Positions 1 to 64,000 of a stretch of DNA of 64,000 bases are shown piece after piece. Source of the stretch: Anadara kagoshimensis (taxonomy: Eukaryota; Mollusca; Bivalvia; Arcoida; Arcidae); NCBI GenBank assembly GCA_021292105.1, contig CM037870.1, positions 61,964,167 through 62,028,166 on the forward strand, in the 5' to 3' direction. The translations under genes were made by a program, and so were the position numbers. The notes under the pieces were generated by a model. It made no database searches, was not told the origin of the DNA, and saw nothing but the letters and a program-made list of their open reading frames with translations. Within the stretch, counting starts at the first letter, position 1. Every line of letters begins with the position of its first letter.

Positions 1-1091
1 CAGAAATGTTTTGGCACGGCTTCAGTTTGGATTGAAGTACATTCTTATATTTGTTAGCTTTAGTTACAGAGGAAATGAGATTAGCTCATTACTAGAAGGT
101 GTGACATAGAAGATGTTGAAATTAATTATTTTTACTGCCATATGAGATGATGTAATGGTATTTTTATTGTGTGTACATGTAACATCCATTTATTGGTACA
201 TGTGTTTTTATGTTTCATAAATGAATCTTTAATAATATTTGCTGGTATTCTCTGATTTGAAATTTTTATTACAGTATTTCCTCGATTAAAATCTGCACTA
301 AAACTTTCTCGACAAAATTAAAAAAAAATAATAATAAATTAAATAAAAAAAATAAATAAATAAAAATTTGAGAAAGGTTGGTGGGTTGAGGGTGAAATTG
401 TCTGTCTAGGATTAAATGAACAATGAAAATACAAATGTTGATGAAGTGAAGTTGAGTACCTGGGGTAGTGGTGATTTATCTTCCAGTCAAGAATCTTTCA
501 CTTATATTCAGTTGACCAGTACTGGGATAAGGAATATAATTGGAGTAAAAAAAACATCAATCTTTAGCTAGCAAACTGACAAACATTTTGACATGGAAGT
601 GTCTGTGTGGGGTTCAAAGCTAGACAGTAAAAGGCACAATGATCTGTGAGTTACACTGTAGATCACTTGGTCCTGTAATAAAGCAGAACCTTTTTGGTTG
701 AAATATGCCCAGAGACCTTAAAACGCAGGTCTAAATGGATAAGTGGCCTTTAACTATAGTGGGATGTCATGTTCATAGAAATCTTTGGCTATAGTATAAG
801 GGAGAAAACTCTTACAACATTCCATGCACAGGAGGCCAAGTTATGCAAACTAAATATAGCTTAGTATATGCTCCCTGCCCATGGTTTTATAAGAATTAAG
901 ACAATTTTCTGATAATTAAGGATTTGCTGATTTAATAATTGACAAAAAATCTAAAACCATATTATTATACTGTAGTATATTGTTATGTGGAGAAGACACA
1001 GGGTAAGCATCCAGCCATTGATATTTGTCTGTTTTACAGAATTTTTTATACTTTTGCCTCCTGATTTTACCATTGTCATACTGTTTATATT
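1..1091. other. No gene seen; AT-rich intron or upstream DNA
   Basis: No exon with phase matching the supervillin exon at 4865 was found. A region around 570-700 (GGGTTCAAAGCTAG...GATCACTTGGTCC) looks like an old reverse-oriented copy of the tRNA-like SINE family. Confidence 0.5.
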
Positions 1092-1348
1092 CGCTCATCT
1101 GCTGTACATTGAATTTGCTCAACTGCTGTACATTGAATTTGCTCAACCCATGTGGATTTGCTTGTCTGCTGTTAATTGGACTTGCTCATCCACTGTAAAT
1201 TGGACTTGCTCGTCTGCTGTAAATTAGACTTGCTCATCCACAGTACATTGAATTTGTTTGTCCAATTTACATTGGATTTGCTCAACCGCGTAGATTTGCT
1301 TGTCTGCTGTAAATTGGACTTGCTCATCCACAGTACATTGGATTTGGT
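1092..1348. repeat. About 24-bp minisatellite
   Basis: Around ten diverged units of the type CTGCTGTAAATTGGACTTGCTCAT / CTGTACATTGAATTTGCTCA. Open frames through it on both strands come from the repeat and have no coding features. Confidence 0.9.
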
Positions 1349-2316
1349 AACCTTTATTTTGTTTCCATCAATACAATGTATTTTGTATTTGTATATTGTT
1401 GCCATATCATTTGTCAATTTTGACTTGCCATTCCTCTACCCTAAAAAACCAGAAGACTTTACCTTGTAATTGTATTTATCCCACATATTGTTTAATGTTG
1501 TAGAGAGATTGTTGTGTGTCAATCATGAAAAATATGTGATTACATAGGCATTTAGCAGTCAAGATTGCTGTAACTAAAGTGTCTACCATAGTATTTGCTT
1601 CATTTTAGAAGATCAAAACTTTTTCACATTAGGATTTGTCTGGAATGAGATTCAATATAGGCCAGTGAGAAGCATGGTGTTCTATATATTAGTGCTCTAG
1701 ACCATTCGGCTGCTTAAATTTGGCCATTACAAGCTTCAGGAAACTTTAAGATTTACATTTAGGTAGCCATAGAACCTGTTTTTTATCAGCTGTAATTACT
1801 GTTGTCAGTTTTTGTAGATGTTGTAGTTAGTATATAATATTGAATCATTGTTAGTGCTAAGCTCTTTTCATGCTACATCACCCGGTACCTACAAACTAGC
1901 TATATTAGTAAACATTTTAAAGCAGACATTTTAGATTTCATTAATCATAAAATTCAAAAATGTTCTTTATTTTGAAATCCTTGTCTCTGCAGTAGTCGTT
2001 TTTGAAATTGACCTGTAAGTCTGCAAAAATATTTCCTCAGAATTTTAGATAAGAATTACTACTTGTGGTAACAGACAAGGAAATCTCAACCTGAATTGTA
2101 ATATATTTGTCTGGAAATATCTAGGAAATCTCAACCTGAATTGTACTTATTGTAATATATTTGGTCTAGAACAAGGCAGCAGCAAAGATTCCACTTTACC
2201 ACAAAATACATCAATTCTAAAATGTTGTCAACCATCAATACAACTCTAATTTCATTCAAATCAAAAATCGTGGTGGGGAAAAGGGGGTGCAACGGCAATA
2301 TCTTTCACCACTTTTT

Positions 2317-3315
2317 AGCTCACCTGAGCACAAAGTGCTCAAGTGAGCTATTGTGATCAGTCTTTGTCCGTCGTGCGTCGTGCATCAACTTTTCATTGTT
2401 AACACTCTAGAGGCCACAGTTTTTGTTATATCTTCATCAAACTTGTCCAGAACAATGTTCAGGTCAAAAGCTAAGTCAAGTTCATATATGGAATGTGTTG
2501 GATCAATAAGTAGGTCACTAGGTCAAATCAAAGAAAAACCTTGTTAACACTCTAGAGTCCATAGTTTTTGTCCAAACTTCATATAATTTGTCCAGAACAA
2601 CGTTCATGACCAAAGCAAGGTCAAGTTCGTATATGGGTCATGTTGGATCAATAAGTAGGTCACTAGGCCAAATCATAGAAAAACCTTGTTAACACTCTAG
2701 AGTCCATATTTTTTGTCCAATCTTCATATAATTTGTCAAGAACGATGTTCATGACCAAAGCAAGGTCAAGTTTGTATATGGGTTGTGTTGGGTCAATAAG
2801 TAGGTCACTAGGTCAAATCATAGAAAAACCTTGTTAACACTTCAGAGTCCATATTTTTTGTCCAATCTTCATATAATTTGTCCAGAACGATGTTCATGAC
2901 CAAAGCAAAAGTTCATATATCGTTAGTGTTGGGTCAATAAGTAGGTCACTAGGTCATATCATATAAAAACCTTATTAACACTCTAGAGTCCATATTTTTT
3001 GTCCAATCTTCATATAATTTGCCCAGAACGATGTTCATGACAAAAGCTAAGTCAAGTTTGTATATGGGTCATGTTGGATCAATAAGTAGGTCACTAGGTC
3101 AAATCATAGAAAACCTTGCTAACACTTTAGAGTCCATGTTTTCTGTCCAATCTTCGTATAATTTGTCAAGAACAATGTTCAGGACAAAAGCTAGGTCAAG
3201 TTCATATTAACTTATAATGAATTCTGTTAATCCTCTATTCATGACATTATTGGAAATATGTGTAGAATTCAATTTATTCTCAGGTGAGCGCCAGGGCCTC
3301 ATGGCCCTCTTGTTT
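2317..3315. mobile_element. Interspersed element with six about 145-bp tandem core units
   Basis: Left end AGCTCACCTGAGCAC...GTGCTCAAGTGAGCT is palindromic and is followed by GTCCGTCGTGCGTCGT. Six core units start at AACACTCTAGAG near 2401, 2546, 2691, 2836, 2977 and 3121. The right end is CTCAGGTGAGCGCCAGGG plus a palindrome and CTCTTGTTT. No transposase is present. Layout resembles non-autonomous tandem-core elements of bivalves (pearl/Helentron-like); the class is inference. Confidence 0.8.
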
Positions 3316-4864
3316 AAGGATTTTTCCATCTGAGATGCAAGAAAATCAGTATCATATTTGTATTTGAAAGCATATATAATGAATAAATTTGACAATGGAG
3401 ACATGTACACATGTTCAAGTCCTTGTCTCTGCAGCAGTCAGATAATCCTAGTCATCAAAGTGTTTTGACAGTGTCTTCTTCCTGTTATTACAACCCTTGT
3501 TGTCATGAGTTAAGATTTAAACTTGTTGATAACTTCCTATATTTTCTCCCGGTAGTGTCTTACAGATGTCCTGTAAAATTGTGTAACTAAAATCTAATAT
3601 TATGTGTTTATTTACTGTCGGTATCGTCATTGTCATCATTACGACATCAGCCATGTTTGTTATACGCTGGCTATTCGGGTAAGAATATTTGTAATACTTC
3701 CCATTGACATTACTTTGCACTTTTACTTGTTAGTTCCTTCTATAGTTTATATTACATGTATGCAGTATTTTTAAAAATTTCATTGATTTCATATTAAGCT
3801 TTATCTGTTAGGCAATCAAATTATGCAGGGAATTGTTACTTTATAAATCCTTGGATATAGATTGAATCACAAAAAGTTATTTTTGCAAACATTAAAAAAA
3901 ATTTATTTGCAAGCTAATTTTAATTTTTTTTTTTTCAAAAGTTGATTTAACTAGAGAGGACAGGAAAAATGTCAAAAAATAATTAAGACATGTGAACATC
4001 TTTGTCCAGTTACTGTATGCTCAAATGCTTTGGTAAAGTGATGAGATTCTGGTTGAAAACTATCTTTCTCATTCCTGCAAACAAAAACTACCTAATGTTT
4101 GGAATTCATAACCAACCAGACAATCTGGAGGAAGTTTCCTTGCTTTTGTTTAGACAACCGGGATCTTATCTTGAGACTGGACAGCACATTTTAGTAACTT
4201 ATGATCTGATAAAGAGTTAGAACTGATACACTTGTTTGGTTTAGTAATTACTGAATGATCTAACAAGCTATAATGATATATTATTACAGTATTTATATAT
4301 AATATATAACACATGTCCAGTTGGCTCTGATGATGGTCATACCAAGGCCCCTCAGTCATCACATCATCACAGTTACTATTGGTCAGTCTGTCTGTATTAT
4401 AATATGTGTGTCTCATTGTTGACCAGTGAGTAAGGTTTAACAGATCTATGTACATACAAGATGCTGGATGTATCGTTCGTGTAAGTTTTCTTTTTGATCT
4501 TTCTGAAAAGCTGAAACAAATGTAAAAAAAACGAAAAAAAAAAAAAAACAGTTGTCTGAATTTTTTCTGAAAATTTTGTGAATTTGGGAAGATTTTACAT
4601 TTTCAGAATGAATTACCGGTAAGAATTTTCAGACAAAATTCAGAATGTAAATTAAGGTGTTCAGAAAAATGCAGTAAGAAAACAAGGGACATTATGATCC
4701 GACATTTGGCCAAACAAATGGTGCTGACAAATCAAGGATTTGCTGTACATTGTTAAAAATTATACAAGATAATTATAATAAAGAGTCCTATTTAAAAATT
4801 CTGAAAGAAGTTATAAGATTTTGTCTTTCCACAAATTTGACAAATATTTGGTGTTCCATTGTAG
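3316..4864. other. No gene seen
   Basis: AT-rich sequence with scattered short open frames that have no codon pattern or family match. Lies upstream of the first supervillin exon I could place. Confidence 0.5.
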
Positions 4865-5053
4865 GAGAGAAAAAGAAATCAAGAAGTCTGTGGGTGAGGA
4901 AGAAGAGGATGAGGAGGACAAGGGAGGATTGAAACTGTCTATGACTGAACGTATCTTCCAGATGGAGAACCTCATTGAAGAAACTAGCAGCAAATCATGT
5001 CCTATCACACCAAGGTCAAAATCTGGAACTGTCACACCAAAACTGAAAACTAG
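4865..5053 (+). CDS. SVIL: Supervillin exon 1 of those seen
   Basis: Acceptor TTGTAG before 4865 and donor AG|GTTAGT after 5053. 189 nt, phase 2 to phase 2. Encodes an acidic stretch ([13 protein letters not shown]), then [14 protein letters not shown] and a Ser/Thr-Pro segment with ITPR and VTPK. Probably disordered. The first base completes a codon from an exon upstream that I did not find. Confidence 0.8.
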
Positions 5054-8000
5054 GTTAGTGTAAAACATAAGATATAAATCTAAAATTCATTAAAAAAAAA
5101 ATAAAACATACATTTATACAGTAAAATTTCATTATAATGCCCACTCATTAACTTTGGCACCTGTACATGTCACCACACTTATTTTTAAGCCCACAATTAA
5201 TTGTTTTTGTATTTTTCCTTTTTCTATAAGGCTCCGGTGATTTTATACTGCCAAAAACAGACTGAACAAATAATGGCAAAGAATGGCGGTTTTACTGTAT
5301 ATTTTTACAAACCTGCTTTGAAATACCAGAATTTTTTTATCTAGATTATTCTTTGTTTAAGTTATTTGAACCTATATATAAAGGTTGTCTGCCCATAAAG
5401 GCCACTTTTACTACTTTCCTTTGGTGGCCATCATATGCAAGATTGACTGTATTTGAAAACATTAGGAAAATGTTTAATAATAAATGCATGACTTTAAAAT
5501 CAATTGATGGTTTGCAATTATTCATTGTTCTTGTTGCATAAAAATGCATAATTATGTGTGACAGTTGGGTTGATCACAGGAAGTGATGTCAAATTTAACA
5601 CCAATGCTATTTATATCATTCACATCATAATCCCCTTTCCTTTTATTTTCACTGGATATAAAATTGCATAATTCTATTTCTAATGCAAACATTGTGTAAA
5701 CAGACTTTTGATTGTAGCCTGGCCACAGTAAAATCTCAGTTCTATGGTCCCTGTTAAAAGGTTGCTATCTAGGTTACATTTATGTAATGTATCTCTATCT
5801 GTATATGCCGGTACATTTGATGATTACATTCTCTATCTGTATATGCCGGTACATTTGATGATTACATTCTCTATCTGTATATGCCGGTACATTTGATGAT
5901 TACATTTATGTAATGTATCTCTATCTGTATATGCCGGTACATTTGATGATTACATTTATGTAATGTATCTCTATCTGTATATGCCGGTACATTTGATTTT
6001 CGTGTACAAACCATAATGATGTAACTCATCATTATAAACAGAGATGTTGTTATATTTAAATTTTGATTGAAATTAATTTTACTGTTATTGGAGATACATT
6101 TGCATTTGCAATATAAATATTTGATTTCCACAATCAGTTGAAATGATAGTAATTCTGGAATGGTTGCGGAAACTGGTGTGCTGCAGAAAACGACCGACGT
6201 TTGGCAAATGACCTGTCAACATCTTTTGATATGTTTTATCAGAACTATTCTGTTCATAGGATCTTGAATGTAATAATTTGAAATTTTCGTTAAAAATTGC
6301 TGTTATTTTTGGAATAGCGTTTGTGTTCCTTGTCATGTGACTAGCTTGATTTTGTGATTATCTTGTACAAAAACAATCTTTTATTCTTTTTTGTTTCTTC
6401 CCCATAGTGTCATTTTAACATCTGCAATAAAAAGCACTGTGATTTGTAAGCTGTTGCTTTTGACCACTCGATCACTATATCAGATTAAGATTAAGTTGCA
6501 ACGAGGAACCTGAAGACTACCGGTAGTCATATTTCATGTTTACTTGTTACCAACAAGTACTATAAGAATGTCTGTATGTATGTGTGTACATGTCTGGTAC
6601 AGTGATAACAGTTTGGCAAATATTCTAAGTCCTGGGCCAGAAAACAATCATTAAGATAGAGAATCCAGTGTTATGAGTGGTTATTGTTATGATTTGCTGT
6701 GATATGATGATTTATTTTGGTCGTGTCCAATGTTTGTGGTTCTAAGACACAACACCATTTTTAGGGATGGTTAAGTTCTTGATTTGTTTATATCGTTGCA
6801 GGTAAGTTTGAAGGTAATATATACTATTTTATTGACTTGTAAAACATTAAACAGGAGTATATGGAAAAAAGAGATAATTGGGATACCATGAGAATTAGTG
6901 ATTTTAGTTTTATGCTTGTATCTAATTAACTAGCTTTTGGGGTTTTGCATTGTTGGGAAATTAAATCATGACAGAAATTTAAATTTTGACAAAGTGTGGA
7001 ATATTCTTGAATGAGAGAAAATATTCTTGACCATACCATTATTCTTTAGAATCACTTTTGTAATATACATTACAAAGCTGTTCCACAAAAAATGTTCCAT
7101 TCTTAGAGTTAAAAATCTATATTTTTCCAAAATATGTTGGGCCAGTTTTCCTAATTTGTATAAATCAAGTTCAAAATGGTAGCTTTAACATTTCTAACAT
7201 AGAGTGCTGAAAGGAATGCAGCAACATTAATTTTCCCCAATTCCATGAGCCAAAGTCCCAATACTAAAATGGCTCTGGTTTAGATAGGGAAGTTCTTATA
7301 TTCCCTTACCTACTTCTTCGACCCACCCACCCACATCTCATCTTTTTTTATCTGTACACACCATATTTTTACCAACCCACCTATCTCTGGTGTTTTTTAT
7401 ATCTTTACGTCCCATCTTTGACCCACCCACCCATCTCTGGTCTTTTTTCCATCTTTATGTCCAATCTTTGACCCACCCACCCTCCCATTTCTATTTGTTG
7501 TTTATCAGTATAATACTTACAGTTGATCCATGACATTTTCATCATCATATGTACAATAAATTATGTGGTTTGTTGGTGCATGTATATATAACTGATAATG
7601 ACAATTACATATCTCTACACAGTAGTACTGTTGGGAATTATCAGTAACACCAAACAAATACTGTGTTTTTACCATTATACACATCTCTCACTCTGCTACT
7701 GTACATTTCATATACATAGACTGTTATTTTTCGCACTTATTAAAAACAGTGTAAAGCTGTTTGTGTGTGGTTTTACAGCATAAAATAAGAACTTTTTAAC
7801 AGAAATCTTGTATTTGAAGGACAGAATTGTTTGTCAATTTGTCTGCAGCTGATTTTATTAATGGTAAGATGCATAGTATAAATCTTCATTTTTAATACAC
7901 CCACTTCCAGAAACTGGACATATTATAAGGTGTTGTTCGTCTGTCTGTCTATCCATTCATCTGTAACAGTGTGTCCAGTCTATCCTCCATATCTGTTGAA

Positions 8001-11000
8001 GATGGTTTAACTAAACTTGGTAAACATGATTACAAGGATATGACACAAAAATCACTTCAGTTGGTAATATGCTTTCAGTATAAAGTAAGTTTCTAAGTGC
8101 AGAAAAAGCTCTGTCAGTAATAATTTTTATGTCACAGATATTTCAAAGTAATAATCTTTTCTTTTATTTTAAATTTTGGCAGAAATGGAAACATAACTCC
8201 AAAGTCCCAGTTCAGTTTTGATGAAAAACTACCGTCCCATGTGTCTGGAGAACAGCTCATCGAAAAATTAGCACACTTGGTGGATAAAAAAGGCGACAGT
8301 TTGGTAGAAAGGCGCAAACAGTTCCAGAAACGTAACCGTGATGACTGGCGCACTCGTACTCAGCCTGTTACACTTGAAGAAATTCAGGAAGCAGATGGGT
8401 AAATGATTTTGTTGATCACGAAAAAATTTAGGATTAAAAGGGGGGATAACTCTTAAATCTAACATCACACCATTTTATCCATGTGCTCATAATTATTTTT
8501 GTAAAATAGTTAAGCTCTAGATTTTATTGTGAAATTATCAATTTTGACCGTCACTGGAGTCAACCTATGCATCACATGCATTAGGATTTAAGGGAGATAA
8601 CTCTTTAATGTACACCGAATGCCAATCAATTGAGATTACACTTTTTGATTTTGAGGTTACGACTGTTGATGTTGACAACAATTTGTTGGTTTTCAAACTA
8701 GTTGAGTAAGAATTTTATCTACATGGGTGAAGATGAAATATTTTAACCAATCAGACAGCTAGATTTTTTTAAATGGGTATCGTATAGATGTAATATTTTA
8801 ATCAATCAAAAAACTGGATTGATCTAAATGAGTTTAGATGAACTATTTTTGAGACAACTGGATTTTGACAAATTTTGATTTTTCAATTTTTAGGTTAGAG
8901 TCTGTCAGGACGTTCAGGTCAGAAGTACTGCGGAAGGCTTCGACAAATATGTTTGAAAATTTGAACAAACAATCCAAAGCTCCTGTAGGAAAAAAACGAA
9001 TTTCCACAGCATTTTCATCGGGAAAAAGTTCGACGTTCTCGTGGGGAACGTTATAAGACACTTCCTGTGACATTAGCAGAACTTAATGCCATTCCTGAAG
9101 GTGAAAGGTCTGATATTAATACGCTTCAGAAAAAAGTTCAAATGTTTGGTGTACGCGATTCAAAAGCAGACTCTGGGATTTTATCCGGATCAGAAATGGA
9201 CAGAGATTCTCTGGCATCAGATTGTAGTTTACGAAGTTTGTCGATAGAAATGGATATTAGTGAGGATGATCCTGCTAGGTTAAGTGTTTCAGCAAAAGCA
9301 TCCATGTTTAAACAGATTGAAGAGAAAGAGAAAAGTAAGGCAGAGAAAAAATCAGCCAGTGGTGCTAAGAGGTATATCGATAGAAAGAAACGGGAACGAT
9401 CTCGTACACAGCCTGTCACTGAAGATGAAGTTAAAACAGCTGCCGAGTATGGTCACACAGAGACCAAGAAAGCTGAAAGTATGGGAGATCTAACTTCAGG
9501 TGATACCATCGAGCAGTTAAAGGCAGAAAGTAAAGAGAAATCTGACTTAGATGACGAGTTATCAAGGTATGTAGACAATAAATACAGTAATCTAGTTGAC
9601 GAGTTATCAAGGTATGTAGACAATAAATACAGTAATCTAGTTGACGAGTTATCAAGGTATGTAGACAATAAATACAGTAATCTAGTTGAAATATAAAGGG
9701 AGGGACATTTGAAACGTGTCTTTCCAGACAAGTGGTCTTAATGTAGAAGTGGTTGCTATAGCATATATGTTTCAATAAATGTTAACTTTGCATTTGTGTG
9801 CATAATAACAGGCCCATATTTTTGAGAGGTTGTAGTTGCAAGGAGTGCAGGGGTTCAAAAGTCATCAAGTCAGAAGTCCAAGACCTATAGGTATTACACT
9901 GTACTTTCCATTCCAAAACATAATTTAGAACCCCAGTATTGAAATGATATTAACACCGTGTTGTAAACTTTATAAAAATCACATTAGCTTCATATATACA
10001 TGTATTTCATTCACATACATGTAACAATGACTACCGGTGTATTGTGAGAAACTTTACGGATAATGTAGATCATATCAAAAGTCCCATGATATTGTGAAAA
10101 AGCCCCACAGTCAAATACTAGTAAACGTGAATCAATTAGCCATCGCTGAGAAAAGTCCCATGATATTGTTAAAAAGCCCCACAGTTAACTACTAGTAAAT
10201 GTGAATCAATTAGCCATTGAACCAGCTTTGAAGTTATGAATTAAGGAAACAGGCTATAGATATAGATATGACCTATTTAGTGTTATTTACATCACGTGAC
10301 CTAGAAAATTTTACTTAGTACACATTTCTCATTTGTCTGGTAAGTACCGGTAGATATGATATCTAAATCTGCTGTCGATATTTTTATTATTAATTTTTTT
10401 CTTGCCAGTTATTAAGGGATTAATTTTAGCAGGGGCTCAACAGCTGTGTTCATTCTAGGATTTTTCAGTTGGGGAAAATCTTCTAAAATATCATAATATC
10501 AATTTTTTCAATTCATGTAATGTTAACTATGACCCACTAAGGCCTTAACAATGAGACTATTTGGCAAAAAAAGGGATCAATGCCCCCATGGCCCCTTCTA
10601 GAATGAACATGCACTGAGTAGCCCATTGTTCCTAAAATTCAGTCTAGGCCCCCTAATATTAACTAATATCAGATGAGCTATTGCTATCCATCTTCGTCCG
10701 TCGTGCGTCGTGCGTCGTCCGTCGTCCGTCATGCGTAAACTTTTTACATTTTAATCTTCTCCTCCAAAACCACTGGGCCAAATTTAATGAAACTTGGTAA
10801 CCATCATGCCTGGGTGAAGCCCTCTCAGATTTGCACAAATGAAGGAGTTATGTCCCCTTGGGGCCCCATAAGGGGGGAAATAGTGAAAAACTTTAAAAAT
10901 CTTCTCCTCTGAATCTACAAGACATATACCTTATTTATTTCATATATAACATCCTTAGGTCATCTAGTTTCAGATTTGCACAAATGGTAGCCATGGGGCT

Positions 11001-14000
11001 CAAAATGGGGAAATGGTAAGGTGCTGAGTGGGGAAATTGCTAAAAATTATGTATTTGTCAATATATCTTGAAAACTATTAACTTTTTGTATAGGCATGTA
11101 TATTAGAATATTGTAGGTATTGACATGATGATCATTTTGATATATGATTAAAGGTCATATGTTGAAAGGTCAAGGTCACGGCTGCAAAAGAAGACTGAAA
11201 TTGCTAATTATCTTGAAAACTATTAACTTTTTGTATAGGCATGTATATTAGAATATTGTAGGTATTGACTTGATGATCATTTTGATATATGGTTCAAGGT
11301 CATATGTTGAAAGGTCAAGGTCACAGCTGCAAAAGAAAACTGAAATTGCTAATTATCTTGACAACTATTAACTTTTTGTATAGGCATGTATATAATATAT
11401 TGTAGGTATTGACATGACAATCACTTTGATATATGGTTCAAGGTCATATTTTCAAAGGTCAAGGTCACAGCTGCAAAGAAGACTTAAATTGCTAATTATC
11501 TTGAAAACTATTAACTTTTTGTATAGGCATGTATATTAGAATATTGTAGGTATTGGCCTATCAATCATTTTGATATATGAATGAAGGTCATAGGTTTAAA
11601 GGTCAAGGTCATAGCTGCGAACGAATATTTAAATGGTTAATTATCTCAAAAACTATAAACTTTTTGTATAGGCATGTATATTAGAATATTGTAGGTATTG
11701 GGCTATCGATCATTTTGATATATGAATGAAGGTCATAGGTTTAAAGGTCAAGGTCATAGATGCAAATGAATACTTAAAAGGTTAATTATCTCAAAAACTA
11801 TAAACTTTTTGTATAGGCATGTATATTGGAATAAGGTATGTATTGGCCTAACGATCATTTTGATATATGAATGAAGGTCATAGGTTTAAAGGTCAAGGTT
11901 ATAGATGCAAATGAATATTTAAATGGTTAATTATCTCAAAAACTATAAACTTTTTGTATAGGCATGTATATTGGAATAAGGTACGTATTGGCCTAACGGT
12001 CATTTTGATATATGAATGAAGGTCATAGGTTCAAAGGTCAAGGTCATAGACACAAACGAATACTTAAATGGTTAATTATCTCAAAAACTATAAACTTTTT
12101 GTATAGGCATTTGCACAACAATCATTTTGATATATGAATGAAGGTCATAGGTTTAAAGGTCAAGGTCATAGATGCAAACGAATACTTAAATGGTTAATTA
12201 TCTCAAAAACTATAAACTCTTTGTATAGGCATGTATATTGGAATACTGTAGGTATTGGCCTAATGCACATTTAAATATACAGATGTTTTAGCTGTTTATA
12301 AATAATATATTGTAGCTAGACTTTAAATATGTTATATATAGCATACTTATATAATAATTATTATAATTAATTTGCAAAAATACTTGCATATTATTGGCCC
12401 TTACTGCTGAAAATTTTGATATTCTCTTTTATTAATGTCATTGACCATTGAACCTCTGCATAAGATATGTACTCTTCTTCAGGTGAGCGTTAAGGCCCAT
12501 GGGCCTCTTGTTGTTTTACTTCTGAATTTTTTAAGCTAAGCTGGGTCCCTAACTCAAAATAGTCAAAATAGTTAAGCTTGAAAATAGAGTCAAAATAATT
12601 GAGCTTCATCCCTGATATAGTTTAATTACAAGGTTATATAATTGATTTTCTTCATCTGGACCATGCAGTGTCAGGTTTCCTTTTGACTTATAACTATCTT
12701 TAAATATTTAATTTTCTTAGAATTAAATTTCAGAGTAAAAACTTGATAACAAGATAATTTTTTATCTGATATCAATAACACTATAAATTATTACGATAAT
12801 AATTTATTTATGAGGCTTTTATCATTTAGTTTACAGGTAATCACAAGAGTTTATATATTTAAATTTTTAAATTGATATATAAATCAAGGATAGCCATGAC
12901 TATTAAAATACTTTAATCTTTAGTTTAAAAATTGGTCATGCTCAGTTACTCCTGTTGATCTGATAAGATTTTGTATCCGTGAATATAGTGGTCACTCCTT
13001 TGGATACTGGTCACATTATACCAGCTATTTACTTATGTTATACATGGTAAAACCACTAGTCTCAGGTACCACATGGTCTGAATTACTTATCTAATTTTAG
13101 TTTTATATTCTAATAACAATTTTGATAGATTTTTATACCTGTAGAGTTGACAAAAACTTAAAATTTGAATGCCATATAATTGATAATACAAATTAATAAC
13201 TTCAAACTATGGTAATTAATTCTTACAATAAAACATGTTTAAGCATCTACTTCAATATTAAGACCACCTGTCCATTAGGATCATTAGTTTAAGGTCCCTC
13301 TGCTTCCTACTTCAATCAAAACAAGCTGTATTGTAAAGACCATTTGTACATAAGTACCAGTGTTTTAAGGTCCCATTGCTTGATATTTCAACCAGATATA
13401 ACCTCTATATAAAGACAATCTGTCAATTAAGACCAGTGTTTTAAGTTTACTTTGATTTATATTTCAATCAAAACAACCTGTTTATAAAGGGCACCTGTCT
13501 GTAGAGTCTTTAGGTCCTTAATTTACATGGCCTTATAATACAGGTGATGCAGTCAAAATAAAAAGAAGGCTTCTATTTTTGATTAAATTAGGCCATATAA
13601 ACATGACTTGTCTACTTGGAGTGTGGGAGTAAATAACATTTGATATATTTTATTTGTCAACAAACATTTATCTGTCACACACATGTACTAAAATACATAC
13701 AGGACACATGTTGATATCAAACCCAGACACATTTATAAATAGGTAGGTACACACATACAAAAATTAACAGACATCAATACACAAGCATGTACAGGACACA
13801 TGTTATACACAAATACACATTAAGCTAATCTAACAACTAAATCAACTTCATCACCAGGGCAAACTTAGAATGTATCTATGGTAGGTTAGCTAGCTGAGTC
13901 AGGTCAATATTGGATCTCTTTAATTATTGTACATTTGTAAAATTATTGAATATTCCATATAAATGAGTCAAATGATAAAGTCAAACAAGAAATACATTTA

Positions 14001-16840
14001 GCACATTGGGGGCATTGGTGGCTGATTGGTCTATAGTGTACACTTACATATCATAGCCCCTCTCAATACCTAGGTTGAAATCCCACTTGGAGCAAATCCT
14101 AGTGTGAGAAAGCTACTTTTTTGTGGGCACTCTGGTTCCCTCCACTATTTCTGATCTGACTGGTTCAGTCTTGATTACAGTGCAAAATACCACTCCACTT
14201 CATTAAACAATTTTGTTGTCTACATCATGAGCACTTAAAATGTCATCAAAATGACAAATATCCATGTCTGATATCATATAAAGATGACAGGCAAAAGTAG
14301 TATTAGAAAAAATAAATACACCAGCTTGTACAGTAGATATATATTTGATATTAGGTAAATGTGTTACAAATGTTGCTTTATCTGTTGTTTTAATACTTCT
14401 TATCTGGGTTAGTTGGTCAATGGTCTAATTAAGGTATTTAAATTGTTTTTTTTTTTATTTTCCTGTAAAAAAGTCCTAAATATGTGTGGAATTCTTGAAA
14501 TCTTAATTAGTCCCTTAATCCCAAGGTAATTTTGAGAGTCCAATAGAATTATGGTAAGTTTGTTTTTAAATTTATAGAGGGAATGGTAGAATTCGGTCAA
14601 GTGACTGATGCTGTTAAAGATTACTCGAGTCTGTGTTGAGGCCCCAAGTCCCAGAAAGATAGAACTCAGTCAGTTGGTTCAAGCTGTTTACATAGACTTA
14701 CTACTCGAGTCTGTGTCTTAGAACAGGGTCCCAGAAAAAGCAGAAATCAGTCAGTTGGTTCAAGCTGTTTACATAGACTTATTACTCGAGTCTGTGTTTT
14801 GAGGTGGAGTCCCAGAAAAATCAGAAATCAGTCAGTTGGTTCAGAATGTTTACATAAATTATTATGTAAGGCTGGGTCGTTGGTTTGACTCTCAATAAGG
14901 TATAAAGGCACTTTAGACCACTCAATCAACCACCAAGTCCCCCTTTTCATATCACAGGGAAAATTGTAAATGCAGAATTGCATGGCTTGCAATGAATTTA
15001 AATGTAAACTTTAGTTGTAGCTATATGACTTAAAATGCAAGGCCATTCATTAAAACTGACTTAAGGTAATATACCTTTTTTAAAACGTCTAGTAGAAGCA
15101 ATGACAATACAAAGTATAAATATAGGAAATTTGTCATTGCTTCATGTCCATGACTCATAAAGATTTTTTTCTAAATTAAAATTTTTATCAACAAACTTAA
15201 AGTTCACTTCAGTTATTAAAATGATCAGCTGTCCTTATTCATTATTACCTGTAAATTACAGGTAAAACATTGCAAAAATTACAGATAAATCATTGCAAAA
15301 AATCTACCATATCGTTTATAAGTAATGTAATTTGGAGAGGGCCTTATAAAGCAACATCATAGTGTTTTTTGTCTAGCCTATCAAGCCTGTAGACTATATC
15401 CCAGTCATTGAGTCATTGTCAAAGGTGTCAGCATTGGTGTAAAACATTTTGGTTAAAGTTTTCTTTCATATCTATTTTCTCTTGAATTACAAGTGAAAGG
15501 TAAGACATATATAGATGTATGAATTTTTCACATGGACTCAAATATATACAGTACCCATACTTCAGATTTGCTACACATGACATTGACCTTGAATCAAGGT
15601 CATACAACCTTTTAAAAATGGTATTCTGATAAGAGTTGCACAATCTTTTGGCCTGCTGTTTATATATGTAAAAATGTGTTAGGTTTCTTTCATTAAGAGT
15701 AGAAATACATGTTTACATACACATGGGTGTTTCAAGTGTGTCAATGGTTAGAACTATTGCCTGTACCTGAGTTCCATTCCCAGTTTTGTTTGTGGTGTCT
15801 CAATGGCCAAGTGGTTTAAAGCAGACTCCTGGTACATCCATGAACTGACTGCCTCAATATAAATGAAAGAATCTGGACTGGGGATTAAAACTCCATTACT
15901 CCACTCCCCCACTCCATTCCACTCTTCTTCAACAAATGAACATTTTCGTAAATGTCCAGATGACTGCCCTATATACTTATCACATACTAGTGTCACTTGA
16001 TTCACTTGTCACAAGTCACATTTACCCGTTAGTCACCAAATTAACTTATAAACAAATTTAACAGAAATATTCATACAAGTTATATTATAAACTTGTTTAA
16101 AAAAGGCTTCATGTTCGATATTTATCAAAAGTATAGAAAAGTATTTATATGCTAATGGCATATCGAAGTACACCATACTTATTTTATTACCACAGGGTGA
16201 ACACAGCACATGTTGCCATATTGTAACTTGATACAGATATATATATGATATTGAATTTTTTTTTAAAACTTCCTTCATACACAAGGCCTGCCTACTAAGT
16301 TTCTAAATTCTCGTTTGACAAGACTCATTTCAGTTTATTGAAGGTGCACTATCTTATTTTATAAATTTAAAGTTAAATTTTAAATCGTGGGTGTTAAGAG
16401 GTTTGACAGGTACCGGCATGGGGTATAAAATTTAAGATAAGGGTTATATTTTCAAGTTGAAATTTCAGATATATATTTAAAATGTTAACTGGTTGTTGGT
16501 TTTTGTTTACAAACATTTGTGACCAATTTGTTACAGTTTATAGACAGATAACAGTTTTAAGTAAGTATTTTACGGTTGAGTGAATTTCAATATTATGACA
16601 TGAAGTTAAATTTTTTTGTTTTTTTATAAAGACGCAGCCTTGCGGACAAAGTCAAACTTTTCTCCACTTTGAAACAAGAGGAAGAAAAACCAGCTAAGAA
16701 GGATGCACCGCCGCCACCTGTGTTAAGACGGAGAAATCGTAAATTACAGTCCCGATTTAATACTCAGGTAAATATTATGACTATATTTATGAATTTGTTG
16801 ATTGCCATAACTGTGGTAATTCCAAAAATAGGAGGAAATG

Positions 16841-16891
<51 letters not shown>

Positions 16892-19800
16892 TTTAGGAAT
16901 TATGTAGTTTGTGTTGCAATTGTAACAAGAGTGTGATAATGTTCATTTATGAGATGGATTATGTAAAGTGTTAAAAATAAGTCCTTGCCTGATATAATTG
17001 TAATTTCAACTTTTTCTTTCATAGTATATAGGGGATTATTGAACAAGGAACTTCCTGGTTATTTCCATAAGTAACCAGTCTCAGACTGTCGGACTGGTCA
17101 TTATTTCCATCACTAATGTGTAAGGTATACTAGTACCTTGAAGGACTTCAGATAATGGTATTTGCGGTCTGTTTTCCAAAGGAGGAGGAAGAGGGATTGA
17201 GTTGTTAAACAGGGACATGTCTGTCTTATATGCTTAGTAGTTTGATCTCTTGATAATTGACCTACCACTCTATGCTTATGTTTTGGATCACCTTGCCTCA
17301 TTGTGTTTGAGGGAACATTTAAAGGGCTACATTCGTAGGAACTAAAAGGATCCCAAAGCATAAAAAAGACAGTTTCAAAAAGATATGGTTAATATGCAAG
17401 TTAATTAGAGGTCTTACTGCCACTTTGATTTTCTACTTTTTGGATAGCAGGTGATGTCTCGATACAAAGGAAATCCTACTGACATGATGTAAAACTTAAT
17501 CATTAAGCATGCATTTTTGTAAGATCAAGAGTGGAGTAATGATGTTTTACTTATATCCAGGCAGTCAATTCAGGGATAGTCGAGAAAACAGATGTACCGG
17601 GTAAAATACTCTGACTTTTGGCTAGCAAACTTTCAAACTTTCTCATACTAGGGTCTGCCAGACTTGGGATTCAAACCATAGGCAGTGAGTTGTGTTGTGT
17701 TCTGTAATTGCACACTTTAGACCACTCATCCACTGAGGCTCCCTACCGGAATAGGATTTGAACCTAGTTAGTGAGAGGCGCTGTGAACTGTAATTTCATG
17801 CTTCCGACCATTCTTGTAGTCAAGACCCATCATATCGCACTATACAATTTGTTTTCTATTTCAGCCTGTTACAATAGAAGAAGTAGAAAAAGCAGCAGCA
17901 TACAGAATCTCACCCTTGGCTATGAGCCTTGTGAAACCCCCAGATCCAGAGATTCTACAGGGTCTGTCTCTATCAGCACAAAGAGAACTCATGGCCCAGC
18001 ATGCTCAGGCTACACTATCACAGCCAAGTTCAAGGTCAAACTCTAGACATGGTTCCAGTGTAGATCTCTCGGACGACTCAAAGCAAGAGAACAGAGGTTT
18101 TTATTTATATAAAGTATACTGTAGATCGAAAAATTCCTCCAGAGTAACCAGGCCACTGTTTCACAATCATTTCACTAAGATTAAGATTTTCCTTAACTTA
18201 AATTTGGCAAATTTTCAAATCGTAATAATTTTGTAAATATTCTGAAATTTAATGTGTTATTTTGAAGACCACTTCTAACTTAGTCAAAAATATTTATTCA
18301 TAGTTCCAAGAAAAGATTGTCAAAATTTGCCAGATTTAAGTTAAGGAAAATCTTAAGGAATGATTGTGAAACTAGAAGCAGATATAAAAATAAAATGCAA
18401 GCTGTTTTATTTTGATATAATTCGTTAGCATTTGCAATGGCCACCATCCGACAACATAAAAACAAAAGTATATATAATATCTTGACATGATGATTGTCAT
18501 GAAAATTAAGTGACAAAAATGTCCAGGTTTACTGTATTTAGAAATAACTATTTGGCAAATCAATGATTTTGTTTGCCTAAAGTTACTACAGAATACAGGT
18601 AGTTTACCCTGAGGAAAAATGACTAAAATTATGTAACAATGCAATCAATATTTAAATTATATAAACCAAATTTCACATGATGATTACAATAGAAACCTAA
18701 TAACCTATGGAAAATATAAATCTATATATTCATGGATGACAGTGAATTAGGGTGTTGGTAACACTTTGCAAAACATGGCTTTAGTTTATCTTCTCATTTT
18801 GAGATTTAATATATTGTAGGTATTCTCAAATCTCCAGAGCCTTCCAAAGATTCACAGGAATTTAAAGGAATTCTCAAAAATGAACCAAGTTCACAGAGTC
18901 CAGAAAGAGAAATCCGAGGGATTTTGAAAGCAGACAGTGAGAAGCCGTCATCAGCTTCATCCGAGCCAGCCAGAGGAATCCTCAAACAACTTGGATCTGA
19001 TGATGAAAAACAAGAATCGGAGTCAAAAGGAATCTTGAAATCTCCTGACAAAGAACTTGTTAAACAATCATCATTGGAACAAAAAAGTATCCTGCGTCAT
19101 CGTGATGCAGATTCCGAAACAGTTGAAAATGAACAAGGTAAAGCAGATAAAGGAATTTTAAAACATTCTGATCCTCTTCTTGCTGAAATTAAAAGTGTTT
19201 TGAGAGAAAGTTCACCTGAGAAAACTACTTCGCAGAGGAGTATTCTAAAGAAGGAGAGTAGTTTTGAGACAAAACAAACAGAACCAGAAAAAAGTGTTCT
19301 TAAGAAAACTTTGTCTAGTGAATCTAGCACGGTTCTAACACAACAAACTGAGGAAAAATTAGATGTTGACATCAAACTTGATACTGAAATTGAGAAAGAG
19401 GAATCTAAAGATAGCACGGATGAAGTAGAAGAATCGAAAGTAGCGGGAGATGACACAGATAACACGTCGTCTAGTGATAAAGGAAAATCTAATGTCAGTT
19501 CAAGAAGACGATTTAGAGATCGCAAAGATCGTACAAATGAAAGGTAGGTAATACTGATTATATATATAATATGGTAGTGAAATATACAAATTTGCCTGAG
19601 CTGAAAAGCTCGATGTTGATCAATGTTTGTCACTGTTATTGACTTTTAGCAAAGCCATTATTTTCACTAATCTGGTTAATGACAATGTGTCACATAATAA
19701 ATTCTTTAGCTGGGAAAAACCAACTCTGCAATGTTTTGGGAAAGGGGGGGGGGGGTATTTGTCTCTCAAGAGACTAAATCACCTTTAGATTTAATTTATA

Positions 19801-22800
19801 AACAAAACAAAAGTTCATTGGAATGGAACAGTCAGTTTTGATCCAGAAATGCAGCAAAAGTAGATGGCTTTTTACTTAACCCCTATGTATTTGATATCCA
19901 TACTTTACCTCTTGCCTCGCCAACATAAGAAACATGCTAACCTGATTGACCTCGATACACTGTTTCCTATCAATTATTCATGTTCAGTTACAATTTAGAT
20001 AATGTCATTTAGGGTCAAACTACTTTGAAGCAAGTCTGAAATTCTGTACATGCCACAAGTGGAAGTTTCAGATTTTTTAATTCTATAATAATTCTAATGT
20101 TCAAAATTAACTTAAGTATTATAAACATAAAATGCAGCCAAACCGTCTGTGAAGGCACCTAAGGTTACCCATAACAGTGGTCATAATGAACAGGTATTTC
20201 TTATACAGAGGTTCAAATAATGGGATAGAACATTTCTCTGACCTTTGTAAGAAGGTGAAATATATATGTAGAGATAACTTTTAAGGCATGTGAGTGTTTT
20301 CTCTGGGTATTCTGGTTTCCTTCTCCATCTCTGGACTGACTTGCTAGATACAAGTGAAAGAAACCTGACAGTGACATAAGGTACCATCATTCCAGCCCAC
20401 TCCTTTAAGACTATGTTACAAATACAATTTATATAATGCCATTTAAGTATAATAGATTTATTGCCCCAGCCAACTCTAGATAACTAGGTTGTGTTTTGTA
20501 ACTAGTCATAACAGATCCCAGACAGTCTGTTCACTCCACTCATTTAAGGCTGTAAACACTGTACAATTACAATTTATATATGCGATTTACATAATCAGTA
20601 TACCACCTTTCAACAGCCCTTTCAACAGCCCAATCTCACTAATCAGATAGCAAGGCCATACTTTGCAGCTAGCCAGTAATCAATCGCCGACAATCTGTTA
20701 ACTCCAGTAATTTAAAACTTGTGCAATTACATAATGCATTTTTGTAATTGGTGTAAAACAGATGAACAGCCCCAGTCTGCACACCAGCCCAGATAATAAG
20801 GTCATGTTTTACAACAGTCCAGTAATAAACTCATTTAAGACTTACATAATGCTATTTATAGGACAAATTAATCAGTATACCACAGATCAACAGCCCGAGC
20901 CTACCTACCCAGATCACAAGGTTGTATTTTACAGCTGGCCAAAAATAAATTGCAAGCACTCATTTAATACTTTACATAATGTCATTAAATCAATATACCA
21001 CAGATCAACAGGCCCAGTCTAGCAAGGTCAGATAACAGGGGCACGTTTTACAGCTAGCCCATAATAAATCACAGACAATCTGTTATTAGGGTCTTTATTC
21101 AATTATTGATTAACTAGTCAATCACACCTGATGATAAATATTTATAGGATTAATGTAGGTTTAATATGTAGTTTTAAATGTGTGTAACCAGTGTTTACAA
21201 AAACCTTAATCACAGGAAATCAGTCCCTTATAAAGTCTGAACACTTTGTAGTCAGATAGCTTAAAGGATATGTGAGCTCTAATTGGTCCATTATTTAAAG
21301 AGATTTTTATGGGAAAACATCATGACCCTTGTGAATTATTGCAGAATATCAAGTTAAGGTGCTCATTACCCGTGTTATTGGATGAGGGGTTTTAAAAACA
21401 CTCTAAATGATTAAAACAAAATGCTTCAGTGATATTTAAAACTTTATATAGATCGAGAACCTCTGCTGGAACAACAAGTGTTATTTATATTTTTTTCTGG
21501 ACTCTTAAAACAAGGATCTGTTATGTTAGATAATTAATTGGATAAATTACAAAATGTTTGGAGATATTTAAAAGAACTTTAGAACAAGTGTTTATTTTAT
21601 GTTTTTCTGGACGAATAAGCAAGGTGTTTGCTGATCGTTATACATTGGATATTGATTAATATGAAGCTGGGCTATAGGTGAGTTTGAAAAGAACATGTAT
21701 TTGGTGCAGAGTTTTTAATTTGAGTTTGAAAAGAACATGTACGGTATTTGGTGTAGACTTTTTGATTTGAGTCATTTTTTTATGAAATGTTTGAAGGTCA
21801 TATGTAGACATGATATGATAGCTATTTAATGATATGTTTAAGCTGTATGCATGTGTACACAGGTCTTCCTGAAACAGGATGCACATTTACAACATATAAT
21901 ATGCGTGGCTTTAAAGAAATAAATACATGTATGTGTTGAGGTTTGGATAGCTCAGTTGGTAAAGCACTCTCCTATAGTGTGGGAGGTATCAGGTCTGATC
22001 CCTGGTACTACCCTCCATTTTTCTCCTTCCTGTTGCAGTTTGGTGGCCAGTGAGTGGAGGGGATTGATCTATGTAGCAGTTTTAACAGCTCAGTTGATAG
22101 TGCACTCGCCTATAATGTGGGAGTTTTGAGTTCTATCCCTAGTGTGACCCTGAATTTTTTTACTCCTTTTTGTTACATATGTGTGTAACATCATGATGTT
22201 CAGATTGATCAGTTAAATGTTTGTAAAGTAATTTTTTTGTTGTTATCACAGATCTTATTTACTGTGGTCTTAACCAACTCTCGCTGCTTGGGTTCAAATC
22301 CCACTCGAGCAGATCCTTATGTCTGAAAATTTGGCAATTCTCTCACTGAAGGTCCATGGTTTTATCCAAGTACTCCTACTGCCTCCACCATCCCAGAACT
22401 GACCGCTTGGATAAGTGAAGTAATCTTGACTATCACTAGCATGACAGGTGTCAAAAAGTGTGTCTTGTTTACATCATGATTTGCATTTTGAGGTTTGATT
22501 CAGAATCTCCTCTTTACATTCCCCGACCACATGACTGCATCCTAAACACTTATATATGAAGAGTTATTTATTCAGATACTAAAACACTTCATAACTCTTC
22601 TCATCAATTACAATCCTTACTTATTTAAACAAAGAGCACCATTGTCGATTCTGATATGTATTAAGCATAAAAAATGATAACATATTGATGTAATGCATGT
22701 TAAGTTCTCGAGATTCAGAGGTCATACGATGTGTGTAAATAGGTTTGTAATAACGTCTGCTATCAACACTTCCTGTTTGTTGTTTTTATCCCAGCCTTTT

Positions 22801-25800
22801 AAATTAAAGAAAGAAAGGCTTTTAAATTTGAACTTCTGCCTGGGAAGTTGTGGGTTTGAAACCAGGTCGGGTCTGACTAAGACTTGAAAATAGGTAGTGA
22901 CTGTTCTTTTCCCAAGCACTCGGCATATAGAAATGAAAGCCATGGGGCCCTTTAGAAGAGACCTTAAAAACTGATCCCCCAAGTCTTGGCAGGCATGGCA
23001 TGTAAAAGAACCCCCCTTCAGCCACATTGCCATGATCATACTGCAAAGGTAAAAATTTCTGCCATTTCACCTATTCACTTATAGCTGGTGACATCATGAT
23101 ATAAGTGAAATATTCTTGACTTGAACGCAAATCTCCATTCAATCAATCAATCAATCCTTTAAGTGCAAATAATAAAAAAGTACCTGCTGACTGCGGATGT
23201 TAATTAATTCACTGAATTTCCTTGTTTTTGTTATTTTTTTTATATAAAACTTAAAGATATTTAACGCCTAAGTGTTCTACTTAGCCTGTTACTGGTACTG
23301 TCATCCTGTGGGAAGCTTATAGCTTATAAGAATCTCATGATTACATAAGTATTTATAGTAATCTTCATTGAGGTTTGTTTTTCTGGGAAAAGCCCCCTAA
23401 AAATTGAGGTGCATGATCATTAAGTGGTTGAAGAATCTTGTAAATATCCTTCAAAACATAAGGCTTCCTACTTCTGTTGGTTGTATTGAGGTTTATGACA
23501 TGATAGAAAGTATTTTGACCTGTTATCAATGTTTGAAATAACAGCTGGTCCCACAATCCGAGACTGGTAACTTTTGGGAAGGACTGGTCCCGGTTTCACA
23601 ATTATTCCTTAGCTAAGATTTTCCTTAACTTAAATCTTGCAAAATTTCAAATCTTTATAATTTTGTTAATGTTCAAGATAATGAGGAATTTAAGGTGTCA
23701 TTTTTAAGATAAACATTTGCATTTAGTTTTGACAAAAATATGCAACAGTAGTTTCAAAAAGTGATCGCAAAAATTTGCTAAATTTAAGTTAAGGAAAATC
23801 TTAGCTAAGGAATGATTGTGAAACCGGGACCCGGTTACTTTTTCAATAGTATCCTATACACCACAATAGAAAAGGTTGAAATTATCAAGACAAGGACTGG
23901 TTAAACATTTTGACTTATTTTGTACACTGCTGTCAAAGACATTTCCTCATTGGCAATGGATTGAGGTTTTACAGTATCTATGAAATATATATTTTCAGAT
24001 ATTTGACTCAACCGACAGCAGAAGTGACCCCTGAGAAGTCACCAGAAACTGTGAGGAAAATTAGATATGGAGCCGCTAGACATAAGACCCAGCCTGTTAC
24101 ACCAGAGGAGAAACGGGAGGCGGAGGCAGACATGCAGCCTGCTACCATAACACCTAGTAGCTCCATCAAAGACAGGTAACCAGAGAGCCCAAAGATAACC
24201 ACACACTTTTACATACTATTTAAATATGTCCCAAGTCAGATTTGAACCTAGGCTGTTAGAATCATTGTGATATGTAAATTCACATTGGGTCACCTTGCCC
24301 CAACAACCCTAAAGTCAGAAGGGACATAGATTATAATGTAGTTACTCTTTTAGACTAAATTGTAGCTATTATTATACCATTTTTTGGTTTGAATTTTGAG
24401 TGATATGAATAAAGTCTCACTACATGACCTTTGACACATGGTCATACAGCCTTAATTTCTGTTAGCAAAATCTATAGCTTGTACCATGGTGAATTAATTT
24501 GTAAATTTCACTTTCCCTGTCACAATTTCCTATTATCAAAAAAAAAATTGGTTTTAAAAATTAAAAAAATAAAGAATTGGTCAATAATGTTGATAATGTC
24601 ACCAGTTGTGTAACTGATTTTCTGCAAGTTGACAATAAATGACTTCAGCTCACCTGCACAAATTAAGAAAGAGGTAATGTCATATCTCTGGCATCTTGGC
24701 AAGTGTTGCCATCAGTGACTGTGTTAAGTTTATGGTTCAATCTGTATAAAATGATGCATCCACACAGGCAAGCAAATGCTGCCCTCGGGATAAATGATGT
24801 GTAAATTTTATTTTGAACAGATTGAATGCATTGAAACAAAGCGGGGAGTCTGAATGGAAGAAGAAAGTTGTTAAAGAGCTTGATTTTCAGCCTGGCGCTG
24901 TTCAGGAGGTGAAAATTAGAGAAAAGAAGGGAGATGCCATGCCACGCCCATCTAGCATTGCTGATCGACTGAATATGTTGGAGACTTCACAGATAGGCTG
25001 GAAAGGAAGAGTGGAGGAGAGTGATGCCAAACAGTTTACACTAGAACACAAGTTAGGAGGTAATTATAAGACTAGTGGCTATAGAGACTTTAGATCTTTA
25101 TACATTTTTATGTTTTTTGATTTTGATGTCACAGAATAGATTTATAGAATCTACTGGTATTTTTTCTTTTGATGCCAAATAGCAGGCGAACATGGCCAAG
25201 TTGTACGCACTGGCTTTTGAAGTTAAGGTTTGTGGGTTTGAACCTCATTTTCTGAGATGATTGTCATCTGCTGTCCAAACCAGAGCGGTAAAAGGTTCAA
25301 TACTAGTGTAGTCTTTCAGAAGAGACTCAAAACAAAGTCCCATGTCTGTGCCTGTTTAAGACACCTCTTTTGAGTTAAAAAAGAAGTAGGCATTGTTGCC
25401 ACTACAGAGGATGCTTACAACTAGAAGTGATTTGATACAGACTGGGCAAGATAAGAAAAGTAGTAAATATTAACCTGAGTTCTAATATATCTGAACAAGA
25501 TTGAGACCTACTTATTTTCAATTTTCAGATTTTCTTTTCATATTCAGCTTAACTGTAATTGTCTATTTTCCTTTTTTTAAGGTCAAGCAGAAGAAAGTCC
25601 ACTTGTTGCCAAATTAAAGAGAAAAACAAGAAACAAAGGTATAATGAACACAGCAATGCATGCACAGAAATGTTTGAGAGTGTTCACAATAAATATTATA
25701 AAACATTATTTTTAATACTATACCATTGAGCTTTCTTAAGATGTGTTCCAAAACTTTGAAAAAGATTTTTTTTGTTTACTTCACATTTCACTGTGCCTTG

Positions 25801-27576
25801 TTATTTTTATATAAACATGTAAACAAAGTCACAATTTCATAAATAAAAAGTAATGAATATTGTTGAAAATGATTACAGTAAAGCCTGCTATGATGACCAC
25901 CTTTATAATGACCACCTTTCCATTAAGGTCGGTATTTTATTTTCTTCATATTTCAACCTAAATGAATTGCTATATAAACATGTAATGTCTATTAAGACCA
26001 GTGGTTCAAGGTCCCTTTCAACCAATGAAAACTTATATAGAGAGAGCATCTGCCAATTAAGACCAGTATATAAGGTCCCTTTGCTTTAAAGACCAGTATT
26101 TTTAGGCCTGTTTGCTTCCTATTTCAAAAGAACCTACAATGTTAATATAAAGACCACCTGTCTATTAAGTCTTGTGATATAAGGTCCATTTGCTTCACAT
26201 CTCAACCAAAAACATAGACCAACTATCCATTAAGACCAGTGTCTTAAAGTCCTTTAGTCTCTTTTTTCAACCAGAAACAACCCCTATATACAGACCATCT
26301 GTCACATTTGTTGGGTCCCTTACGTGGTCTTCATGTACAGGCTTTACTGTATAGAAATATACAGACATGATAATTACCAGTAATTTTCATCATGAACTTT
26401 TGACTTTGTTGCACCTATAAATGAAATATCAATCTTTTTTGTATTACACTTTTTAATACTAACTTTAACAGGTTTCCAATTCAAATTACTATATTCTATC
26501 CATAATGAAGCATTTTCTGACAAAATTTTGAACTTATTTTTATATATTTCTGAAATAAATCAAATTAACACATGTTATTTACCCATCAGGATACAAAAAG
26601 TACACAAATATTTATCTGGAAATCAGCAAAGTCAGTTTCTCTTTTGAATGTTACTAAGAACAAAAAAAAAAAAAAAAATGAAAGACAACAGACATTATTT
26701 ATAATACAAGAATGCAGAATATTAATTATTTGGAAATCAGGGAAAACAACAAAGTACAATTACCTATTTTGAATTTTGCTAAAATCAAAATTTTGGGAAT
26801 AAATGAAACAGAGTTATTTATCCATAATACGAAATTACACAAATATTTATTTGGAAAACAGCAAAATTAATGTATCCATTTTGAACTTCACTTACAAAAA
26901 ATTTACAACAATTTTAAAAATAAAATCCTGGTACAAAAATTTTGAAATTAAAAACAAACATGTTGGAAGTAAAAAAAAATCGGAGGGGGATGTAAGGGTA
27001 ATAAGCAATTGTAGCGATTGATAATTAAATACAAATGTATTGGTATAAACAATCTGTTTGTAACATCATAAGTGATGTGTGATGTGGGTGTGGCTATTAC
27101 ACTGCTAGCTTCTTTTAGTTTTAAGATCATTTGCTACAGTATAAAGTATGGGTGGCATTGCTACACTTATGCTACAATATATATATATATATATAATACT
27201 TGTATAATGTTAGACGGATGAAGGGGTAGTATGGTGTAGTATTATAAGGTTTGAAGGGGTAGTTTTTGGTATCATTATAGAAAAAAGTCCTTGGTGTCAT
27301 TTATGATTTCAATTTTTTGCCATACATAGAGAAAACTTAGCCAAACTGTTGTCCGCTGCCTTTCGAAGAAAGAGGGAGATACTAGTATTACATTCGAATT
27401 CGTCCTTCTGTCTGTCCGAAATTCTTGTCTGTGCGAATTCTCCAAAACTATGAAGCACTATTTCACAAATCTTGATGCATAATACATGTATCAACAAATA
27501 TAGGAGATGCGCATACTGTTAATCCGAGTTGGTTTGCTCATCCTCCTTGGAGTTATGGCCCTTTGAACATAGGTGC

Positions 27577-27619
<43 letters not shown>

Positions 27620-30600
27620 CTGCTGGCGCTGGATCCTAGCTTTACTTAATTCCCTTGTTTATATTGCAACACTGTTGAGAGGGAGAGATGGGGTGGTAAA
27701 TTTAACACCCCTGTCAGTATAAATAATGACAATTATGGGTCTGTTGTCTTTGAAAGCGGATATCTGGTCATATAAAATTTGTTGAACGAGGGGGAGGATC
27801 AAGATGAACAATTGTTTTTATTTTTCTGGATAGTTGTTATAGGACAGTGACACTAATTGAGAAGCTATTTAATAGCTAGCTACGCATTTTTATTACAACA
27901 TTTTCAAATTTATTATCTCTTTTATTACATTAACATTCACTATCTAATGATGATTATCTAATCAGATTTGACTTTTGACCTTTATGTACTAATTCTGATG
28001 CTTTTGTTTTTGAATCGCTTCTAACACAGAAGGCACACTTTGCTATCTCTAACATTTCAGAATCCGAATCCGAATCTGGATCAGAATTGAATTCACCATC
28101 CACACCCACCAAAGATTGGCCCAAAATTCCAATTCCCGACCTTGTGATTGCAGGTAAGAAGGAATGACTGTAACCATGGTTACGATTGACCTATATTAAA
28201 CACCCTAATTTACTAGCTGGTACTAATTATTATTGTTGTACAATTAGTACAAGTAGTTGTAGGTACTAATAGGTGAGTCTGTAGCGTCTGTAAGTCTTGT
28301 CACGTGACCATCATGAATTTGGGATTTAAGGGTACAAGATTAGAATTAACATCAAATGATTTCTTGAAAAACTTTTTTGTACACTGTCAGTTCCATCAAA
28401 TGATCAATGTCAATGAGGTTTCTAAACAATCAGTTGATGAAACTGGCAACATACAAGAGCAATAAGCGTGCACAGAAACCATGTCAAATGACATCTCTAA
28501 ATAATCACTTTAAAGGACAAATAGCTTAAAGTATGATAGGCATGCTTAGAGTACCATGTCAAATGACATCTCTAAATAATCAATTTAAAGGACAAATAGC
28601 TTAAAGTATGATAGGCATGCTTAGAGTACCATGTCAAATGACATCCCTAAACGATCAGTTGATGAAACTGACAACCTACAAAAACAATAGCTGAATAGGC
28701 ATGCTTAGAGTACCATGTCAAATGACATCTCTAAATAATCACTTTAAAGGACAAATAGCTTAAAGTATGATAGGCATGCTTAGAGTACCATGTCAAATGA
28801 CATCCCTAAACGATCAGTTGATGAAACTGACAACCTACAAAAACAATAGCTGAATAGGCATGCTTAGAGACCATGTCAAATGACATCCCTAAACAATCAG
28901 TTGATGAAACTAACAACCTACAAAAACAATAGCTGAATAGGCATGCTTAGAGACCATGTCAAATGACATCCCTAAACAATCAGTTGATGAAACTAACAAC
29001 CTACAAAAACAATAGCTGAATAGGCATGCTTAGAGACCATGTCAAATGACATCCCTAAACAATCAGTTGATGAAACTAACAACCTACAAAAACAATAGCT
29101 GAATAGGCATGCTTAGAGACCATGTCAAATGACATCCCTAAGCAATCAATTGACGAAACTGACAACCTATAGCCAAATAGACATGCTTAGAAACTCAATA
29201 AACAATTTATCATTTGATGGAATCAATGACAATGCTTGTTCTCTGACATCATACTGTGGGGAATACTTACGGTTAAAAAATTGATTTCAGACAAGACTTA
29301 CATACCCTACTGTTATGTACTAATACAATACTGGATTTTATTGGTAGTGTTGATTAGAACAGGTACTTGAACCAGATGAAATAATCTGGATAGATACTGT
29401 GGGGCACAATGTCCAGTCACATTGTTTATTGACAGCCTGAATGAAAATCCCATTCAATGTTTAAATCAAGTTAGGTAACAAGTTTCTTAAAATATATATA
29501 GAATATTGATTTTTTTTATAATGGAATGCCATTTATTTCTTATTTATTATTTATGAATAACTGGTATTAGTTACCATGTAGATAGATTGTGCAAGGATAC
29601 TAAAAACTCCATTCTGGAATCTGAAATTATGTCAAATATGTTTTTGATCCTTAAGTACCATAGCTTTCCTACTATCTTTATATACCATCAACTTACATCT
29701 GAAATATACATGTAGATTAAAACAACTCTTCTGTTATCCATATACTATATACATATATACTACAATTATCATTACAACTATATAAAGATGTATTTACAGT
29801 TAAACCTCTTTATAAGGCCCCTCAATGGCATTGTCACATCACTTACCGCCAAAGTACAAGACTATTTCTTGAATGAAAAAGGATAGCAATGAATGAGGCT
29901 TTTACTTTACTGTAAAAACCTCATTAAAATGCCTCTTTGCTTGCTCATTTGTTACCACTGTATTTACAAGTCCCAAAATCCATCTCTTGAAATATCCCTT
30001 GAATAATTACCAATACCCTTCATAATGCCAAAATTTGACTAAATAAATGGTGGCAATGAATCAAGGTTTTACTGTATATATACCGTAACATATTTATTCG
30101 CCCTAGCTTTCTGAAGATTTTTGGGCAATAGGTACTAAGATTTGTGACAAATATTATAGTTATTTGTTTATTAAATTAAGCTATTTATTTGATACTAATT
30201 TGTATGTAAATAAACATGTGCATAAATACACCTATATACACACATGTATATACATTGAGTAATCATATTTAAGTTGATTCATAAAAATAATAATTATGTA
30301 TGTACAAGTATGTTTACAAATTTTATTTTGAAATGTTTAGTGTTTAGTCATATAATATTGGTACTAGGCCAAGCAAATATAATCATTTAGTACATGAGGT
30401 AATGAGGTACTGATACATTTACAAATATTTTTGATTTTCTAGTGTTTAGTCATATAATATTGGTACTAGGCCAAGCAAATATAATCATTTAGTACATGAG
30501 ATAATGAGGTACTGATACATTCACAAATATTTTTGATTTTCTAGTGTTTAGTCATATAATATTGGTATTAGGCCAAGCAAATATAATCATTTAATACATA

Positions 30601-30743
30601 AGGTACTGAGGTTTAGTGGTGTGGTTAGTCATATATAATATTGGTTCTGGTATATTTAGGCCAAGCATAAGCTTAGCATTTGCTTTTAAGTTGCTGTGTT
30701 TCATTTTTGAAGTTAGAAATTTTAGAATAAATTGTGCATTTAC

Positions 30744-30779
<36 letters not shown>

Positions 30780-33700
30780 GAAATTGGGTGAACAGAAAAT
30801 TGAATATTTTTGTCAGGTATTTTTGTTTTTCTATACTGTGACATCATTGTTGCTCAATAAAGTGTATATGAAAACAAGAAAAATCTTTAGTCCTGCATTT
30901 GATCTAGTTTTATGAATGATTTGAGGCAAAATTTGCCATTTTGATTTTGACCTTGCACAAAAAACTTATCGAGGCTTGTGAAAATTGGGAATCAGGCTAC
31001 TGAATCTGTTGTTAAAACTAACCGATAGATTAGCTAAACCACTTGTTCAAGCTTTTAAAAGATATTTAATCGCACAATATAATTTTATGGAAAAAGGTAC
31101 TCCCCATCTTCCATAAAAAAGAACAGAACAAAAAATCATTGTAATATTATAGTTTAAACACTTCAGTAACACCCAGTATATATTCCAGATCCTCAGATCA
31201 TGGCATCATGGGCATGTACAATAAAATTTTATGGGAAAAAATACTCCAGACCATGACTTCAAAAACAATCATTGTAATACTCTAGTTTCTAACACTTTAA
31301 TAATATACATGTACTGATATATTACAGGTCCACCCATTGTGCAACCAGAACCTAAAGTTGAAGTTGTACAAGAGGAGGAAGAAAAGAAAAGGCCTACGAA
31401 GGTGGAACTATTTGATATGAATGACGATCACCTACAGTCATTCTTCCAAGTCAGACAGTCCACAGAACTCACGGATAAAATAGATGTCACAGTGGATGAT
31501 ATGAACGACTTGTTTATTTCGGCCAATGACATGTATGTTTGTTTCATCTGTTTATTTTACTCAGCCTTTTTAAGTTTTTCATATAAATATGAAAGAAAAC
31601 AAATGAAAAATAAAAAGTTATCATATTTTCTCATTATGTCTTTATTTAATCTTTGAACTCAAGCTATGAGCTATCTTGACCTTCAATACTCAAATATTCT
31701 TTACTAGATAGTGCCACTTATACATGTTGCACAGGTGCTATCTCTTAAGCTTACACTGAAAAAATAAATCTGTTTCTTTGGAATCTCATCCAAAGACTAC
31801 TTTGAGAGGCCCCAATGACTAAGTGATTTAACATACTGCTTTATGTATCACATCACCTGTCATCACCATTTTTTGAATCCCATTTGGGCAACATCATAAT
31901 GTGAGACAGTTTGTGTCATTAGTTTACTTTTGGAATGTCATTAGTTTTCTTCAAGCACTCTGGTTACCTTCACCATCTCTGAACTGTCTGGTTCAATATA
32001 CCTTAAGTGATAGAAATTTGATTGGAAGGAAAGATATCTAAGAAAATTTGTTTCTAATTGTATTTAGTCTGACAACAACTAAGAAGATAAGACCAAAAAG
32101 AAGACATACAGCACGCAGTAAAAACCCACTCAAGACAATCTCACAGACTGTAGAGGTAAAAATGGAGTATGAAGAAGTCATTACTGGTGTAGCTGAGAAA
32201 GAAAGCCGAAGGATGAAAACAGCTGCAAGTAAGTTTAAATTTGAATATTAAGTTATTTCATGAGGTAAGCAGATTTGAAATGCTAATTAAGTATTTATAA
32301 CTGTACATTTGTTATTAAGATACTGTTCCTTAAATTGATATTTGTTGGTCAGGATGTCCAGTGAAAATGAGGACACCATGAAAACGATTGATCTCACAGT
32401 GGAAAGTTAGTTGTATATCTGTATTTAATATATGTGTATTTTTATTTTCATAGTTGCAAAAGATGCTGGATTTGCCCAGGCAGCATTAGCAGGACTTGCC
32501 AGCACAGAGAACTTCGCCAAGGTGTCATTAAGAAAGACAGATGAAAATAGTACCCAGCTTGGTACATCTAGACTGGAGCCCTATAAAGATTTAATGTTGC
32601 TTCATGTCAAAGGTAAACTATTTTATAAACTTCAAGACCAAGTTGTTCAAGCTGAATTAGTTCTCTATATACACAGACAGTACCACCTGTATTCTCAAAA
32701 ATAGACCTTTTTCTGGTGTTGCCAACACAACAGCATTCATATACATCTTGCATTAGAACATTAAACAAATGTTCAATTTCTTGGTTGGTTCAGGTTGTTT
32801 GGTGAACTAGATGTATAAAAGAAGGAGACTTGAAACTGAAAAATGTACTTGACGACAGACAATGTAACTGAAAACTTGTGCAACACAATACAAATTAGTG
32901 ATAAAACAGGCAAACTAGACAATACAAATTAGTGATAAAACAGGCAAACTAGACAATACAAATTAGTGATAAAACAGGCAAACTAGACAATACAAATTAG
33001 TGATAAAACAGGCAAACTAGACAATACAAATTAGTGATAAAACAGGCAAACTAGACAATACAAATTAGTGATAAAACAGGCAAACTAGACAATACAAATT
33101 AGTGATAAAACAGGCAAACTAGACAATACTGGTACAAAAATAGACCAAACATATATGGAGACCACTGATTATAAAATGTCCAGTGGTGTTGTTATAGCAA
33201 TTGGTCATATTTTCTTTTTTCACTACCCTTTTTATCATCTAATTTACCTGTGGTTAAGGTGTAGCTAGCTAGACAGGAGGTGCTTACTTTTCTGGAGTCC
33301 CTGTCCTCGCTTCCCTGGTTGAAGTTCACATGTTAAATTTAATTTGCCAGTTTATTATTGTTTGATATAGACTATTATGGTTTTTGTTTGATGATCACTA
33401 GTTTTTATGATTTTTGTATAATGTAGGTCGACGTAGAGTACAGGTGAGACTTGTGGAGCCGTGTGCTAAATCTGTAAATAGTGGAGATTGTTACATACTT
33501 GTGATGAAAGATAAAGTTATTAACTGGGTCGGAGAGTATTGTAATGTCATTGAAAAGGCTAAGGTTAGTATTTAAGTACTGGATATGGTCAGAAAATGGT
33601 TAATTAAAGCTACAGTGTTTGCTACTTCCATTCAAAATGAGATACCAAAATTTTGAAATGAAATTAATATTTTGGTCTTGTTAATTAATAGTGACACTGA

Positions 33701-36700
33701 AAGCATACAATGTCTATTTTTACACTGCAGAAAAATAGAATAAAATATTGATGAATTGTTTAGTACTATAAAATATAGAGAAAAACATAAAATACATGTG
33801 CATAGATTTATTGTTCCACAGTATGACAGGGTATTATTTAATGCCCATTATATACCTTATTATCTAGGCTGGCTATTTCTCTCCCATTAGATACCCTATT
33901 ATCTGGGTTGGCTATTTCTCTATATACTGTAAATATATTAATTTTAGGGGTTTCAGCCATGATACATAAATGCTAATTTAAATCCAATGCCAAATTAAAT
34001 ACACTATCATAGTGCATCAGGTGATGCATGAGAATTACACTAACTAAACATGTTCAGATATACATGAATTTAAATTTTATCCAAATTATAATTTATGCTG
34101 AAATTTGTACATGCTAAAATCCATACATTTACTGTTATTACAAATAAACATTTCAGTTATTGTTGTACGTGTACTGTTTTATAGGCTGCTGATGTTGCCA
34201 CCGTAATCTGGCAGAAGAAGGATCTTGGTTGTAAAATGGCCAGCAGTGTTGTGACGGTAGAGGAGAAACGTCAACACTTGGGTCCTGGAAAAGTCTTCTG
34301 GAAAGCACTAGGTGGAATGGAAAAGGTTGACCGTAAGTAAATGTATATTATAGAGTGGAGTAATAGGGTTTTATGCTCTGGTATAAAGTATTTCACATAA
34401 ACAGCAAAACTTTGTTCTGGTAGTGCAAGTGGAGTAATGGCATTTTGCACATCAATTATGACTTTTCACTTATTTGTCAATGGCTTTCTCTGGATACTCC
34501 AGTTTCCACTACCATTCCAATATACAGGTTTTACTGAATATATAATTTGTAATACTTACTCTACACTTTGTAATTGTGAAATATTACTTGTACATGCAAC
34601 CATAAAGGTCAAATAAAAGTCTCACAAAACTTGAGTCTGATAAGTAGTTGTACTGAATATATTATTTGTTTTTACAGCTGCGGGACCCACCGAGGAAGAT
34701 GAACTGTATGAGAACCACATAGTGGAGACAAACATGATTTATCATATGGTAGAGAACACACTGGTCCCTTACAAGGAACACTGGGGTTTACAACCCAAGG
34801 TCGACATGCTGAAGAAAGATGAGGTATCTAGTTTATTTAATACAATAAAAGCCACCTGATAACTTTGCCACCACACTTTTCTCTACATTCAGTAAAACTG
34901 TGTTATAATGCCACTCTATAATTTTGCCACTTAACTTTTGTTTTGAAGAAAGATGAGGTGTCAAGTTTTATAAAATAGAAATACAGTAAAATCTTGTTTT
35001 AATGCCAATCAATAATTTAAAACACTTATTTGTTGAAGATGCCACCTTGTGTATTGTGCTTAAGAAAAATGAGATATCATATACAGTAAACTTTTATTTC
35101 AATACCACTTGATAAAACTTTACCACCTTGCTTATCACCACAGTACAATAAAACCTCTTTTTAATGCCCTTTGATAACTTTTCTACCTTGCTTATCACCA
35201 AACTATTTTGAACATCCAATATCCATATCTTCTATGTTTCTTCCTCTACAAGTCTCGCTTCATTTATTGTCAAACCACCTACAAATACAAAACTTTGACA
35301 GACAAAGTGTGGCAATAACTTGAGGTTTTACTGTATAATTCATTATATGTCTTTTATACTTGATATGTAAAATTAAGTTTTTGTTAATCTTTGCATCATC
35401 TCAATCCATTTTAGGTGATCGTGTTTGACTTTGGCAGCGAATTGTATGTATGGCAGGGTAAAAGTGTAAAGCCAGAACAGAGGAAACTTGGTGTTAAACT
35501 AGCCAGGCAGTTGTGGGAGAGAGGTTATGACTATAGCAATAGTGATATAAATCCTCTATGTCCATTACTGAGTGAGTACATCATATGTACATATCACATT
35601 GACATATGTGCAATACACATAAACATAAATGCTTTCATGTCGGGACACCTATGTGGCAGCTGAGTTGGTAGAGTGCTCCCTTGGTATGTGGAAGGTTGTG
35701 GGTTTGAAACCCAGCCGGGTCTGGCCAAGACTTGAAAATAGGTTGTGACTGTTCTTTCCCCAAGCACTCAGCATTTAAAAATGAAAGTCACGGGTCCTTC
35801 AGAGACCTTAAACACTGATCCCTTGTGTCATGACATGTTAAAGAACCCTCTGCACATTGCCCTTAGCAGACTACAAATGTAAACAATTCTGCCACTTCAT
35901 CTATAGCTGGTGATGTCTCCATTTACTGGTAAGTGAAATATTCTTGATTTGGATTTTAAACTTGATGTTCATTCAAACAACCATTCAAATGAGTTCAAAG
36001 TTTATGCTTGCACACATACATGTCAGAGAAAGGCAAATAGATAAACAAATGCAGACATGCAAGCCCACACATAAAATTCATGTAGAATTATTTTCAACTA
36101 GATATTAAATAATGTAATCCCCTAAAACTCCAGATCTTTGCAAAATCTTGGGAGTTTTAAGAGAAATCTCGAAATTTAGTCATCGTACATCCAGCTCCGG
36201 AGCACCTTGCTTCACTTCCCTGGTAAAAATTGACATGTTTTACTTAATATTCCAGATTTTAACTTTGCTTTTTGGATTGTGATTTGACCAATATGTTTAT
36301 GTTTGACAATTTACACAAATGTTATGAAATTTTACATAGTGTTCCATTGAAACTGCTTTACTATCATAAAATTAAATTTATGTTTATCTTTTACAGCTGA
36401 AGAAATGGGAGGTTTGGAAATGAAGGGAGCAGCTCGACCATCTTGGGCCTTGTTTGGTAAAGTCAACCAAAATATGGAGACTGCCTTGTTTCGAGAAAAG
36501 TTTTCTGATTGGCCAGATCAGTCCCGTATCATCAAGGTTAAAGGTCCAGGTGACAATAACAATAAAGTAAATATCACATTAATCTCTTACATAGCCTGTT
36601 GATTATATACAAGTCAAGCTGTGTGCTTCTGAAAAAAAAAACAATTAAAATTTGTAGTAAATTTGTAAATGAAAAATCAGATATACAGTAAAACCTTGTT

Positions 36701-39700
36701 TAAATGCCCTTTGATAATTTTGCTACCTTGCTTATCACCACACTATTTTCTACTTCCAAATTCAACTTCATCTAGGGTTTACTTTAAGCTTTACTGGATT
36801 TTTGCCAAACACCAAATGGTGGAGATAAATCAAGGCTCTTTTGTATTTTAAAATAATAGCTATTAAATCTTTCCCCACTTTATTGTGCCAGTTTCCTCAA
36901 TTTTTTAAACTTCCACTTTTGTTATTTCATCCATTTTGTTAGTTTCCAATTTTGTTAATAGTGTTAATTTTGTTAATTTCTACTTTGTAATAATTTGGTT
37001 AATCTTGATAATTTCAGAGTGATGGTGCTGATCTGAAGGCATATGATGCTAAGTTAATGATCCCAATTAATACTCAGCCTGTCTCGCTCGTCCTGGAGGG
37101 CTCACATGTAGGAAGAGGAAAAGAATGGTATGTTGTTACTTTCAAATTTAAAAAATCTTACTTAGTCTATTTTGAATTTAGGTTTTACTGTATTCATATA
37201 ATTTTTTCAATTTTACATTTCCACTACCGTAAAATTCTGGATGACGAGAGCATTTTATGATCATCAGTCATTCCTGTAAATAGTACATAATTATTTTGAA
37301 TACATGTATATATTTTAGGGCTGAAGATATGGAGGGATTTATAAGAGAGCAAGACATCGTTACGTTGGGTATAAATGTTTGGCATGTGTTAGAGTACGAC
37401 CATTTTCAAGTACCTGAGCATAGTCAAGGTCAATTCCATGATGGTGACACATATGTCGTTAGATGGCAATACATGATAACCAATAAAGGTACAGTAAAAC
37501 CTTACCATGATGCCCCTCAGTAACTTTGCCACCTCGCTTATCACCATGGTACAATGAAACATTATATATTGCCACCTAGATTATCACCATAGTACAGTGA
37601 AACCTTAGCTTCACTAAAATTACTTGATAATTCAATAATTTTGCCAGCTTGCTTATCACCAAAGTACAGTAAAACCTCATCAGCATGACCCCCAAAACTT
37701 TGCTATCTTGCTTATCACCAAACTATGGGAAAACCTCACTAAATTGCCCCAAGATTACTTTGTCACCTCACTTATCACCGAATTACAGTAAAACATCAAT
37801 ATAATGACTCCCAAAACTTTGCCATCTTGCTTGTCATCTAAGTACAGTAAAACCTCATTATAATACTTCTCAATAAGTGACATAACTTCTTACCACACTA
37901 TTTTGAATTCCTAAAATTCATTTCTTCTTTTTTTTCTTACAAAACTCCTTTGATTGATTTGTTGATGCAATCACAAATATTTACATCATCTTAACAAAAT
38001 TTACTCCTAATTAATTGAACATTGTACAGAATTATTAAACCACAAAATTTACCTATACATTTAATTTATTATATTTCAACAGGTATGAAGGATTTGAAAG
38101 GGACGCAGTCTCGACGATCTTTGGTTGGACGAGAACGATGTGCTTACTTCTTCTGGCAGGGAAAAGAGTCTACTATCAATGAAAAGGGGGCTTCAGCTTT
38201 AATGACAGTAGAGCTAGATGAAGAACGGGGTCCTCAGGTAAGGCGTGATAATAGTTCTTTATATGGGCTAGTGTGATAGCTACGTGTATAGTTTTATGCA
38301 AGCTATGTTCCCATTACTGGCATTCAAAATTGCCATTGGCTTCTAATTTCTAAGAGATTCTTTTAAATGTTTAAATAGTACTATTTTAGCAAATTTGTTA
38401 AAAATATTTTAAAAGGACTTAATTTTCAGTTTTTAAAAATTTGCAACTTTGTAATTTTAAATTTGTGGAAATCTAGCACAAGGATTTTTTTGCACAGACA
38501 ATAATTTAATTCTCCACATTTTATGTTATTTTTTAGGTTCGAGTTCCTGAAGGTAAGGAAATGCCATGTTTTCTTAACTTATTTGATGGTAACATGATAA
38601 TCCACAAAGGAAAACGTGAAGATGAAAGCACAAATACGCAAGGATGTTGGCGATGTTACTGTTTACGAGGGGATTATGAAAGTGAAATGTACCTAATGGA
38701 GATTGAAGCAGGAATCCAAAATTTACGAAGTCGATCATCTTTCTTATTTTTAAATGTGAATACAGGACTTTTGTATGTATGGCATGGCTGCAAGTCTCCA
38801 ACACATATTCGGAAAATGGCTGTGTCTGCGGCAGAAAGATTAAAACAGAAGTAAGTTATGAGTTCTATTGATATGTAAATATAAGTTCTTATTAGTCATG
38901 GGTGGTGGATAGATGGATAATGTTTAACACCCCAGTGAAAATTATATCACTTGTATTAAAATGTTTTTCTGGAATGGTGGAGAAAATCAAAATATCAAGA
39001 GAAAACACTCCACTAGTGAAGAGAACTGATAAAATTACTGCAGCTTTTTTCTGAAAAGTAGAGAAAGCCACAATAACCAAGAGAAAAATCTTAACCATTA
39101 GAAATTATTTCATAATGCAATGGAAATGTTTTTCTGGAATGATGGAAAAAATGTTGGAGAAAATACCTAACTAATGGCAATGGCAAGCAAATTAACAAAG
39201 CTTTTCAAGCAAAATATCTGACAAACTGTGATTGGAATCTAATTTATGAGAGGTGTTGTGATTGGTAAATTAGTAATTATATCCCCACAAAAAGAGGTAG
39301 TTTAGGGGAGTATATAAGAATTGGCTGTCCATCTGGCTGTCTATCCCAATATTGTGTCCGCTCCACATCTTCCATGTCTATGGATTGATTTTGATCAAAC
39401 TTGGTTCAAACGTAAACCGACATAATACAATGTGTCACACACAAAATTTAGGTGCTTAAGCTAAGGGTCATAACCCAATGACAAAACAGATATGAAGAGT
39501 ATAAGTCAGTTTAACGGACAGTTCCTCTTTAGACTAGAAAACAAATTTTACAACATTAACTATAATGAGCTTTTATTTATAGGTGTCCATTAGAGGTTGG
39601 TCTAGGTCCTAAAGTTCAGATTAACTGTAAAGAGTTGGTAGAAGGATCAGAAACTCTAGATTTCTGGAGATCTATGAATGTCACTAGAAATGACAGATCT

Positions 39701-40333
39701 TTATATTCATCACTTTTAACAGGTAATTTTTTTATTACATTAGTTTATTTTGATTGATTAAAATCCTAAATCCTAAATGCATGCAAAACTTAATAAACCA
39801 ACCAATAAGAAGCTTCAGTGTAGAGTGGAGTAATGGTGTTTTATGCCTCAGTCAAGTCCCTTCCATTTGCAGCACAGGTCAAACTGTAGATTGACTCGAT
39901 TAATACTGAGATATTCAATGTAAATCTGGAAACTGTAAAAATTTAGTGATAATCAAGCATTAACTCTTGGATTTGTAAGTAATTGAACAATTATGCCAGG
40001 GACACTGATGTAAAACTTCAGGGTTACATAGTTCATTCAAGTTTTAAGGTATGGCTTCTCTGTTATATATAATACTTCACTAGAAAAAATTATTAATCTT
40101 GTCATATTAGTACTTTCTTGTTGTAAGATGCTTGTACTCATCTATTTTTATTCTCTTTTTCAGAAAATACTGAATATAATCATACATTACGCTTATTCAG
40201 CATGTCCAGTGTGTCAGGTGTATTTGAAGTCCATGAAATATTAAATCCATCACGTACACCTGACCATGTCTCATCTTATCCAGTTTTACAGTCCGACATG
40301 TACAATGCCTCTCAGCCAGGTAAGTTTTGTTTG

Positions 40334-40369
<36 letters not shown>

Positions 40370-43201
40370 AGATGAAATCTTAAATCCATCACATACACCT
40401 GACCATGTCTCATCTTAACCTACATGTAGTTAGTGAAACACTGTGAGAGTGTGCTATAGATCACTTGGCCACCAAGGCCCTAAGAGAGAAACAGTTGTGT
40501 CTGTACTAGAAAATCACAAATAATTGTGGTGAAGTAATTTTCATTATTTCCATGGGTAAGTTACTAATGTCATTGTTTAATGTCAATGAAATATTTTACT
40601 TAAAAACAAGGCCCGGAATGGCATTTATTTTCACAAAACAATTTGAAAACAGAAAATGTTAAATCCATGGTTATTAAAGATGCCACAGTATGTATTGTAT
40701 ATATATTATTTATTTTTGTAGGATTATTCCTGGTAGATAATGGTAGTGTTGTGTATTTGTGGCATGGTTGGTGGCCAGAAGGGGACGCTGATATAGAAAA
40801 TGTCCAGACAGGGTCAGCCATGTCTAGATTCAACATAGACAGACGGTGTGCCATGGATACAGTTGTGCAATATTGTAAAGGTCAGTACTAAATAATTTGA
40901 AATAAAGACATTAAAGTTGATGATTCAAAAAAAGATTGATAGAAATTCTGCAACACTAGCTTCTTGATTCCTTTTTCTATGCCAGTTTCTCGAAACAGCT
41001 AGACCTTTTATGGTAAGGCTGTTCAATGTGCCACGCCTGTCCGGGCATGTGGCATTGGTTTTTTAAGGTCTCTTCTGAAAGACCCTGTGACCTATTTTTA
41101 AATGCAGAGTGTTTGGCAAAAAGAACAGTCACTAACTTTTTAAGTCATACAAGAGGTACTTGAAAGAAATACACATAGGTTCATGGTATTAATGTTTTCG
41201 ATTTAAATTCTGTGATAGACTAGATGTTCAGATTATCTATACTGCTTTGAAAGCTCTTTTTTATGTAACGTCATGATGAAAATAAAGGGAAATGTTTATT
41301 TATGTGTGGATGTGTTTTATTTTTTGCAGAAAAAAATCCAGACAATCCGCCCAAAGCCTATACAGTGTACGCTGGTGTAGAACCACATCAGTTTACAAAT
41401 CTATTTCCTTATTGGGATGTAGATGAAACAGCAAGAATGTTAAATCTCAGGGTAGGTATGAACTAGAATTGTCAGTAAAGGTGATTTATACTTGTGTATA
41501 GGTTTACCATTGGGACATGACCCTGTGTTACTTAAATTTGGTATGTGACACATTGTCTCATGTTGGTTTACATATTTTGTCCAGAGCATAAAACCAAAGC
41601 TGTAAGAGGTATCAACATGACACTTCATGGTTAGATAGATCTTGGTGAGGGGAATTGCAGTGTACAAGAATCATTAACTTGTTTTCACATAATTAAGAAG
41701 TTATTGCCCTTTGTTATTTTTGCACTTAAATTTTTGTTAAAATGCGTTCTTGCTGTCCTTTGTCATATATACATTTTCTCAGTAATACAGTATTTCAATT
41801 TTTATTTAAACAGACATTTTAAAAAAAGAACATAAAAATAACCCTTTTGGAACTAGCATTTATTCAGGTAGCATCCTTGGTTCTATCAAGTTTCTTGTTA
41901 CATGAATACATATGATATCCATTCATACAACTTCTTTCATATTGTGTTTTTAAAAAATTTTATTTTTTAATTTTAGGATGGTAAAGTTGATTGTGAGTTG
42001 GCTTTACTAGAAGAGGTGCTAGAGCGTGTTACACTTGCGAAGTATTCGTTTGATGAGTTAATGGAACGACCGTTACCAGAGGGTGTTGATCCATTACGTT
42101 TAGAATCTTACCTTGAGGATGAGGAGTTTGAGGTTTGTTTCTAAAATTATTAGTAGCCAAATTTTTTAATATATAGTCAATTTTAAAGAGTTTTAACCAC
42201 AAATTTGTTAAAATAGATACTTTCTCAGTATTTACGCTTTGCGTCGGGCAATAGTCAGGACCTCGGGTGCCAACAAAATTGCTATTGTCCGCACCACCAG
42301 TCAATAATTGTTTTATTATATGAAAACAATTTAAATATACACAATGTACCAAGAAATTTCAACAAAAGTTTAATTTGAAAATGTATTCAGTTCATCATCC
42401 GACATTTCGATCAACTTTTCTAAAGTCAAATTGTGATTTACATGATCCGCGTACTCTTGTAATATTTTTGTAGCCACACCGATCACATTGGTCGTGTTTT
42501 TACTGTCCCTGTCGTTCAGTATGTTAATTAATTCCTCATCGTCGTAGGACACAAATCTGCTGATGGCCGACATTGTTTACAGTTGACAGGAAGCAGACGT
42601 TAAGGGGTCAAGGTGAAGGTTAATGCGAATAGAACAACAGCATGTTACGTCACGGTCGTCAACCAATCAAATCGCCGATGACATCGACATTGCAGGAAAA
42701 TTCAAAACGTTGTTTTGACAATCACGCGCAGTCCAACAGCAAAAACTATTTGACCGGTCCGAAAAGACTATTTTCCTGGCTTATTAAGGTCGAATAGTAA
42801 TTTTGATGAGGTTTTTTTCTTTTTAATTTATGTATAAGAAATTTTATATGAATATAAAGTTAATATTGCCATTGGTGTTTTTGACTTCTTGGATAGAAAC
42901 AGATTATATATAATGTTCTTTTAATCTAATGTCAAACTTTAATTAATTATTTTACAATTTTTTGTATAAAATGTCTTCAATAATAAAACGTAAGTAGATG
43001 CTGATTATTTCTGAAATGTATAAAATTATAAGTTTCAATTAGTGTTTGTTTTCATCGTCCAGATGTGCAATCATTGGAGCTATTATTTATTTATTTATTT
43101 ATTTATTTATCTAGGAGGTCTTGGAAATGACAAAAGAAGAGTTTTACGCTATGCCATCTTGGAAACAGTCCAAATTAAAGAAAGAGGTCAATCTATTCTA
43201 A
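4865..43201 (+). CDS. SVIL: Supervillin-like actin/membrane-associated protein, 3' 28 exons (partial, N-terminus missing)
   Basis: Twenty-eight GT-AG exons with matching phases join into about 1,861 residues ending at TAA 43199-43201. Residues 1 to about 1030 are charged and low in complexity, with TQPVT-type motifs and ten SILK-like motifs. Residues about 1080-1780 form gelsolin-like repeats ([38 protein letters not shown]). The last about 65 residues are a villin headpiece ending KKEVNLF. Supervillins are cortical F-actin and myosin II binding proteins of the villin/gelsolin superfamily. From memory the human protein is about 2,200 residues, so a few hundred N-terminal residues lie upstream of this window or in exons I could not find in 1-4864. 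The KNPLK, LAGLAS and DELYE stretches match the family as I remember it. One apparent frameshift lies in exon 3. Identity is very sure; the exact exon 3 end is not. Confidence 0.95.
5117..5302. mobile_element. Copy of the TACAGTAAAAC / GTTTTACTGTA family
   Basis: Begins ATACAGTAAAATTTCATTATAATGCCC and ends GGCGGTTTTACTGTATA. The ends are inverted repeats of each other and the body has no gene. It is MITE-like. Confidence 0.6.
5776..5998. repeat. Tandem repeat, TCTCTATCTGTATATGCCGG units
   Basis: Five copies of a 42-57-bp unit containing TGCCGGTACATTTGATGATT. Some units carry an extra TTATGTAATGTA block, so two unit lengths are mixed. Confidence 0.95.
5999..8182. other. Intron 1, remainder
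   Basis: No exon seen. Holds a pyrimidine- and CCCACCCA-rich tandem region (about 7310-7490) and a diverged repeat near 7905-8060 with TAAACTTGGTAAACATG, typical of the interspersed elements here. Confidence 0.5.
7310..7490. repeat. Diverged tandem repeat with GACCCACCCACCCA
   Basis: Three to four units of about 60 bp, each with GACCCACCCACC then ATCTCTGGT and CTTTTTT. Confidence 0.8.
8183..8398 (+). CDS. SVIL: Supervillin exon 2 (TQPVT motif)
   Basis: Acceptor TTGGCAG and donor GG|GTAAAT. 216 nt, phase 2-2. Encodes [10 protein letters not shown], an amphipathic [14 protein letters not shown] segment and a basic run ending [17 protein letters not shown]. The R-x-TQPVT-x-E-E motif recurs in exons 3, 4/5 and 7 and is a supervillin hallmark. 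Confidence 0.9.
8894..9566 (+). CDS. SVIL: Supervillin exon 3, two TQPVT-type motifs, apparent +1 frameshift, alternative ends 9611 and 9656
   Basis: Acceptor TTTTTAG before 8894. The entry frame ([16 protein letters not shown]) runs to a TAA at 9053-9055. The +1 frame then carries [14 protein letters not shown] through to the donor. The length to 9566 is 673 nt; phase needs a multiple of three, so exactly one base is in excess, most likely in the A7 tract 8990-8996. Further on are [20 protein letters not shown] and [18 protein letters not shown], both similar to remembered vertebrate supervillin. The exon ends in a 45-bp repeat that holds the donor, so 9566, 9611 and 9656 are equivalent ends differing by 15 residues each. 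Confidence 0.85.
9552..9688 (+). repeat. 45-bp tandem triplication spanning the exon 3 splice donor
   Basis: Three near-identical 45-bp units, each with the donor TCAAG|GTATGT (after 9566, 9611 and 9656). In the exon frame the unit encodes [15 protein letters not shown]. Because 45 is a multiple of three and the downstream phase is the same, use of any donor keeps the frame. Confidence 0.95.
10078..10218. repeat. About 74-bp direct duplication
   Basis: AAAAGTCCCATGATATTGT...GAATCAATTAGCCAT occurs twice in direct tandem with few differences. Confidence 0.9.
10671..12513. mobile_element. Second element with tandem core, right end shared with 2317-3315
   Basis: Left end AGATGAGCTATTG followed by a GTCCGTCGTGCG run. 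A unique part (CTCCTCCAAAACCACTGGGC, GGAGTTATGTCCCCTTGGGG) is then followed by nine units of about 145 bp with TTTTTGTATAGGCATGTATA and AAGGTCAAGGTCA. The right end TTCAGGTGAGCGTTAAGGCC and palindrome AGGCCCATGGGCCT then CTTGTT match the first element. No open reading frame. Confidence 0.85.
13258..13510. repeat. About 85-bp diverged tandem repeat (TATAAAGACCA...TTAAGGTCC)
   Basis: Three units with AAGACCA-CTGT-CATTAGGA and TTTAAGGTCCCT-TGCTT. The same sequence family recurs at 25870-26350 and 63866-64000. Confidence 0.75.
14000..14200 (+). mobile_element. tRNA-like SINE copy, family 2
   Basis: Starts GGTGGCTGATTGGTCTATAG (box A-like) with GGTTGAAATCCC (box B-like) about 75 bp later, then the shared body TCTGGTTCCCTCCACTATTT. 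It is old and diverged. Confidence 0.55.
14615..14860. repeat. About 85-bp tandem triplication
   Basis: Three units with TACTCGAGTCTGTGT, GTCCCAGAAA and GTCAGTTGGTTCAAGCTGTT. Confidence 0.92.
16632..16767 (+). CDS. SVIL: Supervillin exon 4
   Basis: Acceptor TTATAAAG and donor CTCAG|GTAAAT. 136 nt, phase 2 to 0. Encodes [19 protein letters not shown], a PPPP run and a basic stretch [14 protein letters not shown]. The TQPVT motif is cut by the intron after TQ. Confidence 0.9.
16842..16892. repeat. (TA)n microsatellite in intron 4
   Basis: TATATA run of about 50 bp with one G interruption, 75 bp after exon 4. Confidence 0.98.
17530..17815 (-). mobile_element. Reverse-oriented SINE family 2 copies
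   Basis: Contains GAGTGGAGTAATG, GGGATTCAAACC and CACTTTAGACCACTC, then GGATTTGAACCTAG and TTCCGACCATTC: two reverse-oriented tRNA-like heads in tandem. It lies just before exon 5. Confidence 0.55.
17865..18096 (+). CDS. SVIL: Supervillin exon 5
   Basis: Acceptor CTATTTCAG; weak donor AGAG|GTTTTT. 232 nt, phase 0 to 1. Starts with [14 protein letters not shown], completing the split TQ|PVT motif, then a Ser-rich tail ([20 protein letters not shown]). The donor is chosen because the G it leaves joins GT of exon 6 to make the Gly of the first GILK motif. The foldback element at 18158 lies 61 bp downstream. Confidence 0.88.
18158..18372. mobile_element. Foldback (palindromic MITE-like) element, copy A
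   Basis: GTTTCACAATCATTTC...TTTTCCTTAACTTAAATTTG at the left is the inverse of CAGATTTAAGTTAAGGAAAA...AATGATTGTGAAAC at the right. About 215 bp, in intron 5. Related copies at 23586, 62421 and 62686. Confidence 0.9.
18820..19543 (+). CDS. SVIL: Supervillin exon 6, array of ten SILK-type (PP1-docking-like) motifs
   Basis: Acceptor TTGTAG and donor AAAG|GTAGGT. 724 nt, phase 1 to 2, about 241 residues. Ten copies of [KR]-[GS]-[IV]-L-[KR] occur in the first 162 residues, 14-22 residues apart: GILK six times, SILR, SVLR, SILK and SVLK. The linkers are Ser-, Glu- and Lys-rich with several SPE/SPD sites. [GS]IL[RK] is the SILK motif known from PP1 regulators such as inhibitor-2. After the array come an acidic segment and a basic end [16 protein letters not shown]. 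No hydrophobic core is visible; probably disordered. Confidence 0.93.
20420..21080. repeat. About 120-bp diverged tandem repeat
   Basis: Five to six units with AATCAGTATACCAC, CAACAGCCC, AAGGT-GTTTTACAGC-AGCC and CACTCATTTAA in the same order. Confidence 0.85.
21665..21770. repeat. About 50-bp direct duplication
   Basis: GAGTTTGAAAAGAACATGTA...TTTGGTG-AGA-TTTTT occurs twice. Confidence 0.85.
21938..22190 (+). mobile_element. Two tandem tRNA-like SINE heads
   Basis: GGATAGCTCAGTTGGTAAAG and AACAGCTCAGTTGATAGTG both look like box A of a tRNA. Each is followed about 40 bp later by a degenerate box B (AGGTCTGATCCCTGG; GAGTTCTATCCC). They are not intact tRNA genes. Confidence 0.6.
22845..23145 (+). 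mobile_element. SINE family 1 copy (5' truncated)
   Basis: From GGGTTTGAAACCAGGTCGGG (box B) through GACTTGAAAATAGGTAGTGA and CCAAGCACTCGGCATA to GTGAAATATTCTTGACTTGA and an (AATC)n tail. The same body occurs at 35650-35955. Confidence 0.8.
23586..23832. mobile_element. Foldback element, copy B
   Basis: GGTCCCGGTTTCACAAT...ATTCCTTAGCTAAGATTTTC mirrored by GAAAATCTTAGCTAAGGAAT...GAAACCGGGACC. Long, good arms, so probably younger than copy A. Intron 6, 167 bp before exon 7. Confidence 0.93.
23999..24175 (+). CDS. SVIL: Supervillin exon 7 (TQPVT motif)
   Basis: Acceptor ATTTTCAG and donor ACAG|GTAACC. 177 nt, phase 2-2. Encodes [16 protein letters not shown] and then [20 protein letters not shown], one degenerate and one good TQPVT motif, followed by [12 protein letters not shown]. 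It is a symmetric exon, so it can be skipped without a frameshift. Confidence 0.9.
24821..25059 (+). CDS. SVIL: Supervillin exon 8
   Basis: Acceptor TTGAACAG and donor GGAG|GTAATT. 239 nt, phase 2 to 1. Encodes [16 protein letters not shown] and [20 protein letters not shown], a pair of similar units (L-x-x-L-x-x-S-x-x-x-W-K). They match the tandem 'QSGEEDWRNR'-type units of vertebrate supervillin as remembered. It ends near [10 protein letters not shown]. Confidence 0.92.
25190..25450 (+). mobile_element. SINE family 1-like copy, diverged
   Basis: ACATGGCCAAGTTGTACGCA (box A-like) and GTGGGTTTGAACCTC (box B-like), then TTTCAGAAGAGACTCAAAAC similar to the family 1 body. Confidence 0.5.
25582..25638 (+). 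CDS. SVIL: Supervillin exon 9 (57-nt microexon)
   Basis: Acceptor TTTTTTAAG and donor AAAG|GTATAA. 57 nt, phase 1-1, encoding [18 protein letters not shown]. Too short for ORF-length filters; supported by phase on both sides and good sites. Symmetric, so a possible cassette. Confidence 0.75.
25870..26355. mobile_element. TACAGTAAA-bounded element with GACCACC...AAGGTCC units
   Basis: Starts ATTACAGTAAAGCCTGCTATGATGACC and ends ACAGGCTTTACTGTATAG, an inverted terminal pair. Inside are about five diverged 80-bp units with TTAAGACCAGT and TTAAGGTCCCTTTGCTT. Confidence 0.75.
26570..26910. repeat. About 120-bp diverged tandem repeat
   Basis: Three units with AGTTATTTA/TGTTATTTACCC, ACAAATATTTAT-TGGAAA-CAGCAAA and TTTTGAA-TT. 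AT-rich. Confidence 0.75.
27320..27625 (+). mobile_element. Repeat fragment ending in poly(A)
   Basis: Carries TTGTCCGCTGCCTTTCGAAG, TCCTCCTTGGAGTTATGGCC and CTTTGAAC, then a 36-base A run (about 27580-27615). Similar phrases occur in the tandem-core elements. The A run suggests retroposition or simple expansion. Confidence 0.5.
28061..28153 (+). CDS. SVIL: Supervillin exon 10 (93 nt)
   Basis: Acceptor ACATTTCAG and donor GCAG|GTAAGA. 93 nt, phase 1-1, encoding [20 protein letters not shown] and then [11 protein letters not shown]. Acidic-serine linker. Phase fits both neighbours; symmetric. Confidence 0.8.
28485..29185. repeat. About 83-bp intronic minisatellite, eight to nine units
   Basis: Units contain GGCATGCTTAGAG-ACCATG, TCAAATGACATCCCTAAAC and GATGAAACTAACAACC. 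Two unit types are interleaved (one with AATCACTTTAAAGGACAAAT). The last three to four copies are almost identical, so recent expansion. Confidence 0.95.
29790..30085. mobile_element. TACAGTAAAACC-family element
   Basis: Left TTTACAGTTAAACCTCTTTA and right TCAAGGTTTTACTGTATATA are inverted ends. An inner boundary pair near 29905-29925 (TTTACTGTAAAAACCTC) suggests two copies joined. Confidence 0.7.
30325..30605. repeat. About 108-bp tandem triplication
   Basis: Three units starting GTGTTTAGTCATATAATATT with GGCCAAGCAAATATAATCAT; first two nearly identical, third 3'-truncated. Confidence 0.95.
30747..30777. repeat. (GA)n microsatellite
   Basis: GAGAGA run of about 30 bp in intron 10. Confidence 0.95.
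31328..31532 (+). CDS. SVIL: Supervillin exon 11
   Basis: Acceptor ATTACAG and donor GACAT|GTATGT. 205 nt, phase 1 to 2. Encodes an acidic linker ([20 protein letters not shown]) and [16 protein letters not shown]. It corresponds in place to the segment before RPKRR-KNPLK in supervillin. Confidence 0.88.
31805..31990 (+). mobile_element. SINE family 2 copy
   Basis: AATGACTAAGTGATTTAACA (box A-like), TTGAATCCCATTTGGG (box B-like) and TCTGGTTACCTTCACCATCT (shared body). Intron 11. Confidence 0.55.
32068..32228 (+). CDS. SVIL: Supervillin exon 12 (KNPLK region)
   Basis: Acceptor TATTTAG and donor GCAA|GTAAGT. 161 nt, phase 2 to 1. Encodes [20 protein letters not shown] and [10 protein letters not shown], a basic, strongly conserved supervillin stretch just ahead of the gelsolin-like half. 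Confidence 0.92.
32454..32612 (+). CDS. SVIL: Supervillin exon 13
   Basis: Acceptor TTTCATAG and donor AAAG|GTAAAC. 159 nt, phase 1-1. Encodes [18 protein letters not shown] and [11 protein letters not shown], the highly conserved entry into the first gelsolin-like repeat. Confidence 0.95.
32887..33128. repeat. 34-bp minisatellite, about seven perfect units
   Basis: Unit CAATACAAATTAGTGATAAA then ACAGGCAAACTAGA, essentially identical in all copies. In intron 13. Likely variable in copy number. Confidence 0.97.
33427..33563 (+). CDS. SVIL: Supervillin exon 14 (gelsolin-like repeat 1)
   Basis: Acceptor ATGTAG and donor TAAG|GTTAGT. 137 nt, phase 1 to 0. Encodes [20 protein letters not shown] and then [24 protein letters not shown]: the gelsolin-type beta strands with the SGDC-Y turn. 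Confidence 0.95.
34185..34332 (+). CDS. SVIL: Supervillin exon 15
   Basis: Acceptor TTTATAG and donor GACC|GTAAGT. 148 nt, phase 0 to 1. Encodes [17 protein letters not shown] and [15 protein letters not shown], the helix and end of repeat 1. Confidence 0.95.
34678..34823 (+). CDS. SVIL: Supervillin exon 16
   Basis: Acceptor TTTTACAG and donor TGAG|GTATCT. 146 nt, phase 1 to 0. Encodes [20 protein letters not shown] and [20 protein letters not shown] and the ETN-IY stretch are supervillin-specific. Confidence 0.95.
34888..35340. mobile_element. TACAGTAAAACC-family cluster, intron 16
   Basis: Repeated CAGTAAAA-CT-TTTTAATGCCA with TTTGCCACC-TGCTTATCACC. The right end GAGGTTTTACTGTATAATTC inverts the left. 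Confidence 0.75.
35415..35571 (+). CDS. SVIL: Supervillin exon 17 (gelsolin-like repeat 2)
   Basis: Acceptor TTTTAG and donor CTGA|GTGAGT. 157 nt, phase 0 to 1. Encodes [35 protein letters not shown], a canonical gelsolin strand-helix signature. Confidence 0.95.
35645..35955 (+). mobile_element. SINE family 1, nearly full length
   Basis: tRNA-like head TGGCAGCTGAGTTGGTAGAG (box A) and GTGGGTTTGAAACCC (box B), body GACTTGAAAATAGGTTGTGA, tail GTGAAATATTCTTGATTTGG. Intron 17. The body matches 22845-23145 closely. Confidence 0.85.
36397..36566 (+). CDS. SVIL: Supervillin exon 18
   Basis: Acceptor TTTTACAG and donor TAAA|GTAAAT. 170 nt, phase 1 to 0. Encodes [19 protein letters not shown] and REKFSDWPD, the conserved linker after repeat 2. 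Confidence 0.93.
36685..36850. mobile_element. TACAGTAAAACC-family element, intron 18
   Basis: ATACAGTAAAACCTTGTTTA...AAATCAAGGCTCTTTTGTAT; about 165 bp, the right end mutated. Confidence 0.7.
37018..37127 (+). CDS. SVIL: Supervillin exon 19
   Basis: Acceptor AATTTCAG and donor AATG|GTATGT. 110 nt, phase 0 to 2. Encodes [22 protein letters not shown] and SHVGRGKEW. Matches the DVKAYD...LDGVNVGRG stretch of supervillin as remembered. Confidence 0.92.
37319..37488 (+). CDS. SVIL: Supervillin exon 20 (gelsolin-like repeat 3)
   Basis: Acceptor TATTTTAG and donor AAAG|GTACAG. 170 nt, phase 2 to 1. Encodes [12 protein letters not shown] and [19 protein letters not shown]. The donor flows directly into the TACAGTAAAACC repeat at 37490. 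Confidence 0.95.
37490..37880. repeat. About 60-bp tandem array of the TACAGTAAAACC unit, intron 20
   Basis: Six to seven units of TACAGTAAAACCTCA-TATA then TGCCCC-AA-AACTTTGCCA and CTTGCTTATCACC. The array starts two bases after the exon 20 donor. Confidence 0.9.
38083..38237 (+). CDS. SVIL: Supervillin exon 21
   Basis: Acceptor TTTCAACAG and donor TCAG|GTAAGG. 155 nt, phase 1 to 0. Encodes [20 protein letters not shown] and [13 protein letters not shown], nearly identical to the remembered vertebrate sequence. Confidence 0.96.
38537..38850 (+). CDS. SVIL: Supervillin exon 22 (gelsolin-like repeat 4)
   Basis: Acceptor TTTTTTAG and donor AGAA|GTAAGT. 314 nt, phase 0 to 2. Encodes [50 protein letters not shown] and SAAERLKQK. 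Longest exon of the gelsolin-like half. Confidence 0.96.
39290..39500. mobile_element. Interspersed repeat fragment, intron 22
   Basis: ATATAAGAATTGGCTGTCCA...CTTCCATGTCTATGGATTGA with TTTGATCAAACTTGGTTCAA, a layout like the left parts of the tandem-core elements. No coding content. Confidence 0.45.
39583..39722 (+). CDS. SVIL: Supervillin exon 23
   Basis: Acceptor TTTATAG and donor ACAG|GTAATT. 140 nt, phase 2 to 1. Encodes [20 protein letters not shown] and [17 protein letters not shown]. The CPLE-GL and FW stretches are conserved. Confidence 0.93.
40164..40319 (+). CDS. SVIL: Supervillin exon 24
   Basis: Acceptor TTTTTCAG and donor CCAG|GTAAGT. 156 nt, phase 1-1. Encodes [19 protein letters not shown] and [14 protein letters not shown], the start of repeat 5. 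Confidence 0.92.
40335..40373. repeat. (GA)n microsatellite in intron 24
   Basis: GAGAGA run of about 37 bp starting 15 bp after the exon 24 donor, followed by an echo of exon 24 sequence (AAATCCATCACATACACCTG). Confidence 0.95.
40376..40412 (+). repeat. Duplicated piece of exon 24 in intron 24
   Basis: TTAAATCCATCACATACACC then TGACCATGTCTCATCTTA repeats 40238-40276 of exon 24 with a C/A change. It has no splice sites and is not a coding exon. Confidence 0.9.
40722..40880 (+). CDS. SVIL: Supervillin exon 25 (gelsolin-like repeat 5)
   Basis: Acceptor TTTTGTAG and donor AAAG|GTCAGT. 159 nt, phase 1-1. Encodes [20 protein letters not shown] and [17 protein letters not shown]. Confidence 0.95.
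41010..41150 (-). mobile_element. SINE family 1 fragment, reverse orientation
   Basis: AAGGTCTCTTCTGAAAGACC...CAGAGTGTTTGGCAAAAAGA and ACAGTCACTAACTTTTTAAG mirror the family 1 body (GTGACTGTTCTTTCCCCAAG). Confidence 0.7.
41330..41451 (+). CDS. SVIL: Supervillin exon 26
   Basis: Acceptor TTTTGCAG and donor TCAGG|GTAGGT. 122 nt, phase 1 to 0. Encodes [20 protein letters not shown], the end of the gelsolin-like region. Confidence 0.94.
41977..42132 (+). CDS. SVIL: Supervillin exon 27 (headpiece N-terminal part)
   Basis: Acceptor AATTTTAG and donor TGAG|GTTTGT. 156 nt, phase 0-0. Encodes [19 protein letters not shown] and SYLEDEEFE. This is the N-terminal subdomain of the villin headpiece, with the [15 protein letters not shown] signature. 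Confidence 0.96.
42225..42800 (-). mobile_element. Mobile-element fragment with N-terminal piece of a recombinase-like gene
   Basis: Lies in intron 27, antisense to supervillin. From 42573 down to 42370 an open frame of 67 residues starts [20 protein letters not shown], contains [19 protein letters not shown] and ends at a stop after LNTFSN. The layout (acidic start, 'KDSKNT', then a helical stretch) resembles the N-terminus of tyrosine-recombinase-like genes common in molluscs (Crypton/DUF3504 type), from memory. No catalytic domain follows, so it is truncated. The 150 bp upstream of the ATG is richer in CG than the flanks, as a former promoter might be. Confidence 0.5.
43081..43110. repeat. 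(TTTA)n microsatellite at the last supervillin acceptor
   Basis: Seven TTTA units end four bases before exon 28 and form its polypyrimidine-like tract. Confidence 0.97.
43115..43201 (+). CDS. SVIL: Supervillin exon 28, villin headpiece C-terminal subdomain and stop
   Basis: Acceptor TTATCTAG follows directly on a TTTA microsatellite. 87 nt, encoding 28 residues ([18 protein letters not shown], then [10 protein letters not shown]) and TAA. The P-x-W turn, the KK pair and terminal LF are typical of headpiece domains. Confidence 0.97.
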   Translation, partial: EVLEMTKEEFYAMPSWKQSKLKKEVNLF

Positions 43202-44260
43202 GTTGAGCTGTTTGATTCATTCTACACATACTATGGTGCTTTCAAATTTGTGTTCAGAATTTGACAAGGAAGGCCAGTAATTTAACGATCTTCCACAGAC
43301 TTCTAAAAGTCAGGAACCATGTTGTGATATCAGGAACAGAGATTGGCATTATTTTGTATCCATATAACAGACAGTCGATTAATGGATGTGCTACTGTTGC
43401 CAAAGCAGTGGATTTATGGGATGTACATCTGCTGTTGTCAAGGCAGTGGATTAAGCAATGTACTTCTGCTGTTGCCAAGGCAGTGGATTTATGGGATGTA
43501 TGTCAGTTGTTGCCAAGACAACAGATCTATGGATCTGCCTCTGCTGTTGTCAAGGCAATTGATTGATGGATGCTTGTCTGCTGTTTGGAAATCCAGCCAA
43601 TTATTTTGGCGTACCTTTTTAATTACGATGTTGACAGGGTATTTTATGTCACTGTTTAATCTACCACAAGTGAAAAAAAACATGGGACTATGTGCATTAA
43701 AACTTGATTTCTACTGCAGCATTCATCACACACTATCAATTAAAGTTGGGAAAGGAGTAAATTAGGGAGCTAAGGGGCATCATTTTCATAGTTAGAATTT
43801 ATTTTGGAACATTATTTCTCATAAGGTGTAACCATTCAAATTGTTGTTTGTGCTGAACCTGTTGCATCTTAGCTTATCAAATTTACATTTTTCTGACACC
43901 ATTTTCATGGGGGAAAATAAGCATTTTGAAATGAAGAAAACTTAAATTCATGTCAATTTAGTTTTTGTTTACCATGACTGTGTTAGCCCTCTGCTCTTTT
44001 CAAGGATAGCTATAGCATAGCTGCTCCAAAATTTGTCATAGAAATATTTGTTTCTTTGCTGTTGTTGTTATGAAATCTGTGTGCAAGCATTTTCTGGATA
44101 CCATGCAATTTAAATAACCTAAATGCCTTTGCAAATTTGCCTGTTGCCAAATAATGTCTTGTTTTGTTTATTTATGTGCGTCTTGTTGTCTATATCGAGG
44201 CCTTACATTCTGCAAATAATTTTTTTTTAAATTAAAAAAAAGAAATATAATAAATTGATT
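43202..44260 (+). other. SVIL: Supervillin 3' UTR (end uncertain)
   Basis: Sequence after the TAA has no coding pattern. First AATAAA is near 44248, another near 44712, and further ones near 46064 and 47637. Which is used cannot be told from sequence alone. Confidence 0.4.
43391..43585. repeat. 37-38-bp minisatellite in the supervillin 3' UTR
   Basis: Five to six units of CTGCTGTTGCCAAGGCAGTG followed by GATTTATGGGATGTA-GT. Long open frames across it (43261-43765) are products of the repeat. Confidence 0.92.
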
Positions 44261-47200
44261 TTGATTATTATTTTTAATACCTTAATAGACATAAACTATC
44301 AGTTTTGTACCTGAATACAAAATGTTCTTAGCAACTTGACATCTGAAATCGGATGTTTCTGTCAGTTACCATGGTTACATCAAATAATTGATTATTTGTT
44401 GTCATGTAAGGCAGTTTCTAATCACATGTAACCATAAATATCATATATATGATAAATTCAAACTGGTCACATGACATAACTTATAGACTGTATTTGGTCC
44501 CAATAGTTTTTCTGTTGTTCAATTGATTTGAAACCTTGGAATTCCAGAAATTGCAAATTCAGATCTACACACTTTGAGTTGTCAAAGGTTTCACTGTATG
44601 TTTCCCTAAATCTCAGAAAATATATTTATTATATGTAATGTGATTTATATGTTTTACATGTATATCTTGTGCGTATAGAATATATTAAAATATCAAAAGT
44701 CAAAAGTAGGCAATAAAACATAATTCCAGTATAAACTAAGTGATAAATAACTTACGAGTAGTGTCACATACATACATGTACTTCCATTTTTATTACAAAT
44801 ATGAATAATAATGATATTTAGATTCTGATCTCATGATTTTCTGTATTTTATATACAAATATATATATGCATGTGTAATTGTGCTAAAATGTGATAAATTT
44901 AGTTTTTTATTACAGTTCATAAAAATAATCTAATACAATTAAGATCTGGTTTTTAAATTGTTAATAGATTAAATTATCTAATTTTATGTGAATGTGTTTT
45001 TTAATGTTTATGTATATTATTAAAGAGTAAATCCAGACAGTTTCTGAAGATGGAGTTCATTCAGAAGATAATATATATGAGTAGTTGTAGTCTTTATCAG
45101 TTCCATAGTTCTTACCTTATAAAGTAATGTACATCTGCCAAGGGAGATAATTCTAGTCTCCATCTTTAAAAGGCTCAAGATTGAAAACATTTTCAAAATT
45201 TGAAAATGTGTCCAATGTAAATACATTTAAGAGTTTGGAATCAGATAAAGTAAGATTTGGACAAAAGATGGTAATTGTTACATATGTCAGGAGACAGTTG
45301 ATTGATTTGACAAATGATGGTTCAAAGTTACAAGGTATTCATATTCAAGGATGATCAATTAGTTTTTGACAAATGAGGTTAAAAAGAAATAGGTAATAAT
45401 ATCCAGGGATAATCAATTAGGTTTTGACAAATGATGGTTCAAAGAAGATAGGTACTAATATCCACTTTGCCATATTACATTAATGTGGTGTTTTATTACT
45501 GTATTGTTATACAACTGTATATAATAAGAAGGCTGTGATAATTTTAGATTTTTGTGCTTGTAGATGAAATATTTACATTTGAAAAACTAGCAATACAAAT
45601 GTATATACGCACATTTTATAGGTCACTTTAACAGGGTTATATATTATTTATTGGCAAACAAAGTTTTCTAAACATAACTAAAAAGTGTAGATGAGTTTAC
45701 AACATTAAACAGGGATTCCCAAAGATCTAAATAATTTATGAATTATGAATACTATCAGGGTTAAGAACTACAATTACAAGCTGACTTATTTAAGGTTTGG
45801 CAGGGGTCAATTTAGATAATTCAGGTAGTAGTACTTTTTGCAGAGAGAATATCTTAATCTTGTTACATCACTGTAATGTGTATCACTTAGTTTTGCAGTG
45901 CATAATTAAAATTCTTTGACAATCAGTCTTCTCTGTGTGTATCTAAATAATCTGTTCATAAATAATATATTTTCACACCTTAAACAGTATGCATAACACA
46001 CCTAAAATGAAAATATGAGCGTTTGATGTATATGCCAATTAAAGAGTTAAACATGATCAATGAATAAAGCAGGTCACACATTTAAACCACAACCTGACAC
46101 ACTTTTGAGTTTAAAGAAAATATAATTTATGTACTAGTGGTCTATAAGTTTGCTTTGAAATCATTTATTTCAATTTGACATCATATAAATATTTAGGTTT
46201 TGGTTATGCTATATGGCAATTTTGATGCCATTTCCATGGCAACAACTTCATTTATTCTTATATCCAGAAACCTCAAAGTCCCACAGGTCACATGATCAGG
46301 GGTATAGTTCATCCACCAACATTTTGTCTGCCATTTCTTGAAAAACTTAACAGATATTTATGAAACTTCACAGGAACAATCTTTGGGTGGAGTGGATGTG
46401 CCATTGGCTATTCATATTTTGGATCATGCACATGTTTTGGGGATTTCCTATTTTGGGTTTGTTTGGTGAACACTTTTGAAATGGCATCCCATTTCAGTAA
46501 CCTTACAATTACACAATGATCTACTCTTTACTCCTTGTTACAGCTTTTCTTTATGTTTAAAAGTAAGGATTGACAGGAACAGGTAAACACTTCCGATGAA
46601 ATAATATTTATAATGTGGATATATTGTTTGATAGCTTCTTTAGAGCAAGTAATAGAATTAAAAGTACATTCCTTTAGAAATATATACGAATATATATATA
46701 CAAATTGTATAGAAATATGAATATATATAAATTATACAAATTGTATAGAATATAAAACCCATATCTAGTATATCATATGATATAGTTTCAGCCAGTCAAT
46801 CTTGTTGTTTATTGGTGGAGTAAGATGACACAGTTTATTGTGTTGGGTGGAGTAACAGAAACAATAGTGACAGTCTAATTACAATGCAAGGGTGTATAAA
46901 ACCTTGGTCTGTTTTCTGTATGTGCTCTGGTTTCCTTCACAAATCCTGATACACTTGTCTTGGGTTACTGGTTTCCTTTAACAAATCCAGATACAAGTCT
47001 TGGGTTACTGGGGTGTAAAACACAATTGCCTCATTTAACACACTAAATCACTGTTTCTATTAAATGATCAGTTTTATTCCAACAAGCTAACAAATGAATA
47101 CATTGGCGCTTAAGCAAAGATCATAGGGGTTTCAAAGGGTAAGGGGTGCCTTTTACTCGGGAGACTTCACATTATTGAAACCAGGATAATCACTAACTTT

Positions 47201-47700
47201 ATGATTTAAAATCACTGTATAAGGTCATTTCAATTAACAGATTAATTTTATTTCAAAAGTTAAGTCCATCAATCCGCCCTGAAACTCCATTCAACAGGAT
47301 AAATTGTGTCAAATCAAGATGGCGAGTCTCGTTTTGTGTCTTTGATGTGTATAAACTGTTGAGCTATGTAACTAACCTACCAGTATATATAAATATATAT
47401 AGAAAGTGGCAGTTGTATGGATGACCATATTGTCATAATGTTATATAATATAAAGAGATTTATATCGTAAGTACACACGTACTCTGTGTTTCTGTGATGA
47501 TGCTCTATATTATATATATGTTTTATATAAATTTATTTTGCTTATCTGTTGCTTAAGGCTTATAATCTGTTGTAAATATAAAAATAAATATGATGAAATG
47601 CTACGAGAAAAGCTTCTCTTAGTACATAAATAACAAATAAAAGTCTCAGATATATTAAATCGGTCTCGTCATTGTTTTTAGCTCTCCTGTACAAAACTTG
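44261..47700. other. No gene seen; AT-rich 3' UTR or intergenic DNA
   Basis: Holds a three-unit diverged repeat at 45288-45460 (TTTTGACAAATGATGGTTCAA), small AT palindromes near 46680-46760, and a duplicated phrase at 46930-47005 (TTCCTT-ACAAATCC-GATACA). Confidence 0.5.
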
Positions 47701-47754
47701 GGAAGGATGAATCCTTCTTATCATTGTTTTCAGCTAGCCAGTTTAAAGTTTAGA

Positions 47755-48480
47755 AAAAGATTTAGAGTAATGGAGTTCTACACCCAGTCAAGATTTTCCC
47801 CTGGTGTATTGAGGCTCATTTGGGGGATGGTGGAGGAAACTAGAGTACTTGGAGAAAACTACCAACCAACAAACTAACGCCCACTTCTGTCTCGAGTGGA
47901 GTTAGAACCCAGCTGGTCGGAGGTGCTGTGATCCATAAGCGTGTACTTCAGTCAGTCCAGTTAGCCATTTTTCAGAAAGAGCAAAAGTATGCACTTAGGA
48001 ATACATGTATAGTGTTTTATGCCCCAGTCAAGATTATTTATGTGGTGCAGGAAACCTGAGTGTCCAGATATAACCATCAACCATCATCAAGTGAACTGAC
48101 AAACTTTCTCGCCCCCAAAATTTATTCAAGTGGGAGTAAACCACTAACCTTACCAAGTAACTGACAAACTCAAGCACATGGATCTGTTACAAATAGAATT
48201 TGAACCTAAGTAGTTAGAAGTGCTATAATGTAAACACACACTTCAGATCACTCAGTAACTGAAGCCATTCCATTCAGAGCTGATAGGAGAGGAGTATTGG
48301 CAACTAATGCCCAAGTCAAAATTCTTTAATTTATTTCAAGATGGTCAGTTCTAGAATGCTGGAGAAAACCATCTACCTTCTAACTTTTCCACATAAGAAT
48401 CTGCCCAAATGGGATTTGAATGTAAGCAGTGAGAGGTACTGTGATCCATAAACCAGCAGACCTGATGAGGGGAAAATCCA
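47755..48480 (-). mobile_element. Three reverse-oriented SINE family 2 copies in tandem
   Basis: Each has a GAGTAATGG/GTGTTTTATG start, CCCAGTCAAGAT and a GGAGTTAGAACCCA or GATTTGAACCTAAG box B complement, followed by GTGATCCATAA and a CA-CTT-AGTC stretch (47755-47965, 48000-48265, 48285-48465). Confidence 0.6.
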
Positions 48481-50755
48481 AAAATAAAATAGAAAAAACA
48501 AAAAACCATTAAATTTGTTCTAATTTTAATAACTTAATGATTTATAGACATAACAAAAAATGACATAATAATTTTATCAATATATCTAAATATATCACAG
48601 ACCATTATCCTTAAATATTGGCAAATAAAAATCTGTCTAAATATGATGCAGCGGCAATATATACCTGTAGTATAAAAAAGTCAACATAAAAATCTGGGTC
48701 AACTAGTGCATAAACCTGGTGAAAATGGTCCCGCAGGTCAAAGGTCACAGCATGTGTTTTAGTTTATCGTGAAATAAAGTTAAGTCTGAGAAAGCTTTGC
48801 GAAATAAACAGGTACCCATTAAAAAGAATTTTGTTTGATTGTCTACATAAAACATTTCAGGACTCGAATTAGAAACAAAAAAAGTCGCTCTTTCCTAGCC
48901 TTAGTTTTACCATTCACAAAGGGCCTTGAATTTTCCTTAAAACTGTAAATTTATAATTATTAAATTTTGCAAAATTCATCAAATACTGTATGTTAAATCT
49001 ACCTAAAATTAGTGTACATGCAATGTACTGTCCAAAATAGGATATACACTAATAGCTAGAGGTATGTTTACTTCCAAAAACAGGTACGGTATACAGTTAT
49101 CAGTTATATGGAGAGAAAAAAAGCAGTCATTCAAAGATATATATCTATTGTAAAAAGAATTGAAACATAAAAATTAACAATCTATTAAAGCACTTTTTCA
49201 ATTATTTTTTTAAAGGCAAATAATAAATATGTAATAGCACATGAGAAGTGTAAGTTAACATACATACAGCTTTTTAACTGGTGGCCCAAATTCAACATTT
49301 TGGGTTAGCAAGGCTTTTAACCATAAAAAGTACAAAATTATCATAATGTTCTCATTCATACTTGAATTATATTAATTAAAACATGCAATTTTTTGGCAAT
49401 TTGGACGGATTTAAGTTGTATGGCATGAATATTATGTACATTGTATGTGGCATTTCAACACTCATGGAGATAATTCCCTTTAAAATTAATTGGCTTAAGA
49501 TTCTTTATTCCCTTTTTTTTAAATTCGAATTCTTTACTTTCATAAAGCCATATTTGATTGTCAAAATGTAAGTACACATCAAAAACTCTTTTTTAACAAA
49601 TAAAATTCTCTAGTTTTGGAATATATTGAGAATTTAAAATATAAAACACAAGTTTTAAAATTGAACTGCTTTTGGGAAAAAGGAATTTAAAAAACAGTGA
49701 CTGCCGGTGGAGACGAAATATAGAAAATTAATAACATAATGTATAAAGTTTTTTATAAATAAACATTTTCACATATGAAGGTATTTCAACACTTTGATGA
49801 ACTCTGAGGACAAACATAACATCATAGGTTTTCAGATCTCTGATATCAAAGTAAAGCATTCATTACATATATATTTAGCAACTTTATAACAGAGTTCACA
49901 TGGTACCACATGATAAATCCCCATGACATTTCTGCGAAAAATGTTATGCCACATATTCCTGGAAAAACATCCTTTTCAAGAAATACTTAAACTTTGTGAA
50001 TCCTTTTCAAATGGAAATAAAAGTTCAGCAAAAATGTATGAGGTAGGTATCAGGTGGTAGCCATGCAATCCCCACTGGGTTTGAACAGAACACATTGCAA
50101 AAAAAATAATAAAACATATAAAATTTATATTAACAAAGATGATTATCTAGCATACAAAAAAAGTATAACAAAGCTATCTAAAACTAAAGCCTGTGAAACA
50201 AAACAAAACGGTGTAAACATATACCAACACAGATCTTTGTTTATAGTTATCTCCCTTGGGAATGACCAAATGTATCTCCCCTTGGGAATGATCAGAGGTT
50301 ATCTCCCTTGGTAACAACTATCCCTGGTAGCATGTTTCATTACTGTATTTTGTTCAACAACATAACAAATCATGGCCAATGGCAGCCAAATAAAAATTAT
50401 TTCCCTTATAAGGAAAACTATTCTCTAAAAGCTGTTCGAAATGATCACAAAAGTCAAAGTAGAATAGATTTCCATCACAAGAGAGTCCAATATATCACCT
50501 TAAACAGTGGACACTGACTGTAAAGAACACAGACTAATACATATCTGTCACTTCCATACATCCAGATTCCACCATTTTAATTTTCTGTACATATACATAT
50601 GTGTGTTCTGACACTAGTTATCCCCCCTTGTTGTAAAACTGATGTATACTATGTTGTTCCTTTTTGAGTATTATTAGATGTCTGACTCCGGGATAAGTGG
50701 TATGAGTATTGTCGGGATTTGTTTCCAGGACTATCTCTCATCACCTTCATGTGTT
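48481..50755 (-). other. No coding sequence; probable 3' UTR of the IQ gene at the upper end
   Basis: On the minus strand the first AATAAA below the stop that I see is near 49504-49509. Everything else is AT-rich. A plus-strand frame at 50054-50314 has no family features. Confidence 0.35.
50243..50315. repeat. TTATCTCCCTTGG short repeats
   Basis: GTTATCTCCCTTGGGAATGA, a near copy lacking the GTT and a third ending TTGGTAACAA, about 33 bp apart. Confidence 0.9.
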
Positions 50756-50763
50756 TTAAATTG
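50756..50763 (-). CDS. IQ protein last exon, coding part
   Basis: Acceptor TTATTTTCAG above 50763, then CAATTTAA, giving the end EFVSI and a stop. The untranslated remainder runs toward lower coordinates. The acceptor is strong, but an end made by reading through exon 4 differs by only a few residues, so this exon is the least certain. Confidence 0.5.
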
Positions 50764-52477
50764 CTGAAAATAATTAAAAATTAAAATTATTCAAATTATC
50801 ATTAATTTTCTTATTTGCGAATTACCAGAATATGCAAGAGATTTACAGTTTACAATTTTTTTTACCATATGCATCCAATATTTTAAGTGAAATTACAAAG
50901 CAATACCCTTATGAGAGGCAGAAGTATATTTGTAAAAATCTAACACATAGGACCTTTGACTTTCTTTGAAAACTGTTCAGGGCTTGGTAAAAAGAATAGT
51001 CACTACTTGTATTCCAGTCATGGTTTGACTTGGTGTAGGTTTTGAGTTCAACTTTGAACTCAGACCTTTCTCTTCCTACCCACTAGCAAGGTGTAGTGTT
51101 ATGACTTGGACTATTTTGAGCCACCTTACACTGGATAGACCAGTTAAATGCCATGGATAAACCAATTCATAGAAATAAGTACTGTAAACCAACATTTATT
51201 CGTGGGTATAAATTTTCGTGATTCTCTTACCAAAACTATTTTGTGACTATTAACTTCCACAATATGTACTAATATCTGTTACATACCAATCAATTCTATT
51301 ACCGTAGCTAATAGGAGAACACGTGGTACAAACTACTAATGTATTACCATAGTAACACCATTTTTCGGAAACAAGTTCATGAAAATTTACTTTTGTGATT
51401 ATTTTGTCATGGCAAAACACCAGAAAACTAATCCCACACCAGAAAACTATTCTCACTCGGATAAAAGTAATATAAATTTGTTTTTCTTCTAAAAATATAT
51501 CTTACAGACAAATTCATCATCATCAATTGGCCGCCAATTAAAATTTCTAGGAAAGGCTTCATCGTCTACAAAAGGCGTAGGTATATAACCTTTCTTGGCC
51601 ACTAATGGATGGTATCTATCTACGGCAAAATTATATGACAGCGCTGTAACAGAAAGAAAGACCATTAGTGACAGATAACAAGAGGCTAAATACGGCCTGT
51701 ATCCTTCATCTGGAACATCTTGTATTTTATGTGGTTGTCTATTGTTTCAACTTTGGCAAATTAACTGACCTTTTTCCTTATTCTCGTCTGACTGCATGTA
51801 GCTCAAATGTAAATGGTGAAAAGTACTGTGATCTTCTTAATCAGAGAAGAATAGAAGTTATCATTTACATGTCACAGTTCAGAACAAGAAATCTGTGAGC
51901 TAATTCACACTTAGTATACCCCCACTTTTAACATATGTTAGAATACAAAGATATCTGGTTGAAATTGGTACTTGGGGTATGGGACCTCATACTGAACTGG
52001 CAAACAAAATTTCAAGTGAATGTGTTTAGTAGTTGCTGAGAAAACTGTTAGGAAAAATCTTTATTTTGGATGGACAGAAGGACAGAGGTAAAACAGTATA
52101 ATGCCCTTTTCTTCAAAGCGGGGTATAATAATTATAGAGTAATCAGTGTTAAGTAATATCAATAGTCAATATAAAGTTCCAGCAATGGGCTTATTGAACA
52201 AGCTTTGAGCAAGTGGGTCCAGCTTAATATCCAGAACCAAAAATGATACATACCAGCAGCTGATGGAACCCATTTGGTCCAGTATGGTCTGGCCTTTTTC
52301 TTCTGGTTAGGGTGCCAAAATGGAACTGAAATGTTCTCACCTGTTGTAAATAAAATCAGTGTAAAAACTGAGAGTAAATGTTTTGAAACATGAAACATAT
52401 ACAGATTTTAAAATTAATCAACACTCTTTCAGTAGGAAATATCTAATTCTGATTGATTTATTATCATCTGTTTGCAT

Positions 52478-52510
<33 letters not shown>

Positions 52511-55486
52511 TGTTTGTTTATATTTTTATTTATGTATTACTGAATAATGAAATTTTAAAATGGTCAATTCACATCTTGATTTCACTTTTCTTCCTGATGG
52601 TAATTTTCATTTTAATTTTTTCTAAAAGTTAGTAAACAGGTTTTACTGCCTTGATATTGAAGCACCTTGTATAATTGTAAATGTTTGAACATCAAATATA
52701 TATATAATATCAATATATGGCTGATTTCCCTCTAGACCAATGAAAAATGTTACATTAGTCATACAAACAAGTCTGAAAGAGTTCAAGAGATCAATTCAGA
52801 GGCAGGAACTTTAATCTTTCTATAGCCAGTTTTATTGTATTGAAACATATTCTTATACATACCATAAACTTGTGACATTAATGCTCTTTGCTTCATTGCT
52901 ATGATTTCAGGATCCCACATATGAAGTTGACGCTTATTTGGGTGTAGCGAGTTCAGTAACTTTCGCCTACAAAATAAAAAGAATTTTTTTGTTAAAAAAA
53001 GAAATTATATAATTAAGCAATTTTTCCTAAAGAACAAACAAAACTTTGAAATACTATATGTCTCTGATACTGACAAATGATTGCTGGTTTTCTCTGATTA
53101 CTCCAGCTTCTCTGACTGCTAAATATTCATTGCATGAAGCATTTCTCTGTGATGGTAGGTTTGCTATGTTTTTATGTCTCCTGGTACTATTTTTTTAACA
53201 GATCTTTTGAACTGTCAATGTTTTGCTGTATTTTATACATTTTTTCTATGTCTGACCAAAAGTGAGATTTTCAGAATCTATTAAGAGTATCTATGTAGGA
53301 TAGAGAAATTTCACCCAAGGGGTTGAACGGTTGAACATTTCAATCAAGACAATGCTTCAAAATGAGGGATGGCAAAGTAAATTATTTCATATATTTCATT
53401 CATTAAAATAACATTGTTTATGAAAATATCATTGTTTAAAAATACTTGTAATGATTTTTCATAATGTGCAATTCTCAATACCTAATAATGAGGAATACAT
53501 GTACAAAAACTGAATATAATTTAATTCAAATTTAATTAAGGAGCATTGGTGCCCGAGTGGTCTAAAGTGCTAAAATGTGCTGTTACCAATCACAGCTCTT
53601 TCCACCACCTATGTTGGAATCCAACTAGGGCAGAAGGTCATGCTGTGTTCAATCTTAAAGTGGCTCTTGGGCCATTGGCACACAAAAATTGCTGTCTGTG
53701 AGCTAACCCTCTTTCATTTTTGTTTTAGTTTTTATAATTTGAGTTTTGAATAAATCCAGTTCTACCTATCTCATTCTTTGACTTAATACAGATTTTATTA
53801 AATGTTATACATGAAGTTAGGTTATTAAAATGTCCACCCAATTTTTGAAAACATGGTACCTGTGTTTTCAAGGCCTGGGCCAGGATGATCTCACAACTAT
53901 ATGTCTTGATCGAACACTAAAGAAGGTTTGTCAGTTTGGTTACTGATCAGGTTGAAGGTTTGTCAGTTTGGTTGCTGATCAGGTTGGTGGTTTGTCAGTT
54001 TGGTTACTGATCAGGTTGATGGTTTGTCAGTTTGGTTACTGATCAGGTTGTTGGTTTGTCAGTTTGGTTACTGATCAGGTTGTTGGTTTGTCAGTTTGGT
54101 TACTGATCAGGTTGATGGTTTTATTCACCATTACTTTACTCCTGTCCTCCACATTTACTTACTAGTAATTTTCATTGTTTCTAAGGGACCCATTATTTGT
54201 AATCCCATTCTTAAATCAAGAGCAAGAAATCACAGAACTAATGAAAATGAATTAACATTACCATGAGCTGTATATACATGTATATTTTACAAGTCCCGGT
54301 AAACTTAAATCTCACTGCTGTTCATTTCTAAGCTAAACTAAACCCACAATCTCTGAATTTTAAACCATAATGGTAAAAGATATTGATGAAAATGAAATCA
54401 AATATTTACTGTGAAAGCGAGTTATTATACACAACAAATAAACATAGATTTAACAAACAAACAAACATACCTGGTCGAAGAAAGGACTCCATATTTTTTT
54501 CACCTGCCTTACAGGTGTCAATAGAATTAAGTTAAAAGAAAGGTGTATTACCTATTTATATTATAAATCCTTAAAGCTTGTTGATTCCCTGATCATTCAG
54601 ACTTAATAAAACCCTTAGTTACTCTCGCTATTGTTCAATTTTAACGACGTCGTTGAACGATCTCAGGTACCATTAGTTGTAAAAATCAATACTGACAATA
54701 TAATAAGTAATATGACAGCAAGCAGACTGATTTTTTATTTATTCATATGATTTTATGATCGGATGGTTCTATCGTTATGGAGGCTTCTATATAAATGCAC
54801 TTGCTGTGCCGCTTGTCACTTAGTAAAGACACGGAACAAAGTAATAATCAATTCAAGTTATCTTTATCATTTTTGTTCTTAAGATAAAAAATAAAAACAT
54901 ATACCTATAAACAATCAAAATACACCCTCCCTGAACATATTAAAACTTAAGTATTCCTTCCTCCTTTTGGTTAATGCAATAAAATGTACCAATCTTTATC
55001 ATTTTTTTTTCTTGGATAAAAGATAAAAGCTCATACCTGTATACAATTAAAATTCACCCTCTCTGAACATGATAAAAATACAGGTATGTCTATCTTTTTT
55101 GTTAATGCTATAAAATTAACCAATCCTTGTAGGACTTCAACCAAAACAATTATATATTTGACACAGGGAAATAAAAAAAGTATATAATTTCTTAATGTGG
55201 ACGTGATAAAATTTTATTTTATTTTTGGTTGAATTCAATTAAAATTTGTGGCAGGTTAAAGATAGGTATCAAGACAATTCTAAACTTTATGTACCGGTAT
55301 ACAAGAAAATTAAGAACACTATAGCTAAACTTGAATTTTTTCATCAACAAGACTGATAGAGTTTTCAGCTCTGGAATACATTAATTTTGGTAAACTGAAA
55401 CTAATACTTTATATGGTAAATACAAGCTTATGTTGTTGGACTTTTCTTTAAGTATATATAAGTTAAACAAGGTTTGACTGTTTCAA

Positions 55487-55529
<43 letters not shown>

Positions 55530-56053
55530 ATATATATATATATATATTACTGTAAATCAGCATGAAGAATATGTAAATTTGCATCTTGATTTGTCCATGG
55601 AAATAACAAAAATTAGGAAGTTATGAAAATAAATGTTTTCACAGAGATGCTCAGTATTTTAACTTTCGAGCTACCCAGTTCAGATTAATAAAAAAAGTAC
55701 TAACTGGTCAATTTGTTTTCGTTATATATCAGTATTTCATGCTAATTCTGATAAATCAGCAGTTAAGACTTAAATTTAATCCATAATCCATAAATCCTAT
55801 ATTATAATGACCTAACAAGAGTACGAAAATAGAAAAGATATATTTTTTAAAATCTGATACACATGTCATTGACAGGCTAGCTCTTTGGTTGGTGATTGAA
55901 TGTTACTTTACATCTATTACCACAAAGGGTAACCCAAGGAACCTAAGAAATAAAATAAAACCAATACATAAAGGTCACCTACGACACCCAACAAATACAA
56001 ATTTTATAGACAGGTGTTCTTTGTAGAAGTCTACTTATTTTCATTTATTTTTT

Positions 56054-56084
<31 letters not shown>

Positions 56085-59000
56085 GAGGGGGGCACACTAG
56101 TCTATTTAGAAAAATCAGTGAAATTGGTAAATTGGTTCAATCTATTTTTTCTTATATGGGTGGAAGAATCAATGAAAACATCAAATGAACATGATATCTC
56201 CCAAAACTGAATTTTTTTTGTTTACATTAATATATAATGTATCGGTTTTATTGTCTACCCAGTGAGTGTGACTACCATTTTGTTTTGATGAAACTCAAAT
56301 ATCTATGGTATATGAACCTACTGGTACCAAACATTGATTTTTGTAAAATCACTTTATATTTACTTAAGTTAAAACCATGCAGCGGTTTAAAATTGTCAAT
56401 ATATGACCATACGTAAAAACATTTTTATCACCTAACTGTCAAAAACATGCACATTTTTCACAAAGACCCAGGAACATACTTTTTGTTGCTATGGCAATGA
56501 CGCAAATGATGCAGAAATGTCTGAATTGCACTCCAGGGGTCTTCTGACAAAGTTCCATTAAAATGTGTCAAATGCTCTCAGAGGATAAGTTAAAATGAAA
56601 TAGGTGTTGACAACACATGCATGCACACATATTCACATGCTGAGCTAATACCACAAGCTCTGTGACCTTTTGTCAGGTAAGGTAAAATGTTCTGTATCAC
56701 ATATCTGTCATACATACTCTATACCTATCTAGTCCAATACATCTTGTCTCTTAAAATATCTGTAGCTTTGAGTGGGGCAGTGGAGGTTTACTTCACAGTC
56801 AAGATTTATTTATTTACATTGAGGCTGTCAATTCATGGATGGTGGAAGAAACTGGAGTGCCGGTAGAAAACCACCAACTTTTTGTGAGTGAACAAACAAA
56901 CTTTCCCATACTAGGTTCTGTCCAATGTGAGATTAGAACCAGAGTGGTGAGAGATGCTATGATCTAAAAGCACGGGCTTTTGACCATTAGACCAATAAAG
57001 TCCCTTAAATACCTTAAAGTCTGTAAAACTCATATTGTTACCAGCATAAATTTGCAATCTCCAGAAACAAGGACGTAGTCACTTTTAAAAGATAACCATG
57101 TCAAATGGTGTCACAAAATATAAGTGAGCATTTAGTGAAGCTAAAAACAAGGTATGTTCTTTGATATCAAATTATGGAGAACCATATCATAGTCAATGAT
57201 TTTAGACAAGTCTTGCAGACCTTGTTATATGGAAACAACATTGACATGTTTGCTTGACCTTTTATTTACATATTTATCAAGACCCAGTGCATTGATGTAC
57301 AGGGGACACAAGTTAGTGTGTATTTTGTCTACATCATGGGAAATGCTAATTCCAAAGAATTAATGCCGTGGCTTTTATACATTAAGAAAAACATTAACCT
57401 TAATTGGTGGTATAGGCAAACAACATTAATCTGTCCACTTAACCTTTCATTAGGAATATTTATAAAGGAGGGTCCACCAATACATGAGTAACATTAGGAT
57501 TCGCAGTTAATATATATACGTATTGTCCATGATTAGTGCTCAGATCATATATAGACAAAATATACACACATGACCATCCCTATTACTTAAATCAGTCCGT
57601 CAATAATGAATATTTAAATCAAAGTTCAAGTGGACAGGTCAATGTAGTTTACCTATATAAGTTTGTTGCATTATTTATGTATTAACTGTCAACTCTTACA
57701 CTACTCACCTATTCCGTGGACCCTCCTACATGAATATTCCTAATGAAAGGTCAAGTTGACAGGTTGATATTGTTTACCTTTATCAATACATGTGGCCATC
57801 AAAACATTTTAACCCTAAATTTTCATCACTAGACATAGCCCTGATGCTTAGCATAAAACATTACAATATAAGCTTGGTCTTTTCTGCAGTGCAGGCAATC
57901 TGCAATCCATGCATAGTTAGTTTTCCACTTGTTTAATTTTCTAACAATGTCTATTGTTTGTTTTAATGAGGATTCATTGATTTTTGTGAAATATATATTT
58001 ACTTAAGTGTAGCCATGTTTTAAATGTCTTTCTAACACAAATATATAATACATGTAATATAAAAGATTTGCCATACAATGTGTAACTTGAGTGCACTTCT
58101 GTTGAATTACTATTCAATTGTTACCAGGCCAATATCAATGTTTCTGATATTAATATTTAAAATGAAAATATGAATTAAATCAAACCAAAAACTATTAATA
58201 TCAAAAACACTGAAATGATCAGGTAACAATTTAAACCAAAAAATATCAATATTGATTTTTAGAATTTTGACCTTTGCATAGGCATCTTATGTCAGAACTA
58301 CGAAACAATAAAAGAATCTGAAGTTCACTTTCTCTCTTCTCTTATTATAAGGTCATATTCTTGATTGTGATTACCCATTTGTAGGTGTAGCTAGCTAAGC
58401 AGAAGGTGAGTACCATTTCTACTTCAATTCCCAGGTGGAAGTTCACATGTTTAACTAAATTTGTAAGGTTTCATATTTTTTTTTTTTTTTTTTTGCTTGT
58501 GATTTGAACATTGGTTCATTTGGATTTTTTTATTAGAAAGCTCTATTATATAATTCCTAGGAAAGAAAATATCATTATCAAAAAGAAAGCTCAAATTAGC
58601 AACCTTAATGCAATATAAAATTTAACCAAAGAATGTTAACATTTGGACTTCATATATATTAAATGTTGACACCAAAGCTTGACACAAAAACCAGGTTTGA
58701 TATAAGCTTCATTAAGACTGATAAACATGCCATAATTTTCTAACAGGTCATTACTTGGTATTCATTTTTGTAAAAATCATGAAATGTTGACACAAAAGCT
58801 GATACCAAAGACTGATGCTGAAACCGGGTTTAATATACTGGTAAGCTGCATTAAGATTGATGAACATGTGATAATTTTAATTCTACCAGTAAAATTTTGT
58901 GTCCTATGCACAGGTAACCAGATTTTATACCTACCTGTCATTGATTTTTGTAAAAATCATGGAATGTTTACACAAGTTAACCCTGAATTAATTGTCTTTC

Positions 59001-60052
59001 TAACACAGATATGTCATAAAATATAAAAAAGATGAATGTGTATTGGAGATCTATATAAAATATTGATCAAACCATTATTTACACAAACCTACTTTATTAT
59101 TAAATTTACTCTCTTTGATTTTATCATTTAGATTTTTTAAAGTCACTTCCCACAAAAATAATTCCAGAGTTATTCCCCTTTGTTGAATTTCTTTTGCATT
59201 GAAGATAGAACTATGAGTGACAGTGGGTACAAGAGGTTGATAAATTTGATTGAAACCATTATTTACACAAACTGAAATTATTATTTATGCTTAATTATCG
59301 AATTATTTCCCTTTGTTGAAATTCTTTATCATTAAAGATATACTTAGTAATTGTAAGTTACAGCACACATGGGTAAAAAGTGCTTGATAAAATGTTGATT
59401 GACACCATTATTTACACTAACTAATATTTTTTATTAAATTCACTTAGTTTTTTAGACACGTACCGCAAAACAAATGAGTTATTCCCCTTTATTAAATTTC
59501 TTTTGTATTGAAGATATAATTGTAAGTGACAGTTGGTAAAAATTGGATGAGGTAACAGATGAAAGTTATACTGTAGCTATCTTTCAGCAAACATTCTTAA
59601 CCTGCATTGATTCAGGAGTTATTCCCCTTTTTTGAATTTTTTTGTATTGAAAGTGACAGTGGATACAAAGTGGTTTGTCGCATAGAGAATAGTCATAGGC
59701 ATTTTACAGCAAAGAGTCTGAACTTATATTGATGCCATAAATTTTTTAATGAAATGTGTGAAGAAAACTAACTTCTTTTGGTAAATTACTATACTTGTAC
59801 TTTTTATGGTACAAATTTTCACTGCTTTAACACCTCTATTCACGCCATAAAGCATGCCAAAAAAAAAAAAAAAAAAAACTGGTAAAAAGACAAATAATTG
59901 TTAAATAAAGTAGCAAGGTGAGAAATAATCTGAACTTACCTGAAAAATTTTCTCCAAGCTAGCTGGATAGTAAGCGCTGCAATCTGCCGTTCGAATTCCT
60001 CCGCTCCTGCCCGAAGACGAATCGTCCTTATTGACTGCTTTGCTACATTCAT
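50756..60052 (-). CDS. Small IQ-motif protein, five coding exons, family not recognised
   Basis: Joined exons 60052-59940, 52966-52863, 52340-52254, 51643-51506 and 50763-50756 give 149 residues with consistent phases. Residues about 22-41 carry an IQ motif, IQLAWRKFFRR (I-Q-x3-R-K-x3-R), a calmodulin or light-chain binding site in known families. The rest is rich in aromatic and basic residues (DPEIIAMKQRALMSQVYG, VPFWHPNQKKKARPYWTKW, NWRPIDDDEF) with no membrane segment or signal peptide. The intron after exon 1 is about 7 kb. The reading frame stays open upstream of the ATG to an acceptor-like AG at 60078-60079, so the start may lie in an earlier exon. Function not known; a ciliary or cytoskeletal role would only be a guess. 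Confidence 0.75.
51506..51643 (-). CDS. IQ protein exon 4 (alternative stop at 51489 if unspliced)
   Basis: 138 nt, phase 1-1. Acceptor TCTGTTACAG and donor GTCT|GTAAGA. Encodes LSYNFAVDRYHPLVAKKGY, IPTPFVDDEAFPRNFNW and RPIDDDEFV. If the donor is not used, the frame continues CKIYF to a TAG at 51489-51491. Confidence 0.8.
51905..52140. mobile_element. Interspersed repeat fragment in the IQ gene
   Basis: TAGTATACCCCCACTTTTAA...ATGGACAGAAGGACAGAGGT...AAAGCGGGGTATAATAAT: ends TATACCCC and GGGGTATA are inverted. Intron 3 of the IQ gene, which runs on the minus strand. Confidence 0.55.
52254..52340 (-). CDS. IQ protein exon 3
   Basis: 87 nt, phase 1-1. Acceptor TTTACAACAG and donor GCTG|GTATGT. 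Encodes ENISVPFWHPNQKKKARPY and WTKWVPSAA. Symmetric exon. Confidence 0.8.
52482..52510. repeat. (ATTG)n microsatellite
   Basis: Seven GATT units in the intron between IQ exons 2 and 3. Confidence 0.95.
52863..52966 (-). CDS. IQ protein exon 2
   Basis: 104 nt. Acceptor TTTTGTAG and donor TATG|GTATGT on the minus strand. Encodes RKLLNSLHPNKRQLHMWD and PEIIAMKQRALMSQVYG, phase 2 to 1. Finishes the IQ motif arginines. Confidence 0.8.
53541..53660 (+). mobile_element. SINE family 2 copy, tRNA-like head
   Basis: GGTGCCCGAGTGGTCTAAAG is a good Ser/Leu-type tRNA box A; ATGTTGGAATCCAACTAGGG holds box B about 80 bp later. No tRNA cloverleaf, so a SINE head. Confidence 0.65.
53920..54122. repeat. 32-bp minisatellite, six units
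   Basis: Unit GGTTTGTCAGTTTGGTTACTG then ATCAGGTTG-T; copies nearly identical. Confidence 0.97.
55483..55552. repeat. (TA)n microsatellite
   Basis: About 65 bp of TATATA with two breaks. Confidence 0.97.
56048..56092. repeat. Poly(T) followed directly by poly(G)
   Basis: About 16 T then a G run of over 20 with one A near the end. Such a tract can form G-quadruplexes and is error-prone in sequencing. Confidence 0.95.
56765..57005 (-). mobile_element. SINE family 2, full-length reverse copy
   Basis: On the minus strand: TTTATTGGTCTAATGGTCAA (box A-like), TGGTTCTAATCTCAC (box B-like) and body with CCACCATCCATGAATTGACA. The clearest copy of this family here. Confidence 0.7.
57405..57785. mobile_element. 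Foldback element with about 65-bp arms
   Basis: Left arm CCTTTCATTAGGAATATTTA and AGGAGGGTCCACC is inverted at the right as GGACCCTCCTACATGAATATT and CCTAATGAAAGGTC. Flanks share AAACAACATTAATCTGTCCA / AGGTTGATATTGTTTACC. Different family from the GTTTCACAAT foldbacks. Confidence 0.85.
58665..58975. repeat. About 120-bp diverged tandem repeat
   Basis: Units with TTGACAC-AAAGCT-GA-AC, CGGGTTTAATAT/CAGGTTTGATAT and TTTTTGTAAAAATCATG-AATG. Confidence 0.8.
59040..59705. repeat. About 145-170-bp diverged tandem repeat
   Basis: Four units with AACCATTATTTACAC-AAC, GAGTTATTCCCCTTT, GAATTTCTTTTG-ATTGAAGA and GTGACAGT-GG-A-AA. Confidence 0.85.
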
Positions 60053-60077
60053 AATTCCATGTTGTCTGAACTTGTAA
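59940..60077 (-). CDS. IQ protein exon 1 (coding from ATG 60050-60052)
   Basis: Donor TTCAG|GTAAGTT below 59940. Encodes MNVAKQSIRTIRLRAGAEE and FERQIAALTIQLAWRKFF. The ATG overlaps a tiny upstream reading frame (ATGGAATTATGA), which could lower initiation. The codons before the ATG (YKFRQHGI) are open up to a good acceptor TTATTTCAG at 60078, so this may be an internal exon. Confidence 0.75.
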
Positions 60078-60099
60078 CTGAAATAATTAAAAAAGAAAT

Positions 60100-62420
60100 T
60101 AATAAATGTGTTATTAAGATAATTCTATAATCTATGATACCCTGATCTGCAAATTTATACATCGCAAAAAAGTGTATACATGGAAATAAGACACCATAAA
60201 AACAAGAGTACACAGTAACTGATAGTATTGGTATACACCAAGGTACTCTCAAGAAAAGCAGACAGACAAAATGTCTTAATTTGGTCATTCTCGACACTAT
60301 ATATAGGACAATATGTGTATAATATATTAAAGGCTCTTTTTGGCCCTGAAAAGCAGATATGGTATACAGCCAAATTTTGTTCTTATAGAAGCTCAATTCA
60401 TGTGAAATTTACATGGAATTTTTATGTGAAATAACATGAATTGCACATAAATGTTCCATGAATGAAGTTTGGCTAATTTGTATATAACTTGAATTCAAAC
60501 ATATCAATACTTGTCTTTAAAACATATAAACAACACAAAGCAAAACATATTTCATAATTTTTTTCTTCATCGCAACAATAGTTTCTGCAGTGTTCAATCC
60601 GTGATTTTTAAGAGGGGCCATTTTCAATAACTTTTGTCTATAACGCCATAATTAACATGATCAATATTTTGTATTCATAGAATGTTAAATATGGCCCACT
60701 ATGGCCTTAACCAAAAAAATAATAATTAAAAAATGGGGTTATTGCACAAAAAATTAAGGGATCAATGGAACCATGGCCTATTCTAGAATGAACATGCACT
60801 GCTTTCTACAATAAATACCTGTGTAAAATATGCCTTAGAAAGGCAAAAGTATATATAAAAAAAAACAATTGTAAATACATTTTATGATTGGTCATATTTA
60901 TGACATAATAATAAATAACAAACCGGTAATCTGAAATTAAATATTAAAATCTATGATGTCTTTAATACACAAAACAAATTTTGGTGTCCATGGAAACCAT
61001 AAATCAAATTTTCACTCCTTTCTGCATCTTTGGGCCAAACTCAGACCTTATGATAAATGTTCCTTTCTTATGAAGCTTATAATTATTTAATAATTATAGA
61101 AAAATCTTTATTTTTTTCTCTGATATGTTAAATGTCCTGAAACAAAGCCAGGTAAACAGACTCATTTCATGGACTATCAATGTAACAGAACTTGCTAATG
61201 AGTTGAAAAAGCATTATTAAATAATGACTTGAAAGAATATTACAAAGTAACGGAAATCTTATACGTCTAAGAAGCTTTTAAACATTAATGAAACCCTTAA
61301 AATCCATTACCGTCTGAAAAAAAATGTTTAAATATTTAAAATGACTTTGATCAGATGGTTAATCATACTTAGGAGTATCTGAAACTCGTTATTGAATTCA
61401 TTTTTTAACCATTATATGTAAATTTTAATGGGGTTTGCTTGTATATCATGTGATATTTTGTAATGTGCAGAAACAAATACTTCCATTTGAAATGATGGGT
61501 GAAACAGTTTCATTACTTTAATAAATCAAAGGTTCACACTTAGTGCATAATATAATTTATGCTGATGTTCTGATATCATTTTGAAAATTTAAAATGTGTC
61601 TATTTATCTCCATTCAAGATACAATTCAAGATACAATTCAAGACACAAGTTTTTGGAGGTCATAAAGTTCAAGACTCTCTCACCATCTTCTTATTTCAGC
61701 TTGTTTCATATACACATCTGAGCAAAGTTTGCTAGCAGCTGGTTTCAACCAGTTTTCTGTTAACATGGTTAATTTATTAAACAATATTTACGATATACCG
61801 GTATACCCTGAGAAGGCATTTCAGGTTGGACATGTTTTTGGTTTAATCAGGAGTTTGCTTTCACAGGTTTCACTGTATGTGATATACTTATCATTTAGAC
61901 TAAGCGAACATTACAAACCATTAAAAACAAAATAATTGGGTTTACTAGCATGTCTAGTGATACCAAATAACCGTAATATCTTGGACCTTCCATTACAAAA
62001 CATAATTTTGAAGTTGAACCCCTGATATTGTTTCTTTAGAACTTAATTTCCGACAAAAGTTGACACTTTAATTTCTGTAAAAGTAATGTTATTCTGTGAA
62101 TTTACAACAAATACATTTTTCATATTATTATCACAAACATTTACAGGTATTGGTCAAGTGGTATGCTAGTAGTGTCCTCCATTAATATTCTTTAGCAGTG
62201 ATTGGGGTGGGGGTGAGGTGGGGTGGATGGTTTACTGGTGGGCGAAGGGGTAGTTTTGGTAGTTGTAGTGCAATGAGGGTTGATATATCCTTTGTGAAAT
62301 TATTCATCAGGTAATTAATCTTAAAATACATATAATTATGTTAATTAAGATTTCAATATTACATGTGAGATATGGTTTTATTGGAATTTTAATAAACATC
62401 ACATCAACATGTGTAATATG
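60100..62420. other. No gene seen upstream of the IQ exon
   Basis: No promoter or exon with the required phase could be picked out. Minus frames at 60155-60396 are AT-rich and overlap the exon 1 acceptor. GGTTTCACTGTATGTGATAT near 61867 is a solo end of the TACAGTAAAACC family. Confidence 0.45.
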
Positions 62421-62685
62421 TCTGGCCCCGGTTTCACAATCATTCCTTAGCTAAGATTCTCCTTAATTAGAATCTTGCAAAATTTCAATCCTTTATAATT
62501 TTCTTAATTTTGAAGATATTCAGTAATTTAAGGTCTCAATCATAAGATCAATTCTAGATTTAAACATCTGCATTTAGTTTTGACAAAAATATTCATTAGT
62601 AGTTCCAAAAACAGATTACCAAAATTTGCTAAATTTAAGTTAAGGAAAATCTTAGTTAAGGAATGATTGTGAAACCGGGGCCAGA
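62421..62685. mobile_element. Foldback element, copy C
   Basis: TCTGGCCCCGGTTTCACAAT...AAGTTAAGGAAAATCTTAG...GAAACCGGGGCCAGA. Complete outer ends TCTGGCCCC / GGGGCCAGA. Confidence 0.94.
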
Positions 62686-62956
62686 TCCCACTTTCACAAT
62701 AATAACTAACTACAATCTTCCTCAACTTAAACTTAGCAAATTATGGGAACTTTTGGAACCTTTGGGAGATAAAAATTAAGATTTTTGACAAAAAACGAAT
62801 ACAAATGTTTTAAGCTTGAAGTGATCTTCAAAGCGGCATAATAAATTTTGGAATATCTTAAAAATTACCAGGTAACAAAATTGTTAAGATTAGAAATTTG
62901 CAAAGTTGTAAGTTAAGGAAGGTCCTAGTTAAGGAATGATTGTGAAACTTGGGCCA
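62686..62956. mobile_element. Foldback element, copy D, directly next to copy C
   Basis: TCCCACTTTCACAATAATAA...TAAGGAATGATTGTGAAACT with TGGGCCA. Arms are more diverged than in copy C. The two copies abut with no spacer. Confidence 0.8.
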
Positions 62957-63161
62957 CTTTAAAACACTTCCTCTTATACGCCAAGTTGTACAGACATATA
63001 TTATGTCATACAAATATCATCCTCACCGTGCTATAAACCTATAAAAACAGGAAGTTTTAACACCAATATATTAAATTACTATAAATAAAATATTGATTTT
63101 TCAGTATTGAAATATTTTTTGATGGTAGTGAATTACATTCCCATACCAACTTCACAATAAT

Positions 63162-63297
63162 AAACAGGGCTTTGGTACGTTACACGGCTCCATGTACCAC
63201 GTCAAAGATTTATGTACCCTGAGCCACAGACAAAGGGTACATTCATCTTTGACGGGGTAGATGGGGCCGTGTAACCTGCCAAAGCCCTGTTTAACGT
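63162..63297. mobile_element. Palindrome, about 60-bp arms
   Basis: AAACAGGGCTTTGGTACGTT...CCACGTCAAAGAT mirrored by ATCTTTGACGGGGT...AACCTGCCAAAGCCCTGTTT. GC content and CG count are above the surroundings. Confidence 0.9.
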
Positions 63298-63506
63298 TTT
63301 TGTCACCCTTCAAAGCGTTACCAGTTGGTAAGCGCCATGTTTGTTTACTGTAACTAGACGTCAGCGATGTACCAGTTACTTCCCTTTTACCGCTAAACGT
63401 CACGTGCGTTCATGTACCCCAGGAGATTTCCGAACATAGTTCCATGTACCCCGGCAAGTTAACCAATCGCTATGTGAGAAATTTCTTTGAAGGGTGACAA
63501 AATGCT
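63297..63506. mobile_element. Short element with TTTTTGTCACCCTTCAAAG inverted ends
   Basis: Left CGTTTTTGTCACCCTTCAAAG and right CTTTGAAGGGTGACAAAATG. Between them, CG-rich sequence with CATGTACCCC repeated twice (63412 and 63443), also echoed in the neighbouring palindrome (CATGTACCAC). No open reading frame. Confidence 0.85.
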
Positions 63507-63865
63507 ATAAATGGTTTGTTGATCACATGGTGCACTAGCAAATTTTTAACACCAATGTATTAAATGACAATCAATTAGATATTGATTTTTTAGTATTGAA
63601 ACATATTTTTTATATAAGCAATCTACATTCCAGTCAATTAGATATTGATTTTTCAGTATTGAAATCTACGCTCATGAATTGAAATCTGAAAAGAAATACA
63701 TTTCATGGTTAATTTCATATGCAGATTATATATATACACAAATTAAAACCCTTTTACCTTTATATAAACATTTCAATCATGCCTGCAGTGTAACATGAGC
63801 ATTAGCAACAGAAATGATTAGCATTTGTATGTATTTAAACATACTATAACTGTTTATAATCCAAA

Positions 63866-64000
63866 TACAGTAAAACCTGTATATAAAGACCACACATGGG
63901 AAGTAAGTAATACAGTCAAACCTGTATATAAAGACCACATATGGGAAGTAAATAATACATAAAACCTGTATATAAAGACCACTCAGGGGACCTAAGTAAT
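63866..64000. repeat. About 48-bp tandem repeat, TACAGTAAAACC type, cut by window end
   Basis: Three units of ACAGTAAAACCTGTATATAA then AGACCAC-CATGGGAAGTAA. Continues past the window. Confidence 0.95.

Follow-up and report, generated by a model that had tools for sequence, protein, structure and literature searches.

What might ten copies of a short motif that fits a known phosphatase-docking site be doing in a single exon of a supervillin gene? The window (the whole stretch of DNA that was analysed, 64,000 nucleotides from the bivalve Anadara kagoshimensis) holds such an exon. An earlier note, made from the sequence alone, took its motifs for SILK motifs, through which regulators dock on protein phosphatase 1 (PP1), and proposed that they could gather PP1 at the actomyosin cortex.

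The supervillin gene and its array exon

The gene on the + strand is a supervillin, as the earlier note had it: gelsolin repeats are followed by a supervillin-type villin headpiece. The Pfam Gelsolin profile scores above its cut-off in two of the five window pieces scanned, in the C-terminal part of the gene, and the piece at 38537-38851 matches villin and gelsolin chains. The start of the headpiece is encoded at 41983..42132 (+ strand), where the best match is the solved supervillin headpiece 2K6M (E 4.4e-8) and villin comes next (E 0.0066); the last headpiece piece lies near 43160. The order of the exons on the + strand, between 8989 and about 43160, would agree with the layout of supervillin, in which the gelsolin part is preceded by a long, disordered N-terminal half (the structure model described below covers the array exon only).

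Several exons of the N-terminal half can be placed. The one at 8989-9516 shares 96% identity with the Tegillarca granosa protein P0043 ("hypothetical protein KUTeg_001955, partial"). The same protein matches the exon at 16632..16767 (+ strand) in a tblastn search, with 77% identity over 52 columns; the acceptor AAAG/A and the donor CAG/GTAAAT of this exon were read from the sequence, and a phase-0 splice joins it to PVTIEEV. These residues start the joined translation of the exon at 17865..18096 (+ strand), which lies 5' of the array exon, has an AG acceptor and a GT donor read from the sequence, and ends in AACAGA/G, so that motif 1 receives its Arg and the opening base of its Gly codon from there.

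The array exon itself (18820..19543, + strand) is entered in phase 1 and left in phase 2 through the donor AAAG/GTAGGT, and its ten SILK-type motifs are followed by an acidic and serine-rich tail. All ten motifs were located where the earlier note had placed them, in one frame that is open from 18810 to 19547; from motif to motif they are spaced by 16, 17, 19, 18, 19, 22, 14, 15 and 18 residues, within the range of 14-22 that it had given. In the relatives P0002 and P0003 the corresponding stretch starts with VGILK after an intron-like leader and ends with NER.

Motif 1 (RGILK, 18820..18830, this and all following motifs on the + strand) reads R/GILK across the intron when the exons are joined, and is followed by motif 2 (KGILK, 18864..18878). 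Motifs 3 (RGILK, 18915..18929), 5 (KGILK, 19026..19040), 6 (KSILR, 19083..19097), 7 (KGILK, 19149..19163) and 8 (KSVLR, 19191..19205) are identical in Tegillarca. Motif 4 (RGILK, 18972..18986) is KGILK there, motif 9 (RSILK, 19236..19250) is KSILK, and motif 10 (KSVLK, 19290..19304) is KGVLK both there and in P0001. The eight motifs of the overlapping part are kept in Tegillarca with R/K and G/S changes only; the annotated Tegillarca model omits the exon before the array plus the first two motifs.

At position 0 of the motif six copies have Gly (G-type) and four have Ser (S-type). Eight copies fit the strict pattern [GS]IL[RK] and the other two have Val, as had been noted, and the five-residue form [KR][GS][IV]L[KR] occurs nine times wholly inside the exon, the tenth (18820, motif 1) being completed by the upstream exon. 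These counts exceed those in shuffled sequence. In 20,000 shuffles of the amino acids of the exon the strict motif occurred 0.036 times on average and at most twice (8 observed), the five-residue motif 0.012 times and at most twice (9 observed), and the loose motif [GS][IVA]L[KR] 0.088 times and at most three times (10 observed). The five-residue pattern was found nowhere outside the array in the six-frame translation of the whole window, where the strict four-residue pattern has 14 further, scattered occurrences.

The array is not a recent DNA repeat, since Tandem Repeats Finder (minimum score 40) called nothing over it, the ten motif leucines use all six Leu codons, and the ten motifs contain nine different ILK codon triples. 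Agreement between copies is 40% at third codon positions and only 12% over the nine residues that follow the motif. The product of the exon is predicted to be disordered, as the earlier note had supposed: the mean pLDDT is 45.3, with 205 of 241 residues below 50 and none of the 241 at 70 or above. A profile of the array alignment A1 found no match among solved structures at E values up to 10.

Other repeats occur in and around the gene. One supervillin coding exon has at its 3' end a 45-bp tandem repeat with 98% matches (9548-9689), in which donor-like AAG/GTATGT sites recur in register at 9564, 9609 and 9654, so that each step would add 15 in-frame residues. A second short protein motif of the gene, R-x-[RKN]-T-[QL]-P-V-T-x-x-E, has five copies across the N-terminal half (8358, 9058, 9406, the 16767/17865 junction and 24087), which Pfam DUF4695 overlaps below its cut-off only. 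An intron between supervillin exons contains about seven perfect 34-bp tandem copies (32885-33129), and two tandem arrays of 145-bp period each, with different consensus starts, lie at 2396-3207 and 11064-12110.

Relatives of the array and constraint on its motifs

Three protein searches gave 52 related open reading frames (ORFs), which together with the window form 25 clusters (single linkage at 60% identity across 70 residues). The candidates scored numbered 1,260 in the first search and, in the two profile searches, were the 7,995 and 7,991 that shared most words. Relatives lacking an array would be missed because the searches start from exact words shared by array sequences, and the 52 ORFs tell where arrays are rather than how universal they are. 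At least three strict motifs are present in 51 of the 52, at least four loose ones in 51, and the number of loose motifs ranges from 3 to 11. The array is therefore no quirk of one species but old and broad; one of the 52 ORFs is that of the blood clam Tegillarca granosa. The motifs are kept in relatives, and the suggestion of the earlier note that this lineage had expanded one site finds no support. Human supervillin has a single RSILK at the corresponding place, after the TQPVT segment.

The closest relative is P0001, with 94% identity over 70% of the array exon, closer than Tegillarca. Many of the related ORFs resemble single exons with intron-like leaders. In P0039 and P0048 the PVTIEEV segment, which corresponds to the exon at 17865-18096, and the array stand in one ORF, which suggests that the array belongs to the mature message (the two ORFs may be from lineages without that intron).

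Some of the relatives have peculiarities of their own. P0026 and P0030 each have five units with PILK rather than [GS]ILK, some of them apparently recent tandem copies (KPILKHEEEKS). P0052, a metagenome ORF of doubtful homology (E 3e-5), has several [PGS]ILK units, some of them followed by a basic residue and x-S-[LF]-E; its C-terminal KINF is a canonical RVxF after the array, which would fit PP1 if P0052 is a relative. P0044 and P0046 look like C-to-T converted forms of the P0022/P0032 type, with many changes of P to L or F, T to I and H to Y, and come perhaps from bisulfite-treated DNA libraries. For P0019 the database holds a precomputed Pfam domain, PF26091.1, which the Pfam scan of 29 members made here did not list.

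Ten groups of close relatives, chosen by eye and containing 37 of the 53 sequences, were aligned; the remainder consists of P0013, whose end departs from its relatives, the converted-looking P0044 and P0046, and 13 ORFs without a close relative. In these groups the I position varies at 6 of 80 sites, the L position at 6 of 80 and the K position at 8 of 81, against 725 of 2125 sites elsewhere, a class that comprises all non-motif columns, including intron-like leaders and tails. Variation is thus about four times rarer at these three positions than at other sites. The weighted pairwise difference is 3 to 4% at positions 1-3 and 28% away from the motifs, the pairs within a group not being independent. 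The anchor for the pairwise differences, and for the comparison of the window with Tegillarca below, additionally accepted P at position 0 and M at position 1, two residues that the anchor for the count of variable sites did not accept.

Position 0 changes in a particular way. It varies at 20 of 80 sites, and 17 of these 20 are exactly G/S, in eight of the ten groups, against a background in which G/S makes up 22% (weighted) of the non-motif changes that involve Gly. At position -1 there is variation in 25 of 79 sites, and for 14 of these it is K/R. The core is not immune to change: the variable sites at the L position are three L/M and one each of L/T, L/P and L/S, and single motifs have been lost here and there among relatives. 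When the window is compared with Tegillarca alone, 1 of 32 core residues and 14 of 104 other array residues differ, a trend only (Fisher P 0.19).

The residues were counted over 181 motif instances, taken from one representative per cluster (25), the sequence with the most loose motifs or, for its own cluster, the window. They are G in 115 and S in 66, I in 149, V in 24 and A in 8, and K in 163 and R in 18, the pattern admitting only these residues. With a looser anchor (any residue, then [IVLMATF]-L-[KR]; 266 instances in 31 sequences) 88% still have G or S and 97% have I, V or A. Around the core there are wider preferences for K, R or H at -1, E or P at -3, an acidic residue at +5 and S or T at +6/+7. 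These comparisons argue with high confidence that the motifs are real, conserved and under selection. The low variability of I, L and K and the prevalence of swaps between G and S at position 0 thus mean that the protein mostly tolerates what the SILK pocket of PP1 is known to tolerate.

PP1 docking and other readings of the array

In PP1-SILK structures the consensus is (G/S)IL(K/R), the lysine is the main determinant and lies against Glu54, Glu56, Asp166 and Glu167, and the SALK of PTG occupies the same pocket (PMC9582199). Ala stands at the I position in 8 of the 181 array instances, as in that SALK. Selection on the motif, together with allowed residues that match those structures, therefore makes docking of PP1 through the array motifs the best explanation, and on balance a probable one. 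A SILK leaves unexplained the repeated KESSFE and EPEKS extensions, and the PILK units of P0026, P0030 and P0052 fall outside its consensus. The KESSFE after motif 9, which also follows some motifs in relatives, leads into EPEKSVLKK, and the whole element recurs in relatives; its possible roles are those of a kinase site, of a second, degenerate contact with PP1 or of a contact with actin. To read KESSFE as an RVxF with Ser in place of Val, comparable to the SQKW of inhibitor-2, would be a guess.

A canonical RVxF was found in the array of none of the 53 sequences; the matches in P0003 and P0020 precede the array, in an apparently translated intron, and that in P0052 follows it. The earlier note had seen no RVxF partner in the disordered part of the protein, and the motif scan of 12 window pieces bears this out: it shows no RVxF in the array and none in nine further pieces from outside the gelsolin part (scan within 8190-34337; small exons may be missed). 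The sole matches, KVINW and the KVFW that had been pointed out before, belong to two exons of the gelsolin part (33411..34337, + strand; Pfam Gelsolin repeat at 33420-33572). About 70% of PP1 regulators have an RVxF (PMC4999541). Since the array and the nine non-gelsolin pieces have none, the array may serve as a second, weak surface for docking.

The literature links supervillin and PP1 indirectly at two points. A predicted interaction network centred on PPP1CB counts SVIL among its 39 node genes (PMC8806868), and in Drosophila two proximity datasets have only two proteins in common, Supervillin and Bifocal, a PP1 interactor (PMC11827603). In a co-precipitation experiment that targeted LSP1 and myosin IIA rather than supervillin, no PP1 came down (PMC5802837). 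No report of direct binding between supervillin and PP1, or of a SILK array, was found in the literature searched, a weak negative, as few subscription papers were covered.

The known SILK systems resemble the array in part. Inhibitor-2 (PPP1R2) is, like the array, a disordered PP1 binder with a SILK, which superposes with those of KNL1 and PTG; unlike the array, it has a weak RVxF (SQKW), an inhibitory helix and no motif array. The letters of its SILK, of which it has one only, are KGILK. The kinetochore scaffold KNL1 has a SILK (SSILK) whose serine is a kinase switch, turned off by Aurora B, but this SILK is paired with an RVSF. KNL1 does have an array of its own, made of MELT motifs, which recruit other proteins. 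The PP1 docking region of Rif1 is disordered too, and changing its SILK to SAAA lowers the affinity about 20-fold, but in the region studied there is one SILK with an RVSF. In inhibitor-3 removal of the SILK leaves the affinity unchanged when the other contacts are present, and NMR shows its contribution once the RVxF has been deleted. LAP1B and Scribble contain single SILK matches that were judged not to be responsible for binding. PTG (PPP1R3C), which shows that the pocket accepts Ala at the I position, differs from the array in having one SALK, downstream of a strong RVxF; this SILK-type site about halves the KD, and its place runs against an older rule that such sites are always N-terminal (PMC9582199, PMC3792071).

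Other partners of the array have to be weighed against PP1. In its N-terminal region supervillin has three sequences that bind F-actin and a further one that binds myosin II (PMC4944918), and the array might extend this F-actin-binding half, with one motif per actin subunit and the spacing of 14-22 residues close to the single-strand repeat when extended, an argument built on an estimate of our own. Human SVIL is among the candidates carrying SFM, a short motif for actin filaments of the form VxxLxxxFE (PMC13364712), and a 10-residue stretch of the window shares P1, P8 and P9 with it. The P4 of this stretch is K, however, and not L, a relaxed SFM pattern has no matches in the 12 window pieces, including the array, and the same paper reports no motif-positive Mollusca orthologues for the proteins it analysed. 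An [ST][FL][ED] follows soon after the core in only one of the ten window motifs and 36 of the 181 instances, no Pfam WH2 or thymosin match was found at E up to 1 among 29 members of the 53 sequences, and the variation between G and S alone would be left unexplained. Binding of F-actin is considered unlikely. A partner of another kind, whose reading of [KR][GS][IV]LK, perhaps together with the KESSFE/EPEKS extension, resembles that of PP1 by convergence, is rather unlikely as well. It would account for the preferences at -1, -3, +5 and +6/+7, outside the four SILK residues, and would suit the missing RVxF near the array and the precedent of LAP1B and Scribble, where single matches were false; but the tolerated core set equals that of known PP1 SILK sites, and a different pocket would need the same preferences.

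The remaining readings do without a docking pocket. The sequence L-K-x-[DE] corresponds to the psi-K-x-E consensus of SUMO acceptor sites, and with D or E at +2 of the lysine in 86 of 181 instances, including window motifs 2, 3 and 9, the array might be a row of such sites. The remaining 95 depart from this consensus, 18 of the 181 have R in place of the lysine, as do 5 of the 11 motifs of P0019, and SUMO sites need neither G/S nor I ahead of the Leu, which makes this reading extremely improbable. A neutral, fast-turning low-complexity repeat without a specific partner would agree with the identity to Tegillarca, which is 80% over the array against 96% in the exon at 8989-9516, and with the changing number of loose motifs; the low variability of the I, L and K sites and the scrambling of synonymous codons with the amino acids unchanged speak against it, and it is very unlikely. 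MAPK D-site, cyclin RxL and NLS readings of the array were dismissed by inspection only.

A proposed strip of SILK sites at the actomyosin cortex

If docking of PP1 is the right reading, the process might be pictured as follows. Each motif could fit the SILK pocket of one PP1 molecule, with I and L in a small hydrophobic groove and K or R against the acidic patch. Because there is one SILK pocket per PP1 molecule, ten sites would raise the local concentration of PP1 and its rebinding, rather than hold one molecule with a tenfold grip. As SILK is weak in most of the published cases considered here and no RVxF was found near, the strip would most likely act on PP1 molecules whose RVxF pocket is engaged as well, either by a different region of supervillin or by a separate regulator. 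The phosphatase would thereby collect at the membrane-actomyosin cortex, where supervillin is located.

The two types of motif may differ in how they are controlled. In the six G-type motifs the residue at position 0 is not phosphorylatable, and basophilic kinases could inactivate the four S-type motifs, on the model of Aurora B acting on the SSILK of KNL1. The earlier note had proposed SP sites in the linkers as the switch. The window array does contain four SP sites, but among the 181 instances an SP or TP within six residues after the motif is found in only 23; a serine inside the motif (66 of 181) and S or T at +6/+7 are commoner.

In its fullest form the proposal is tentative, and possible rather than probable: a strip of up to eleven SILK sites, free of RVxF, may collect PP1 holoenzymes whose RVxF pocket is occupied, such as myosin phosphatase, at the actomyosin cortex, as a long-standing scaffold in which fixed G-type and kinase-switchable S-type sites set a graded density of phosphatase. 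Docking of PP1 that is engaged elsewhere has a precedent, as inhibitor-2 can stay on PP1 through its SILK and helix while spinophilin owns the RVxF pocket (PMC10066265).

In the cases covered by the literature, SILK has so far been treated as a helper beside an RVxF, one per protein. A conserved array of three to eleven SILK motifs would, to our knowledge, be the first, and would offer a natural experiment on SILK acting alone, in which the split between G and S would be a built-in difference between fixed and switchable sites.
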